DNA of 64,000 nt from Cliona cf. orientalis (taxonomy: Eukaryota > Porifera > Demospongiae > Clionaida > Clionaidae), in contig OZ005690.1 in NCBI GenBank assembly GCA_963930775.1, positions 2,650,225 through 2,714,224 of the forward strand. The letters run 5' to 3'. Below the pieces are notes generated by a model. The model was not told the origin of the DNA. It saw only the letters and a program-made list of their open reading frames with translations, and did no database searches. A program made the translations under genes and the position numbers. Of the stretch, positions 1 to 64,000 are shown in pieces. Position 1 is the first letter of the stretch, and each line of letters opens with the position of its first letter.

Positions 1-2
1 CA

Positions 3-866
3 CTCCTCTTCCTAGCTGTGATAAGCTCAGCTATTTGCAAAGAGCTATACAGTAGCTACAACACTAGCTCTATAGAGTTGAGTGGAGCTGGGTTCTGTCC
101 GTCCACTGAGAAGCTGAGGAAAAAGATCAAAGAAGACGTTAATTTGTTTCTTAATAGCAGTGTAGTACCCATACTCACGAGACTATGCAACTGTGGTGGT
201 CCTGGATGGAGAAGAGCTGCCTATCTCAATATGTCTGATCCAACACAGACTTGCCCACCAGCTTGGGAGCTCATTACTACTCCAAGAAGATCCTGTGCTA
301 GACCATCTAATGCTGGCAATCGGAGCTGTTATTCAGCTATGTTCTCTACTCAAGGCATTCAGTACTCTCAGGTCTGTGGAAGAATCATTGGCTATCAGGT
401 TGGACAACCACAAGCATTCCTTAATAGTGGAGGGAATAGTATTGATGAACGATATGTTGACGGAGTGAGTCTGACTTATGGAAGTCCACGACAGCACATT
501 TGGACATTTGCAAATGCTTTGGAAGAGATTCAAGATCACCCACCGTCTCAATGTCCATGCACAAATAGCAGTGAGCAAACTACTATCAATATACCTTCTT
601 TTATTTCTGATGATTACTTTTGTGAGACTGGTGTACCTCCGGGTCAGCCTTTTAGATATAATAGTAGGTTCTATGCTGATGATCCCCTGTGGGATGGTCA
701 AGGTTGCGGTCCAACTAGCTCATGCTGCACATTCAACAATCCACCATGGTTTTGTAAACCACTACCTCAGTCAACTAATGCTGATCTGGAAGTCAGACTG
801 TGCTCATATGCTGATGCATCCATTGAAAATACTCCAGTAGAGTTGGTTGACATTTATGTCAAGTGA
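3..866 (+). CDS. Secreted Cys-rich family protein, copy 1 (5' end cut by window edge)
   Basis: The reading frame is open from base 3. The first residues (LLFLAVISSAIC) match the middle of the signal peptide in the copy at 6504, so the true ATG lies just outside the window; the GTG at 18 is an internal valine, not a start. The frame stays open to TGA 864-866, about 287 residues in the window, without introns. Family blocks appear in order: GWRRAAYLNMSDPTQ, RSCARPSNA, SQVCGRIIGYQVG, YVDGVSLTYGSPRQHIWTFA, DYFCETGVPPG, DPLWDGQGCGPTSSCC, NNPPWFCKPLPQ and a C-terminal ELVDIYVK. The even spread of cysteines and the N-glycosylation sites (NMSD) fit a secreted disulfide-bonded protein. I know this pattern only from uncharacterised sponge and cnidarian proteins; no function is assigned. 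It is the first of a tandem head-to-tail array. Confidence 0.85.
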   Translation, partial: LLFLAVISSAICKELYSSYNTSSIELSGAGFCPSTEKLRKKIKEDVNLFLNSSVVPILTRLCNCGGPGWRRAAYLNMSDPTQTCPPAWELITTPRRSCARPSNAGNRSCYSAMFSTQGIQYSQVCGRIIGYQVGQPQAFLNSGGNSIDERYVDGVSLTYGSPRQHIWTFANALEEIQDHPPSQCPCTNSSEQTTINIPSFISDDYFCETGVPPGQPFRYNSRFYADDPLWDGQGCGPTSSCCTFNNPPWFCKPLPQSTNADLEVRLCSYADASIENTPVELVDIYVK

Positions 867-1149
867 AGTCTCTGGACTCACTGAAACTTCCAGACAATAC
901 AAAATAGCACCATCTAATATATAGTTCATGTATAATCATAGCAACGGAGGGCTAGAATAATGTGTATCTCATTCAGCAAGATTTTAAATCAAGTGTGCTA
1001 TTAAGTTTATTAATAAGATGGATCACAAATATTATTATAGCCAGAAATTTTTGCCAGGAGAAAATATTATGCCAATTTCGCCACCAGCTCTCATGTATTA
1101 ATAATTACTAGCAGCCATTACCACAGATATGTACAGAAGTGATATAATA

Positions 1150-1240
1150 TCACGGGATAGTAGATGGCTGTATACGTGATCTGTGGCTTTAGAGAGATGT
1201 CACACTATCAGGTTGCTACTATGCTGTTACTGTTAGCCAC
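1150..1240 (+). repeat. Upstream module of the Cys-rich family, orphan copy
   Basis: About 90 bp beginning ATCACGGGATAG and containing GGCTGTATACGTGATCTG. It is clearly alike to sequences at 6264, 8847, 11590, 16080 and 50086. The copies at 6264 and 8847 lie about 240 and 350 bp upstream of intact genes. This copy has no intact gene within 1.8 kb downstream, so it looks like a leftover of a lost unit, or a mobile piece. Confidence 0.5.
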
Positions 1241-1249
1241 TATAATTAT

Positions 1250-1640
1250 GTCCTCAGTAGCAGTTTACTTTTTTTTGCGGTTATTAGGTAATTATGAGTA
1301 ATTATGATGAAACCTATGATGTAATCTATGAGATAATTATGAGAGAATTCAGGGCCACAATGGAGACTTTCTGAGACTTGAAATTTAGTGAATATGTAAA
1401 GTGTCTTATATGTGTATCCAGCGAATATCTTACAAATAGCGTGTTGCCTTCTCTGACGAGTAGCTCTGCACTATATATAGCACGCACCATGAGCAGCAGC
1501 GTGCCAATGGACCGACCTACATGTAAAGTTTGGAAGCTGTCACGAATGCGCTGTTAAGTTCTTCTCTGTGATTTAAGCTTTGATACGCAATGTATGCCGT
1601 CAATCCACTATATTGACGACCTTTACCACACACACCACTT
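1250..1640 (-). repeat. Dispersed repeat, reverse-oriented copy (also 7870-8409 and 36711-37260)
   Basis: On the minus strand this matches the 3' two thirds of the repeats at 7870 and 36711: shared blocks include the CATAATTAC/ATCATAATTAC run, the segment around the phrase reading GGCCCTGAATTC and the segment around TATTCGCTGGATACAC. It is more diverged than the other two copies. The end near 1250 resembles their inverted terminus (CTACTGAGGA instead of CTACTGGGGA). Confidence 0.6.
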
Positions 1641-2413
1641 CCACTGTGCAGCTACTGAGGATATGGTCAAGAATTAATGAGAAATCACAGTTTATTAAGA
1701 TATTTGAGAGGCCAGGCTAGACTCGTCCACTTTTCTTATGTGCATTGAATAAAAAAAGAGACTAACATAATAATATTATTATGTCTGAGGCCAGTACCAC
1801 TAATTTAAAACTTGACAACCGTGAGTAACATAAGTACACACGCCTAGTTGACGACCATTACCACACACCATTACCACAATAATAATGGTACTATATATAC
1901 AGTTCTGGAATTACCACTGTAGATATGGCATAATAATTTTATACTAAAAGTATCCATGATTCTCCAAGACTTATATTGGATAGCAGCACGGTGAATATGA
2001 TAAATTAATTAATACTTTAATCAATGGCACTCACAATTAAGCATGATCCAAAGGGAGAAACAACTTTCAAGTGAAGATTTCCAAAATTATCAACAAATTT
2101 TCTTAGATTTTCTTCTGGAGTATATATTTCAAATCGAGTTGCCACGTTCCTGCTGTCTCACTGATCCTGTCAATCAGGGGGAGGTAGAAAAAAAATAGGC
2201 AAAGATCATTGGATGTCATAACAACTGACAACCCTTACCCATGGGTACCACATCAAAGAAAAAATCAATACCACTACTTAGATCATAGCTGTACAATTTG
2301 ATTGGCTAATGACTGGTGTCATGTGCCATAGTCACCTACAAGATTTCATAGTCACCTACAAGTTTTGCTCTCTGGCTCTAGCAATGCAAAACTATTAATA
2401 TTATTATGATCTT

Positions 2414-2546
2414 GTTAGATACTGTTTAGTCGGTTTCTATGTGATTTAGAAGACCTCAGGGCTCTCATAGAACCCTCACTTCACTCAGGATTCTAGAATC
2501 CTTCAGTCTTCTAAATCATATAAAAATCTCCTAAATAGTATCTAAC
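2414..2546. mobile_element. Small MITE-like inverted-repeat element
   Basis: The left end reads GTTAGATACTGTTTAG and continues to a GATTTAGAAGAC block. The right end reads GTCTTCTAAATC and ends AATAGTATCTAAC. The two arms are imperfect inverted repeats of about 40 bp around a 50-bp loop. It codes for nothing. No clear target-site duplication was identified. Confidence 0.6.
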
Positions 2547-3111
2547 TAATATGTAGACCCTTGCAATGAAGCTAAGTACTTAGTCTATAAAAGCAGCAAG
2601 CACATTATACCACATGCATAACTACCTATAATAATAGTAAGTTATTGTTATGATATTGGGCAGAAAAATGAAAACCAATCAGATATGTCAAGTAGTAATA
2701 CCACTATTAGCGAGTAAACAATGATCATGTAACTACACCATCATAGACATCTGCTACATAATTATTTGCTTAAAGGATACAGTTTCTATTGCAATAGCCC
2801 CTAATAAGTGATTCTCTTGATACTGAACTATGCAATAAATTTTACTGCAACTAGAGTTTATTCTGAATTTCAAGATTCAGAAGATCATTTTTTATCGTGC
2901 AGCATGAAACCATAAAAGGAATGTTCCAAAGGGTACAATATAAATTATAAGCTACAGTACTAGCTCCACTGATCAAAAATAACTGATAATTATAGGATGC
3001 TGTTTAGCTAGTAGACTGCTAGATAAATTACAAGATTCAAAGGCAAAGCTACAAGTACGTAGATAGCTATCTAGCATACATTATTACGATACCCTGGAGA
3101 GTTATGCAGTT

Positions 3112-3983
3112 ATGTGGTTTCTCTTCGTATATATAGCCATAGTTAGCTTAGTAAATTCTCAAGAGCTATACAATTTTAGCTCCATAGAAAAAAGTGGAGC
3201 AGGAGTGTGTTCATCAACTGAGAAGCTGAGAGAAAAAATCCACAAAGATGTTGAGTTGTTTGTAACAAGCGGTACAGTGCAACTAACCAGACCATGTGGC
3301 TGTGGTGGCCCTGGATGGAGAAGAGCTGCCTATCTCAATATGTCTGACCCAACACAGACTTGCCCACCAGCTTGGGAGCTCATTAATACTCCAAGAAGAT
3401 CATGTGCTAGACCCTCTAGTGCTGGCGATCGGAGCTGTTACTCGGCTATGTCCCATCCCAACTCAAGGCATTCAGTATTTGCAGGTCTGTGGAAGAATCA
3501 TTGGATATCAGGTTGGACACCCACAAGCATTTCATCTAGAAAATTCTAATGAGCCACAAGTGATTGATTCTTCCTATGTTGATGGAGTGAGTCTAACTTA
3601 TGGAAGTCTGCAACAGCATATTTGGACATTTGCAAATGCAATAGATGAGGCAAATGCCGGTAACGACAGAAGCAGATGTTCCTGTACTGACTCGTCACGG
3701 CCTAATACTCCACCATCATTTGTTGGCAATGACTACTTCTGTGAGACTGGTGTGCCACCAGGTCAAGGTTGGAGCCACAATGTCCTACTATGCTGATGAT
3801 CCCCCGTGGGATGGTCAAGGTTGTGGTCCAACTAGCACATGCTGCACATTCAACAATCCACCATGGTTTTGTAAACAACTACCTCAGTCAACTAATGTTG
3901 ATTTGGAAGTCAGACTGTGCTCACTTCAGGATGCATCTCTTGAAAATACTCCAATAGAACTGGTTGAGATTTATGTCAAGTGA
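3112..3983 (+). pseudogene. Secreted Cys-rich family, copy 2: frameshifted pseudogene
   Basis: ATG 3112 opens a signal peptide (WFLFVYIAIVSLVNS) followed by ELYNFSSIEKSGAGVC, matching the family N-terminus. The frame is lost at about 3450, where four extra bases lie between AGCTATG and CTCAAGGCATTC compared with paralogs. The second frame carries VCGRIIGYQVG through CETGVPPGQ and is lost near 3770. A third frame carries YADDPPWDGQGCG to the normal C-terminus and TGA 3981-3983. Every family block is still recognisable, so decay is recent. No splice signals would bridge the breaks. Confidence 0.85.
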
Positions 3984-4911
3984 AGTCTCTATAGACTCAC
4001 TCAAACTATCCAGACGATACAAAACAGTAATTTATAAAAATACTAGCATGCACGATATTGTAGATTAATATTTCATCACAGCAACCGAGGGAGTAATGAT
4101 GTGTATACGGTAAAATTTTCAGTTAAATGTGTTATATCAGGTCTGTGGAAGAATCAGAAGTTAGTGAACCAGGAGAATTCATTTTTAATTAGTGAAAGAG
4201 ATATTATTCATAATGATCGATAATAATAATAATTGATGAAGTGAGTCTGACCTATGGAAGTCCATGACAACATCTGGACATTGCTGGTGCATTAGATAAG
4301 TATCCATGATAATTTAGTCTAAAGTATACTTACATATTATTATGTATAATCAAAATATTTGGTATAACTCATAGTGCGGGCGTGCTATTACATGTTTTGC
4401 ATTAACATACATCTGACCATAATTAATGTACAGTACTCCATTAGATCATCATAATAATATTATAGCCAAGTATTGGCAGGAATTAAGTTTATCCCAAATC
4501 GCCTTTGCAGGAATATTAGTAAAATTAATGATCATGAAGGCCGTCCACCTAATATCCAAATTCAATATTCCAGCCAATCAATAGAATCCTGCGAATATAC
4601 CCTCCCCTCCCCCCTCCCCCCAACCTGCTAGCAGTGTTCAACCTCCACTGAGGGCCTCCAGTATATAAAATATCTACACCCACTCCATACACACAAACCA
4701 GATTCTAAGTGAAATCCAAATGTTTTTTGTTTATGCGTTTCTTAAACTATCAGTGTTAAGGAACAATCACACAGTGACAACACAGTACAGAGACGATACA
4801 TTTGGCTATAGCAACAATCAGGCTGGAAAATCTTGAGATTGCACTAGCTACAAATCCAAAAGCTATACACCTGTAGTTACTGTAAAAAATAGTTGCAATA
4901 GAGACTGGAGA
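3984..4911. other. Intergenic with a family relic and AT-rich sequence
   Basis: Apart from the short relic at about 4135-4310, nothing codes here. A C-rich run (about 4603-4622) and a TATAAAATA-like box near 4672 lie upstream of the pseudogene at 4912, but are not shown to be functional. Confidence 0.5.
4135..4310 (+). pseudogene. Short relic of the Cys-rich family
   Basis: The segments TCAGGTCTGTGGAAGAATCA, GTGAACCAGGAG and GAGTCTGACCTATGGAAGTC followed by CATCTGGACATTGCTGG match the central part of the intact genes (VCGRI, GEPG, SLTYGSP, IWTFA). They are separated by deletions and an AT-rich insertion, and no reading frame survives. Confidence 0.7.
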
Positions 4912-5807
4912 ATGGTTGTGGTTAGGAGTACATTCATCTTCCTAGCCATGATAAGCTCAGGTGTTTGCCAATTAGAGCTATACAGCAGCTACAACACTAG
5001 CTCTACAGAGTTGAGTGGAGCTGGGTTCTGTCCGTCTACTGAGAAGCTGAGGGAAAAGATCAGAGAAGATGTTACTGTGTTTTTCAACAGCAGTGTAGTG
5101 CCCATGCTCACTAGACCATGCAGCTGTGGTGGTCCTGGATGGAGAAGAGCTGCTTATCTCAACGTGTCTGACCCAACACAGACTTGCCCACCAGCTTGGG
5201 AGCTCATTACTACTCCAAGAAGATCATGTTCTAGACCTTCTAATGCTGGTCGGCGGACCTGTTATTCAGCTATGTTCTCTACTCAAGGCATTCAGTACTC
5301 TCAGGTCTGTGGAAGAATCATTGGATATCAAGTTGGTGAACCAGGAGCATTTATTCTTGAAAACGCTGATGAAGAACAAACAATTGATGGTCCATATGTT
5401 GATGGTATAAGTTTGACTCATGGAAGTCCACGACAGCATATTTGGACATTTGCAAATGCAGTAGATGAGTATCCATTGCTATAAGCATAAATGCCCATGC
5501 ACTAATGTTACTGAGCAGCGTAATATCAGCATACCTTCTTTTGTTGGCAATGACTACTTCTGTGAGACTGGTGTGCCACCAGGTCATCAATTTAAACTTG
5601 GAGTCTTTTATGCCGATGATCCCCTGTGGGATGGTCAAGGTTGTGGTCCAACTAGCACATGCTGCACATTCAACAATCCACCATGGTTTTGTAAACAACT
5701 AGCTACCTCAGCCAACTAATACTGATCTGGAAGTCAGACTCTGCTCAGCTGCTTCCACTAATTTTGAAAATACTCCGATAGAGCTGGTTGAGATTTATGT
5801 TAAGTGA
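4912..5807 (+). pseudogene. Secreted Cys-rich family, copy 3: frameshifted pseudogene
   Basis: ATG 4912 starts a normal signal peptide and a frame that reads 190 residues through HIWTFANAVDEYP. Compared with the copy at 13980 it then lacks two bases in the codons after GAGTATCCA and stops at 5484. The next part (KCPCTNVTEQ, DYFCETGVPPG, DPLWDGQGCG, PPWFCKQL) continues in another frame. A 4-base insertion after AAACAACT (about 5700) breaks it again, and the last block ends at TGA 5805-5807. Two independent frameshifts argue for a pseudogene. A truncated 190-residue product remains possible. Confidence 0.8.
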
Positions 5808-6503
5808 AAACTCTAGACTCACTGAAACTGTCTATGCATGCTAAACGTTAGAAACAGTCTTTCGTCATAATTTTCATCATAATTTTCGTCATCATTACCT
5901 CATCGGTCAGCTGAATTCTTTTTTTGTTGTTGATTGGGACTCGGGATGTAATAATGGGCATGTGGCATTTACTTGATAACCCTTACCAGTTCGAACATGC
6001 ACAGTCATAGTGAAAATTGCATATCATTATTCTTGATGGCACTACTAGTAGGGGTGTGGCTTTTACAAAGGATGATTTGTAGCATTAGTGACCCTCATCA
6101 AGTGTTTAGAAGCAAAGATCAATCAGTCGCTCTTTGGCATCTTGACACCATAGGCCACTTGTGAAGATGCCTAACCATATTATCTCAAATGTGGCAATTT
6201 TGTGCTCACAGCAATGATGGCTGTCACACCACAGGTACATATTTAACAAAAATGACAATGATATCATGGGATAAAGGATGGCTATATACGTGATCTGCGA
6301 CCTTAGAATGATATCATAGCTACTAATCAGCTACTATGCTGCTAACAAGTTTAACAATATCAAAACTGTCACCCAACTATCAGCATTGGGAAAGTAGTCC
6401 CACTTTGACCATGCATGAAGTACTAAGAATTCAAAATGCATTTTGGGTGCAGCAGCGATTAGGATAGTCTTGAGATTTGAATTGCAATACAGTGAGTAAA
6501 AGA
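5808..6503. other. Intergenic, upstream flank of copy 4
   Basis: It contains a stretch with TTGGGACTCGGGATGTAAT (5934-5952) resembling the end of the MITE units at 37.3-38.5 kb. It also holds a roughly 200-bp block (about 5950-6170) repeated at 8400-8630, and the conserved upstream module at about 6264-6350. No gene is seen. Confidence 0.5.
6264..6350 (+). promoter_or_regulatory. Conserved upstream module of the Cys-rich family
   Basis: The block ATCATGGGATAAAGGATGGC, TATACGTGATCTGCG, CCTTAGAATGATATCA recurs upstream of the copy at 9195 and at four other places. Its position 150-240 bp before the ATG at 6504 suggests promoter-proximal DNA. Regulatory function is inference from conservation only, since the whole flank is duplicated. 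Confidence 0.4.
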
Positions 6504-7394
6504 ATGGTTGTGATTAAGAGCTCACTCCTCTTCCTAGTCATGATAAGCTCAGCAATTTGCCAAGAGCTATACAGCAGCTACAACACTAGCTCTATAGAGT
6601 TGAGTGGAGCTGGGTTCTGCCCGTCTACTGAGAAGCTGAGAAAAATGATCAAAGAAGATATTGATACGTTTCTCAATAGCAGAGTAGTGCCCATGCTCAT
6701 CAGACCATGCGGCTGTGGTGGTCCTGGATGGAGAAGAGCTGCTTATCTCAATATGTCTGATCCAACACAGACTTGTCCACCAGCTTGGGAGCTCATTACT
6801 TCTCCAAGAAGATCATGTGCTAGACCTTCTAATGCTGGTCGGCGGACATGTTATTCAGCTATGTTCCCTACTCAAGGCATTCAGTACTCTCAGGTTTGTG
6901 GAAGAATCATTGGATATCAGGTTGGACAACCAGCAGCATTTATTCTTGAAAACATTAATGAAGTGGAAATGATTGATGGTCCATATGTTGATGGAGTAAG
7001 TCTGACTTATGGAAGTCTGCGACAACACATTTGGACATTTGCAAATGCATTGGATGAGTACCCACATGCCTTTCGGCATAAATGCCCATGCACCAATGCC
7101 AACGAGCAAAGTGCTATCAGTGTGCCTTCTTTTGTTGGCAGTGACTACTTCTGTGAGACTGGCGTGCCACCAGGTCAGCAATATAGTGGTATTGCCTTCT
7201 ATGCCGATGATCCCCTGTGGGATGGTCAAGGTTGTGGTCCAACTAGCACATGCTGCACATTCAACAATCCACCATGGTTTTGTAAGCAACTACCTCAGTC
7301 AACTGACGCTGACCTGGAGGTCAGACTCTGCTCAGCTGGTGCAGCATCTCTTGAAAACACTCCAATAGAACTAGTTGAACTTTATGTCACGTAA
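6504..7394 (+). CDS. Secreted Cys-rich family protein, copy 4 (intact)
   Basis: Intronless frame of 296 residues. I start at ATG 6504, which gives MVVIKSSLLFLVMISSAIC, a classic signal peptide; the frame is open further upstream to 6477 but without an ATG. The mature part opens with an N-glycosylated YNTSSIELSGAGFCPSTEK segment and a helical KIKED-like stretch. The conserved core follows: CGCGGPGWRRAAYLN, RSCARPSNA, VCGRIIGYQVG, DGVSLTYGS, HIWTFANALDEY, KCPCT, DYFCETGVPPG, DPLWDGQGCG, TCCTFNNPPWFC, DLEVRLC, ENTPIELVELYV. It is probably secreted and disulfide-rich. The function is unknown; the conserved Trp/Cys core suggests a folded recognition or matrix domain. It lies in tandem with copies 3 and 5. 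Confidence 0.9.
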   Translation: MVVIKSSLLFLVMISSAICQELYSSYNTSSIELSGAGFCPSTEKLRKMIKEDIDTFLNSRVVPMLIRPCGCGGPGWRRAAYLNMSDPTQTCPPAWELITSPRRSCARPSNAGRRTCYSAMFPTQGIQYSQVCGRIIGYQVGQPAAFILENINEVEMIDGPYVDGVSLTYGSLRQHIWTFANALDEYPHAFRHKCPCTNANEQSAISVPSFVGSDYFCETGVPPGQQYSGIAFYADDPLWDGQGCGPTSTCCTFNNPPWFCKQLPQSTDADLEVRLCSAGAASLENTPIELVELYVT

Positions 7395-7869
7395 AGATTT
7401 TTATAGATACCGAAACGAGACATTCCAAGATTTAATGATAGGCTCTGTTTATAGATTATTATGCAGAAATAGAACTGATTTACAACATGCCTCATATTTT
7501 TATCAAATGTCATGTTATCTACTCTAACAACTATCAATTTGACACTAACAACCTAAAAAAAGCCCGATCTATCATAAAAGCCAGGAGAATAGAGATAGTG
7601 TATATCTAATGGTATTTTAACAAAATATAGAGGATGTAAGATATATTTCTACCTGAGTTCTTCTTAAATCACATTAGAGCGGCGCCGTACATGTCCACTC
7701 TAATGTGTCTTTATATTTCCTTTGATGTGGCTATCAATAATATTATTATGATCTTTCAACTCTTATTACACCGGCTTGAACAAGCTGGGGAGAACCCTAT
7801 AATACACTTGCCTTATTTTTGTAGCAAAGCATACGATGTTGTTTTAGCCTTGGATATGAACCCTTGACC

Positions 7870-8409
7870 ATCTCCCCAGTAGCTACACAGTGTAATGGTG
7901 TAAAAGGTCGTCAATAGAATGCGTACACATCGATCGATGCTGGCCCCAGAAATCGTGGAGATGGCGTCTAAGATCGACTCTCAACCTTGATAGCGACAAG
8001 TTTCGATGCTTCAATCACAGAGACGAACTCGACAACACAGTATTCCTTCCGAACTTCAGGTTGGTCACGCTCAGCTGCAGTCGCGCGCGGGCCAGCCCCT
8101 TGTGGCAGTGATGCGTGCTATATATAGCGCAAGGCTAGCTTTATTTATCCATGGCATTACGTAAGCCAAGAAAACACGTGAAGTTCAACCAACAGTACTT
8201 CTCAGAGAAAGTAGCGCTCAGGTTGTAATCTATTCGCTGGATACACGCGTAAGATACTCTACATATTTACTGATTTTCAAGTCTCAGAAAGGCTCCAGCG
8301 AGGCCCTGAATTTTCTCATAATTACCTCATAGATTACACCATAGGTTTCATCATAATTACACTATAATTACCTCATAACCACAGAAAAGTAAATTGCTAC
8401 TGGGGAGAT
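7870..8409. mobile_element. 540-bp non-autonomous element with inverted ends (second copy at 36711)
   Basis: It begins ATCTCCCCAGTAGC and ends GCTACTGGGGAGAT, perfect 14-bp inverted repeats. The interior is almost identical to 36711-37260, and a diverged reverse copy lies at about 1250-1640. It codes for nothing. The two good copies also share about 15 bp of left flank (ATGAACCCTTGACC), so the true left border may lie slightly further out or the copies may derive from a duplication. Confidence 0.7.
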
Positions 8410-8846
8410 AATAATAGGCATGTGGCATATATAAAACAGCATAGAAATTAACTTGACAACCCTTACCAGTTCGAACATGCACAGTGAAAATTACACCCGA
8501 TGGCATTACTAGTAGGGGTGTGGCTTTTAAAAAGGATGATTTGTAGCATTAGTGACCCTCATCAAGTGTTTAGTAGCAAAGATCGATCAGTCGCTCTTTG
8601 ACATCTTGACACCATAGGCCACTTATGAAGATGCCTATTTGTATCTTAAAATGTGGTAATTAATTTTGTGTTCACAAGTAACAATGATGACAATCATAGA
8701 ATCAATTATTTTACTCCTTATATACTGTGTAATCATTGACAAGAAATTGGTATAGTTAATCATTGAGTGGTATGGTATTGCATGATTTGAACATACATCT
8801 TACCTAGAGAAACCTAGTACCTTAGGTACAATACAGGAGTGACATA

Positions 8847-8940
8847 TCATGGGATAAAGGATGGCTGTATACGTGATCTGCGGCCTTAGAATGATATCAG
8901 ACTTATCAGCTACTATACTGCTAATAAATTAGTGCACTTT
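8847..8940 (+). promoter_or_regulatory. Conserved upstream module before copy 5
   Basis: Near-identical to the module at 6264: GGGATAAAGGATGGC, TATACGTGATCTGCGG, CCTTAGAATGATATCAGA. It lies about 260-350 bp upstream of ATG 9195. Function is inferred only from repetition ahead of intact genes. Confidence 0.4.
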
Positions 8941-9194
8941 TCTATATCACCAGCATTAGAAGGTCTATAGAACAAAGTCCCATGTTTTCAAAGTTTACAT
9001 CAAAATAATCACTACTGAATACCAACTATCAGCATTGGGAAAGTAGTCACACTCTGATCATAAAGTACTAAGAATTCAACTTGAAATACATTTTGGGTGC
9101 AGCAGCAATCCGGCTGTAGATCTTGAGATGTGAGCTACGAACTCAATAGCTATACTCCTGAAGTACTATTATTGATTGCAATATAGAGTGAAGA

Positions 9195-10100
9195 ATGGTT
9201 GTGGTTAAAAGTTCACTCCTCTTTCTAGTCATGATAAGCTCAGGTGTTTGCCAATTAGAGCTATACAGTATCTACAACACTAGCTCTACAAAGTTGAGTG
9301 GAGCTGGGTTCTGTCCATCTACTGAGAAGTTGAGGGAGAAGATCAGAGAAGATGTTGCTGCGTTTCTCAACAGCAGTGTAGTGCCTATGCTCACCAAACC
9401 ATGCAGCTGTGGTGGTCCTGGATGGAGAAGAGCTGCTTATCTCAATATGTCTGATCCAACACAGGCTTGCCCACCAGCTTGGGAGCTCATTACTACTCCA
9501 AGAAGATCCTGTGCTAGACCATCTAATGCTGATCACCGGACCTGCTTTTCAGCTATGTTCCCTACTCAAAGCATTCAGTACTCTCAGGTCTGTGGAAGAA
9601 TCATTGGATATCAAGTTGGTGAACCAGGAGCATTTATTCTTGAAAATGCTAATGAAGAGCAAACGATTGATGGTCCATATGTTGACGGAGTGAGTTTGAC
9701 TCATGGAAGTCCGCGACAGCATATTTGGACATTTGCAAATGCATTAGATGAGTATCAATGGCTCTATAACCACAAATGTCCATGCACCCATATCACTGAG
9801 CAGCGTCCAATTATAAGTATACCTTCCTTTATTGGTAATGACTACTTCTGTGAGACTGGTGTGCCACCAGGTCAGCGCTATACTATGTATACTAATGCTT
9901 TCTTCTATGCTGATGATCCCCTGTGGGATGGTCAAGGTTGTGGTCCAACTAGCACATGCTGCACATTCAACAATCCACCATGGTTTTGCAAACAACTACC
10001 TCAGTCAACTAATGCTGATCTGGAAGTCAGACTGTGCTCAGCTGGTGCAGCATCTATTGAAAACACTCCAATAGAACTCATTGAAATTTATGTTAAGTAA
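9195..10100 (+). CDS. Secreted Cys-rich family protein, copy 5 (intact)
   Basis: Intronless frame of 301 residues from ATG 9195, in the context AAGAATGG that paralogs share, to TAA. The signal peptide is MVVVKSSLLFLVMISSGVC. The whole family core is present with no broken motif: CSCGGPGWRRAAYLN, RSCARPSNADHRTC, VCGRIIGYQVGEPGAF, PYVDGVSLTHGSPRQ, HIWTFANALDEY, CPCTHITEQ, DYFCETGVPPG, DPLWDGQGCG, NNPPWFCKQLPQS, EVRLC, ENTPIELIEIYVK. The region between CPCT and DYFC and the short loop before FYADDP vary most in length between copies. This suggests surface loops that diverge while the core is held constant. Secreted; function unknown. Confidence 0.9.
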   Translation: MVVVKSSLLFLVMISSGVCQLELYSIYNTSSTKLSGAGFCPSTEKLREKIREDVAAFLNSSVVPMLTKPCSCGGPGWRRAAYLNMSDPTQACPPAWELITTPRRSCARPSNADHRTCFSAMFPTQSIQYSQVCGRIIGYQVGEPGAFILENANEEQTIDGPYVDGVSLTHGSPRQHIWTFANALDEYQWLYNHKCPCTHITEQRPIISIPSFIGNDYFCETGVPPGQRYTMYTNAFFYADDPLWDGQGCGPTSTCCTFNNPPWFCKQLPQSTNADLEVRLCSAGAASIENTPIELIEIYVK

Positions 10101-10230
10101 ATGCTTAAACGATACTTCCCAAGACTTAGTGATAGGCTTGTACTGTTACAAATATCTCTGTTTTTAGGTTAGTGCATAGGAACAGAACTGATTGAAAATA
10201 CACACACCATATGCCTTATAAATTCTGATA

Positions 10231-10648
10231 CCGTATAGCGGGAATTTTTCGCATGGTGCTAATTTTCGTATATTTCGTATGCTCCATCCTTTATATGAAA
10301 ATAAAATTTGAACATGTTTTTTTTTTTCCCTTTCGTGTGTGACCTTTGACCTATACATGCCACACGCGGTTGCTAGCAGCAGGTGCTAAATGCAAGCTCT
10401 TTGCCTAGGCGTCAAAATGGAGTGACCTTTCTGATCCCAGTGGACTGCTATCAACATCAATTAGCCCTGCTACAATCAAGGAAGCCCAGTGATGCTAGTG
10501 TTACTGCATACTGCATATACTACCAGCTGTGCATGCGCACAATTTCCCGCAGCAAGCATACGAAATTAAAACATACGAAAATTTATTCTAAGGGTGCTTT
10601 GGTCAATCATACGAAAATTAGCACCAACGAAAATTTCCCGCTATACGG
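10231..10648. mobile_element. 418-bp MITE, TA target site
   Basis: The left end reads CCGTATAGCGGGAA followed by a TTTTCG...GGTGCTAATTTTCGTAT arm. The right end is the inverted arm ATACGAAAATTAGCACC...CCCGCTATACGG. Both sides are flanked by TA. The paralogous flank near 15430-15450 continues from the left side to the right side without this element, which gives an empty site. The internal ORFs on both strands are part of the repeat. Confidence 0.8.
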
Positions 10649-10744
10649 TAATTGATTAATTTGGTATAATCTCAGAATTAGCGAATTGGTACACTAACAA
10701 CTATAGAGACAGTAAGGCATCCCTACACCTTCTCAAAATTATGG

Positions 10745-10900
10745 TCTTCAATGACGATCAGCATACTAGGCTTCCTTTGTTGGTAGTGACTATATACGTC
10801 TGTGAGACTGGTGTGCCACCAGGTCAGCATCTTAGCACATAATAGGGTTGTCTATGCTGATGACCCAGTGGGATGGTCAAGGTTGGTGTCCAACCCAGGT
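10745..10900 (+). pseudogene. Relic of the Cys-rich family 3' region
   Basis: The sequence matches the SIPSFVGNDYFCETGVPPGQ and YADDPxWDGQG coding blocks (GTCTGTGAGACTGGTGTGCC, CTATGCTGATGACCCAGTGG). It has an insertion in the Tyr-Phe-Cys codons and stops in every frame. A sister relic lies at 15545-15695 in a duplicated flank. Confidence 0.75.
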
Positions 10901-11439
10901 GGAAAGGATCATGAGTATGCACGAATATTCCGCCAAGAATACACTGTTATTGATTGTGAATTAGGCCAGATCAATTAAATAAATTGTTGCACGGATTCGC
11001 TCGCTCCAATTTTTGGGCAAATAGAAGAAAAAATTTAATTAAGTTGGGTGGAGCTTATGTACAGTAGAGTGGTTTTTGTATTCTATCTTGATTCCCTGGT
11101 CCTAGGTAGTCACATTAGTCTGTCTTAATTAGATTGTGGTCTATAACCACACCCCACTTGATTACTTTTTTTCTTTGGTCGATCGGTCCAATTTTTACCT
11201 CACAATATCCGAGCAACAACAAATTAAATTGGTCTGGCTTTACCGTGCAATACCATGACATTGTGGTAATGCTCCAAACCGTTTCTTTCCAGTTTGATGG
11301 AAAACCAAAAGATCATGGAATCACTTCAACTTTATGCACGTTCAAACCTTCAGCTCCTACAGGCTGCAATGTCCTGGATGAAGATTCGCTACGTACTCAC
11401 AATGACGACACAATCAATCATGACCCGTGCATGGGGCAA

Positions 11440-12290
11440 TGATAGTTCATCTACTATTAGCATACCTAGACATGTAATAATATTACTATGGAATCAAGAA
11501 ACTGGTATAACTTAAGAACTTGGTTTGATACTGCATGATTTAAACACACAACTGACCTAGTACCACAGATAGTACATACAAAAGTGACATGTCATGGGAT
11601 AGAGGATGGCTATATACGTGATCTGCGGCCTTAGAATGATGTCAGACTTATCAGCTACTATGATGTTAACAGGTTTGTGCTCTTTTCTACATCACTTTAG
11701 CCAACCAGATCCATCACAGGAAGCCTCACACACTCACTCCATACACACAGAGCTAATTACAAACAGAGAGATATTTGCCGCCAGAACTGGAGCAACCCCA
11801 AGGCCATGAATATGCTTTAAAATTACTCCATGGTTGGGTCTTACAAGAGTAGAGCATTCTAAATTGCAATACTGAGTGTACTGTGCTTTGCTTGAGAAAG
11901 GCAACCAAGTACACAATAATATTTACAGGGCTTCTTAAGCTTATCCCAGCTTCGAGAAATTTGTATTCTACTGCCATTTTCTAGACTCTGACATGTGCTG
12001 AATTCAAGCAAAAATGGTGAGGTCACTATATGATACAAACAGTGTGCACTCAGCTCTACGGGAGGAGTTAAAAATACTGCTAGTCTATACAGTGACTTAT
12101 GCCTCCTTTAGTATCCTATAAGTTACAAAATGTAAGTAGCCTTTGGAAACAACTCTCAGCACATGTGTGCACGTGTATCTAAGGCACTGGACTTTGCCAG
12201 GATTGAGGTAAGCCTTATCTATACAAGAAGTACATTAAGCAAAGAAAAATATAATAGAGGTATGTTTGTGTCCAAAAGAACTCAGCAGGG
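11440..12290. repeat. Segmental duplication block, copy 1 (others at 15940-16770 and 49970-50420)
   Basis: Long near-identical runs are shared with 15940-16770, including ACTCACTCCATACACACAGA, GATATTTGCCGCCAGAA and CTCCATGGTTGGG. The copy at 50 kb shares the first 400 bp. No coding frame is conserved beyond what duplication alone explains. Confidence 0.8.
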
Positions 12291-12669
12291 TTGTGGCCAT
12301 GGCAGAGGGTAAAATGGAGGGCGGCCACCCTCCTTTCTGACCTCAGTTTTGTTTGATGTGGTTTTTAGAATCAAAATTATAATGCTTTGATCTTTTAACC
12401 ACCATCCCCTATTATGAGCTGGCTACAACACTGAAAAGGAGAAATTTTGCTGATTTTGCCGTCAGCTTTCATTGGTAACATTAATTTGTGGCCTGTGCTA
12501 AGGAAACTTCACTAAAGTGGCAAACAATTCTATAAAGGTAGCTGGGCTTGGTAAATTTGCATCTTTTAAATTTAATGATATTATTATAGTACTGCAATGT
12601 TTGTTACTTCATGTGGATTGTACCCACTATAGCTCACTGATATTATTTTGAGGGTGGTGATATTGCTTA

Positions 12670-13020
12670 GGCCACTCCAATGAGATTCATTGTTTCTCAT
12701 CACCCGCCCGCCTGCTTTTTTTGAGCCGCACTTCTAAACTCATTATTCATTATTTTGGTGCCAGTTCGTTCTACTATTGATTTCGAGCACTATCACCCAC
12801 AGTTACTAGACGACCATTACCTACAATGTTATTCTCGAGCATGCGCAGTAGCAACTTTCCATATTTGGGTTCTTAATGTGCATGCTCGAGAATAAAAGTG
12901 TAGGTAGTGGTCGTCAGATTACTGTCCAAATCTGATAATGAATAATGATAATGACCGCCCGCCCGCATCCTCCAGGAGATACTGAAGTGATGAGAAACAA
13001 GGAATTTCATTGGAGTGGCC
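12670..13020. mobile_element. 351-bp MITE with TTA target duplication (Harbinger-like)
   Basis: It begins GGCCACTCCAATGA and ends TCATTGGAGTGGCC, with the inverted arms continuing as TGTTTCTCATCAC and GTGATGAGAAACA. It is flanked by TTA on both sides (12667-12669, 13021-13023). A 3-bp TTA duplication with GG-starting ends is the usual signature of PIF/Harbinger non-autonomous elements. A second nested inverted pair lies inside (ACGACCATTACCTACA near 12810 and TGTAGGTAGTGGTCGT near 12900), with CTCGAGCATGC arms. Confidence 0.8.
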
Positions 13021-13155
13021 TTACATTAAAATTTTATTATGGTACATACACTATACTGTATTTTGTAATTATTACCCAAATATCACCATCATTGGTATGT
13101 TGTTTTCAACATTACCACAGTAACTACTATGATACATGACATGAGTAGTAACATA

Positions 13156-13574
13156 CCGTAAACTCTGGTTAATAAGCGCATGCGCTTATAGCGGTAAACG
13201 GAACGACAGTATGCGCTTAATAAAGGATATGCGCTTATATGGTACATAACCACGCCCACAAACGTTTGGGCACATGATGGATGTGAGGCCCAACAGCGGT
13301 AGCGCCAGCACTAGCGCTCGATCGATCGAGCGTTTTAGCGTTTACAGCTAGCTGCCGCTCAAGATGACGAGTGCTGGCGATTTGTCTGAAACTCGATCTT
13401 CTTGCATGACAGCTTTATTCGTGGCCACCATTTCTCCCAAGATATCTGGACTCCACATACTATCCAGACGGTCAAGGTCAGGTTCATTGAACACCACGCC
13501 TATTAAGCGCATGCGCTTAATAAACAATAGCTTATGACGAGAAGAGAGCATGCGCTTAATAACCAGAGTTTACG
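13156..13574. mobile_element. 419-bp MITE, TA target site
   Basis: The left end CCGTAAACTCTGGTTA is mirrored by TAACCAGAGTTTACGG at the right end, with subterminal AAGCGCATGCGCTTA repeats on both sides. It is flanked by TA. Ends and TA site are consistent with a Tc1/mariner-type non-autonomous element. A 67-codon minus-strand ORF inside shows no recognised domain. Confidence 0.8.
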
Positions 13575-13580
13575 GTATGT

Positions 13581-13682
13581 ACCTTCTAAATACGTGCATA
13601 TGAAATTACAAAAAAGATCCATTAGCGTAAATATTTGTGCTAATGGATCTTTCTTGTAATTTCACATGCATGTATTTAGAAG
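13581..13682. repeat. 102-bp near-perfect palindrome
   Basis: The arms CCTTCTAAATACGTGCAT...GATCCATTAGC and GCTAATGGATC...ATGCATGTATTTAGAAGG fold back on each other with a short loop. A solo half-copy follows at about 13850-13900 (GATCTTTCTTGTAATTTCAC). It is probably another foldback MITE, directly abutting the element before it. Confidence 0.75.
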
Positions 13683-13979
13683 GCAAGTCTGACACACTTG
13701 GCATTCTACTAGAGGGTAATCTTTGGATAATTTTTCTGCACGTGCTCATAGCAAACAACCATCAATAATGGTGAACACGTAATAATGTACTCAAGAGAGC
13801 TCTTGTCGTTATTGGTATGCTTTTAACATTACCACTACAAATTATGCTAATAGATCTTTCTTGTAATTTCACATGCACATATTTAGAACTTACAATAGCA
13901 TGTAGTCTAAGTCTGAAACACTTGGCAGAAGTCTGAAGTTACCCGACTAGTAGAGTTTAGCAGTGTTGCACAGAAAATC

Positions 13980-14906
13980 ATGATAGCAATTTTCTTCATA
14001 CTAGTTGTAGCTAGCTGTGTTGCTTGTCAACAGCTTCCACTAAACTATAGTGCCAGGTCAGTGGCAGGAGCTGGAGCAGGAATGTGTCCAGATACACAAG
14101 GTCTGCGGGATAGCATCAAGCAAAATATCCATTCACTCATCAACAACAGCGTGCTCCCTGCACTTATGGCTCAAAATCAAACACAGACTGTACTTGTAAT
14201 TGGCCTAGGCCATGGAGCCTGTGGCTGTGGTGGTCTTGGATGGAGAAGAGCTGCCTATCTCAATATGTCTGATCCAACACAGACTTGCCCACCAGCTTGG
14301 GAGCTCATTACTACTCCAAGAAGATCATGTGCTAGACCATCTAATGCTGATCACCGGACCTGTTATTCAGCTATGTTCCCTACTCAAAGCATTCAGTACT
14401 TTCAGGTCTGTGGAAGAATCATTGGATATCAAGTTGGTGAACCAGGAGCATTTATTCTTGAAAACCTTGATGAAGAGCAAACGATTGATGATCCATATGT
14501 TGATGGTATGAGTTTGACTCATGGAAGTCCACGACAGCATATTTGGACATTTGCAAATGCATTAGATGAGTATCCATGGAACTATAACCACAAATGCCCA
14601 TGCACCAATGTCAATGAGCAGCGTCCTATCAGCATACCTTCCTTTGTTAGTAATGACTACTTCTGTGAGACTGGTGTGCCACCAGGTCAGCAGTTTAACA
14701 ATGAGATCTTCTATGCCGATGATCCCCTGTGGGATGGTCAAGGTTGTGGTCCAACTAGCACATGCTGCACATTCAACAATCCACCATGGTTTTGCAAACA
14801 ACTACCTCAGTCAACTAATGCTGATCTGGAAGTCAGACTCTGCTCAGCTAACCAAGCAGCCATTGAAAATACTCCAATAGAACTGATCGAGATTTATGTC
14901 AAGTAA
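13980..14906 (+). CDS. Secreted Cys-rich family protein, copy 6 with divergent N-terminus
   Basis: Intronless, 308 residues, ATG 13980 to TAA. The signal peptide MIAIFFILVVASCVAC differs from all other copies. The first 80 mature residues (LPLNYSARSVAGAGAGMC, SLINNSVLPALM) share only the overall pattern (GAGxC, N-glycosylated SLINNSVLP) with them. From CGCGGLGWRRAAYLN onwards the DNA and protein are nearly identical to the copies at 4912 and 9195. The sharp change of similarity inside one exon suggests gene conversion of the 3' two thirds, or that this is an older subtype whose core was homogenised. The family core is complete, including PPWFCKQLPQS and IEIYVK. Secreted; function unknown. Confidence 0.9.
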   Translation: MIAIFFILVVASCVACQQLPLNYSARSVAGAGAGMCPDTQGLRDSIKQNIHSLINNSVLPALMAQNQTQTVLVIGLGHGACGCGGLGWRRAAYLNMSDPTQTCPPAWELITTPRRSCARPSNADHRTCYSAMFPTQSIQYFQVCGRIIGYQVGEPGAFILENLDEEQTIDDPYVDGMSLTHGSPRQHIWTFANALDEYPWNYNHKCPCTNVNEQRPISIPSFVSNDYFCETGVPPGQQFNNEIFYADDPLWDGQGCGPTSTCCTFNNPPWFCKQLPQSTNADLEVRLCSANQAAIENTPIELIEIYVK

Positions 14907-15544
14907 ATACTTTAGATCGATGCTAAAATGGGACATTCCTGGACCAAGATTTATTGATAGGCCTACTACAAATATTTCTGTTCTTAGATTGCTGTATAGA
15001 AATAGAACTGATTGAAAAAAAAACAAAACATTCAGAACCTGCATCATAGCAATATTATTGTAATAATTGATGTAATGTTATCTATATATAAAACTATCCC
15101 TTTGATACATTTAACAACTATGAAATAATTTAACTTCCAGAACTACCGTAAGGCCAGGGAAGTAGAGATAGCTTAATAACATTTCAACAAAACATAACGT
15201 AAGCTCTCCCTATTATAATAAGGTTTCTCCACCCTAAAGTGCATTGAAGTGGTGCTGAATGCATCACCTTGTGGATCTTTATGGTACAAACAGTATACTG
15301 TAGTATTCACCATCGTGTACAGTGAAACGGCACTTCCCAAGACTTAGTACTGTTACAAACATACATGTATCTGTTTTTAGGTTAGTGTATAGGAACAGAA
15401 CTGATTGAAAATACAGACACCATAGTATGCCTTAGTATGAATTATGATAATTGACAAACTTGGGGTATCATCTCAGAATTAGCGAATTGGTACACTAACA
15501 ACTGTTACATCCCTACACCTTCTCAAATACTATTAATGGTCTTC

Positions 15545-15695
15545 AACGACAATCAGCATACTAGGCTTTCTCTGTTGGTAGTGACTATGTCTGTGAGACT
15601 GGTGTGCCACCAGGTCAGCAGCTTAGCACATGATAGGGTCATCTATGCTGATGACCCGGTGGGATGGTCAAGGGTGGTGTCCAACCCAGGTGAGT
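15545..15695 (+). pseudogene. Relic of the Cys-rich family 3' region (sister of 10745)
   Basis: It contains TGTCTGTGAGACTGGTGTGC and CTATGCTGATGACCCGGTGG, as in the DYFCETGVPPGQ and YADDP blocks, with stops and small deletions. Together with the shared flanks, it shows that 10.1-12.3 kb and 15.3-16.8 kb are copies of one duplicated stretch. Confidence 0.75.
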
Positions 15696-15939
15696 ATATA
15701 CGCGCGAATATTCCGCCACGAATGCACTGTTATTGATCATTAATTACCGTGCAATACCGTGCAGTAACGCCCCAAATTGTTTATTTCCAGTTCGACTGAA
15801 AATCAAAAGATCATGGAGTTGCTTCAACTGTATGCACATTCAAACCATGTCCTGGATCAAGATTCCCTATGTAATCACAATGATGACACAATCAATTGTG
15901 ACCCCGTGCTGCGCATGCGTGCATGGGGCAATGATAGTT

Positions 15940-17050
15940 CATCTACTATTAGCATACCTAGACATGTAATAATATTACTATGGAATCAAGAAACTGGTAT
16001 AACTTAAGAACTTGGTTTGATACTGCATGATTTGAACACACATCTGACCTAGTACCACAGATAGTACATACAAAAGTGACATATCATGGGATAGTGGATG
16101 GCTATATATGTGATCTGCGGCCTTAGAATGATGTCATACTTATCAGCTACTATGATGTTAACAGGTTTGTGCTCTTTTCTACATCACTTTAGCCAACCAG
16201 ATCCATCACAGGAAGCCTCACACACTCACTCCATACACACAGAGCTAATTACAAACAGAGAGATATTTGCCGCCAGAAGTGAAGCAACCCCAAGGCCATG
16301 AATATGTTTTAAAGTTACTCCATGGTTGGGACTTACAAGAGTAGAGCATTCTAAATTACAATACTGAGTGTACTGTACTTTGCTTGAGAAAGGCAACCAA
16401 GTACACAATAATATTTATAGGACTTCTTATGCTTATCCCAGCTTCGAGAAACTTGTATTCTACTGCCATTTTCTAGACTCTGACATGGGCTGAATTCAAG
16501 CAAAAATGGTGAGGTCATTATGATACAAACAGTGTGCACTCAGCTCTATGGGAGGGGTTAAAAAGATTGCCTCCCTTAGTATCAGCTGTGTGCCTATATA
16601 AGTTACAAAATGTAAGTAGCCTCTGGAAACAACTCTCAGCACGTGTGTGCAGGTGTATCTAAGGCACTGTACTTTGCCAGGATTGAGGTAAGCCTTGTCT
16701 ATACAAGAAGTACATTAAGCAATGAAAATATTATTATTATAGAGGTATGTCTGTGTCCAAAAGAATCAGATGTATTTTCAATAGAATGTTTGATTGTACA
16801 CTATAGTCTTATATAATACTATGCACAGTGACATATTGTTGATTTTTGAATGATCTCAAGTGTATGCATGCAAAGGAGACATAGGACGCAATCTATTTGG
16901 ACGCTAGGCGCTAAAATTACTTATTTCAACGAAAATATAATATTCACGACTGACCGTAAATCTTATTATCCGCTCAAGCATGCAGAACAGTACATTGGGA
17001 GTGACAGCCCACTAGAGTGTAGTTGTACTAGACCAATCTACCACCTTGGA
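15940..17050. repeat. Segmental duplication block, copy 2
   Basis: It matches 11440-12290 through most of its length and 49970-51010 in two parts. The second part (16940-17050, with ATCTTATTATCCGCTCAAGC and AGAGTGTAGTTGTACTAGAC) is present only here and at 50927-51010. These are the two places that lead into a glycine-zipper gene, so this copy and the 50-kb copy are closest relatives. Confidence 0.8.
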
Positions 17051-17599
17051 ATGTGCTTACAAAACACAATAATATAATATGCTATGGGTTAAGGTATCTA
17101 GCATAGAGATACTATGGCACAAAAAAGGCATGGGATATGGGCTGCAAGGGTGAGTCCACCACTACATAAAATTGTTACTACCAAACAGTAGTGAATAATG
17201 AACCTATAGGACTCTCTTATAGGAGCAAGGGCAGACTAAAATAGTATTACTATTATTGTGCATAATTTGCTTCACTATAGGTAGAGATTACCTGTGCACT
17301 GAAAAGAGGATGGATGACAGATTGAGAGAAAAGTTTATGTGATTCTTTGTTATTTGTATACACTGAAGCATGGTATACATGGATAAGTGGCAAAGATTGT
17401 ATGCAGGAATAATTATTGTGGGTATAGACTAGTAAGTATTAATTTCATTAAGCATACAAATTAATCAGAGAGAATGGGTACCTCTGACAGTACTACCCAT
17501 GGTACAGAGAGTGCATGCATGGGGTGATGGATCTACATGGATACCAATAGCAATGTCATGAACTTGTGTGGACCCATTTGCGTAGGGCTATTGTGTAAC

Positions 17600-17960
17600 A
17601 TGCCGGAGGAGCGTAAACAACCGCAGGTGTTCTCCCAGGGATCGCCCCTCAAACCGGAGCTGAATCCGAAACTCCAGATCCCATACCATCATGGAACAGA
17701 GTATAGAATACCCAGGGATCGCCCCTTGCCAAAATGGGAGCTGAATCCAAAACTCCAGATCCCATACCAACATGGAACAGAGTACGCAACTCAAACACAA
17801 TTTCTTGCTCGCTGAAGCGTAAAAAATTGACAATGATGGCGATCAGATCGGTATTCCAGTAGATGTGTGCATGCAGCAATGTTACTGTATCAACAGAACA
17901 ACTATTGGGTATATCTTTCCAACCAATCAGAATCAGGATTAGCAAATAATTAAGTTATAT
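17600..17960 (+). repeat. Array-unit upstream module (copies near 19030, 20206, 21510; inverted part near 51690)
   Basis: The module GTAAACAACC, GGGATCG(C/T)CCC, AACTC(A/C)AGATCCCATAC followed by ACCAATCAGA(A)T and GATTAGCAAAT recurs 300-600 bp upstream of the glycine-zipper genes. In this copy the first part is itself doubled. It contains a CCAAT-type ACCAATCAG. It marks the repeated unit of the tandem array. Any regulatory role is inference. Confidence 0.6.
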
Positions 17961-18083
17961 AGCAACTCTCACCGCTTGTACTTAATGATTTATTCATAAG
18001 CATGAAGAATTAAGATACTGCGTTCAGTCATGGGATAAACTCGTGCATGGTATACAGTCATGAGATAAGCTCGTGCATGGTAT

Positions 18084-18159
18084 ACGTCATGGCTAAACCT
18101 AGAAAGCTGATTGGATGTGACGTCAATAGAGTGATGAACCTTCGCGAAGGCCATAAATA
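18084..18159 (+). promoter_or_regulatory. Stress-type promoter of glycine-zipper gene 1: two CRE-like sites, heat-shock element, TATA
   Basis: ACGTCAT at 18084-18090 and a perfect palindromic TGACGTCA at 18118-18125 are CRE/ATF-like. GAACCTTCGCGAAGG has GAA 18136-18138, TTC 18141-18143 and GAA 18146-18148, three correctly phased pentamers of the canonical heat-shock element. A TATA-like ATAAATA follows at 18153-18159. The same order recurs before the other array genes. Binding is not shown here; the match to known HSF and CREB/ATF motifs is established knowledge. Confidence 0.75.
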
Positions 18160-18318
18160 CGTAAAACGCCACCCAGCTCTCTGCTGCCGTCTAAATTAGA
18201 CTTCAGTTCGTATTGATCCTTCTGGAGATTGTCTTGGCCTTCAAAGCTTAGAGACATCAAGTCACCTATTTCAACTGCTATTCTGCCTCACTTGATATAC
18301 TCAACAGTGTTTGACACA

Positions 18319-18634
18319 ATGGGCTATGTAAGTTGGTTATAATATACATAATGGCATGCACTTTGACCATGGCCCACAAAATGATAATTGCCGAGAAATG
18401 GTACGTTCCTCGTTATTTGATGTATGTCGGTAGAACTAGATACTTAACCAACACAAGTAAGTCACTTTATCCCTTGTATTATAGCCACCTCCTGAGCCAA
18501 GTCCCCGTCCTAGTCCTCCTAGAGTGCACGTTGCCATTGGAGCGCTTACTGGTGTCATTGCCGGACTATGCCTAGCTGGACCCCTTGGTGCCATCGCTGG
18601 CGGAGCCATTGGTGGATTTGCAGCTTGGATCTAA
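18319..18634 (+). CDS. Glycine-zipper microprotein 1 (two exons, 52 residues)
   Basis: Exon 1 codes only Met-Gly-Tyr (18319-18327) and is cut by a GTAAGT donor. The intron is 157 bp and ends TTATAG. Exon 2 (18485-18634) codes a Pro-rich stretch (PPPEPSPRPSPPR) and then a 32-residue Gly/Ala-rich hydrophobic part with GALTGVIAGLCLAGPLGAIA and GGAIGGFAAWI, then TAA. The small-residue spacing (GxxxGxxxG) and the GP turn suggest two short membrane helices in a hairpin. It lacks the Lys-rich tail of its paralogs. The start is set by the shared MGX-GTAAGT context in all five genes. No cleavable signal peptide. The function is unknown; membrane insertion is likely. Confidence 0.8.
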
Positions 18635-19350
18635 CTGAACTCCACTCTCCTCCAGCCTAGTCACATGCAACCTCCGTCGCTTTTTAATTGTAGCAAAATT
18701 TACACATTTACTTTTTGTGCCTTTAATCATGATTATAGTAGTTATAATGCTTATTGTTGGAGGATAATGATGTATTATTATTAACTACCTATCAGCAATA
18801 TCGAACTGCACAGCTTGGCGCTACCCAAAAGAGAGTCTGATGCGTGCACATGGAGATTATTAAAATGGACTCCAAGCATGTTAGCCATTAATAATTGTTA
18901 CTTAGTATTAGAGAGTTCATCAACTCTAATTGATGGTAAGAGATATGTTCATGCAGTTTATTCGGGAAAGTGGGAGGGGTACGGTGAACGTAGAGTTCTA
19001 ATTACATGAATAATTATTGAGGGATGTACCATTCAACGCGTAAACAACCCTCCGGTATATTCCCCGGGATCGTCCCCAAAACGGAATGGGACCTGCATTC
19101 ATTTCAGAAACTCAGATCGAGATCCCATACAAGCATGGAATCGAGTATACAACAAAATCTATGGCCTGGTTGAAAAATAAGTATGAGAATGAATGATAGT
19201 ATGGTATGGTAAGCAGGCAAACATAATGTTCCAAAATCAACCAAGCTACTAGTGGGTACATCCTTATAACCAATCAGATTAGCAAATGCACACAGAAAAA
19301 AATAGCATGATTTGCATCCAAGTCCAAAAGTAACATTATCATTCATTACT
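18635..19350. other. Spacer between array genes 1 and 2
   Basis: AT-rich 3' flank, then the array-unit upstream module from about 19030 (GTAAACAACCCTCCGG, CCCCGGGATCG) with the ACCAATCAGATTAGCAAAT box at about 19269. No gene is seen. Confidence 0.55.
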
Positions 19351-19358
19351 AAAAGCAC

Positions 19359-19448
19359 ACGTCATCACTAATCCCAGAAATTATGTGACGTAAACAGAGT
19401 GTATACGTGGAATGAATGTTCGGGAAGGCTGTAGATTATATGAAATAC
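19359..19448 (+). promoter_or_regulatory. Stress-type promoter of glycine-zipper gene 2
   Basis: ACGTCAT (19359-19365) and TGACGTA (19386-19392) are CRE/ATF-like sites 27 bp apart. GAATGTTCGGGAAGG carries GAA 19414-19416, TTC 19419-19421 and GAA 19424-19426 with exact heat-shock-element spacing. A TTATATGAAAT box follows at about 19437. Downstream, the leader CACCCAGCTCTCGGCTGTGG is shared with gene 4 and nearly with gene 1. Confidence 0.75.
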
Positions 19449-19595
19449 CACCCAGCTCTCGGCTGTGGTCTAAAGTAGATTTATTTTGTAAAAAAAGGTG
19501 AAGAAATCGCCTTACCATCTCAACGACAAGCGATCTACAGCTGGTGCTATTCTATCTTACTACTCTAACCTCAATACTGACTTTGAGTTCTAACT

Positions 19596-19905
19596 ATGGG
19601 CAATGTAAGTTAACATAGTCACATACAATTTAGCCCACGGAATGCATAATAATTCAATTAGGTTAGCCAGGCTACTATTTTTCTAATTCATTGGGCAAAT
19701 TGGATGTTTAGGGGGAAAGCTGTATTTTATTACTGTATTGTAGGGCACCCCTTCAGAACCGTCTACCCCTCCAAATGGTGCACGGATTGCTTTAGGAGCT
19801 CTAGCCGGCATCATCACTGGACTCTGTCTGGCAGGACCGTATGGTGCGGTAGTCGGTGGAGCTATTGGGGCAGGAGTGGAGGCTTGGAAGAAAGCATGGT
19901 ACTAA
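19596..19905 (+). CDS. Glycine-zipper microprotein 2 (two exons, 56 residues)
   Basis: Exon 1 19596-19604 codes Met-Gly-Asn; the intron is 19605-19743 (GTAAGT...TTGTAG); exon 2 is 19744-19905, ending TAA. Exon 2 begins with a short polar Pro/Ser segment (GTPSEPSTPPNGAR) and runs into IALGALAGIITGLCLAGPYG and AVVGGAIGAGVEAWKKAWY. The block GLCLAGPYGA(V/I)VGGA(I/L)GAG is nearly invariant across genes 2-5, with basic residues before and after, as expected of a membrane hairpin with positively charged flanks. No family member is known to me. Glycine-zipper membrane proteins in general can oligomerise in bilayers, but no activity is claimed here. Confidence 0.85.
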
Positions 19906-20379
19906 CTAACAGCAATTAAGAGCACATCAGCACATGATTTCACTTCTATACACTATGGCTGCTGCATATTATATAGAATACGAAATATACCCCTTCATAT
20001 TGTATGAGTTGTGTGCATTAATACTAATAATGCTGAATAATATGTTTGTGCAACGGGAGTGCATGGGGAAATTCAATACTACAAGATATCTTAACATAGG
20101 TGGAATAATCAATAATACTTACTGATTTTTTTTGCCAGAAAAATAATATACATCATAATAATAATAGTCGCAAGGTTATACTATGCCGGAAGTAAAATAA
20201 ATGACTCTCCATTGGACAGGTACTTTCCATGGGATCGTCCCCAAAATAAAATCGGACCATTTCAGAAACTCAAGATCCCATCATACAAGCATGAAATGGA
20301 TTATACAACGAAAGATTTTATTGATATTGCATGCAGAAAAGCACAGAAATTTAAGATTGGGAATATGGGAATCAGTCTA
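19906..20379. other. Spacer between array genes 2 and 3
   Basis: AT-rich sequence and a diverged array-unit upstream module (about 20206-20310: CCATGGGATCGTCCCC, AACTCAAGATCCCAT, ATGAAATGGATTATACAACG). The small ORFs here are repeat-derived. Confidence 0.5.
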
Positions 20380-20460
20380 GTGACGAGTGTAACGTAAGCA
20401 CCATCACTGGAGTACACACATTATACTGAACATTGGGAAGGTAGCACGTAATATTTAAAA
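20380..20460 (+). promoter_or_regulatory. Degenerate stress-type promoter of glycine-zipper gene 3
   Basis: GTGACGAG (20380) and TAACGTAA (20390) are weak CRE-like matches. GAACATTGGGAAGG (20428-20441) aligns with the heat-shock elements of genes 2 and 4 but lacks one base, so the third GAA is out of phase. A TATTTAAA box lies at about 20452. This copy may have lost heat responsiveness while keeping the layout. Confidence 0.5.
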
Positions 20461-20620
20461 CATCACCGAGCTACCTCCTGTGATTAGTTTTTTGGTCCTT
20501 GATAACGGCCAAAGAAGCGTTTCGCCACTACAAACAGCAGATATCGTTCAAGCTGTCCACAGCTAGTGTATCTACCTCACCACTCAATCCTCCACAAGTT
20601 ATTAAATTTTGACCATTAAA

Positions 20621-20962
20621 ATGGGCTGCGTAAGTTGTGTATGTACAAGTTAAGCTGTCAATGGTAACATGGACTTATTTAGAAAGCCCACCTGTTTCTA
20701 CAGAAGTTCTAACATAATACCGCATAATATGATACTTAGGGCCTATTCTTAAATTAAATTCTTAGGTTTATTGTATGAATTGGTGTTATATCTTGTCCTT
20801 TAGTCTCCAGGAGAACCTTGTCCCAAGCCAAATGGCAGTAGAATACGAATTGCTCTAGGAGCCATTACCGGCATTATCACTGGACTCTGCCTGGCTGGTC
20901 CATATGGTGCAGTTGTTGGTGGAGCCCTTGGGGCTGGAGTGGAGGCTTGCAAAAAGACTTGA
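20621..20962 (+). CDS. Glycine-zipper microprotein 3 (two exons, 55 residues)
   Basis: Exon 1 20621-20629 codes Met-Gly-Cys; the intron is 20630-20803 (GTAAGT...CTTTAG); exon 2 is 20804-20962, ending TGA. The polar lead SPGEPCPKPNGSRIR is followed by IALGAITGIITGLCLAGPYG and AVVGGALGAGVEACKKT. MGCSPGE fits the N-myristoylation rule with Cys3 as a possible palmitoylation site, but only some paralogs fit that rule. The Trp common before the Lys-rich tail is Cys here. Same gene plan as its neighbours; weaker promoter motifs. Confidence 0.85.
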
Positions 20963-21810
20963 TTAGTACCAGTTACTGTATGCATACCCCTGAACTACTA
21001 CATGTATGTATGCATACTGACTGCTATACACTATAGCACTGCTCTAATACTTATTTAATAGTACAGGGATAGCTAGCTATATTATATTAACTGCACATAT
21101 TATTATAATCTGCCTGAGGCTTATAATACCATACAGTTTCTTAATTAACTATCAGGCAATATTTTTTTTTACTAATTATCATAGCTTTTCATATGCAGAA
21201 TAATATCTAATCAATGGGAACAGCATGAATTCATGACAGGGATATAATTATAGGAGCATACCCATTAATAACACCTATTTTCCTAATAAAGAAGCTACAA
21301 AAGGGAGTACTGGATAAGTCAAGATAAGGAGTCAGTCATCAATTTGACCAATCAGATTTAAACATGCCATGGCAATTGTTAAAGTTGACTAGCAAGTACG
21401 TATGTTAGACACTAATCAGAGAATTCACCAATGGCAAGAGTATGCTCAGTTTAGTTAGGGTGAGAGATGGCGCAAGTAGAGCTCTATTACATGAATAATT
21501 GAGGGTGTACCATTCAAGGCGTAAACAATCCTCCGGTATTTTCCCCGGGATCGCCCCAAAAAACAGAATTGGACCATTTCAGAAACTCAGAGATCCCATA
21601 CCAGCATGGAATCGAGTATACAACAAAAGTCTGTACGGCATTGCATGAGAATGATAGTATGGTATGGTAAGTAGGCAAAATATATGTTCTAAGATCAACC
21701 AAGTCACTATTAGGCATATACATCTCTGCAACCAATCAGATTAGAAAATGCACACTGAAAAAGAAGCATGACTTGCATCCATTAAAGTACTAACCAAGTC
21801 ATTACTAAAA
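20963..21810. other. Spacer between array genes 3 and 4
   Basis: The 3' flank is strongly alike to that of gene 4 (TACTGTATGCATAC, CTACTACATG, GACTGCTATACA, GATAGCTAGCTAT), so genes 3 and 4 share a recent duplication including the 3' end. The array-unit upstream module is at about 21510-21740. No gene is seen. Confidence 0.55.
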
Positions 21811-21813
21811 TCA

Positions 21814-21903
21814 CACGTCATCACTAATGCCAGAAATTATGACGTAGAACAAGTGTGTATTTATGTGCAATGAATGTTCGGGAAGGCCGTAGATTATATA
21901 AAA
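21814..21903 (+). promoter_or_regulatory. Stress-type promoter of glycine-zipper gene 4
   Basis: CACGTCAT (21814-21821) and ATGACGTA (21839-21846) are followed by GAATGTTCGGGAAGG, with GAA 21872-21874, TTC 21877-21879 and GAA 21882-21884 in exact heat-shock-element phase. A TATATAAA box lies at about 21895-21902, then the shared leader CACCACCCAGCTCTCGGC. It is almost identical to the promoter of gene 2. Confidence 0.75.
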
Positions 21904-22049
21904 CACCACCCAGCTCTCGGCTGTGGTCTAAAGTAGGCTTAATAAAAGACGAAATTGCCGTCTTGACAAGAAGCGATCTACAGCTGGCACTATTCTATCT
22001 TGCTACTCCAACCTCAATATCTACTTGAGTTCTAACAGATTTCGACAAT

Positions 22050-22413
22050 ATGGGCGGTGTAAGTTGTTTACGAGCAAAGGTGTCAACAGTAGCATGGAAT
22101 TGTTTTAGAAAGGCCGCCAAATTTTCTTCTTATACCAATAGAGTACTGCATATGATACTTGGAGTCTGTAATAGATCCATTCTTTGGCCTTCTATTTATT
22201 GTGTTGAATACTACAAAGAAAACAACATGTATATTGTTTTTATCTTTTGTCATTTAGTCCACAGACCCTCCTACCAGGCCACCTGGTCCCAGAATAAGAG
22301 TTACTCTAGGAGCAGTGGGTGGCATAATCGTTGGACTTTGCCTGGCTGGTCCATATGGTGCAATTGTTGGTGGAGCCCTTGGGGCTGGAGTGGAGGCTTA
22401 CAAAAAGACTTGA
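22050..22413 (+). CDS. Glycine-zipper microprotein 4 (two exons, 54 residues)
   Basis: Exon 1 22050-22058 codes Met-Gly-Gly; the intron is 22059-22257 (GTAAGT...ATTTAG); exon 2 is 22258-22413, ending TGA. The lead STDPPTRPPGPRIR is followed by VTLGAVGGIIVGLCLAGPYG and AIVGGALGAGVEAYKKT. A long unspliced frame also runs from this ATG through the intron, but in exon 2 it is out of phase with the conserved protein. The spliced product is supported by four paralogs with the same junctions. Probably a small membrane hairpin protein; function unknown. Confidence 0.85.
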
Positions 22414-23273
22414 TTAGTAACGATTACTGTATGCATACTCCTAAACTACTACATGACATTGTATGTATGCATACTGACTGCTATACATTATACTAGCACT
22501 GCTTTCTGCAGCATTATAGTACAAGGATAGCTAGCTATGTTGTACATGTTAGCATTTGCTGAAAGTAACAAAAAGGTTTGCATAATAACTGTATGGCATT
22601 GTAAACCTTAGGTAGATCATACTAATTGCAGCCTTTCTATGCAGAATAATAATATGCATGATATTGTCTAATCAATGGGAACAGCAAAGACTCATGAGGG
22701 CAATGTAACTAAGGAGTGTACTCATGGATAAAAAATCAGAAACATGACACCTATTATTAGCTATATTCCTAATAAGGAAACCATGATGGAGTACTGGATA
22801 ATGAGATTCTGACTTAGTCATCAATTGTATTTGTAAATGAGAAGCCATCCACATACACTGGAGCAGGAAGTGATTCCTTCATGGATTCACTTCCACTTAA
22901 TCGACCCTTTACCGAATGATGTATAGCTTCTGGCGACCCTTTACCAAAGCAAATATTGTACATGCGATAGGAGTGGCTCAGAAAATTGCTTGTATAAATG
23001 TCCCCATCAATTCCAAAAGGATAGAGCTAGCGCTTGAGATCATACCTTAACTATATATACAAAATACTCACCTTACTCCATTAAAGAATCGCTCCTTAAG
23101 TTCATAGACTGATATGTCGGTTGATTGATGACCATCTTCACAACCAGATCTAAGTCAATAGAGACAACATAACAATCAGGGAATCACGGTAGACTTTAAA
23201 TTGATATTGCATCATAATCTCCTCTCCCTTTACCAGCGATAATTTATTATATTAATGACTGCACCCTGACCTA

Positions 23274-24306
23274 CGGTGGCCCAGAAGGGCCATGTCCATT
23301 ACCCGGTACAATATTTCCCATTACCAATTTCGACTTTTCTCATTACCAGCTTCCAATTTGGTTATTTCTCGTTTCCAATTTTGAGTTTTCTCATTACCAA
23401 CTTCCAATTTGGTTATTTCTTATTTCCGATTTTGAGTTTTATTATACTAGCCAACTTCCAATTTGGGTATTTCTCATTTCTGTTATTTACTGGTTTATTA
23501 ACTTCAATGTGGATTCTCTTTGCAAGTATAGTTAACTATCATAGGCGCCAGTTGTATGCATGTGCCAATGTGCTCTGATCCACATCTGTGCAACATGGAA
23601 GCTACATGTTAGTCTTGTGCCCAGCCCCCTTCGTGCATGAAATAGTGAAGGGGGCTGGGCACAAGACTAGTGATATGTCTAGCTAAACCTCCGTAGACCT
23701 CTTTTATACAATGACTGTTTAGCGTCATTATAATAATAATTATGATGTTAAGGGGGAAGAGGTTGATAGTCAGGGCCTGTCAGATATGACAACAGCCTGG
23801 CCTTTGGAGCCACCCACACCCTCTATGCTTAAATTGCATTACAGGTGTGTGGCTCTATGACTGCCATGACGCTAACTTAAAGGGGGAGAGGGGAGGGTCC
23901 AAGATTTGGGTAATTCAGAAGATTGTCAGAAGAAAGGGTCTTTAACATAGCCAGCACTGTGTGACCTCAGCCATAGGGTAGCTATGCCGTATAAATAGTA
24001 TTTAATGACCAGTTTCTGTCCACCCTCTTGCTTTCCATGTGTACACGCCTATCAATACTATGATACTTCACTAACCCCGCAAAGAGTACCTACCCAAATT
24101 GAAATAATTAGCCAAGTTAGTTATAAAAGGAGAAAATTTGAAATTGGAAATTGGAAATAAGAAACACCCAAATTGGAAGTTAGTAATGAGAAAACTCAAA
24201 ATTGGAAACGAGAAATAACCAAATTGGAAGCTGGTAATGAGAAAAGTCGAAATTGGTAATGAGAAATATTGTATCGGGTAATGGACATGGCCCTTCTGGG
24301 CCACCG
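23274..24306. mobile_element. 1033-bp inverted-repeat element with TA target site
   Basis: It begins CGGTGGCCCAGAAGGGCC and ends GGCCCTTCTGGGCCACCG, flanked by TA on both sides. The arms run about 180 bp inwards and consist of a short repeated motif (TTCCAATTTGGTTATTTCTC / CATTACCAACTTCCAATTTG). Apparent ORFs in both arms are mirror images of each other and are not genes. Its interior carries a separate 22-bp-stem hairpin (23611-23668). Confidence 0.8.
23611..23668. repeat. 22-bp-stem hairpin nested in the 23.3-24.3 kb element
   Basis: AGTCTTGTGCCCAGCCCCC on the left pairs perfectly with GGGGGCTGGGCACAAGACT on the right across a 14-base loop. A related end (GTCTTGTGCCCAGACCCC) lies near 40370 inside another element, so this looks like a small mobile palindrome family. 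Confidence 0.7.
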
Positions 24307-24429
24307 TACTGATCTCATCTCAGCTCCCCTCTAGATCTCTGCTCTAAATATCATATATTAGCAGGCACATGTGCACACGGGCTCACCCCCTCCATGCATC
24401 CATCCAGCTACCTTCCATTTATCGCTAAA

Positions 24430-24830
24430 TTATTTTAACTAGATCTGCAGATAAAGTCATACCCCTGAATGTTGTCTGTGGTGTAAAGATCTGACAGGAC
24501 ATGTATACACACACACAATTATTTTGCACTGACCTCAAGCTTAAGATATCTCTGGGAATGTCTGAATGACAGTTGGTCCAAAACATGGCCACATGTTTGT
24601 AGCTGACCTGATCATGTGATATGGCACAACTGTACAATGTGGTAAGGGGTCACCACATCTCTGACCTTTAGTCATGCACTGATGATTAGATTTTGAAGGA
24701 AAGATCAATGACTATTCATTGGAAAATCACAATCACAATGTGCAGTATGCTAATAAAATAGATTGTGCTGGGATATCTCCAATTTATGGAATGTATATTA
24801 TAGTCAAGTTACATGTATCTATTCTTTACA
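24430..24830. repeat. 3' flank block shared by death-ankyrin genes A and B
   Basis: ACTAGATCTGCAGATAAAG, CACCCCTGAATGTTGTCT and GGTAAGGGGTCACCACATCT also occur at 39680-40000, and more weakly near 54280. It shows that the duplication producing these genes included their downstream DNA. Confidence 0.75.
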
Positions 24831-24833
24831 GGT

Positions 24834-27800
24834 TCAAGCAACTTTCTTCCACATTAGTACTCTTTCTTCCATGGCTCTAAATGCTGCCTCAAATGTCCTC
24901 ACAGTGCGATCAACATCCTGCATCAATGTTAGACATGCACATGATAATTATAGTAACATACACAATGCTAAGAATAGCACAATATTAACCTGAGGTTCTC
25001 TAAGCTGAGATGCTGGTTTTGAGTCCACATCTGTGCCTAAAATGTCAATAATGCTCATTTGCTTCAGGTGGCTTGCAACATCAATCAGACGAGTACCATC
25101 CTGTACGAGTAATAAAAAAAATCATGATTTTTAATGTATACAATGCTTTGCTAACAGAAGAAGAAAGGACTGTTGGCTAGCAATGATAAAATCATCAATA
25201 TTAGGTATCAGGCATAAACGAATGTAGTAAATCAGACAGTGAATGTTTTCAGCTTACATCCAGCTCAGTCTTTGCGTTGTGATGCAGCAAGTTTTGTACA
25301 AGTTCCACGCTCCCATTTTTTGCGGCAAAAAATATTGCAGTCCACCCCGTCCCCTGTGAAGAAACAACAAAATTAATACAACATGATGACAGTATACACA
25401 ATAATTATTATTATACTTAGAGGACTACTCCAATTTTTCAATATACCTTATGAGTAGCATTGACGTCTGCACCACCTTCCAATAGAGCATCCATTTCTTC
25501 CACATAGCCTTTATTTGTCGCCACCATCAATGCTGTCAGACCATCCTAAAAAAGAATTACCTAAAATTGCATAATCATTACTCTCATACATTACAATACC
25601 CTGTTGGTGATGTCAAGACTGAATTTAGTTTCTGCGTCTTCAGGCTGCTTTGCTGTAGCCAGCTGCTTAATGACACCAGATTGTCTCTTCAAAGTCGCAA
25701 TATGAAGAACTGTATCACCTTCTCTCTAATTATTGTGGTTAGCATATTATTATTATGATAAACAAGGGTGTATCTGGAGAGGGCCTTGCCCCCAGGCTCC
25801 CTGATCGATCTTTTCAATGCATGGATGAGAAAAGAGGGGGCTTTCAGCAAATTTTATAACACTGAAAATTGGACTGGAGCCTGGGAATGAGGCCATTATG
25901 GTAAACCCATGTCACTTTGCTCTTACCGTGGTTATGGTTAAGTCTGCTCCTCTTTCAACCAGTTCTTTTACCACTTCACCATGACCATACTTAGCAGCCA
26001 ACATCACTGAGGTCCAGTTATACTATAAAAGATGTTTAGATATGTATGCATGAGTGGTCATAATAATTAGTGAAATGTGTTTTGTTGTGTCAGGTACATA
26101 CCTCCAATATTACGTCATTCAAATGGCCACCACGATCTGCAATAATCTTCAATAATTTCAGATTGCCTTCAGTGCTTGCCCGGCTCAAAGGATTCCACCC
26201 AGTCTGTGTGCACAGTAAAGTATAGAATGTTCTTATTCTAGATCTAGTTGACCGTACTTTCTCTGCAAGGTGGATACTGGCACCTTTGTGGATAAGAAAC
26301 AGGGCAACAGCTGTCCGTTTTTCATAGATAGATATCGACAGAGAAGATAAACCATTCTGTAGGAATATTTAATCAGTTGTTGTCAAGAAATAAAGTTCTG
26401 TGTGAGAGTGACATTGGTACCACTAATTGTGCATCTTACAACATTTTGATGATCGAGTACAGCACCATGTTCCAGAAGCTTCTTAACGACCTTCAGGTGA
26501 CCTTTACGACTTGCAATCATCAATGAAGACCATTCCATAGACTACATATATACGTGGATTAGAACAACCTCTATTAAAGTTGACTGCCCCCTCTAAGCAT
26601 ACCTTTGATGTTATGTTGGGATTGGCCCCTTTATTCAGAAGAAGGTCTACAATGTGGATGTTACCTCGATCGGAAGCCCACATCAGTGAGGTCCATCCAT
26701 GCTACGAACAAAATGAATAAAATGGAAATAATAAAAAAAATGATAATTGAATAGCTACAGATATGATATTACACCAAGTAAGTTTGTATAGATACCTCAT
26801 CTGCTTCTCTTGCATCGATAGGTAAGGCAGTCTCTCTCTCTTTTTGAAGCATGCTCTTGATAGTCTTGAGATCATCATTTTTGACAGCCTCAATAAGATC
26901 CTACATGAATATCAAAATGAATATCTTACACAGATGATCCTAGTCAGACTAATTTCAGCTCACTGTTCTGAATAAGACAGCCCTGAGCCCTTTAGTAATG
27001 CCCCGAAGAGTTTCCTGAAAATGCAAAAAAAATTAATAGGGGATGATTATAGTACCCAAAGTGAAACTAACGGCAACTTTGTGTCGAGCACTGTCTGATC
27101 TGACTTCCGGTTGTTTCCTCAGCTCTGGTGGCAGCAATTCTTCACATACTTTGTCATAGCCTTTCATCTTGGCAATATCATAAGGAGTTTCACTCCCCTG
27201 CATTAATCATAATACTAGCATTTTCCCAGGAGAATCTGAGCATGGGCTAGATTTAACCTAAAAAATGTATTATAGCACTTCAGGATGTTAAAATCTCACG
27301 CAGTGAGCGGTAATCAAATATTAACCATCCTCTCTCTCCCCAACTATCCACTCATATCAGCCCCTTGGAGATAATAATAGATTTACCATATCCTTTTGAT
27401 TAGGATCAGCTCCGTAAGCCACTAAGATAGAAGTGGCTACATCATGGCCGTTCTCAGCGGCAAAGTATAAAGATGTTTTCCCTCTTACCTGTGTAAGTCA
27501 TAAAGAATAAATCTGCGTAGCACTTCTATGTTTACAACATATCTACCGCTTCTTTCAAATCGATAGTTACACCACGATCCAGCAAGAGAAGAATTGTCAG
27601 CTCATGTCCGAGTTCAGAAGCTAACATTAAGGGAGTCTTTCCATCCTGCAAGTGCACGCATGCATGGTGGTGAATATGAAAGTTCTGGTTATAATAATGG
27701 TAGGGTCATTACATGATTTTTAGCATTGAGATCGGCTCCTTGATCAAGCATTATTCTCACCAGATCCTCCTTCCCTTTTGCTGCCACAAAAAACAGTGCA

Positions 27801-30800
27801 GTCTCTCCAGTCACCTACCATTGAATAAAACCATGTATATGTATATATGCATACTATACTTGTTTTTGACTGATGATGAGGTTTGTTCAATGAACCATGA
27901 TAAACAGGAACCTAAGGCATTATGATATTGATGCCAGTAGACATGTTATGTGGTATACTTTGTATGATGTTGATAACATGCAGTACAGTACCGCAGCTGT
28001 TATCAAAAAGTCCACGCCATTGGTCGGCGTAATCACATGACTTAGCTTGCGCGCGCCTCTTATATGGGCTGGCCGGCCTAGCGCCTTTAGTACAGTATAC
28101 TATACTAGTGCAGACCCAGGTTTAATAAGGAAGAATGGCAGAAAAAGAAGACTCGAGGAGGACGTGTGAGCATACTGGGTGGGCTGAGGAAGAGAGGCAG
28201 AAAAATAATTGAGGGGACGTATGAGTGTACTAGGATGGAGGGCTACTCGGTTAAGGAAGAAAGGCAAAAAAAATGAAAAAGAAGAATCAAGGGATGTGTG
28301 AAGGTACTGGGTGGGCTACTAGGTTAAGGAAGAGAGGCAAAAACAGAGAAAAGATTTTAGGGGGACATGTGAGGGTACTGGGCAGGCTACTAGGTTAAGG
28401 AAGAGTAGCAAAAAGAAGGTTCAAGAGGGGAATATGTGAGTATACTGGGACCGTGGGCTACTGGTTCAGGAAGAGAGGCAAAAATGAAAAAAAAGGTCAA
28501 GGGACATATGAGGATTCGCGGGGAATGTGTGAGTGTACTGGGACAGTGGGCTACTAGATTAAGGAAGAGAGGCAAAAAAAATGAAAAAAAATCTAGGGAC
28601 GTGTGAGGGTACTGGGTGGGCTACTAGGTTAAGGAAGAGAGGCAAAAAAGAGAGAAGATTCAAGGGGGACGTGTGGGAGTACTGGGTGGGCCACTAGGTT
28701 AAGGAAGAGAGGCAAAAAAAGAGAGAAGACGTATGAGGGTACTGGGTGGGCTACTAGATTAAGGAAGAGAAGCAAAAAATGAAAAAAAAGAAGAATCGAG
28801 GGACGTGCGAGAGTACTGTGCGGGCTACTAGGTTAAGGAAGAGAGGCAAAACAGAGAGAAGATTTGATGGGGATGTGTGAGGGTACTGGGCGGGCTACTA
28901 GGTTAAGGAAGAGTGGCAAAGAAGATTTGAGAGGGGACGTGTGAGGGTACTGGGACCATGGGCTACTAGGTTATGGAAGAGAGGCAAAAAAGGGAAGAAG
29001 GAGTAGCACCCGCGTAGTAATAGAGATGTATGGTGTAGCACCCGCGTAGCAATAGAGATGTACTGTGTAGCACCCACGTAGCAATAGAGATGTATGGTGC
29101 AGCACTGTGTAGTAATAGATATGTATTGCGTAGCACTAGCTACTGTGTAGTAATAGAGATGTATGGTGTAGCACCCGCGTAGCAATAGAGATGTATGATG
29201 TAGCACTGTGTAGCAATAATATTATATAGACTCTGTCTTTGTAGGGTATGATGTATCACGTGACCCAACCAATCAGATCCTTACTTTGATAGGTAGTCAT
29301 ATGACCCTATTTGGTGGCTGTTGACCAATAGCGTTGATTCTTTGATAGGAGCTGCGGGATACCTCAACATGCAAGCATTCCTTTGTGGTAAGGCATCTGA
29401 AACACATATGCAGCACCCCAACTTTTCAAGGCTATACCTATGCATGTACATGTATACATATGACTAGGTTTGCCTGAATGGGCAGTGGGATGGTTACCCC
29501 CTTAGAGTTTGGATTGGTAGTACCATAATAATTTATGTGTAGTGTGCATCTTCTACTTACGTGTTTAGCAACATTGAGATCAATATCTCCTGTCAAGAGA
29601 GAATTGACCTTCTCCCAAATCTCATAATAAGCAGCAGTCAGGAGCAACAACTGCAATTGCAGAAACAGGAATAAAATGGAACTACATTATTTCTGTACTC
29701 TATATAAGTACATACTGAGTTACTAATAAGCACATCATTGATGTAGATCTTCTCAATATGATGGCGTTCCATTAACTCCTTTCCAGCTTCAGCACAAAAT
29801 ATTGATATCAAATCGTAATCATACTCCTCTGGTACTATCCACTCTATTTCCACGCAACCCGTCCTCACGTCCCACGTCTGACAACGAATGCACTCCGAGA
29901 GTTTCATATTTGACCAGACGTCTTCTCTGATATGATCCAAATTGGATAGTGTGGTTTTAGCTGGGTCGATATGCTGCTTGATTTTCACGACTTTGTGATG
30001 CGCTGGAATCTCCTTTACCTTATAAAATCGTCTCCCATGTTCCGCAAACTTTGCTATAGTTGTAGTATCCTTAAATGTCTTTATATCATTAGCATATTCA
30101 TCCATTCTACTCACTAGGACCGGGCTGCATCTGTTGCTTTCAATGACAAACTTTAGCACTTCGTACTCGAAATAATTCCAACAGCACTCATTCAATTGGA
30201 GAAATAGCTCTTTAAGAGATTTTGGCTTTTCTGCATTATACGAAGATAGTTTCTTGATGTACTCCATATTCGTATCTTTGCTTAATAGGCGAGGTGGTAT
30301 TCCTCTCAGTCTAGCACTGATAGTTTCTACAGTCTTCTTTTCATTTGTCAACTCCTCTTCAGTTTCGGCTTGTAGTATGCTGAAGCGAATCTCAAAGTCA
30401 TCTATTTGTGCTTCTATATCTGTGATAGCAACGCACACACATAATTTACTACTAGGAGAGAAGAGGCTACATGCAGCTAGTAAACTATAAAATTACTAAG
30501 TCATTAACCATAGAACTGCTATGTACAAGTATCAGATTCTGTTACATATATAAAAGCTTATTAGATTCTTAGGTGTAATGATACAATATTAGTGCCTGCA
30601 TGGCCTGTTCATCTACTGTAGACACAACTATTATTGCTAAATGACCACTGCTCATACATGCTCTATACAACCATTGTGTTAGCACTATGGCATGCTTTGT
30701 ATTAGGTTTGATCACAGCTGCATAATATATACGTACGTGGTTACATAGAGAGGAAGTTACCAGATGGGCACCTGCTGAAGATCACTGAGATACTATCATA

Positions 30801-31832
30801 ATATACTATAGGTATAGTATAATATTGTACCACTCTTACCATTTGTGGGCTCAAAGAAGGTTGGAGTAGGAGGAAGAGAGCTCATTGATACAGATGACCC
30901 TCGTCTAGGTAGTGCTTCTAGTAGAACATTCCGCGTCGGCTCATGTTCAGCTTGCTCAAACCATGCCTCTATCAATCGCTGATGGCATCCAATTCCCACA
31001 TACTCAGAGAGGCAATTGAGTTTAGCCTCGTCCACTCCCAGCTTTCTGCCCAATTCTTTTAAGTTCCCTACGTCCACCACCACAATCAAATTAACAGCCT
31101 CGGGAATTGTAAACTCTGCATTTGAAGTATTGAATATGGTTAGTACAAAACTTCAATGAACGCACAAAACCCTCCCAGCATTATATAGCTGAACTATAAT
31201 TATATTGGGCGTCACCCACAAGTCTATAAAAATCATTGTGATAACTACTCCATAATAATGCATCTAGCTACTGTTGTATCACCCACATGTAACTTACTTT
31301 GGTCATGATCACTGACTTCAACTGAAGACAGAAGTGAATGGTCTAATGACCAGGGGCTACTTATGGATGGTGATACCAAGGAATCCTGCTTTAGATCGAT
31401 GCATTTATCTCGAATTTCTCTTGCCATTCTACGCAAGTTCACTGCTGGCTTTTCCAATGTTGCTGCTAGATGCTCCCAAGATGTTAGCTTCTCCTTACTA
31501 ACACATTTTTCAAGTAAATTCTGCTTTCGTTCACATAATCGGACACGTTGATCCTCAATTTCGTCCAACTCGTATGGTTCAAGACCGAATTGTGAGCCAA
31601 GAACCCGGAGATTACATGTCAGTTCGCTGAAATAGTCACAAATTGCAGTTTCATTTCTGCTCCAAACTATCTGACTAGCTTTCTTACTCTCATCATGACA
31701 TCCAGCAGATTTTTGCTCAGTTAAATTTGGCAAAAGATCACTGGGCAGAACACAGACTGTTCTATCACTTTCACTCTGACTAGACTGAGTAGCTAGTAAA
31801 AGTTCACGTTTAGCTAACATGCTCAAGTTCAT
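24834..31832 (-). CDS. Death-ankyrin protein, paralog A (many exons)
   Basis: Exon 1 ends at 31298; it contains a death-like domain (TCNLRVLGSQFGLEPYELDE, TSWEHLAATLEKPAVNL). The start is uncertain: ATG 31832 is the first in frame, but an upstream exon may be missing. Exon 2 (31115-30840) is a second death-like domain (LKELGRKLG, QRLIEAWFEQ). Exon 3 (30419-29716) is a 235-residue helical domain opening with a coiled coil (DIEAQIDDFE), then LNECCWNYFEYEVLKFVIE, KTFKDTTTIAKF and an EIEWIVPEE block. After 29650-29561 come about 12 ankyrin-repeat exons from 27817 to about 24990, one repeat each (for example GADLNAKN, GWTSLMWASDRGN), and a C-terminal helix with TGA 24836-24834. Probable cytosolic adaptor or sensor in death-domain signalling; no NACHT, kinase or caspase domain is seen. 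Confidence 0.8.
28110..28995. repeat. Minisatellite in an intron of gene A
   Basis: About a dozen imperfect units of 65-85 bp, each with GGGCTACTAGGTTAAGGAAG, AGAGGCAAAAA, a purine run and GTGTGAGGGTACTGGG. It fills much of the 1.7-kb intron between the exons at 29561 and 27817. Paralogs B and C have no such array in the corresponding intron. Confidence 0.85.
29003..29215. repeat. About 32-bp tandem repeat in the same intron
   Basis: Six to seven units of GTAGCACCCGCGTAGCAATA followed by GAGATGTATGGT, some with CACTGTGTAG instead of CACCCGCGTAG. It directly follows the longer minisatellite. The minus-strand ORF through it is repeat-derived. Confidence 0.85.
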
Positions 31833-32134
31833 GACACATATTGATTGAGTATGCCCAGCCTTATGCGAATCAGAGCTATTATACAATAAAGTATACCTCT
31901 CTGATTATTCAAATCTTAATGATTGGGTGTGCACCTCCTGGAGGGGTACCGGTGAGCACCATAGAGCAATCAATGAATAATGAGACTTGTTGTCATACAT
32001 TATGGAGAGGGAGGGCTATCATAACATTGTATTCAGATCTTGTGAACACTGTGTGTTTGCTGTTAATTGTAATGTCTGATTTTGATTAGTGACCTATGTG
32101 TATCAGGGCTGTATACCTTCTTGTACGTGTAATA

Positions 32135-32154
32135 GTGTGTGTGTGTGTGTGTGT
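32135..32154. repeat. TG dinucleotide microsatellite
   Basis: Ten GT units in a row just upstream of the reverse-transcriptase fragment. Confidence 0.9.
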
Positions 32155-32165
32155 CATTTCTGATC

Positions 32166-32508
32166 GAGTTGACTGTTGATTTCCGTAAGGTAAATGATCT
32201 GACCAGAAAAGATGCTCAACCGCTTCCTCGCATCGATGATACACTGGATACCATGGGAGGGGCCTGTTATTTTTCGACCCTGGACTTGCATGGCTAGTGC
32301 CTATTGGCAAGTTGCTCTGGATCCAAATGACAAAGAGGCCTGTTATTTTTCGACCCTGGACTTGGCTAGTGGCTATTGGCAAGTTGCTCTGGATCCAAAT
32401 GATAAAGAAGAGACTGCATTTGCTACTCCATTTGGACTACACCAGCTTCGGATTATGCCCTTTGGGCTATGCAATGCTCCAGCTACTTTTCAACATTTGA
32501 ACAGGTAG
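32166..32508 (+). mobile_element. Truncated Ty3/Gypsy-type reverse-transcriptase fragment with internal duplication
   Basis: The translation shows [20 protein letters not shown], then [19 protein letters not shown] and [26 protein letters not shown], the N-terminal motifs of Gypsy-class reverse transcriptase up to just before the catalytic YxDD, which is absent. The block from GGCCTGTTATTTTTCGACCC to GATCCAAATGA is present twice in tandem (about 32266 and 32337). The first copy has 4 extra bases that shift the frame. No LTRs, RNase H or integrase is seen. Non-functional relic. Confidence 0.85.
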
Positions 32509-32909
32509 CTGTATACTAGTAGGACTCCACTGGACATGCTGTCTCGTTACTAGGATAACATCAAATTATCTTCAGTTGTTCAGTTCCCGAGCATCTGAGC
32601 AAGTTGAGGGAGGTGCTTTCCCATGCAACTAAAAGATGCTGGATTGAAAGTAACCACAAAATGCCATGTACTTCGGAGGAGTGTTCATTATACCTCGTAC
32701 TCATAGCTACAGCTCCCTCGGGAAACGAGTCTCATGACGATAATATTATATCGATTGACCTAGATTTGGTATCGTCAGAGGCCCCGGTTATAATCCTAAG
32801 CTGTGAAACTCTACCAACCCTGATCATGATGGCATACTACTCCAGTGCATGGAAGTGGAGGATCACTACAAGTGTTAAAACAGTACCAAGACCCATTTTA
32901 GAGATTGCA

Positions 32910-33258
32910 TGCACAGGCTGATTTTAAGCAAGCAAAATCATGGCAACTACTATCTGAATGTGATTGGGACAAACTTCTCAAAAACGATGATGGCGACCAA
33001 TTAATGCATGGAGGTCTGGAATGAATGTTTCATGACTATAATGGAATCCTGCATTCTCAAAAGAGTGCTACAAAAACAGAAAAAAAAATTGCCATGGTTA
33101 ACGAAGAAGCTGACTCTATAGCTACAATGCATAAGAGAAATTGGCTGCATAGGAAAGCTGCAAGAAATGGGATGTTGCAAAAGGATGTCAATAATGTGAG
33201 CATTAATTTTTCTGAAAAAGGATGCAGTATCGATTCCCACGTGCACCCTCATAGATAA
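32910..33258 (+). mobile_element. Possible non-LTR retroelement remnant
   Basis: The frames give ADFKQAKSWQLLSECDWDK followed by FHDYNG and, after a short loss of frame, KKIAMVNEEADSIATMHKRN and WLHRKAARNG. The pattern of a DW..LL stretch followed by a basic helix is typical of the linker before the reverse transcriptase in jockey/CR1-type elements. The resemblance is weak and broken. Confidence 0.3.
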
Positions 33259-33884
33259 TGATCATAATAAGTGGTGTATGGCACTAAACAAGCTTCCATG
33301 AACCTTAAAGTTTGTGGAATATCTTGCATAGTAATACTCATTTGTATCGACCATATTATTATAATATTAGCTTAAGTATTTATATAGAAAGATAGTTTGA
33401 TAAGTGGGGGAAACGTACTGATCCCAGCTAGCCATTTGTACAGATCTGCTGGTGCTAGCTATTTCATTTTTGATTGTAGCGTGATCCTCTACCTAGCGGC
33501 ATACAGATCGTGCGTGGGCTTAGTGGCCTGGTGCACGCCCCCTCTAATCATTTAATATGCCTAACTACAGATCCCTTGTCTACGCATTCCAGTTGGGCTT
33601 AGAACACGCTATGAGCATGTTGACGATCTTTACCTAGGCCAATTCTGCGCACGCGCAGAATCGGCACGTAGGCTAGAACGCGCGATAAGATCCCGGAGCA
33701 GTTGGCGGCATTTAATGCGCATGCGCACAACGAACATGCTGGAGCACTACATTGCGCGCAAGCCTGTAATTAAGATAAAAACGGCACTTTCTGCTTTTTT
33801 TGGCAGTTGAACATATCAAGACTTGTTTGAAGCCAAATAGAGCCTACATTTTGCTTCCAGTTGCATTCGAATTTCGACATCATC

Positions 33885-34973
33885 ATGACACGCGTAATCA
33901 TCGCAATTATTGTCCTAGTGCGCTCGTGCAGTCTTTCTGATGCGATCGCTCCACAGCTTTCTGTGGGAAGGGTGGCCGATCTAACTCATCATATTATTAC
34001 GAAACGCCAGGCAATCCCCACACTTCAAAATGTAGCTGACTGCAGTGCTACTACTATCGATTACCAGTGTGGATCGTCCGGTTACGCGCAACAAATCATC
34101 AACATTGCGCTCGGGTGTAGAAACGAATCATACGCTCGTAACGCCGCCAATGCATGTGCGAGTAATGAAAACGGAGAGTTTTGTGGAACGGCTACTGTAA
34201 GCTTCTCACTAGACCAAATCCAGATTCTCACAGCTTGCCAAGGAGCTGTTTCCTCGAGGTCTTGTCCTTCCAGCTGCCGCAGCCTGTTGCAATCTGCGAG
34301 CAGCACTCTCGGTTGCTGCATTAACACCTACATCAACACCACAGTCAATCTGTTGCTTGGACTTTACGACTACGTCGACTACCGCTTATGGAGCTTATGC
34401 AACGTTCCTCTACCACCTGCCGACTGTGGAAACGGACTGCCACTCAACCCTCCGCAAGATTCACGGGTTTGCACATTGCAAGAGCTATTAACTCGTTTAG
34501 CTAACTATGGGTGCATGCCAAGCGCTGGTCAGGGGCTCGTTGATGCCCTAGTACGAGACAGCAGGTGCTACACCTTTGCTAAAAGTTTGGTGGATGGTTG
34601 TGCCGTCAACGAAAATAATGAATTTTGTGCTGCAGTAGTTGGATCGAATTTAATCGATTCTGGAAGCTCAACTGATTCAGAGTACACATCACTTGCGATA
34701 AACTGTGTTTCAAGCTCGAGCTCTTTTTGTAGCTCATCCTGCCAAAACGCTGTAACCAATATTGCAAATTCCCACGGATGCTGTGTTAACGTTTTCAACA
34801 TCTCCATTGGTGGTATTCAAGTGCCACAGCTGTCCTACGGTCTCTGGAATAGGTGTGGAGTTGATACTCCGGGATTCTGCTCTGCCAGTACGCTCAGTAC
34901 TAGTGGAGCTGCAACCATTAAAGTACTATTTGCTTGGATGATTGCTCTGGCTATGGCAGCTCTGTACATTTAG
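33885..34973 (+). CDS. Two-repeat Cys-rich surface protein with probable GPI signal
   Basis: Intronless, 362 residues from ATG 33885; the frame is open upstream but begins with TTG, not ATG. The signal peptide is MTRVIIAIIVLVRSCSLSDA, possibly followed by a KR cleavage site (IITKRQA). Two homologous Cys-rich repeats of about 140 residues follow: the first has NENGEFC, SCPSSCRSLL, LGCCINTYIN and YRLWSLC; the second has NENNEFC, FCSSSCQNAV, HGCCVNVFN and YGLWNRC. Several N-glycosylation sites are present. The end (SGAATIKVLFAWMIALAMAA) is a hydrophobic tail after small residues, as in GPI-anchor signals. Codon use is more GC-rich than in its neighbours. The 5' region is CpG-richer, which suggests a constitutive promoter. 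The family is unknown to me. Confidence 0.85.
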   Translation: MTRVIIAIIVLVRSCSLSDAIAPQLSVGRVADLTHHIITKRQAIPTLQNVADCSATTIDYQCGSSGYAQQIINIALGCRNESYARNAANACASNENGEFCGTATVSFSLDQIQILTACQGAVSSRSCPSSCRSLLQSASSTLGCCINTYINTTVNLLLGLYDYVDYRLWSLCNVPLPPADCGNGLPLNPPQDSRVCTLQELLTRLANYGCMPSAGQGLVDALVRDSRCYTFAKSLVDGCAVNENNEFCAAVVGSNLIDSGSSTDSEYTSLAINCVSSSSSFCSSSCQNAVTNIANSHGCCVNVFNISIGGIQVPQLSYGLWNRCGVDTPGFCSASTLSTSGAATIKVLFAWMIALAMAALYI

Positions 34974-35731
34974 TGCGTGCACATGCATTCATGATCAGGA
35001 AATTAGCAACTTGACTCTAAAGACTTATAATATTATTATACTAGTATATATAGTGGGTATAGCTAGCATATAGGCAGTATATACTATTAAAACACAGATT
35101 TGAGTAATAATATTATAGCTACATTATACTATAGCTAGCTATATAGCTTTAAATTTTTTTGGCTGAAAATTATGTGCTGCATCTTATTTTTATATAATTA
35201 TTTGGTATAATATATTTGTTATCTGTGCACTTGCATGCGCAATCAACTAGAAACTGTTACAGTCACTGTGATGTCACATGCTAATAAGTATTCTATAATA
35301 ATATTATATATTTGCAAAGCATTGGGAGTATGCATTCCATGGAGTTTCACATCAATAATGAAATGATTACTACATCCCTATTATTAGTACCTTCACTGTA
35401 TACTTGAATAATTATAGTTATTGTCATGTTAAAGAGTCACTTACTAGCCTATAATTATGTAAGAGAGTAGGCTATAGTACTACCGTAATTTGCTTTTTTT
35501 CGATGTTAAATTTTCGTTTCCTAGAGATTGACGAAAATATCTTACTTGAATATTTTCTAACATGCAACGAAAGTTTTTCGCAATGAATAATTAGAACAAT
35601 TGAACTTATTACGGTATGAACATGTGGATACGCGCATGCAATCCTATAGTACGGTAACCTTAAGCCTAGGCCCAACTCTACTTACACACAGCTGTCGCGA
35701 ACAGTCTCCACTGCTATCCGTTGATCATGTC

Positions 35732-35888
35732 AACGTCGATTCAGCAGTACTTCAAGCCAACTAACCAACTCCCGATCCTAAAGGGTCACTATCAAACAGC
35801 ATTTCTTCTTCAGCAATAGCCAATTGGGAAGTGCTAGCAGCTGCGATCACAAAGCAATCGAAGAAGCGTGGTTCCTACACAAAGTGAG
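35732..35888 (+). pseudogene. Broken N-terminal exon resembling a DDE-type transposon protein
   Basis: ATG 35732 gives MSTSIQQYFKPTNQLP. After a one-base frame change, PDPKGSLSNSISSSAIA and KQSKKRGSYTK follow, ending at a plausible donor AAAG|TGAGTA. Sponge genomes carry many proteins with this FKP...LPDPKG...KRGSY start joined to DDE-type regions (recalled, not checked). No downstream catalytic part is seen. Confidence 0.35.
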
Positions 35889-36710
35889 TACCAATGAATT
35901 ATTAAATTTTTATTAGCATGCCTAAATACCCCATACTGTATAGTCTTAAGTTATGACATTGTTGCGGTAATGTTATGTAATCGTCAACTGCATGCTTTAA
36001 TTTAAAGTGGCATAACTTGAAAATGATGAACTTTAAAGTATTAAATTTATAGAACCATTTTCTGTATTCACCTGTGGCTGTGCCAAATTTCACGATTTGA
36101 TAACATCGGATATAATATATATTATATATAACCCTTATAGTGGGTAAATATTGCATGTTTCAGAAAAATAAATTGCTACAGTATAATAATTATACATAGG
36201 GATGTATTAAAAATATTTTAATGTGCATGTGTGGCTATAGGGCAGCTACTGTATACAGGTGCATGCCTGTCCCATGGCCAGTGGTCAGACGCAGACACGC
36301 AGCATATACTAGGGATACAAAACAGTTGATACAACCTTACAATAATGTATACACAAGTGCTATATATATGAATGTAATGCACTGTTCGTAAACACATATA
36401 TACAGCCCCCAGGCTTCACCCTGCACTCGCATGTGCTTCATAATAATAATACCGGACCGGGTATAATTATAATATTCTACTAAGCACTTGACAATGTATT
36501 GAGTGTCTGAGTTAAGTAATAAATTCCAACCATGGAGGCCTAGACCTATAGGATACCCAAGGCTTTAAAATTAGCTAGTGCTTGACTGCAGTTAGCTAAT
36601 TCTTAACTATAGAAGCTATATAATATATGCACTGGGTGAGCTGCTATAGCTAAAATACCCTTATACCACTAGTACTGGAAAATATAATTATATTATATGA
36701 ACCCTTGACC

Positions 36711-37260
36711 ATCTCCCCAGTGGCTGCACAGTGTAATGGTGCATGTGGTAAAAGGTCGTCAATAGAATGCGTACACATCGATCGATGCTGGCCCCAGAAA
36801 TCATGGAGATGGCGTCTAAGATTGACTCCCAACCTTGATAGCGACAAGTTTCGATGCTTCAATCACAGAGACGAACTCGACAACACAGTATTCCTTCCGA
36901 AGTTCAGGTTGGTCACGCTGCTGCAGTCGCGCACGGGCCGGGCCAGCCCCTTGTGGCAGTGATGCGTGCTATATATAGCGCAAGGCTAGCTTTATTTATC
37001 CATGGCATTACGTAAGCCAAGAAAACACGTGAAGTTCAACCAACAGTACTTCTCAGAGAAAGTAGCGCTCAGCATGTAATCTATTCGCTGGATACACGCG
37101 TAAGATACTCTACATATTTACTGATTTTCAAGTCTCAGAAAGGCTCCAGCGAGGCCCTGAATTTTCTCACAATTACCTCATAGATTACACTATAGGTTTC
37201 ATCATAATTACACTATAATTACCTCATAACCACAGAAAAGTAAATTGCTACTGGGGAGAT
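36711..37260. mobile_element. 550-bp element, second good copy of 7870-8409
   Basis: Nearly identical to 7870-8409 through its whole length, ending GCTACTGGGGAGAT. The left terminus has two changes (CCCCAGTGGCTGC). It directly abuts the MITE tandem array that follows. Confidence 0.75.
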
Positions 37261-37261
37261 A

Positions 37262-38528
37262 ATGAAAAACTTAGAGACTACGTCCAGAGTCCCTCATGAA
37301 TACGCCGCCACAAATTCGAACTAGGACACATTGACAAACTGCGCATGCTCCGTATACGCGTACAATATTGGGGCGCGTGGCTTGAGCCGGTTGACCTTCA
37401 CCTGCCACGTGCTCGACTGAATAGGGAAATCCCCCCGAGTGCGAGCTCGCCAAAGAAAGCGAACCGAGAAAATCGCCATATCTCATCGATAGTCCACGAT
37501 GTCTTCTACGCTAGGTTCGAATTCTGGGTCCCAACAACCTTTCATGCGCGCTAAACATTTTGAAACAGTTTCACAGGAATTACATCATAAGTTTCATCAT
37601 AGGTTTCATCATCATTTCATCACCATTTCATCATAATTTCATCATAGCGAGAGCCGAATTCTTTGTTTCTAATTGGGACTCTGGACGTAATGAACAACTC
37701 AGAGACTACGTCCAGAGTCCCTCATGGATACGCCGCCATAAATTCGAACTGGGACACATCGACAAACTGCGCATGCTCCGTATACGCGTACAATATTGGG
37801 GCGCGCGGCTTGAGCCGGTTGACCTTCACCTGCCATGTGCTCGACTGAATAGGGAAATCCCCCCGAGTGCGAGCTCGCCAAAGAAAGCGAACCGAGAAAA
37901 TCGCCATATCTCATCGATAGTCCACGATGTCTTCTACGCTAGGTTTGAATTCTGGGTCCCAACACCCTGTCATGTGAGCTAAACTTTTTGAAACAGTTTC
38001 ACAGCAATTACATCATAGGTTTCATCATAAATTTCATCATAGATTTCATCATCATTTCATCATAATTTCATCATAGCGAGAGCCGAATTCTTAGTTTCTA
38101 ATTGGGACTCTGGACGTAATGAACAATTTGGAGACTACGTCCAGAGTCCCTCACGAATACGCCGCCATAAATTCGAACTAGGACACATTGACAAACTGCG
38201 CATGCTCCGTATACGCGTACAATATTGGGGCGCGCGGCTTGAGCCGGTTGCATTGACCTTCACCTGCCACGTGCTCGATTGAATAGGGAAATCCCCCTGC
38301 CCTGAAAGCGAGCTCGCTAGAGAAAGCGAACTGAGAGAAACGCCATAAGGATATCATCGGATAGTCCACGATCTCTTCTACGCTAGGCTCGAATTCTGGG
38401 CCCCAACAAGCTTTCATGCGTGCTAAACATTTTGAAACAGTCTTAACCGCATTTTCGTCATATTTTACATCACAATTACCTCATCGGTTGGCCGAATAGT
38501 TTTTTCTAATTGGGACTCTGGACGTAAT
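37262..38528. repeat. Three-unit tandem array of a roughly 428-bp MITE
   Basis: The phrase GAGACTACGTCCAGAGTCC starts units at 37274, 37702 and 38131 (spacing 428 and 429). Each unit ends GGGACTCTGGACGTAAT, the inverted complement of its start, so every unit is bounded by about 15-bp inverted repeats and the array is a MITE arranged head to tail. The middle carries CGTATACGCGTACAATATTG and the phrase GCTAGGTTCGAATTCTGGG. ORFs repeated on both strands are shadows of the repeat. Confidence 0.85.
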
Positions 38529-40032
38529 TATTGGACCAGCAAAGCACTATAATTATTATTATATAATATATACCCCTAATTTTAAGTTGTAATAGCTAGG
38601 CTACACTAGACTGAGTGTGATCATGTTTATCATGCCCAGGCCAGGAATATTGCTTTAGCTACCTAGCTAGCTATATTCATAAACTTGAATTGTATTTTTT
38701 CAGTACGGGCAGTCTGGTCTCACAGCTGGTGGCTGTCCCAGGGGTCAGCCTGCCAGCTGCACTAATGGTATGATTTTCACCGTGCACTGACCTGCTTGAT
38801 TGCAGAAGCCTGATCATGAGGTGAATTAATTCCTATTGGAACTCGTACGGTAATGGTCGTCATGCGCATATGTGCTCTATACCCACATGAATGCGATCTG
38901 AATATTTTGGGCATTGAGAGATGACCTCTATTTGATATTATGTTGCATGAGCCCGACGTACCGACTCTAATTTTTTGTTCCAAGGATCGATAATTAGTAT
39001 TTACATAATATTTCATCACACTGAGGCACATGAGTGACAGCATGCATGCGCTCAGCCCAGCGAAAATGGCAGCTAGCTTCACTTATCTGAATGTTTAATA
39101 TCGTAAAAAAGGGACTAATAGGCATACGAAACTGGAAACTTTAAGGCAAGTGCTGGACCACTCTGGCAACGCAATTATTAACATCACTAGCATATCTACT
39201 TCCCCGAGCCATTGATCAATGCCCGAACATGAAGATGCCAGACTACCATTATACATCGGTGGAGATTTATCGCCTGACTAGTACTAGGTACTTGGACATG
39301 GTAGACTGGAGTACACCATTCAAGTATAGGTGATCAACATCGTTGTCAGACTACCAGCAGTCTGATATTTTCACTCTCGAGGGATCGAGCTTCTCGGGGT
39401 TATGCTATTATTAGGCTACTTATTAGGCTACTACTCATGCAACCGACTGACTGATACTATTGTACATGTAGTTTGGGTTACCAGTCCCATGCCTTTGTGC
39501 TTTCAAAGAAAGACTTTCGTGAAGGCTCACTTTGCACAGATGATTTTCATCACCACTAGTAATTGTACATGTATAATAATAATTAATATTATTATAATGG
39601 AGCTAGTACTAGGGATATGGTAATCGCAGTTACCCTTACACCCGTACCCACAAAAAATAATAGCCGTTTCTCACCTACAACTAGATCTGCAGATAAGGTC
39701 ACACCCCTGAATGTTGTCTATGGTGAAGATCTGACAAGACAGGTACACACATATGTACTATAATATTTTGCACTGACCTCATGCACTCTGAATGGTCCAC
39801 AACATGGCCACTACCACATGTTGCAGCAGGTCTGATCATGTGATGTGACACAAGTGTGCAATGTGGTAAGGGGTCACCACATCTCTGACCTTTGGTCATG
39901 CACTGATGATTAGATTTTGAATTAATGGAAAGATCAATGACTGTTCATTAATGTACAGTATGCTAATAAAATTAAAAAGACATTAATATATTATGCTGGG
40001 ATATCTCACTAATTTATGGAATGTACCATAGA

Positions 40033-40493
40033 ATTGGTATGTTATGCGGTATTTTTAGTTATGCGATTATGCGAATTTTAGTGAAATCGAAGAATTAAAA
40101 ATTGCAAAATACATGTAATAATGCGCATTACATATATTGCGCAATAGGCCGGCCGGCCCAGGCGCGCGCCGCGTACACGTGGTCTTATTGCACGCGCGAT
40201 CGATCTGCTGTACGCTAGTATAAAGCGCTCAGTCGGTTTGGCCGAACGGTACAACAGTTTGAGCCTGGAAAGAGCCAGAGAGAAGTACGCTGCCGATATT
40301 TACGGACTACTGGTAAGTGTTTTCAGCATTAATAAGAGCTGATAGCGCTTTCCTCTACTAGAGCAGGTAGTCTTGTGCCCAGACCCCACCCTCGAGGGTG
40401 GAGTCTGGCTCATGGTACCATCGCATAAATAAAAATCGCATAATACTTTTAACCAGGAAATCGCATAAATTTAACCTCGCATAACATACCAAT
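40033..40493. mobile_element. 461-bp MITE inserted in the 3' flank of gene B
   Basis: It begins ATTGGTATGTTATGCG and ends CGCATAACATACCAAT, perfect 16-bp inverted repeats. The A flank (about 24790-24800) reads straight across this position and so gives an empty site. The core is GC-rich (GGCCGGCCGGCCCAGGCGCG) with a TATAAAG box and a possible donor CTACTG|GTAAGT near 40313. An inner piece resembles the 23611 hairpin family. Confidence 0.8.
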
Positions 40494-40547
40494 CCTACAG
40501 TAGTCAAGTTGCAAGCTGGGTACGTTACATGTCTATTCTTTACAGGT

Positions 40548-43500
40548 TCAAGCAACTTTTTTCCACATCAGCACTCTTTCTTCCATGGCTCTAAATGCTG
40601 CCTCAAATGTCCTCACAGTGCGATCAACATTCTGCATTAATTTAGATATTAAATTTTTGTGTAATTATAGTAACATCCATAATGCTAAAAATAGTACAAT
40701 ATTAACCTGAGGTTCTTTAAGCTGGGATGCTGGTTTTGCGTCCACATCTGTGCCTAGAATGTCGATAATGCTCATTTGCTTCAGGTGGTTTGCAACATCA
40801 ATCAGACGAGTACCATCCTAGCAATGAAAAAAAATTGCTTTTTCACTATAACAGAAGTAAGGATAGTTGGCTAGCTATGATAAAATCAAGCAATATAGTC
40901 ATCGAACGTAGTATAGATCAGACAGTGAGTACTTTCAGCTTACATCCAGCTCAGTTTTTGCCTTGTGATGCAGCAAGTTTTGTACAAGTTCCACGCTCCC
41001 ATTTTTTGCGGCAAAAAATATTGCAGTCCACCCCGTCCCCTGTGAAGAAACAACAAAATTAATACCATAATGCATGATGATAGTATACACATTTATTATA
41101 CTTAGATGATTTACTACTCCAATTTTTCTTATAATGATATACCTTATGAGTAGCATTGACATCTGCACCACCTTCCAATAGAGCGTCCATTTCTTCCACA
41201 TAGCCTTTGTTTGTTGCTACCATCAATGCCGTTAGACCATCCTAAAAAAGAACTACCTAAAATTGCATAATCATTACTCTCACAGACTACGGTACCCTGT
41301 TGGTGATGTCAAGACTGAATTTAGTTTCTGCATCTTCAGGCTGCTTTGCTGTAGCCAGCTGCTTAATGACGCCAGGTTGTCTCTTCAAAGTCGCGATATG
41401 AAGAACTGTATCACCCTCTCTCTAATTATGGTTAGCAAGTGATATAAACAAGGGTGTTATCTGGAGCTAGGGCCTCGTCCCCAGGCTCCCTGATCGATCT
41501 TTTCAATGTATGGATGAGAAAAGAGGGGGCTTTTCAGCAAATTTTATAGCACTAAAAACTGGAATGGAGCCTGGGAATGAGGCCATATACTATTCTGGTG
41601 TATACATTATTACACAATACCTAGGTTACTTTGCTCTTACTGTGGTTATGGCTAAGTCTGCCCCTCTTTCAACCAGTTCTTTTACCACTTCACCATGACC
41701 ATACTTAGCAGCCAACATCACTGCTGTCCAGTTATACTGCAAGATTATGTTTAGATATGTATGCATGAGCGATCATAGTTATCGTGAAATGTGTTTTATT
41801 GGGTTGGGAACATACCTCCAATATTACGTCATTCAGATGGCCACCACGATCTGCAATAATGTTCAATAATTTCAGATTGCCTTCAGTGCTTGCCCGGCTC
41901 AAAGGATTCCACCCAGTCTGTATAATATACTATATTATCACTAGCTCTTATTTCAGATCTAGCTGACCATACTTTCTCTGCAAGGTGGATACTGGCACCT
42001 TTGTGGATAAGAAACAGGGCAACAGCTGTCCGTTTTTCATAGATAGATATTGACAGAGAAGATAAACCATTCTATAGGAATATTAAATCAGTTGTTGTCA
42101 AGAAATAAAGTTCTGTGTGAGAGTGACATTGGTACCACTAATTGTGCATCTTACAACATTTTGATGATCGAGTACAGCACCATGTTCCAGAAGCTTCTTA
42201 ACGACCTTCAGGTGACCTTTACGACTTGCGATCATCAATGAAGACCATTCTGTAGACTATATACATTGATGAGAACAGCCTCTTTCTGACCATCCCCTCT
42301 TGGCATACCTTTGAAGTTATGTTGGGATTGGCCCCTTTATTGAGAAGAAGGTCTACAATGTGGATATTACCTCGATCGGAAGCCCACATCAGTGAGGTCC
42401 ATCCATGCTACAAGCAAAACGAGTAAAGTGGAAATGTGATATTAGAATAATTTACACAAAGTAAGTTTGTACATATACCTCATCTGCTTCTCTTGCATCG
42501 ATAGGTAAGGCAGTCTCTCTCTCTTTTTGAAGAATGCTCTTGATAGTCTTGAGATCATCATTTTTGACAGCCTCAATAAGATCCTACATGAATGAACCTC
42601 TTACATAGATGATCCTAGTCAGTCTAATTTTAGCTCACTGTTCCGAATAAGACAGCTCTGAGCCCTTTAGTAATGCCCCGAAGAGTTTCCTGAAAGTGAA
42701 AAAAATTAGTAGGGGATGATTATAGTACCCAAAATGAAACTTACAGCAACTTTGTGTCGAGCACTGTCTGATCTGACTTCCGGTTGTTTCTTCAGCTCTG
42801 GTGGCAGCAATTCTTCACATACCTCGTCGTAGCCTTTCGTCTTGGCGATGTCAAAAGGAGTTTCACCACCCTGCATTGATAATATAAAACGTGTTTTATC
42901 TGAGTGTGGGGTAGACTTTAGTTAAAATTATTAATAGCAAATTGTATAAAGCATAGCATTTCAAGACGTTAAGCCACGGTGAGTGGTAATCAAGTGCCCA
43001 TCCTCTCTCCCCCTTCCTATACACCATCCACCCTTATCAATTCCTTGGACAATGAAAATTTTACCACATCCTTCTGATCAGTGTCAGCTCCGTAAGCCAC
43101 TAAGATAGAAGTGGCTATATCATGGCCATTCTCAGCAGCAAAAAACACAGCCGTTCTTCCACTTTCCTACATAAAGTTGACAATAAATAGTTTGTATGAT
43201 GAAATAATATCTATACCTCCTGTTTAAAGTCAATGGCTGCCCCATGATCCAACAAAAGAAGAATAATCAGTTCATATCCTTGTTCTGCGGCAATAATCAG
43301 AGGAGATTTTCCATCCTATTTAAAGCCAAAATAGTTACTCTCCTTTACTAAATTAGTCTATATTGCATACAATGTCCACGATGTTATTGAGATCAGCTCC
43401 TTGCTCAAGTAATTTCTGCACCAGATCCACGTTTCCACTTTCCACAGCTCCTGTCCTACCATTCTCCTATATATTGAATGACATTGTAAGAACAAGAGTG

Positions 43501-46500
43501 GATTAAGAAGAGTATGTAATATAACTCCTGTACATTTATTTAGTATTGTTCTGTGATAGTGGCATCACAGTATATTATAATAGATACCCGATAAATGTAC
43601 AAGTACATGATTTTGTGAAAACTGTATGGCCACAAGCACAGTAGCATATGTCCAGGGTATTCCCTTGGTGGGGGAGTAATTCTGACCGTGATTGCACAGT
43701 ACACCTGTGACCACACAGCCATGTAATACTATAGGGATCACTGTGTGAATGAAACATGGAATCTGCATAGCTATGGTTAGGCTGACACACATACACTATT
43801 TCATAACATAGGCCTTTGCTTGTCCATGCACTTACGTACTTTTCTTAATCCACTGTTGGTAAGAACCACGCATGCATGTATACAAAATCAATAATCACAA
43901 TAATATGCGACATAATCACATTAATCTATAGATGGCCCACATAATGCATCCATGTATAACCCTAGCTGCTTCCCTCCCCCTGACCACTGCTACATACCAC
44001 TTTAACCTATCGGATGTACATTATGTATAGATGGTTATGTTTAGTGTAGTTTCGGTTCGTGTACTTGATAACTGTCATGTGGGCTAAAATTAATGGTATA
44101 TTCCTTAACGTTGATATTCATGATAATAGTATACGTACATAATCTTGGCAGTCGTCATATGCATCTAGATCAGCACAGCTCTCCTGTAATACAGATGACA
44201 GATCACTATCTCTGATGGTAGCTAGAAGCACCCACTGCAATTCAAAATATACAAAAGATATACTGTAACAGGCATACACGTACATGACATAATTATGGTG
44301 TGAACGTATAGCAGGATCACTATATTTCCCATTTTTGATATTCACCATTCAGAATGCCCAATTTAAATTCCAAATGAGAGGCGCTTCACCAAATTCAATG
44401 CTTACCAAAGTTACCCCCTGTACAATAATCACAACCTCATACCAGAACACAAGTTCACTGTTGCCTATAACATGAACCTGATATGGATCAGTACCCCTTG
44501 TACTATACCTTCCTTCCCAAAGCTAGGAATATTGATACTTACCGAATATAGAGATTTGTCATCAATGACAATACTTTCCACCTGATAATCACGCAGCAGT
44601 TCCTGACCGACTTCACTGTAGTAGAATAAGCTAAGGATCTCCACAATCTCCTCTGGGATCATCCATTCCACTATAATGCAGTTGGTTGTGATAGTGTGTA
44701 TTTGGAGAGCAAAATCACACAGCTTGACATCAATACATGTTTTCTTGCGCAATGTTTCTAAATCGGCTAGCGTACATGTCTCCGGATCGATCTTGTGCTT
44801 CATTACAAGTTTTTTAAATGACTGTGGTATGCGTTTTCCCTTTAAGTTGGCCAAATCTTCCCCCCTATACTTGATTAACTCGGTGACTGTTGTAATTCTC
44901 TGGAAGTTTTGTATATCTTCGCCGTAACGTTTCACTCGTTTCCTGAGCCCTTCACTGCATAAATTCATTATGAGCTGCTTAAGAAGATGATACTCTAGAA
45001 AATTCCAGTAATCCATATTCAACTCAGCAAAAAGCTCATCCAAATTCTTGAAGGGCTTTTTTCGTCTGGTGAACAGTATAATGGATCGTTTATTCTCCTT
45101 CTTACGAGGCATGAGAAACAGCTGTCTTTTGACTAGCTCTACAGAGGCTTCTCTACTTTCCAGCTCCTGCAGAGCTGCATCCTGTATATCCGTAAAGCAT
45201 CTTTCTAACTCTTCAATTCGTGATTCAGTATCTAAATTGTGGGAATTAACAATCAATGGTACAATCACCCAAGTAATGGGATATAATATGCTACAGTGTT
45301 ATTCAGTACGTACCCAGTGGTCCAGCTTCAAGTGACATTGGTGCAAAAGAAGGACTGCTCATAGATAATGATCTACTGTGAGTTGGTCCATCTGTTTCAA
45401 TATCTAAAAATGGTATCACTCAAAATTAATCTTATTGGACAGGTGGACAGTCACAATGATACGGTACTTTCGCTTAGACTAAAAATTCAGCCATTCTAAT
45501 TATTCGGCACCTTTTACTGAATGAAAATAGTCTCTAATTTTCGGCAAAGATCATCAACAAGTGGGAATAGAATGCACACGCAATGGAATGTTGAATATTA
45601 ACTACAAATTTGATGAAGTTTAAGCAATATTAGTAATATTTTCAAGGCCATTTTTAGAAGAAATACAGCATGCAAACTCACACCCCAAACACACCACTGA
45701 ATTAGACGATAGTATTATTATTATTATACACTACTCATACCCATTGGGGAAGCTAGAGGAAGGCTATAGTTGGAAGCTTGGGATCCTCTCCTTTTGTTCA
45801 CCTCATCCAGAGCACTCTGAAGCTTTTCCCAAGACCTCTCTGGCTCTCGGGAGAACCACTTCTCTACTAAACGCTGGCGATGCTCTCTAGGCTCATAATC
45901 GTTGGTTATTACATCTGTATCTGATGACTCCAATCCAAGACAGATGCCCAGCTCCTGCCAGTTACTGATCTCAGCAATCATATTCACCACAATGGGTATT
46001 GTCAGCTCTTGATCTAATGTAGCTAAAGGAGGATCGATTCATACATAGTGTAGAATGACATTGTTGACATTGACACATTATTACTGTACAGTGTAACCTC
46101 CCCCCAATCTTTTTTAATACACACGAGAGTGTAACATTGAAAACATGGGAGTGGCCTACGGATGAGGCTAGTACAGCGGGTAACGTTGGCAAGCATTAAG
46201 CTTAGAGAAAATTAATATAATTATATACCTCTCATTTGGCCCTGTGTGCATGGAATTTATTATGATTAGCTATCTGATTGTTTAGTGTCATAAATGATAA
46301 TTTAGCTACCAATAATAAGTGCCAATGTTTCTGGCTATACGTATGTTTTGAGTCTAGAGTCCACCCCACCCCACCCCCCAATCTTCCTCTTGGCTTATGT
46401 AGCCTCATATCAGATCTGCTAGCCATGATATCTCACCCTGGATATCCATAGTAATAGACGTGAGTGATGCTTCTGGAGAAGACACAGATGTGGAAGTTGA

Positions 46501-46833
46501 CAAAGACCGTAATAAGGCAGTACTTGACTCAGAATGTGAACTAGATGTAGAGCTGTACCGCTCAATGGCGAAGGCCACAGCGTATTCCTTTAGAGCTGGC
46601 TTTCTCAGTACAGTAGCCAGCAGTGACCATGACAGTCCTTGCATATCAGCCACTCTGTCAAGTATTTTTATCATGCGATCGCGATAAGGAAGAGTTTCTA
46701 TTTCATCAAGCTGAGATGTCCTCAGGCCTAGCTGGGAGCCTAGCACGCGAAGATTACAGCTCAAATTTGCCCTCGCGAATATTTCCAGGACTTTTTTAGA
46801 GGTACATGATTCGATAGTGTTGTCTTCTTCCAT
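40548..46833 (-). CDS. Death-ankyrin protein, paralog B (mosaic)
   Basis: Exon 1 46833-46437 starts at ATG 46833 (MEEDNTIESC) and holds a death-like domain (CNLRVLGSQLGLRTSQLDEI, SWSLLATVLRKPAL) and a Ser-rich tail. Exon 2 46013-45741 is a second death-like domain (WQELGICLGLE, RQRLVEKWF). A Ser-rich linker exon follows (45403-45314). The 230-residue helical domain is 45231-44543 (DTESRIEELE, YWNFLEYHLLKQLI, VEWMIPEE), then 44234-44139 and about a dozen ankyrin exons from 43470 down to about 40707, and a last exon 40631-40548 with TGA. The first ankyrin exon lacks three codons found in C (after ENGRT). The 3' half is nearly identical to A, introns included; the 43.2-45.2 kb part is closer to C. 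Confidence 0.8.
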
Positions 46834-47807
46834 AACTAATTGGCTCGGTCTCCCTTCTTGATCACCTATATACGTTCAGGAACTAGAGCTCTACAGAGAG
46901 CGTCAACGACCTTTACCTACATATTTGTGCTAGGTTGCGTGCGCATGAGCAGAAAGCACATGGTGGGTAGTGTCCATAGGCGTGGCCAACAAAATGCAGT
47001 ACTAGATTTGCGACGCTCGTGCATAGGCTCCAACTGTCCCTGAATCTCCGGGACAGTTCCGGATTTTTAGCAACTGTCCCGCGTCCCGGAAGGCTCTACT
47101 ACAATTGTATTATTGGTCCCGGAAGAGGTCCAGACACTGGCATAAACACTGTAGTAGTAGTGCAACTAGTCACTTACTTGTGGTAAAATGAACAAGCTGC
47201 TTGTGGTAGTGCCTTACAAACTTTGGTTTTTGCAGTAGCAACACTACAAGAGGTCTACTAGGCTTGCAAATTCATGCTCTAGAAAGTATATTCTGGCCAT
47301 TGTTGTCAACAAATTCAATCATATTGGGTGTGATATGGGTGGAGTTTTAATTAATGATGGGCGTATCTAGTGGGTGTGGTCTATGTCCCTGGAGCTGTTC
47401 AGGAAAAGTTGGAGCCTATGCTCGTGGACCTTGCCAAACGATTCGAAGCATAATGAAGCCAGTTTTTCGACGATATCGACGGATATGCTGTACTTACGAG
47501 TCGCTCAAATGCCTAGATCTCCAAATCCGGCGATTTTTGTGCTGACATGCTGACGACGGATACAACTGCTTAGCTACTTTACCCCTTGCGCATGCGCGCG
47601 GGGCAATTAACTATATTATGCAGCCTATTCCCAAACCCCTCCCATCGTGGGGCCTGCGGCGGGAAAGTCCCGGGATTGGGGGGCCGGAACAGAATGGGGA
47701 TCGGGATCACGCCTTCAATTGACGACCCTAGTAAGAAGTGGCAAAGAGCACAAGCTTCAAAACAGTAATGCCCAATACCACCATGCATTCACATGCATGA
47801 TACTCTC
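46834..47807. other. Intergenic upstream of gene B with a dispersed repeat
   Basis: A long repeat shared with 54915-55240 fills 46895-47600. It ends in a CCCCTTGCGCATGCGCGCGGGG palindrome-like border in both copies. No gene is seen. Confidence 0.5.
46895..47600. repeat. Dispersed repeat (second copy 54915-55240)
   Basis: Shared blocks are TTGACGACCTTTACC/GTCAACGACCTTTACC, CATGGTGGGTAGTGT, GGCGTGGCCAACAAAA and CCTTGCCAAACGATTCGAAG, then ACCCCTTGCGCATGCGCGCG. The copy here holds about 370 bp of extra sequence in the middle (with CTCCGGGACAGTTCCGG). A shorter end piece is at about 53920-54030. Confidence 0.7.
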
Positions 47808-48190
47808 AGGTCTGTGGAAGAATCGTTGAATACCAGTTTGTACAGCCAGGACCATTCATTATAAATAGTAGAGGGCACACTTTGATGAACAATATTATGT
47901 TGATGGCAGAGTGACTAGCTATACAATATTATTAGCTAGCTATGGAAGTCCACAACAGCATATTTGGACATTTGCAAATGCATTAGATGAGTATGCAAAT
48001 CACTATCTTGGAGTCAGTATTATACCTACGAGTCAATAATCCACAACCATGGTGGATTATTGACTAGTTTGTTTGTTTGAAACAAACTACCTCTGAGTCA
48101 CACAGTCAACTAATGCACATCAGACTGTGCTCAGGTGGTGCAGCATTCGCTGAAAATACTCCAACAGAATTTGATTGGATTTTTTAATGC
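47808..48190 (+). pseudogene. Relic of the secreted Cys-rich family at the second block
   Basis: CTCAGGTCTGTGGAAGAATC, TATGGAAGTCCACAACAGC, ATTTGGACATTTGCAAATGC and GATGAGTATGC are direct matches to the coding blocks VCGRI, GSPxQ, IWTFANALDEY. Further on, CAGACTGTGCTCAGGTGG and GAAAATACTCCAACAGAATT match VRLCS and ENTPIEL. The part between is deleted or replaced. This is the only trace of that family outside the first 16 kb. Confidence 0.8.
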
Positions 48191-48289
48191 ACTGAAACTG
48201 CACAACCAATGTATTATTTTCTAAACATGAATTTGGTTGGATGTATACATGTAGCCATAGCAATTGTCAATAAGAAGAGTGTCATCATC

Positions 48290-48778
48290 CGATGCCAAAC
48301 TCGACATTCAGCATTCATATTGATCTGGAACTCTTCCTTGAGAGCTTTTTTCCAGGCCACTCACAGTATCCACCCGACTCAGTGAAGCTTCTTGGCTTAA
48401 CATCATTGAAGTTTGGGTGTACACAGAGCTTGAACTCTAGCAGATATGTATAGATGTATATTCCATGCTCAACGACCTTGTGAGCGAAAGGTCGAGAGTT
48501 CTGGGAGAGGCCATACCATGAGGTGAGTTTGGACCACGCCGCCTCAGGAAGAATATAGTAGTCCAGCTCCTCCATTAGATGGTCCCTCATTGCATCATCG
48601 ATCTGTTAATAATATTGATGAAAATTACGACCTATTAAATAAAGGAGTTTACTCTTACTTTTAAAGAGAGAAGCATTACTGATGGATCCTGGGTTGGCAG
48701 CATCCTGTCCAGCATAGCTCTGATCCCATTGGTCGTAACCAACATACTTCTTCCACTGCTTCATCCACTTCATATCAA
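48290..48778 (-). pseudogene. Fragment of a USP4/15-like deubiquitinase (DUSP domain)
   Basis: Two minus-strand exons. 48778 to about 48659 codes DMKWMKQWKKYVGYDQWDQS and PGSISNASLFK. After a GTAAGA...AACAG intron, 48602 onwards codes DDAMRDHLMEELDYYILPE, WSKLTSWYGL and KVVEHGIYIYTYLLEFKLC. This is the DUSP domain of USP4/11/15-type ubiquitin proteases. Past 48400 the frame slips at least twice (a TVSGLEK-like and an LKEEFQINMNAE-like part of the following ubiquitin-like domain are in different frames). No catalytic Cys or His box is nearby. It looks like a captured, decaying piece. Confidence 0.75.
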
Positions 48779-49969
48779 CTAGAATGCATCAGTGAAAATA
48801 TAAAGGATATAGTTGTGCAGTATTATCCCAGCACACCAATTGGAGCACGGACTATAGCTATAATATTATTCATCACTCTCACTGAGTGTATTATAAAACA
48901 ATACCAAGTTTAAATAGATCACCAGTATACATATATGCATGTGTGTATCATCAACTTGCTCCTCGCCATGTATCGCCCTGGTTGAGTCGTTACTGTGGAT
49001 CTCTGTTCTCTGCATGTGACATAACATAGTCTGGCGCTTGTTTCTATTGCCCTTTGTTCTCCCCTCCCCTAGCTCTAGCTTCCCTTCCTCCCTCACCATC
49101 ACCACCTTCTTCATATGTAGATCCACATCATTCTAGGCAATAAATACTATAGCCTAGTAACAAGCAGGAGGGCTCGCTTTGCTCGCCCTGCTGTACGTTG
49201 TAAATTTGTTAGTATTCAGGATCCAACAAAAGTAGGGGATAGCAATAGTAAGTACAATTGCATGTACATGTAGAGTGGACTTGCCTGTGATGAGGCACAG
49301 TTGTACACTATGCTACTACTTTTTCTAATAATGCATGGCCAGAGGCCAGAGTGCTAGTTTAATTGCAGATGCAAAGTGGCCAAAGTGGCTCTTTACCTGC
49401 ATTCAGGAACATTCTATTGAGCATGTGCATTTATGGCATCCTATTTGAGCACATGGCTAAATCAATCAAGCTAGCCTGTCCAAATTAAATGTGACAATCA
49501 AGACTTGAGAATGCAAGAAGTCAAAGTCAGAATCTACTACCTCTGTGATGTCCACTCGGATCATATCTTCTCATGACTTCCAGATGATCAGCTTCTTCAC
49601 GCTAACGACTTTTTGGACAGTTGTATGGGATTGATTTAGCCATGTGCTCAAACAGGATGAACGCGCATGTTCAGTAGAATGTTCCAGAACATAGGTAAAG
49701 GGCGGTTTCAGCCACTTTGCTGATCTGCAGTTGCAATTACACAAGCACTCTGGCCTGGGGCTGTGTACCCTTAGAAAGAGTAGTATGCGTGTAACTGTGG
49801 GCCTCATCACAGGCAAGTCCACACTACATGCACATACAGTTAGTTGCACTTGCTATCCCCTACTTTTGTGCGTTAAATGCCAATTTGAAAGTACAACAAT
49901 CATGTGCAGCAGGGGGCTTGCTTTGCTCGCCCCCCTGCTTGTAATGTATACTTAGATATGCATTATTAT

Positions 49970-51010
49970 TATTGTGAAATCAAGAAATTGGAATAACTAA
50001 ATTAACTATACAGTAGGTGTGATATAGCATGTTTTTAACATACACCTGATCTACAGTACCACAGGCACATACTAAAGTGACATATCATGGGATAGAGGAT
50101 GGCTATATACGTGATCTGCGGCCTTAGAATGATGTCACACTTATCAGCTACTATGATGCTAACAAGTTTTATGCTCTTTTCTACATAATTTCAGCCAACC
50201 AGATCCATCACAGGAAGCCTTATACACCCACTACATACACACAGCCTGAGAGCTAATTATTGACAAGAGATATTTGCCGCCAGCAGTGGAGCAACCCCAA
50301 GGCCATGAATATGCTTTAAAATTACTCCATGGTTGGGACTTACAAGAGTAGAACATTCTAAATTGCAATACTGAGTGTACTGTGCTTTGCTTGAGAATGG
50401 TTACCATGTTTTTATAGTATCAGATTGGCTTCCTGATTCTGCTTATCTTATGCACAACTTCGAGAAACTTGCACTCTACAACACGTGTTATAATTCTAAG
50501 TCACACAAAAAGAACGGTGAGGTAATAAGGGAGTGGCCATAAAAAAGTACAGCTGTACTACCATGCTTGCCCTGTTTGTAGCATCTGAATGTTTAGCTAC
50601 ATGTAATAGCTAGTATTTCAGTCCATGTATTTATCAAGTGATTGAAGTCAACTTTACCAGGAGGTAAGTCTTGTTATTAACTTTCTGCATTAAGAATATC
50701 CATATCATGCATGCTATAGCTAAAAAGAAATTGAAGTGGCAATTTGACTACTCTCTACACTTCATAATGGCATATTATTATTATGAATCTACATTCTAAT
50801 TTTGCTTTAGGTACAGCCAGAAATGAGAAGTCCTATTTCAAGTGTCTATGCAATGGAGACACACAGACGCAATCTTTTCTGGATACAAAAATTACTTATT
50901 TCAGCAAAAATATTCACGACTGGCCGTAAATCTTATTATCCGCTCAAGCATGCAGAACAGTACATGGGGAGTGACCACCCACTAGAGTGTAGTTGTACTA
51001 GACCTATATG
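49970..51010. repeat. Segmental duplication block, copy 3
   Basis: Runs such as CTATATACGTGATCTGCGGC, CAACCAGATCCATCACAGG, CAACCCCAAGGCCATGAA and, later, AATCTTATTATCCGCTCAAG and GAGTGTAGTTGTACTAGACC are shared with 16080-17050. As at 17 kb, a glycine-zipper gene follows 1.1-1.3 kb downstream. Confidence 0.8.
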
Positions 51011-51689
51011 ACCACCAATTAGATGGTTCACATGACACTGTTTGTGGCCACAAGCATGCTAATGAGGCAGGTTGCACAGAGGAGTAGTGCCACATCAAAG
51101 ATTGGTTAGGGTGTGTGGACCATAAACATTAGAAAATTATCACCAAGTTATACGTAGTAACCTGTTTTTTTTGTCACTGTGTGTACTGAAATCCAAGCTT
51201 GGATTTTTTTCCTTTATGCTTTCCTCATCCATTTATTGCTAGCTACATAATATCTTAGCATGGGGATAAACTTTTTCAGGTTAATGAACTGTTGTGTAAA
51301 CTAACACAATATTCAGTGAGATCTTTGCGTGTAAATCTTACATAATATTCAGTGAGATCTATGCACTAAGCTTTAAGGGAAAGGGGGGATGGGTGTTTAA
51401 TATTATGCCAGTTTACTCCACTACAGACTTGAGCCATCTCAGACGAACAGGCTAATAGAAAACAGGCTCTCTCAAATACTATATCAAGGTCACTGTTTAG
51501 TGGAGTTACAAGTCTTAATTTCAGAATCTATTATTTGTAATCAACATGCATGGAAAGAATATAAATTAATTTAACACACAGGTATAAGAATTAACAGCTA
51601 TTGTGAAGACTGGCTAGTTGATGCTAGACATGTACACGACTAATCTAGTGATACTAGATAGAGAGAATTAAATGCCAGTGACTAATTAA

Positions 51690-51760
51690 AATTTACTAAT
51701 CCTGATTTTGATTGGCTGCAAGGATGTACCCAATAGTAGCACTGTTGATACAAGAACACT
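51690..51760 (-). repeat. Array-unit upstream module, inverted relative to gene 5
   Basis: Read on the minus strand, this gives CTACTATTGGGTACATCCTT, CCAATCAAAATCAGGATTAG, matching the plus-strand 17900-17945 piece upstream of gene 1. The promoter that follows (51885 on) is in the normal orientation, so a small inversion separates the two. Confidence 0.6.
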
Positions 51761-51884
51761 GTGTTTGCCAGTACATACTGATCACTATCGTGCTGGAGCA
51801 TGAGGCAGGCACGCTTCAGTGCGCAAAAAAATTTGAGTCAGAGTGTTAGTGAGATAGAGTCTAGTCACGAGTTCTGTACGGTAT

Positions 51885-51978
51885 ACGTCACTGATTAATC
51901 TCGAAAGATGATTGGATGTGACGTCAACCGACGACATGCCTGTGCCGAACCTTCGAGATGCCGTAAACACATAATAAC
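51885..51978 (+). promoter_or_regulatory. Stress-type promoter of glycine-zipper gene 5
   Basis: ACGTCA (51885-51890) and TGACGTCA (51919-51926) are spaced 34 bp apart exactly as in gene 1, in the shared context GATTGGATGTGACGTCAA. GAACCTTCGAGATGC (51947-51961) keeps GAA and TTC of the heat-shock element in phase, but the third unit is GAT. A weak ATAATAA lies at about 51971. Confidence 0.65.
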
Positions 51979-52112
51979 ACCCACTTCTCTCGGATAGTTA
52001 GAATTTGGCCTCGATCTAAGCGCCGAGAAGAGATCGTATAGTGTTGCAAAGCACAAGTGACGCCATCTACTACTAAGTTTCATCAATACATCGGGTTTTG
52101 ACAACAAGCACA

Positions 52113-52442
52113 ATGGGTGGCGTAAGTTAGTAAGAAACAAAAGTACACACAATTAACAGTACGCTGTACAAGATAGTCTCATAGTATTATGCTAGCTATA
52201 GCTGCATACATGTACATGGAATTGTTAGCAAATAAATTCATGGCATGTTTATGCATATTCCTTGGTATTTTTTCTATATGCAGTCAAACGGTGGTGAAAA
52301 AATAAATGGTTATAAATTTAGAACCCGAGTTACCCTCGGAGCTCTGGCAGGTATAATCACTGGACTATGCCTGGCTGGTCCTTATGGAGCCATCGTTGGC
52401 GGGGCTATAGGGGCAGGCGTGGAGGCCTGGAACAAGACTTAG
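52113..52442 (+). CDS. Glycine-zipper microprotein 5, distant copy (two exons, 55 residues)
   Basis: Exon 1 52113-52121 codes Met-Gly-Gly; the intron is 52122-52283 (GTAAGT...ATGCAG); exon 2 is 52284-52442, ending TAG. The lead SNGGEKINGYKFRTR is more basic than in other copies. The core VTLGALAGIITGLCLAGPYG and AIVGGAIGAGVEAWNKT is intact. Lying 30 kb from the main array and behind the 50-kb copy of the segmental block, it probably arose by duplication of the gene 1 region, whose promoter it resembles most. MGGSNGG fits the N-myristoylation rule. Confidence 0.85.
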
Positions 52443-54494
52443 TAGCTACAGTCAAACATTAACAAGAACACATCAGTGTGTACTCTTTTCATAAATTATA
52501 GTACTGCATAGAATGTAGCAATGTAGTAGTACTTGTACCATAGCATAGAATACCAGACTGTGTAGCAGTGCATAAACTACATTATTATTAGATTTTAGGA
52601 TTTGGATGTCTGGATTAAATGTTGTAAAATTAATTGAGCAACATGCATAAAATTTTGAGTGATAACCATAAAAATAGATAATTATTTTACAAGATGTCAT
52701 TGATATGCATTATGCAAATAGCTGCGGTGGATTATGCAGGGGATTTCCCAGGGGCTCACCCGGCACCAGCCAGTAGACAACAGGAAACTACTGACGCCAA
52801 TTCAATTGTATACATTATAATATTATAAGAAACATTCCTTATATGGATCGTAACGAGGGGCAGAGAGGAATACAAACAGAGAATCGGATTGGTCATCGTT
52901 TTAGCTAATCAGAATTGAATTGGAATCTCTCTATACTTATTACCCTTTAGCTATGAATGATTACTCCCTAATTAAGCAAAAAATTTGACGAGTAATCTTT
53001 CTTAGATGATGCATAAGTTATCACCTATTAGCTCAAATGGGCTTACTACTTTCTGCATTATGCAATATACCGCTAGATTTCATTATGATATTGGTACAGT
53101 ACTATATAGCCCTGGTCATCCTATAATACAGAAACATTATCCACTCCTAGCCACGTACATTGTGCAAGTATAATGCTAGATGTCGTACCTACACTCCTGG
53201 TTATCCTTTACCTAAATTAATTTACCCGTGACCACCCTTTACCAGTTAACAATTAAATTTTGTCAACCTTATACTTACATGCCACTTATGATGATTGAAG
53301 TAGCTGAAGGCTATTATATAGTTTGTCCAAAGAGACAAGAGCGGTATCCATTCATCATCACGCTGTGCCAAATCATCTTCAAATGAAGATAAACATTAGT
53401 AAGAGTAAATTTAAGAAAGAATATGCCTAGATAATTCAAATCCTGGTATCTATTTGGATGACTTCCATCAATACATAAGTAGGGGCTTGCTGTAATTGGG
53501 TAGAATGCCCATGAATAATAAACATAATATATTATCTTGTTTGAATTACATTTCTCAAGGGGTATAAACAACCTCATGACTCCTCCAGTGCCCTTTTATC
53601 TTTGAAATCAGGTATACCATAATGAAATACAGAGGACAGGCTTGATCTTTGGCTAATAGGTCACTAATTAAATCGCTAGTATAAGCTTTTGTGAAGGTAT
53701 TTAAAGGATATTGGTTGTGAATTTGGAACTCTGTGCTATTGATCTAGTGGGGGTGGGGAAGCCCCTCTTAGTTAGTACTATAGAGCAATTTTTAGGTCTT
53801 TACATGTAATGTTAATCAAAGTGGCTAATTGACATTTCAAAGACTTAAAAATTACTCTCAAGCCTGTCCTGCCGTTTTTCACCCGATTGGTTGTGCCTAG
53901 CTACAGCACACACGGATGCCTAGAACGCGAGATCTGGTGATTTTGTGCCGACAATGATAACAACGATGACAGACGTAGCTACAAACCAATTGCTTTACCC
54001 CTTTAATATGCATGCACGCAGGGTAATAATAAAACAAGATACATAATACATATACACACAGTATACACTTTCCCCCTTCTCCCAGATCCCACCTCCTTTG
54101 TGAAGAAAGGGAAAGCCACAGCCCACATAGGAATGTGTCTACACAGGGTGGGCTGGATCAAGGACCTTCACATATCAGAGCATTATTAAACTCTACTCAC
54201 TGACCTTTTTCAGTATTAAAGCACAGAGATAGGGGTCAAAGTAGAGCTGTAGGTGAACCACATGTCATGCATGTGATGTGATGTAATGTGGTAAGGGGTC
54301 ACCACAGCCAGTATGACCTTAGTACACCTTCAACATGGATCTCAGGAAGGATTTACTGAGAGGTGAATCAGATCTGATCAATATCGCAACACATGATTAC
54401 AAGTAGACAACACATACAGAAACCGGATATAATTATAGTGGCTATTAAACTGTTGATCTTAGAAGTTATTGCATTTGGGATATGTTACATTGGT
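52443..54494. other. Intergenic between gene 5 and death-ankyrin gene C
   Basis: AT-rich, no recognised gene. 53920-54030 carries the end piece of the 46.9-kb repeat. Around 54250-54330 there is a faint match (GTGGTAAGGGGTCACCACA) to the 3' flank block of genes A and B. Confidence 0.5.
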
Positions 54495-57400
54495 TCATGA
54501 ATCGTTTATCCAAGCTCTGATTCTTTTCTCCAAGGTACTAACAACTGTCTCTATTGTCCTTAGGTCACGATCAACATTCTATAATTTGAAAAAAGTTAAT
54601 GATGAAAGATACAATCTATTTTTTAATTAGCTAGCAAACCTTAGATTCCAGCTCTGGAAGTGGTTTCGTGTCAACGGAAGTGCCTAGAACGTTCACAATG
54701 CTACTCTGCTTCAGATGGCTTGCCACATCTAGCAAACGACTACCATTCTAAAAATAGAATATCATTATTACATAATATTTACCAAAACCAAGATTTACCA
54801 GAAAGATAATGATATTATGATTATTGTAAGCACATTGTACATGTAATAACTAGAGCTCTATAGAGCACATACCCCGCGCGCTGCAGCGTTGATGTCAGAG
54901 CATATATCTGTGGTCAGAGAGCTCGCAGCCTGTTGACGACCTTTACCGACACATTGTGTCGGGTTGTGCGCATGAGCAGAGAGCACATGGTGGGTAGTGT
55001 ACATATAGGCGTGGCCAACAAAACGCAGTATTTGCAACGCTCGTGGGCCTTGCCAAACGATTCGAAGCATACTGAAGCCAGTTTTTCGGCGATATTTACG
55101 GATACGTTGCATTTATGAGTCGCTCAGATGCCTAGATCTCCAGATCTGGCGATTTTTGTGCTAACGACAGACAGACAGACGACAGACGACAGACAAAACC
55201 GATCACATTACCCCTTGCGCATGCGCGCGGGGTAATAAAAGGTATTGTTAACAATGGTAACTACGATTAGTGTGACCCACACTGGTCGGGAGTGGTCAGC
55301 CCCAACCACCACTCAGCTATTTTTACCACCACTCAGGCTTATTTTACCACCACTCACAGAGTGTAAAAAGTGCTGAAATGCTATATTTAACATGATTTGA
55401 CAAAACTTTAGCTAAAGAGCCAACCACCACTCAGGGTATTCCTGGGGAGAAATCTGTGTGACTGATATAAATACATGTAAACAATGCACAGTGAGCTAGT
55501 GTCATAATGAAAAACTTGTTATCAGGATAATACAATATTATTAACGACTGTTTATAGCTTACAGGTAGTTCAGTCCTTGCTCCATGTTCCAGAAAGGTTT
55601 GGACAATCTCAACACTGCCGTTTTTGGCAGCAAAAAATATCGCTGTCCAGCCTGTTGCCTACAATATTAATGATAAGCACCCAGATTACTCAGGGATTAA
55701 TATAGGTTCTTTTTACGTGTGTGCTCCTCCAGTTTTTGAAATTTACAAAATTTGTCATATAAAGTCTGCAGGTAATGGGTACCAAGGGCCTATAAGTCCT
55801 TGTGGGTACCTAGTATAATATTTGGCTAACTTTGGGGGGGGGGGGGGGGGGGGGGGAGGGGAGAGTTCCAGGATGCCCATTGGAGCTCTTTAACTTAGTA
55901 ACTCCTATACTTTACCTTATGGGGATAATTGACATCAGCATCACCGTCCAACAAAGCTTCTATTTCCTTCACATAGCCCTTGTTTGTTGCAATCATCAAC
56001 GCCGTTAGACCGCCCTATAAATTGCAAGATGAAATCCAACCTCCGAGTTTAATTTCCAAGAAAGATTTACCTTATTAGGAATGTTCAGATCTGCTCCGTG
56101 TACACCTAGCTCCTTAATAACGTTGGGTTTTCTCCTCAAAGTTGCAATATGTACTGCTGTATCACCACCATCTTTCTATAATTTAATAAGCCACATTACG
56201 AACGATAGCTACAGCTGAAGTAAGTGGCACATCGGTATCATACATGAATAATAATATAGTTAGTCAAGCTTACGGTAGTGAGATTTAAATTTGCTCCCCT
56301 CTTTGCTAGCTCTTTTACCACCTTATCATGACCGTACTTGGCAGCCACCATCGCGGGCGTCCAGCCAAACTGCAAAAGGTACACAATCACCAGCCATTAC
56401 ACAATATTTAATCAGGGCTATACATAGCCAGACCCTCCCTGTTTTTTTTTATAATGTGGGAGGGCCTGGGGGTATTACATATACAAATTGTGGTAGTGTA
56501 GAGGTGGATCTAATAGGTTGAAGCACCAGACTGAGAGATTTAAGCTTAAGTTTTGATACATGCATAGCTGGGAACTACACAGAATGGATAATTGATTCAT
56601 TCATGCGATCATAGGCGCCACGTATACTAACAAGCAAAAAAATATTATGGTATTCATGATTATGTTTGGTATAAACAGCTTACATTCTTTGGTTTCAGGC
56701 TTATCAAATGTGGTGAAAAACATGAATCTGTGCTAGTTTAGAGAGCCTCCCCCTTACCAACGTTACCATGTAAATTCAACCTCCAGATGACGACTGAAGT
56801 ATATGTACGTCATCCCTCCCAATCACCTACGCTAGGATTAAGTATAGTCCTAATTAGCTAACTAGCCTGAGCATATTTTAAATAGTATTATTCAGTACAT
56901 ACCTCGTCTGTTTGGCTATTTAGCCGTCCTCCACGATCTGCAATCATCTTTACCAACTTTAAGTTGCCTTCATTACTCGCCCTTATCAAAGGATTCCATC
57001 CAGTCTATAATAGAGTGTATTATACAGATTATGTACTATGCTGTATTAATATTGTACCTTTTCAGTAACGTGGATATTGGCACCTTTGTAGATAAGATAA
57101 ATAGCGACAGCAGAGCGTTTCTCATAGAGAGAGATTGCCAGAGATGATACACCTTGCTACATGTTGCGATATCATTCATATAAACAGCTTGATCATCATA
57201 AGAGCAAAATTAACACATGGCTGCTAAACTGGTAAGTATAGTGTATACTATAGCGAAGATTTTTAATTTAAAAGACAGCAAGAAATATGGTGGTGTTCAG
57301 TTACATGTATGTATGTACGCAACTGTATTTCTGGAAAGTGTACATGATATTGCAGGGTTCTCCTCATGATCAGAGAAAACTAAATACATTGTAGGTGAGC

Positions 57401-60400
57401 ATGCATGGTTTGGGCAGAGTTTGTGACCACACTAAACATCCTACAGTCACCACATCAAAGAAGCAATACAGTAACTATAGATACTGAAGGTATGGGGTAC
57501 TATAGGGTAAACACCTATTGCATAAAATTAAGTGTAAGAGTCTTACAATATTTTGATGATCAATTCGTGCACCACATTCAAGAAGTAGTTTAACAGCTTT
57601 CAGATAACCTTTACGGCTTGCAATCATCAATGGAGACCAATCATGAGACTATAATCATCAGATAATAATATCAAAGCTTACTACTCCCTACTGTAACTAG
57701 ATATCAATACCTTTGTTATCATGTTGACATTGGCCCCTTTATTCAGAAGAAGTTCCATTATCTTGACGTTACCTCGATCGGAAGCACACATCAGGGCTGT
57801 CGCTCCATCCTAAAGCAATCATATACAATTTTCACCAAATGCATAGCTATAGCATCATGGACGATGGAATGTCCGTTAATTTCTAAAATTTCAAGACCAC
57901 AGAACCACAGTGGTAAACCCAAAGAAATAGGATCTCTGAATCTTGAAAATCAGTGACATAAGGATAGTTAGTTCCCTTTATTTAGTTACAGTGTTTCTCA
58001 ACCCTCTGAATTTACTTTATCAGATTCTCTTGCATCAATGATTCTGCTAACAGCTTCCCCTTTCTGAAGAATATGCTCAACAGTTGTAATATCATCATTC
58101 TTAGCAGCCTCAATGAGATCCTGCATAAAACAATGTAAGTACTTAATTAGATCAGGAATTATGTACGTTTAGCTTTTGTAAGATTATTAAATTTGGTGGT
58201 TCAGTATAAAATTTAATACAGTCCACCAAACCTTCAAATTAATTTTATTGACAAATATTACTGCTATGTGTATTTTCCTCTCACTATTGCAGCTCGGTCT
58301 TGTCCAAGTAAAGCAACTTTGAAACTCTGAAATTGCTTAGATACACTTTGAATAGTCTCCTAAAATATAAGTGCAAGGAGGGATCATTAAATACCTTGCA
58401 AACGAGCACATGTAAACTGGTGGAACTTACAGTAACAAATTTGTGATAAACACTGTCAGACCTCACATCTGGTTGCTTCTTCATCTCCGATAGCTGTAAT
58501 TCTTCACACACTTCTTTAGTTTTGGCGACACTATAAGGAGTTTCACCATCCTACATGTATGTTGCAACAATAGAGTATCAATGGCATGATACTGGCGGGT
58601 TATTGGACTCGGAGGCATACAGAATAGAATGGTGCCTGCAATTTTAATTAATGAGAAAGACAGTGTCCCAACTCAGTCTGTAACATAGGAAAGGAGTCAA
58701 CCATCCTCATTCCCACCCCACCACCAGCTCATATCCATCCCACTAAAAATTTGACATGCCCCACAGACTTTACCACATCCTGTTGATTAGGGTCAGCTCC
58801 ATAAGCCACTAAGATAGACGTAGCTGCATCATGGCCATTCTCAGCGGCAAAGAATATGGCCGTTCTGCCTGTTGCCTACATAAAGTTGACAGTACATTAA
58901 TTTTATTAGTTTGAATGGTGAAGTAGATCTATATACCTCCTGTTTAAAGTCAATGGCTGCCCCATGATCCAACAAGAGAAGAATAATTAGCTCATGTCCA
59001 TGTTCCGCGGTGATAATCAGAGGAGATTTTCCGTCCTATTTAAAGCCAGAATTATAATAATATTGAGTCAGTTACTTTACTAGACTAAGTGATGATTATA
59101 TTATTATTCTAATCTATATTGCACACCATGTCTATGATATTATTGAAATCAGCTCCTTGCTCAAGTAATTTCTGCGTAAGATCTAAGTTCCCACTTTCCA
59201 CTGCATAAAATAGTACTGTCCTGCCATTTTCCTGTAAATTGAATATGTATACATGTAAAAACTATACATGCACACAAATCACTTCAATAATGCCAACTGT
59301 ACTATGTAATCACATTTATTTAGATGGCCCACATAATGCATCCATGTGTAACCTTGTTTCCCTCCCCCTGACCACTGCTACATACCACTTCAACCTATCT
59401 GATGTACACGACGTATAGATGGTTATGTTTAGTGGACTTTCGTGTACTTAACAACTTCAACAGCTGTCGTGCATGTGGGTTAAACAAGGTACCTGCATGG
59501 TACATACGTACATAATCTTGGCAGTTGACATCCAGATCAGCACTGCTCTCCTGTAGTATTGATGATACTCTTTTGAAATCACCATCTCTGACGTTAGCTA
59601 GAAGCACCCACTGCAATTCAAAATGCACAATAATTATGAACCTGGACTGATATCACCTTGTACTAAACCTATAGCTTGGTGTAATAAAATTATTTATACT
59701 TACTGAGTGTAGGGATTTGTCATCAATGACAATACTTTCCACCTGATGATCACGTAACAATTCCTGGCCAATTTCACTGGAATAGAATAAGCTAAGGGTC
59801 TCCAAAATCTCCTCTGGGATTATCCATTCGACAATAACACAGTGAGATTCGATAGAATATACTTGCAAGGCAAAATCAGATAATTTGACGTGATCGCATG
59901 TTTCCTTACGCAATTTTTCTAAGTCAGCTAGCGTATAGCAATCTGGATTTATATTATGTGTCATTTTAAGCTTTTTGCACAATTTTGGTGATATGGACTT
60001 CTTCTTAGTATGTCGCCGGTACTTGAGAAACTCGGTGATTGTTGTACTTCGCTGAAAGTTTTGCACATGTTCGGCAAATATTCTCATCTTCTTCTTAAGC
60101 CTATCACTACACATGTTCACTATGAGCAGTTTGAGGAGATGGTACTCAATAAAACTCCAGCAGCACTCGTTTAAATATGAAAAGAAGTCCTTTAAGTTCC
60201 GGAAGTGTTGTTTTTGTCTGGTAATTTTTTTGATTTCAGATTTATGCATTATGTAATATTGACGAGGCATTGCTGTCAGTTGGTCATCAACAAGCTCAAT
60301 AGCATCTTTTCTGCTTTCTAATTCCTTCCGAGCTGCAATCTGTATATCTGTAAACTGTTTTTCCAGTTCTTCAATCTGAGACTCAGTATCTAGAGCCACA

Positions 60401-63265
60401 AAACAGAGAGAATGAAAATGATCTATTCCTGTGATAGCAAAAAAATTTACCAGATATCGGTAAGGTTGATGCATAGGAAGGAGTGAACACAGATTCATCC
60501 ATCGTAATATCTGAAAGGAAAAAAATTTCAGCTCTTAGCCAATTAATTGGAAAAATGTGTCATAGTCGAACTGAAAATTATATCACACTGTACTTTTGTG
60601 CATGTGCCTATAATGAGAGGGGCAAATCTGTTAACACAGCTGATATCGATAGATAATAATATTATGGCAGCACCCTGTTATATGATGGTGGGTATGGTAC
60701 AGCTGTGCAGCTGGCAGGCAGGCTTGTATAGTGACTCAAAAGCACAGCTGCATATGTGGTTACCCCACAAGTATGCTTGATGTCCTACTGCTAGCGCTAT
60801 TGCGAGATTAATTCATGACATTGTACAAGCTAAGAGTGGAGGAAGCCCGGGGAGCCAATTTAGATTAAGAAATGGTGTAGCATTCATAATAACACTTAGC
60901 CTGAGCACTTCTTTTTACCACTATGTGAATCTGAGGTTGGATCTGGAGTAGGAGGTACAGAGCTCATAGAAACAGACGAGTCTCGACGTGGTAGAGCTCC
61001 TTCCAGAGCACTCCGTGAAGGCTCAGATATTTGTTCAAACCATGCCTCTATTAGCCGCTGGTGGCGCTCACTGGTATCGTAACTAGATAGCCTCCTCAGA
61101 CGAGCGTCATCCACTCCCAGCTTTCTGCCCAGTTCCTGTAAGTATCCATCATCAACTGCTACAATCAGATTAACAGCCACAGGAATCGTAAATTCTGTAA
61201 GGTTCAATATTGTAGCGTGAATGGCTATTGAACAATAAATTGATTGGACTATTATACATGCATTATTGCTATCTCGTGTTTTGTCTGTTGGGTAGCTGAA
61301 GAGCAGCCCTGAATTCTATGCTCTTGGATAAATACCCAACATTTCTGTATGCGTGAGGTCAGTATCAGTGATTATCTTATTCAATCTCTACCACACCGGC
61401 CATTTATAACGAGGGCACCACTCCTGCCCTCCCGCTGTTGTGTGTCTGACAAGGCTCCTGATGTGATTAGTGATTACTGCCCACACGAAAGGTAACAATA
61501 TCATATTATTGAGAGATTTTGATTTATATGTATGATCAGCTATAGCGAATCTTATCTCAAAATTAAACCAGTCCCTATAGCAATCCATAGCACTGGATAT
61601 TATGCTCATTTGCAGGGTGCTTGATCTTTTATAGTAACATATGCACACATTAGAAGCTGGGGCTAGGAACAATGCTAGGATGTATATACTTTGTCATTAA
61701 CATACTCCTACTGTATGCTGGACTGAGACATAGTACCAGTGCTGCTGGGTAGGTATAGGGATTGGTTCACAAGATTAATAATTATTACACTCTATAGGTG
61801 AGAAGAGAGATAAAAATTAAATCTTACTTTGGTCAACTTCCATTGAAGATGATAAAGATGTTTCTTGAGATGATATAGATTCCAGCCCGGGTGACATAGG
61901 ACTATTTATTGATGAACATGACTCCAAGGAATACTGTCTGGTGTAGACGTGTTTGGCTCTGATTTCATCAGCCATTTTGCCCAAGTTTAGCGCTGGCTTT
62001 TCCAACGTGGTTGCAAGATGCTCCCAAGAAGGTAGTTTTTCCTTACTGATACACTTGTCAACAATCCTCTGTTTTTGATCGTATAGTGAGGCCGATTGAT
62101 ACGCAATATCGTTTAATTCATACGGCTCAAGACCCAGTTGGGAGCCAAGAACGCGGACATTGCAAGTCATTAGGGAAAAATAGTCGCGAAGTTCACGAAT
62201 AGCATCTTCATCATTGCTCAAAGAAGGGGCATTCTTCTTATTCTCCTCAGTGACGATTTCTTCTTGATTTATAGCCTTCCCTATATCTTCACAATATGAA
62301 ATTAATCAGAGTAAGGATCATTAATTTTGTATGGCAGACCATGCCACTAACTAGCTGTATAAACATGTAGCTGATGCTCTACATTATCTGATTAATATGC
62401 ACATAACAATTAGGTGTAAAAGTGAGGCTATAATATATAATAGCTAGCTCTCCCTTCCCATCTCTAGTGCAATATCTATATTATAGTGAATTCCTCACTG
62501 GCTGAATCACTATCAACAGGAGACATTGGCTCTGACAAAGGATCTCTGGATGTATTAATAGAAGTACCATCACTTTCTGAAGCTGTCTGCAGTTCCTTAA
62601 TTTTGTGACAGAGGTCCAGGGCTTTCTGAACACGCCCACTCTCTATCAGTGCTTGAACCAGGACTTGATAAGTAGCTCTGAAAGCAAAATTTTCTTTCCA
62701 CGATTGTAACGTTGCGATTCTCCTCTTTTCAGCGGTGAAATTGTCCTCCTTAATACCATTAACAGGGGCGTGTCCAGCGGGGGGCTCAGGGGGCTGGAGC
62801 ACCCCCCTAAGGTCTGGCACAACAGCCAACTTAGTAGCTGTGTGACAACTATTGTTACAGATAAGCAATAACTGGTAGCTAAGACCAACAATAAACTTAC
62901 TGGGCTCGCTCTAAATGGCAGTTTCTCGTTGCTACTAGGCCTAAAACAGCCTTCTTTGTCATCAAGCTGTCTTCGAGAACGCGTTAATGAGGGGCGTGGT
63001 CAGCGTTTTGGGGGCGTGGCTAAAATTTTTGCGCGCGCGCTCCGCGCGCGTCTGGCTCAGCACCTACCTTCCTCAAATCCTGGACACGCCCCTGATTAAT
63101 GACAACATCATCTAGACCTAAATGATATCCGATATTCTCCCATGGATCACAAAACTTAGCCAAAATATGAGCATGGTTCTTATGAAACGGTAAGTCCAAG
63201 CATTCCAACGATAATCCTGCTTTCTCAGCCAGTTCCTCGATCGTGATTGGGGATTGAGCGGCCAT
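54495..63265 (-). CDS. Death-ankyrin protein, paralog C (first exon split by a MITE)
   Basis: Three death-like domains. Exon 1 from ATG 63265 (MAAQSPITIEELAEKAG) gives DPWENIGYHLGLDDVVIN, is interrupted by the MITE at 62763-63094, and resumes with KEDNFTAEKRRIATLQSW and LVQALIESGRVQKAL, ending at a GTGAGG donor (62499). Exon 2 62286-61828 has CNVRVLGSQLGLEPYELN and SWEHLATTLEKPALNL. Exon 3 61194-60919 has LQELGRKLGVDD and QRLIEAWFEQ. A linker exon is 60512 to about 60452. The helical domain is 60389-59704 (CCWSFIEYHLLKLLIVN, VEWIIPEE). Then 59610-59512 and about 14 ankyrin or helix exons down to 54495. Probable cytosolic death-domain adaptor or sensor. Whether this allele makes the first domain depends on how the insertion is read or spliced. 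Confidence 0.8.
54915..55240. repeat. Dispersed repeat in an intron of gene C (second copy of 46895-47600)
   Basis: It shares TGTTGACGACCTTTACCGAC, ACATGGTGGGTAGTGT and GCCTTGCCAAACGATTCGAA, ending CCCCTTGCGCATGCGCGCGG, with the 47-kb copy. A short ACAGACAGACGACAG simple repeat lies near its 3' end. Confidence 0.7.
55834..55856. repeat. Poly-G run of 23
   Basis: An unbroken run of 23 G in an intron of gene C, followed by AGGGGAG. It could form a G-quadruplex or be a site of assembly error. Confidence 0.9.
62763..63094. mobile_element. 332-bp MITE inside exon 1 of gene C
   Basis: It begins CAGGGGCGTGTCCAG and ends CTGGACACGCCCCTG, perfect 15-bp inverted repeats, flanked by ATTAA on both sides (62758-62762 and 63095-63099). 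Removing the element with one ATTAA would rejoin the death-domain frame exactly, which shows that it inserted into a once-open exon. The interior is GC-rich (GGGGGCGTGGC, CGCGCGCGCTCCGCGCGCG) and codes for nothing. The CAGGGGCG end is common among hAT-like elements, but the 5-bp duplication is shorter than the usual 8. Confidence 0.9.
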
Positions 63266-64000
63266 TTTCGACGTACTCTGTCCCTGCCTCGATTGATGCT
63301 GGACCCGCCCACCTCTCGCGGATGGCGCCAACCGGAAACATGCGCATTGTGTACTATGAACTGCCCAGCGATGTATTACCAGCCTTAGCAGAATTTGATA
63401 TTGGACAGTAGGCTGGGATTTAAATATGCTCAATCAAGAGTATGATATAGGCCCTACAATAGTTATTATAAGGGACATAATTAGAATTATCCTTATTTTT
63501 TTATCTATAGCAGCTACCCCCATTTCTCCCACCAAGAGCTAGAGGGGACAAAACTGTTAATTTTAATCATAACGAGACTGGTACATGTACATGGTCAATA
63601 GCTATTGAAAATCTGGAAATGGGCCTGTAGATGAGGCTAGGACGGACTTACAAAAGTATAATAATATTAATCATCAGAGCTTAGTAAAAGTTATCTGCAC
63701 ACACGCCGCACCCTTTAATGCACAATAGAACTTCATGTGTGCGTGTACCAGACAATACACTCCCTCCGCAGCACTGAGTGCATTGCACCACCAGTGTGCA
63801 TGCTGTAGGGGGTAGCTATACGTGGGACTAGAACATGTACATGCACATTGAATTTGAGAATGCATGCATTAATAATTATGTATAACACACAGAGCAGAGT
63901 GACTTAAGTTGCCATGGAAACCAAGAGTGCCATTTATACAATCTCAGGATATTTGAGATTCATTACACACACTAAGATAGCAGATAACTAGTTATCTACC
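63266..64000. other. Upstream region of gene C
   Basis: No gene is seen. Just upstream of the start (about 63320-63345) lie GATGGCGCCA and ACCGGAAAC, the latter an ETS-like site, in a short CpG-richer stretch that may be the gene C promoter. The rest is AT-rich with one broken palindrome of ATGTACATG type. Confidence 0.4.

What the first reader, a model, noticed from the sequence alone, without database searches (positions are those of the whole stretch)
18084..22413. Tandem array of glycine-zipper microprotein genes, apparently undescribed
Four consecutive two-exon genes code 52-56-residue proteins made of a short polar/Pro lead, a basic patch and a nearly invariant Gly-rich hydrophobic hairpin (GLCLAGPYGA(V/I)VGG), with a fifth copy at 52113. 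Splice junctions, reading frames and protein length are conserved while introns and spacers diverge, which is strong evidence that these easily missed genes are real. Glycine-zipper membrane peptides can oligomerise; no family with this layout is known to me.
Basis: partly seen in the sequence, partly recalled or inferred. Interest (0 to 1): 0.88.

Follow-up and report, generated by a model that had tools for sequence, protein, structure and literature searches.

The report
Sponge glycine-zipper microprotein genes, likely heat-induced
A sponge genome carries five related, intron-split genes for tiny glycine-rich, probably membrane-bound proteins, most with promoters that look like those of heat-shock genes; the genes look real and no description of the family was found, but expression and function are not yet shown.

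Summary
Four tandem genes (18319-22413) and a fifth (52113-52442) each have a 9-nt coding exon 1 (MGX), a phase-0 intron of 139-199 nt and an exon 2, giving 52-56 aa. In 4 of 5, exon 2 has no Met and follows an in-frame TAG, so splicing is needed. The hydrophobic core is constrained (pooled pN/pS 0.21), the lead hardly (0.87). Inferred leaders hold no ATG (0 in 731 nt, 7.8 expected). Eighteen homologues of unnamed origin share the core; 18 of 18 have Q (a CAG acceptor read through) where exon 2 would begin. The assembly matches Cliona cf. orientalis.

New here: 3 of 5 promoters carry a perfect heat-shock element 178-183 nt before the ATG, a fourth one mismatch, the fifth a broken one; two DNAJB-type genes of the same genome have it at a similar place. 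The best non-family match to g1 is an AIG1-type GTPase tail. No Pfam cut-off is reached by the 2 window proteins and 4 homologues scanned. Best reading: HSF-regulated membrane microproteins. Expression, topology and function are unproven.

The parts
18319..18327 (+). g1 exon 1 (coding MGY)
18485..18634 (+). g1 exon 2 with stop
   Evidence: follows in-frame TAG, no Met
19596..19604 (+). g2 exon 1 (MGN)
19744..19905 (+). g2 exon 2 with stop
   Evidence: follows in-frame TAG, no Met
20621..20629 (+). g3 exon 1 (MGC)
20804..20962 (+). g3 exon 2 with stop
   Evidence: follows in-frame TAG, no Met
22050..22058 (+). g4 exon 1 (MGG)
22258..22413 (+). g4 exon 2 with stop
   Evidence: follows in-frame TAG, no Met
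52113..52121 (+). g5 exon 1 (MGG)
52284..52442 (+). g5 exon 2 with stop
   Evidence: no Met; frame open 16 codons into the intron
18136..18148 (+). g1 perfect heat-shock element GAANNTTCNNGAA
19414..19426 (+). g2 perfect heat-shock element
21872..21884 (+). g4 perfect heat-shock element
51947..51959 (+). g5 heat-shock element with one mismatch
20428..20441 (+). g3 broken heat-shock element (one base fewer than g2/g4)
   Evidence: alignment; not among the matches
18118..18125 (+). g1 CRE TGACGTCA
19386..19393 (+). g2 CRE-like TGACGTAA
21840..21847 (+). g4 CRE-like TGACGTAG
51919..51926 (+). g5 CRE TGACGTCA
18170..18318 (+). g1 inferred leader from the conserved CACC block to the ATG, free of ATG
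   Evidence: start inferred, not mapped
19449..19595 (+). g2 inferred leader, ATG-free
20464..20620 (+). g3 inferred leader, ATG-free
21907..22049 (+). g4 inferred leader, ATG-free
51978..52112 (+). g5 inferred leader, ATG-free

Best explanation
A family of real, individually promoted, spliced microprotein genes in a sponge, most of them switched on by heat-shock factor (with a CREB/ATF-type site upstream). Each makes a 52-56 aa protein with a short variable polar N-terminus, a basic patch and a membrane segment of about 30 residues with two GxxxGxxxG zippers on either side of an invariant Gly-Pro, plus an invariant Cys. Most likely mechanism: under heat or proteotoxic stress the protein inserts into an intracellular membrane (by eye it has no signal peptide), packs through its zippers into homo- or hetero-oligomers, and alters or stabilises that membrane. 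Shown: gene structure, selection on the core, homologues, heat-shock elements. Inferred: heat induction, membrane insertion, oligomerisation, effect on the membrane.
For: Gene structure; exon 2 lacks Met in 5 of 5 and follows an in-frame TAG in 4 of 5; Q 17-21 residues before the core, where exon 2 would begin, in 18 of 18 outside homologues; core pN/pS 0.21 pooled over 10 non-independent pairs; 0 ATG in 731 nt of five leaders against 7.8 expected, and 0 of 2000 shuffle sets without ATG. Regulation: perfect heat-shock elements at 18136, 19414, 21872 (178-183 nt before the ATG) and a one-mismatch copy at 51947 (166 nt); 7 perfect in the window against 0.53 expected, 0 of 100 shuffles reaching 7; the element (0.74), the CACC block (0.78) and exon 1 with its donor (0.84) are the best conserved 15-column stretches upstream; two DNAJB-type genes of the same genome have perfect elements 120-173 nt before their ATG; 0 perfect elements in 35,194 bases of nine other own-genome loci; part of an HSF DNA-binding domain is found in the genome, 45.6 bits, over the cut-off, with one stop codon inside the matched stretch, perhaps an intron edge. 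Membrane segment: mean Kyte-Doolittle 1.47-1.79 over residues 19-49 and two GxxxGxxxG in 5 of 5; both arm motifs, written by me from this family, in 23 of 23 members; Cys, Gly and Pro invariant in 23.
Against: No transcript, protein or heat-response data were seen. The g3 element is broken. g2 and g4 promoters are recent relatives (0.87 identity), so the three perfect elements are about two independent observations, and the other 4 of the 7 window elements lie in duplicated DNA (26470 and 42185; 0.82 ungapped identity of the surroundings) and in the arms of an inverted repeat (49402, 49677). A CRE-HSE pair is not enriched genome-wide: 9 matches, 3 of them these genes, against 16 for the reversed control. 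One of six DnaJ_C loci (L030) has a perfect element away from any start that I could name, so such sites also occur outside promoters. AlphaFold2 gives a single low-confidence helix. The lead evolves almost neutrally (0.87), odd for a targeting signal. HSP70 and HSP90 promoters could not be tested.
Confidence: 0.55

Rival explanations
1. Detached anchors: the microproteins copy the C-terminal glycine-zipper membrane anchor of AIG1/GIMAP-type GTPases and act by packing against those tails in the membrane, tuning the GTPases during stress.
For: The best non-family match to g1 (and to g2) in the genome is the C-terminus of a 400-codon AIG1-type frame (L006 = L038): 48% over 46 residues with a Pro-rich lead, E 2.4e-4 for one genome with g1, 43% and E 0.0265 with g2; profile probability 93.5 over 29 columns; Smith-Waterman score above all 2000 shuffles for 5 of 5 genes. 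Three other AIG1-type frames, L018, L019, L021, found with the C19orf12 profile and not with the microproteins, also end in glycine zippers.
Against: Direct BLASTP aligns only about 20 residues (E 2e-4). The shuffle test does not discriminate: the C19orf12 stretch also beats all 2000 shuffles for 5 of 5 genes, with lower scores. The invariant Cys is absent from the four tails. Zippers of this kind arise often. Another weak match of g1, L039 (E 0.251), is a glycine-rich 165-codon frame in which I saw no GTPase motif (not scanned). L006 shows no perfect heat-shock element in its 3,120 bases.
Confidence: 0.15
2. Stress-induced cell-death or pore peptides: oligomers permeabilise mitochondria or the plasma membrane of damaged cells.
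For: Two zippers in one short hydrophobic peptide; weak resemblance to class IIc bacteriocins (E 0.0053 for g2, below cut-off); death-domain-like blocks lie between g4 and g5 (one frame at E 0.0075, below cut-off).
Against: No Pfam cut-off reached; the neighbourhood is no proof of function.
Confidence: 0.12
3. Truncated relatives of C19orf12 that act like it at ER and mitochondrial membranes.
For: Same GPxG...GGAIG register as the sponge's own C19orf12 (L017): profile probability 83.2 over 23 columns; Smith-Waterman above all 2000 shuffles for 5 of 5 genes; weak Pfam matches (E 0.025 for g2).
Against: 14.8 and 8.5 bits (g2, g1) against a cut-off of 30; only the zipper aligns; BLASTP of g2 E 0.35; a C19orf12 gene over the cut-off exists elsewhere (46.5 bits).
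Confidence: 0.12
4. Non-functional duplicates or a repeat mistaken for genes.
For: Small size; g3-g4 core dN/dS 0.72; no expression data.
Against: All five frames, splice sites and ATG-free leaders intact; core constrained; 18 outside homologues.
Confidence: 0.03

Closest known systems
C19orf12 / Nazo family (PF20721)
   Same: Glycine-zipper membrane segment with GPxG...GGAIG; C19orf12 is placed in the clan of glycine-zipper membrane domains and is found in mitochondria and ER (PMC4470416, passages).
   Different: C19orf12 is about 150 aa with soluble parts; these are 52-56 aa, have an invariant Cys and score below the cut-off.
AIG1/GIMAP-type GTPase C-terminal anchors in the same genome (L006, L018, L019, L021)
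   Same: Glycine-zipper tail; L006 also has a Pro-rich, basic lead.
   Different: No GTPase domain in the microproteins; no Cys in the tails' zippers.
Pfam glycine-zipper families PF13441 and PF13488 (mostly bacterial envelope proteins, recalled)
   Same: Zipper spacing.
   Different: 6.9-12.6 bits against cut-offs 28.9 and 25 for g1 and g2; spliced eukaryotic genes.
Pmp3/RCI2 (PF01679, recalled) stress-induced small hydrophobic proteins
   Same: Works-like comparison only: about 55 aa, hydrophobic, stress-induced (recalled).
   Different: Not among the Pfam hits of g1 and g2 at E<=10.
DNAJB-type and HSPE1 heat-shock genes of the same genome
   Same: Heat-shock element 120-173 nt (two DNAJB-type genes, perfect) or 154 nt (HSPE1, one mismatch, putative start) before the ATG.
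   Different: They encode conserved chaperones.

Membership tests
C19orf12 (PF20721) | Whole-protein score above the curated cut-off of 30 bits | tested here: not met
   14.8 bits (g2), 8.5 bits (g1); g3-g5 not scanned; 4 homologues 10.8-15.0 bits or no hit
C19orf12 (PF20721) | Soluble region of some 70 residues after the zipper | tested here: not met
   Proteins end 6-11 residues after the second zipper
Gly-zipper Pfam domains PF13441 / PF13488 | Curated cut-off (28.9 / 25 bits) | tested here: not met
   Best 12.6 / 12.3 bits in g2
Bacteriocin_IIc (PF10439) | Curated cut-off 27.1 bits | tested here: not met
   17.1 bits in g2, 11.5 in g1; the match covers the zipper part
Pmp3/RCI2 (PF01679, accession recalled) | Match to the family profile | tested here: not met
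   Absent from hits at E<=10 for g1 and g2; HMMER filters drop most weak matches
AIG1/GIMAP GTPases (PF04548) | GTPase domain | tested here: not met
   Microproteins consist of lead and zipper only; no AIG1 hit
HSF-regulated genes | At least three alternating nGAAn units in the proximal promoter | tested here: met
   Met in 3 of 5; one mismatch in g5, broken in g3
HSF-regulated genes | HSF-dependent induction by heat | not testable with these tools
   No expression data held
Glycine-zipper membrane proteins (works like) | GxxxGxxxG in a hydrophobic segment | tested here: met
   Two per protein in 5 of 5
N-myristoylated proteins | MG start plus the PROSITE-type context G-{EDRKHPFYW}-x2-[STAGCN]-{P} (recalled) | tested here: not met
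   By eye on the sequences: g3 and g5 fit, g1, g2, g4 do not (2 of 5), so not a family feature

The most novel reading that the evidence does not exclude
An animal heat-shock regulon contains a lineage-specific class of membrane microproteins that are free-standing copies of the glycine-zipper anchor of AIG1/GIMAP-type GTPases; made on stress, they co-assemble with those anchors through the zippers, with the invariant Cys as a redox or acylation switch, and so couple the heat-shock response to innate-immune-type GTPases at membranes.
Probability: 0.1. Interest if true: 0.78.

Novelty: new variant of a known kind. Interest (0 to 1): 0.5.

Why it matters
Cliona orientalis is a reef-eroding sponge studied under warming (PMC5974012, title and start of abstract in a listing). 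A set of short genes with heat-shock promoters would add a membrane arm to a response usually discussed as chaperones, would give a candidate marker of sponge heat stress, and shows how spliced 50-residue proteins with a three-residue first exon can escape annotation (whether the Ensembl annotation has them was not checked).

Tried and rejected
Chance frames or repeat: rejected (selection, leaders, splice logic, homologues). Translation starting inside the intron: impossible in g1-g4 (in-frame TAG directly before exon 2); in g5 the frame is open for 16 codons with 3 ATGs, so not excluded there, but 18 of 18 homologues keep Q at the junction with varied residues before it. Membership in C19orf12, Gly-zipper and bacteriocin families: cut-offs not met. 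Conserved N-myristoylation: 2 of 5 fit a recalled motif. Structure: low confidence, so no fold search was made. Collections: 47 and 124 pattern stretches in viral contigs and 254 in genome contigs, none a relative. HSP20 as control: no match in this genome. HSP70 and HSP90 as controls: not completed. Rfam at gathering thresholds: no match in the window. Other matches of the CRE-HSE pattern (L008-L010, L014-L016) were only read for open frames; I recognised no heat-shock gene. L031 and L032 were fetched and not analysed.

Papers: only PMC12639293 (passages) and PMC4470416 (passages) were opened; all others were seen as listings with starts of abstracts. PMC4144087 (host gene expression in Cliona varians) and PMC6896943 (heat in an Antarctic sponge), listed, were not opened and might hold relevant data.

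Rows left out: P0003 (the window's own g5 exon 2) was left out of alignments and counts of outside homologues; P0016-P0021 (E 3.7e-4 and worse) too. In one search the non-selected loci were L006, L007, L017-L022 and L024; pattern-selected loci, window copies and L023 (inside L024) were not counted.
Full report
What is there. Reading the window and splicing the exons gives five genes on the + strand with one plan: ATG-GG(C/T)-NNN, donor GTAAGTT, a 139-199 nt phase-0 intron, and an exon 2 coding 49-53 residues. The proteins are 52, 56, 55, 54 and 55 aa. In g1-g4 exon 2 is preceded directly by an in-frame TAG, and in all five it holds no Met, so a spliced upstream exon must supply the start in g1-g4. 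In g5 the frame runs 16 codons into the intron with 3 ATGs, so an intronic start is not excluded by sequence alone there.

Are they genes? Nei-Gojobori counts over the 10 pairs give pooled pN/pS 0.21 in the 32-residue core, 0.43 for the whole protein and 0.87 for the lead. Many dS values exceed 1 and the pairs are not independent, so single ratios are rough; the recent pair g3-g4 stands at 0.72 in the core. Of 43 variable core positions 28 are third positions. The leaders from the conserved CACC block to the ATG (135-157 nt) hold no ATG: 0 in 731 nt, against 7.8 expected from first-order shuffles (0 of 2000 sets without ATG) and 31 in the 1000 nt just upstream of the blocks. The leader starts are inferred, not mapped.

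Genome. The held assembly has 216,785,154 bases in 149 contigs; contig lengths of C1, C2, C4, C8 and C9 (37.50, 14.80, 11.51, 9.97, 9.89 Mb) match chromosomes 1, 2, 4, 8 and 9 of Cliona cf. orientalis odCliOrie1.1 (PMC12639293, passages). The paper reports 217.17 Mb in 307 scaffolds, so the held copy is a little smaller; the identity is inferred from lengths. No other copy of the family was found in it (counts are lower bounds).

Relatives. Three protein searches give 18 homologues besides the window's own P0003, at E 1.2e-28 to 3.8e-15 in the last one; the next proteins are bacterial-looking zippers at 3.7e-4 and worse. None of the 18 has a Pfam domain or a name in the listing. Their organisms are not given; that they are sponges is inference. 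All 18 have a Q 17-21 residues before the core (lead lengths differ), where exon 2 would begin, and where the frame extends further the residues before it (F, L, C, I) look like a translated pyrimidine tract: a CAG acceptor read through. In a tree of these short sequences g1 joins P0014 (ultrafast bootstrap 98) and g4 joins P0013 (95), so some subfamilies seem older than the split of the sources. Invariant over 23 sequences: A20, G23, I25, G27, C29, L30, G32, P33, G39, G43, G45 of g5's exon-2 peptide.

Promoters. A heat-shock element GAANNTTCNNGAA is perfect at 18136, 19414 and 21872, has one mismatch at 51947, and is broken in g3 through a missing base. A TGACGT site ends 12-26 nt before it in four of five. 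The element (0.74), the CACC block (0.78) and exon 1 with its donor (0.84) are the best conserved 15-column stretches of the upstream alignment. The window holds 7 perfect elements against 0.53 expected; the other 4 are a duplicated stretch (26470 and 42185) and the two arms of an inverted repeat (49402 and 49677). As control, two DNAJB-type genes on C4 have perfect elements 120 nt (L025) and 123-173 nt (L026) before their ATG; HSPE1 has a one-mismatch copy 154 nt before its putative start. Of all 6 DnaJ_C matches, 3 loci hold a perfect element; in the third (L030) it lies in an open frame away from any start that I could name. Nine other own-genome loci (35,194 bases) hold none. Against: the joint CRE-HSE pattern occurs 9 times in the genome, 3 of them here, and its reversed control 16 times, so the pair is not an enriched module. 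HSP70 and HSP90 searches did not complete.

Nature of the protein. Two GxxxGxxxG zippers flank Gly-Pro in all five. No Pfam cut-off is reached by g1, g2 and the four homologues scanned. AlphaFold2 on a 19-sequence alignment returns one helix 11-50 at mean pLDDT 65.6, pTM 0.33; hairpin or bent single helix remains open. With the microproteins as queries, matches elsewhere in the genome are the tail of an AIG1-type frame (L006 = L038; E 0.0265 with g2, 2.4e-4 with g1) and three weaker ones: L007 (E 0.602, a 36-codon frame without a zipper), L039 (E 0.251, a glycine-rich 165-codon frame) and L040 (E 1.01; the locus frame that I read shows no zipper). With the C19orf12 profile as query, the genome gives a true C19orf12 (L017, 46.5 bits), three AIG1-type frames with zipper tails (L018, L019, L021) and one match broken by stops (L020). 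g1 against the L006 tail is 48% over 46 residues, profile probability 93.5, yet direct BLASTP aligns only 20 residues, the C19orf12 stretch passes the same shuffle test, and the Cys is not shared. Common descent is possible, not shown.

Verdict. The best-supported reading is a heat-shock-factor-regulated family of membrane microproteins; heat induction and any membrane effect are inferences. In print: searches for glycine zipper with sponge and heat shock (2 papers), sponge with microprotein and glycine (29, 20 listed), Porifera with tandem duplication and related terms (4), GIMAP with glycine zipper (0), and microprotein-related terms with heat shock factor (332, 12 listed), as well as sponge heat-stress terms (6, 9, and 22 with 20 listed), showed no description of this family by title or start of abstract. 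None of these papers was opened, and the library lacks most subscription journals and preprints.

Noticed in passing
window 3-14906 (+): Tandem array of frames (six of 160-329 codons listed) sharing CGGPGWRRAAYLNMSDPTQTCPPAWEL-like and, in most, CGRIIGYQ...HIWTFANA stretches; the two frames scanned have no Pfam match at E<=0.01.
   Followed up: partly
window 29638-31904, 44465-46875, 59653-63433 (-): Three repeated blocks with an IEELE-rich segment and a death-domain-like segment (PF00531 E 0.0075 in one frame, below cut-off); two blocks lie between g4 and g5.
   Followed up: partly
window 49160-49942: Long imperfect inverted repeat (six arm pairs, 72-97% complementary) with perfect heat-shock-element matches in both arms at 49402 and 49677: a possible mobile source of such elements.
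   Followed up: partly
window 26350-26602 and 42065-42317: Duplicated stretch (0.82 ungapped identity) with an identical heat-shock-element match in each copy.
   Followed up: no
L006, L018, L019, L021: AIG1-type GTPase frames ending in glycine-zipper tails; a search for papers with GIMAP and glycine zipper found 0.
   Followed up: partly
L025 and L026 (C4 11.387 and 11.395 Mb): Two neighbouring DNAJB-type genes about 7.6 kb apart with perfect heat-shock elements.
   Followed up: yes
L023 1272-1460: HSPE1 seems, by eye, to have a first coding exon of the ATG alone before a phase-0 intron, similar to the three-codon first exon of the microproteins.
   Followed up: no
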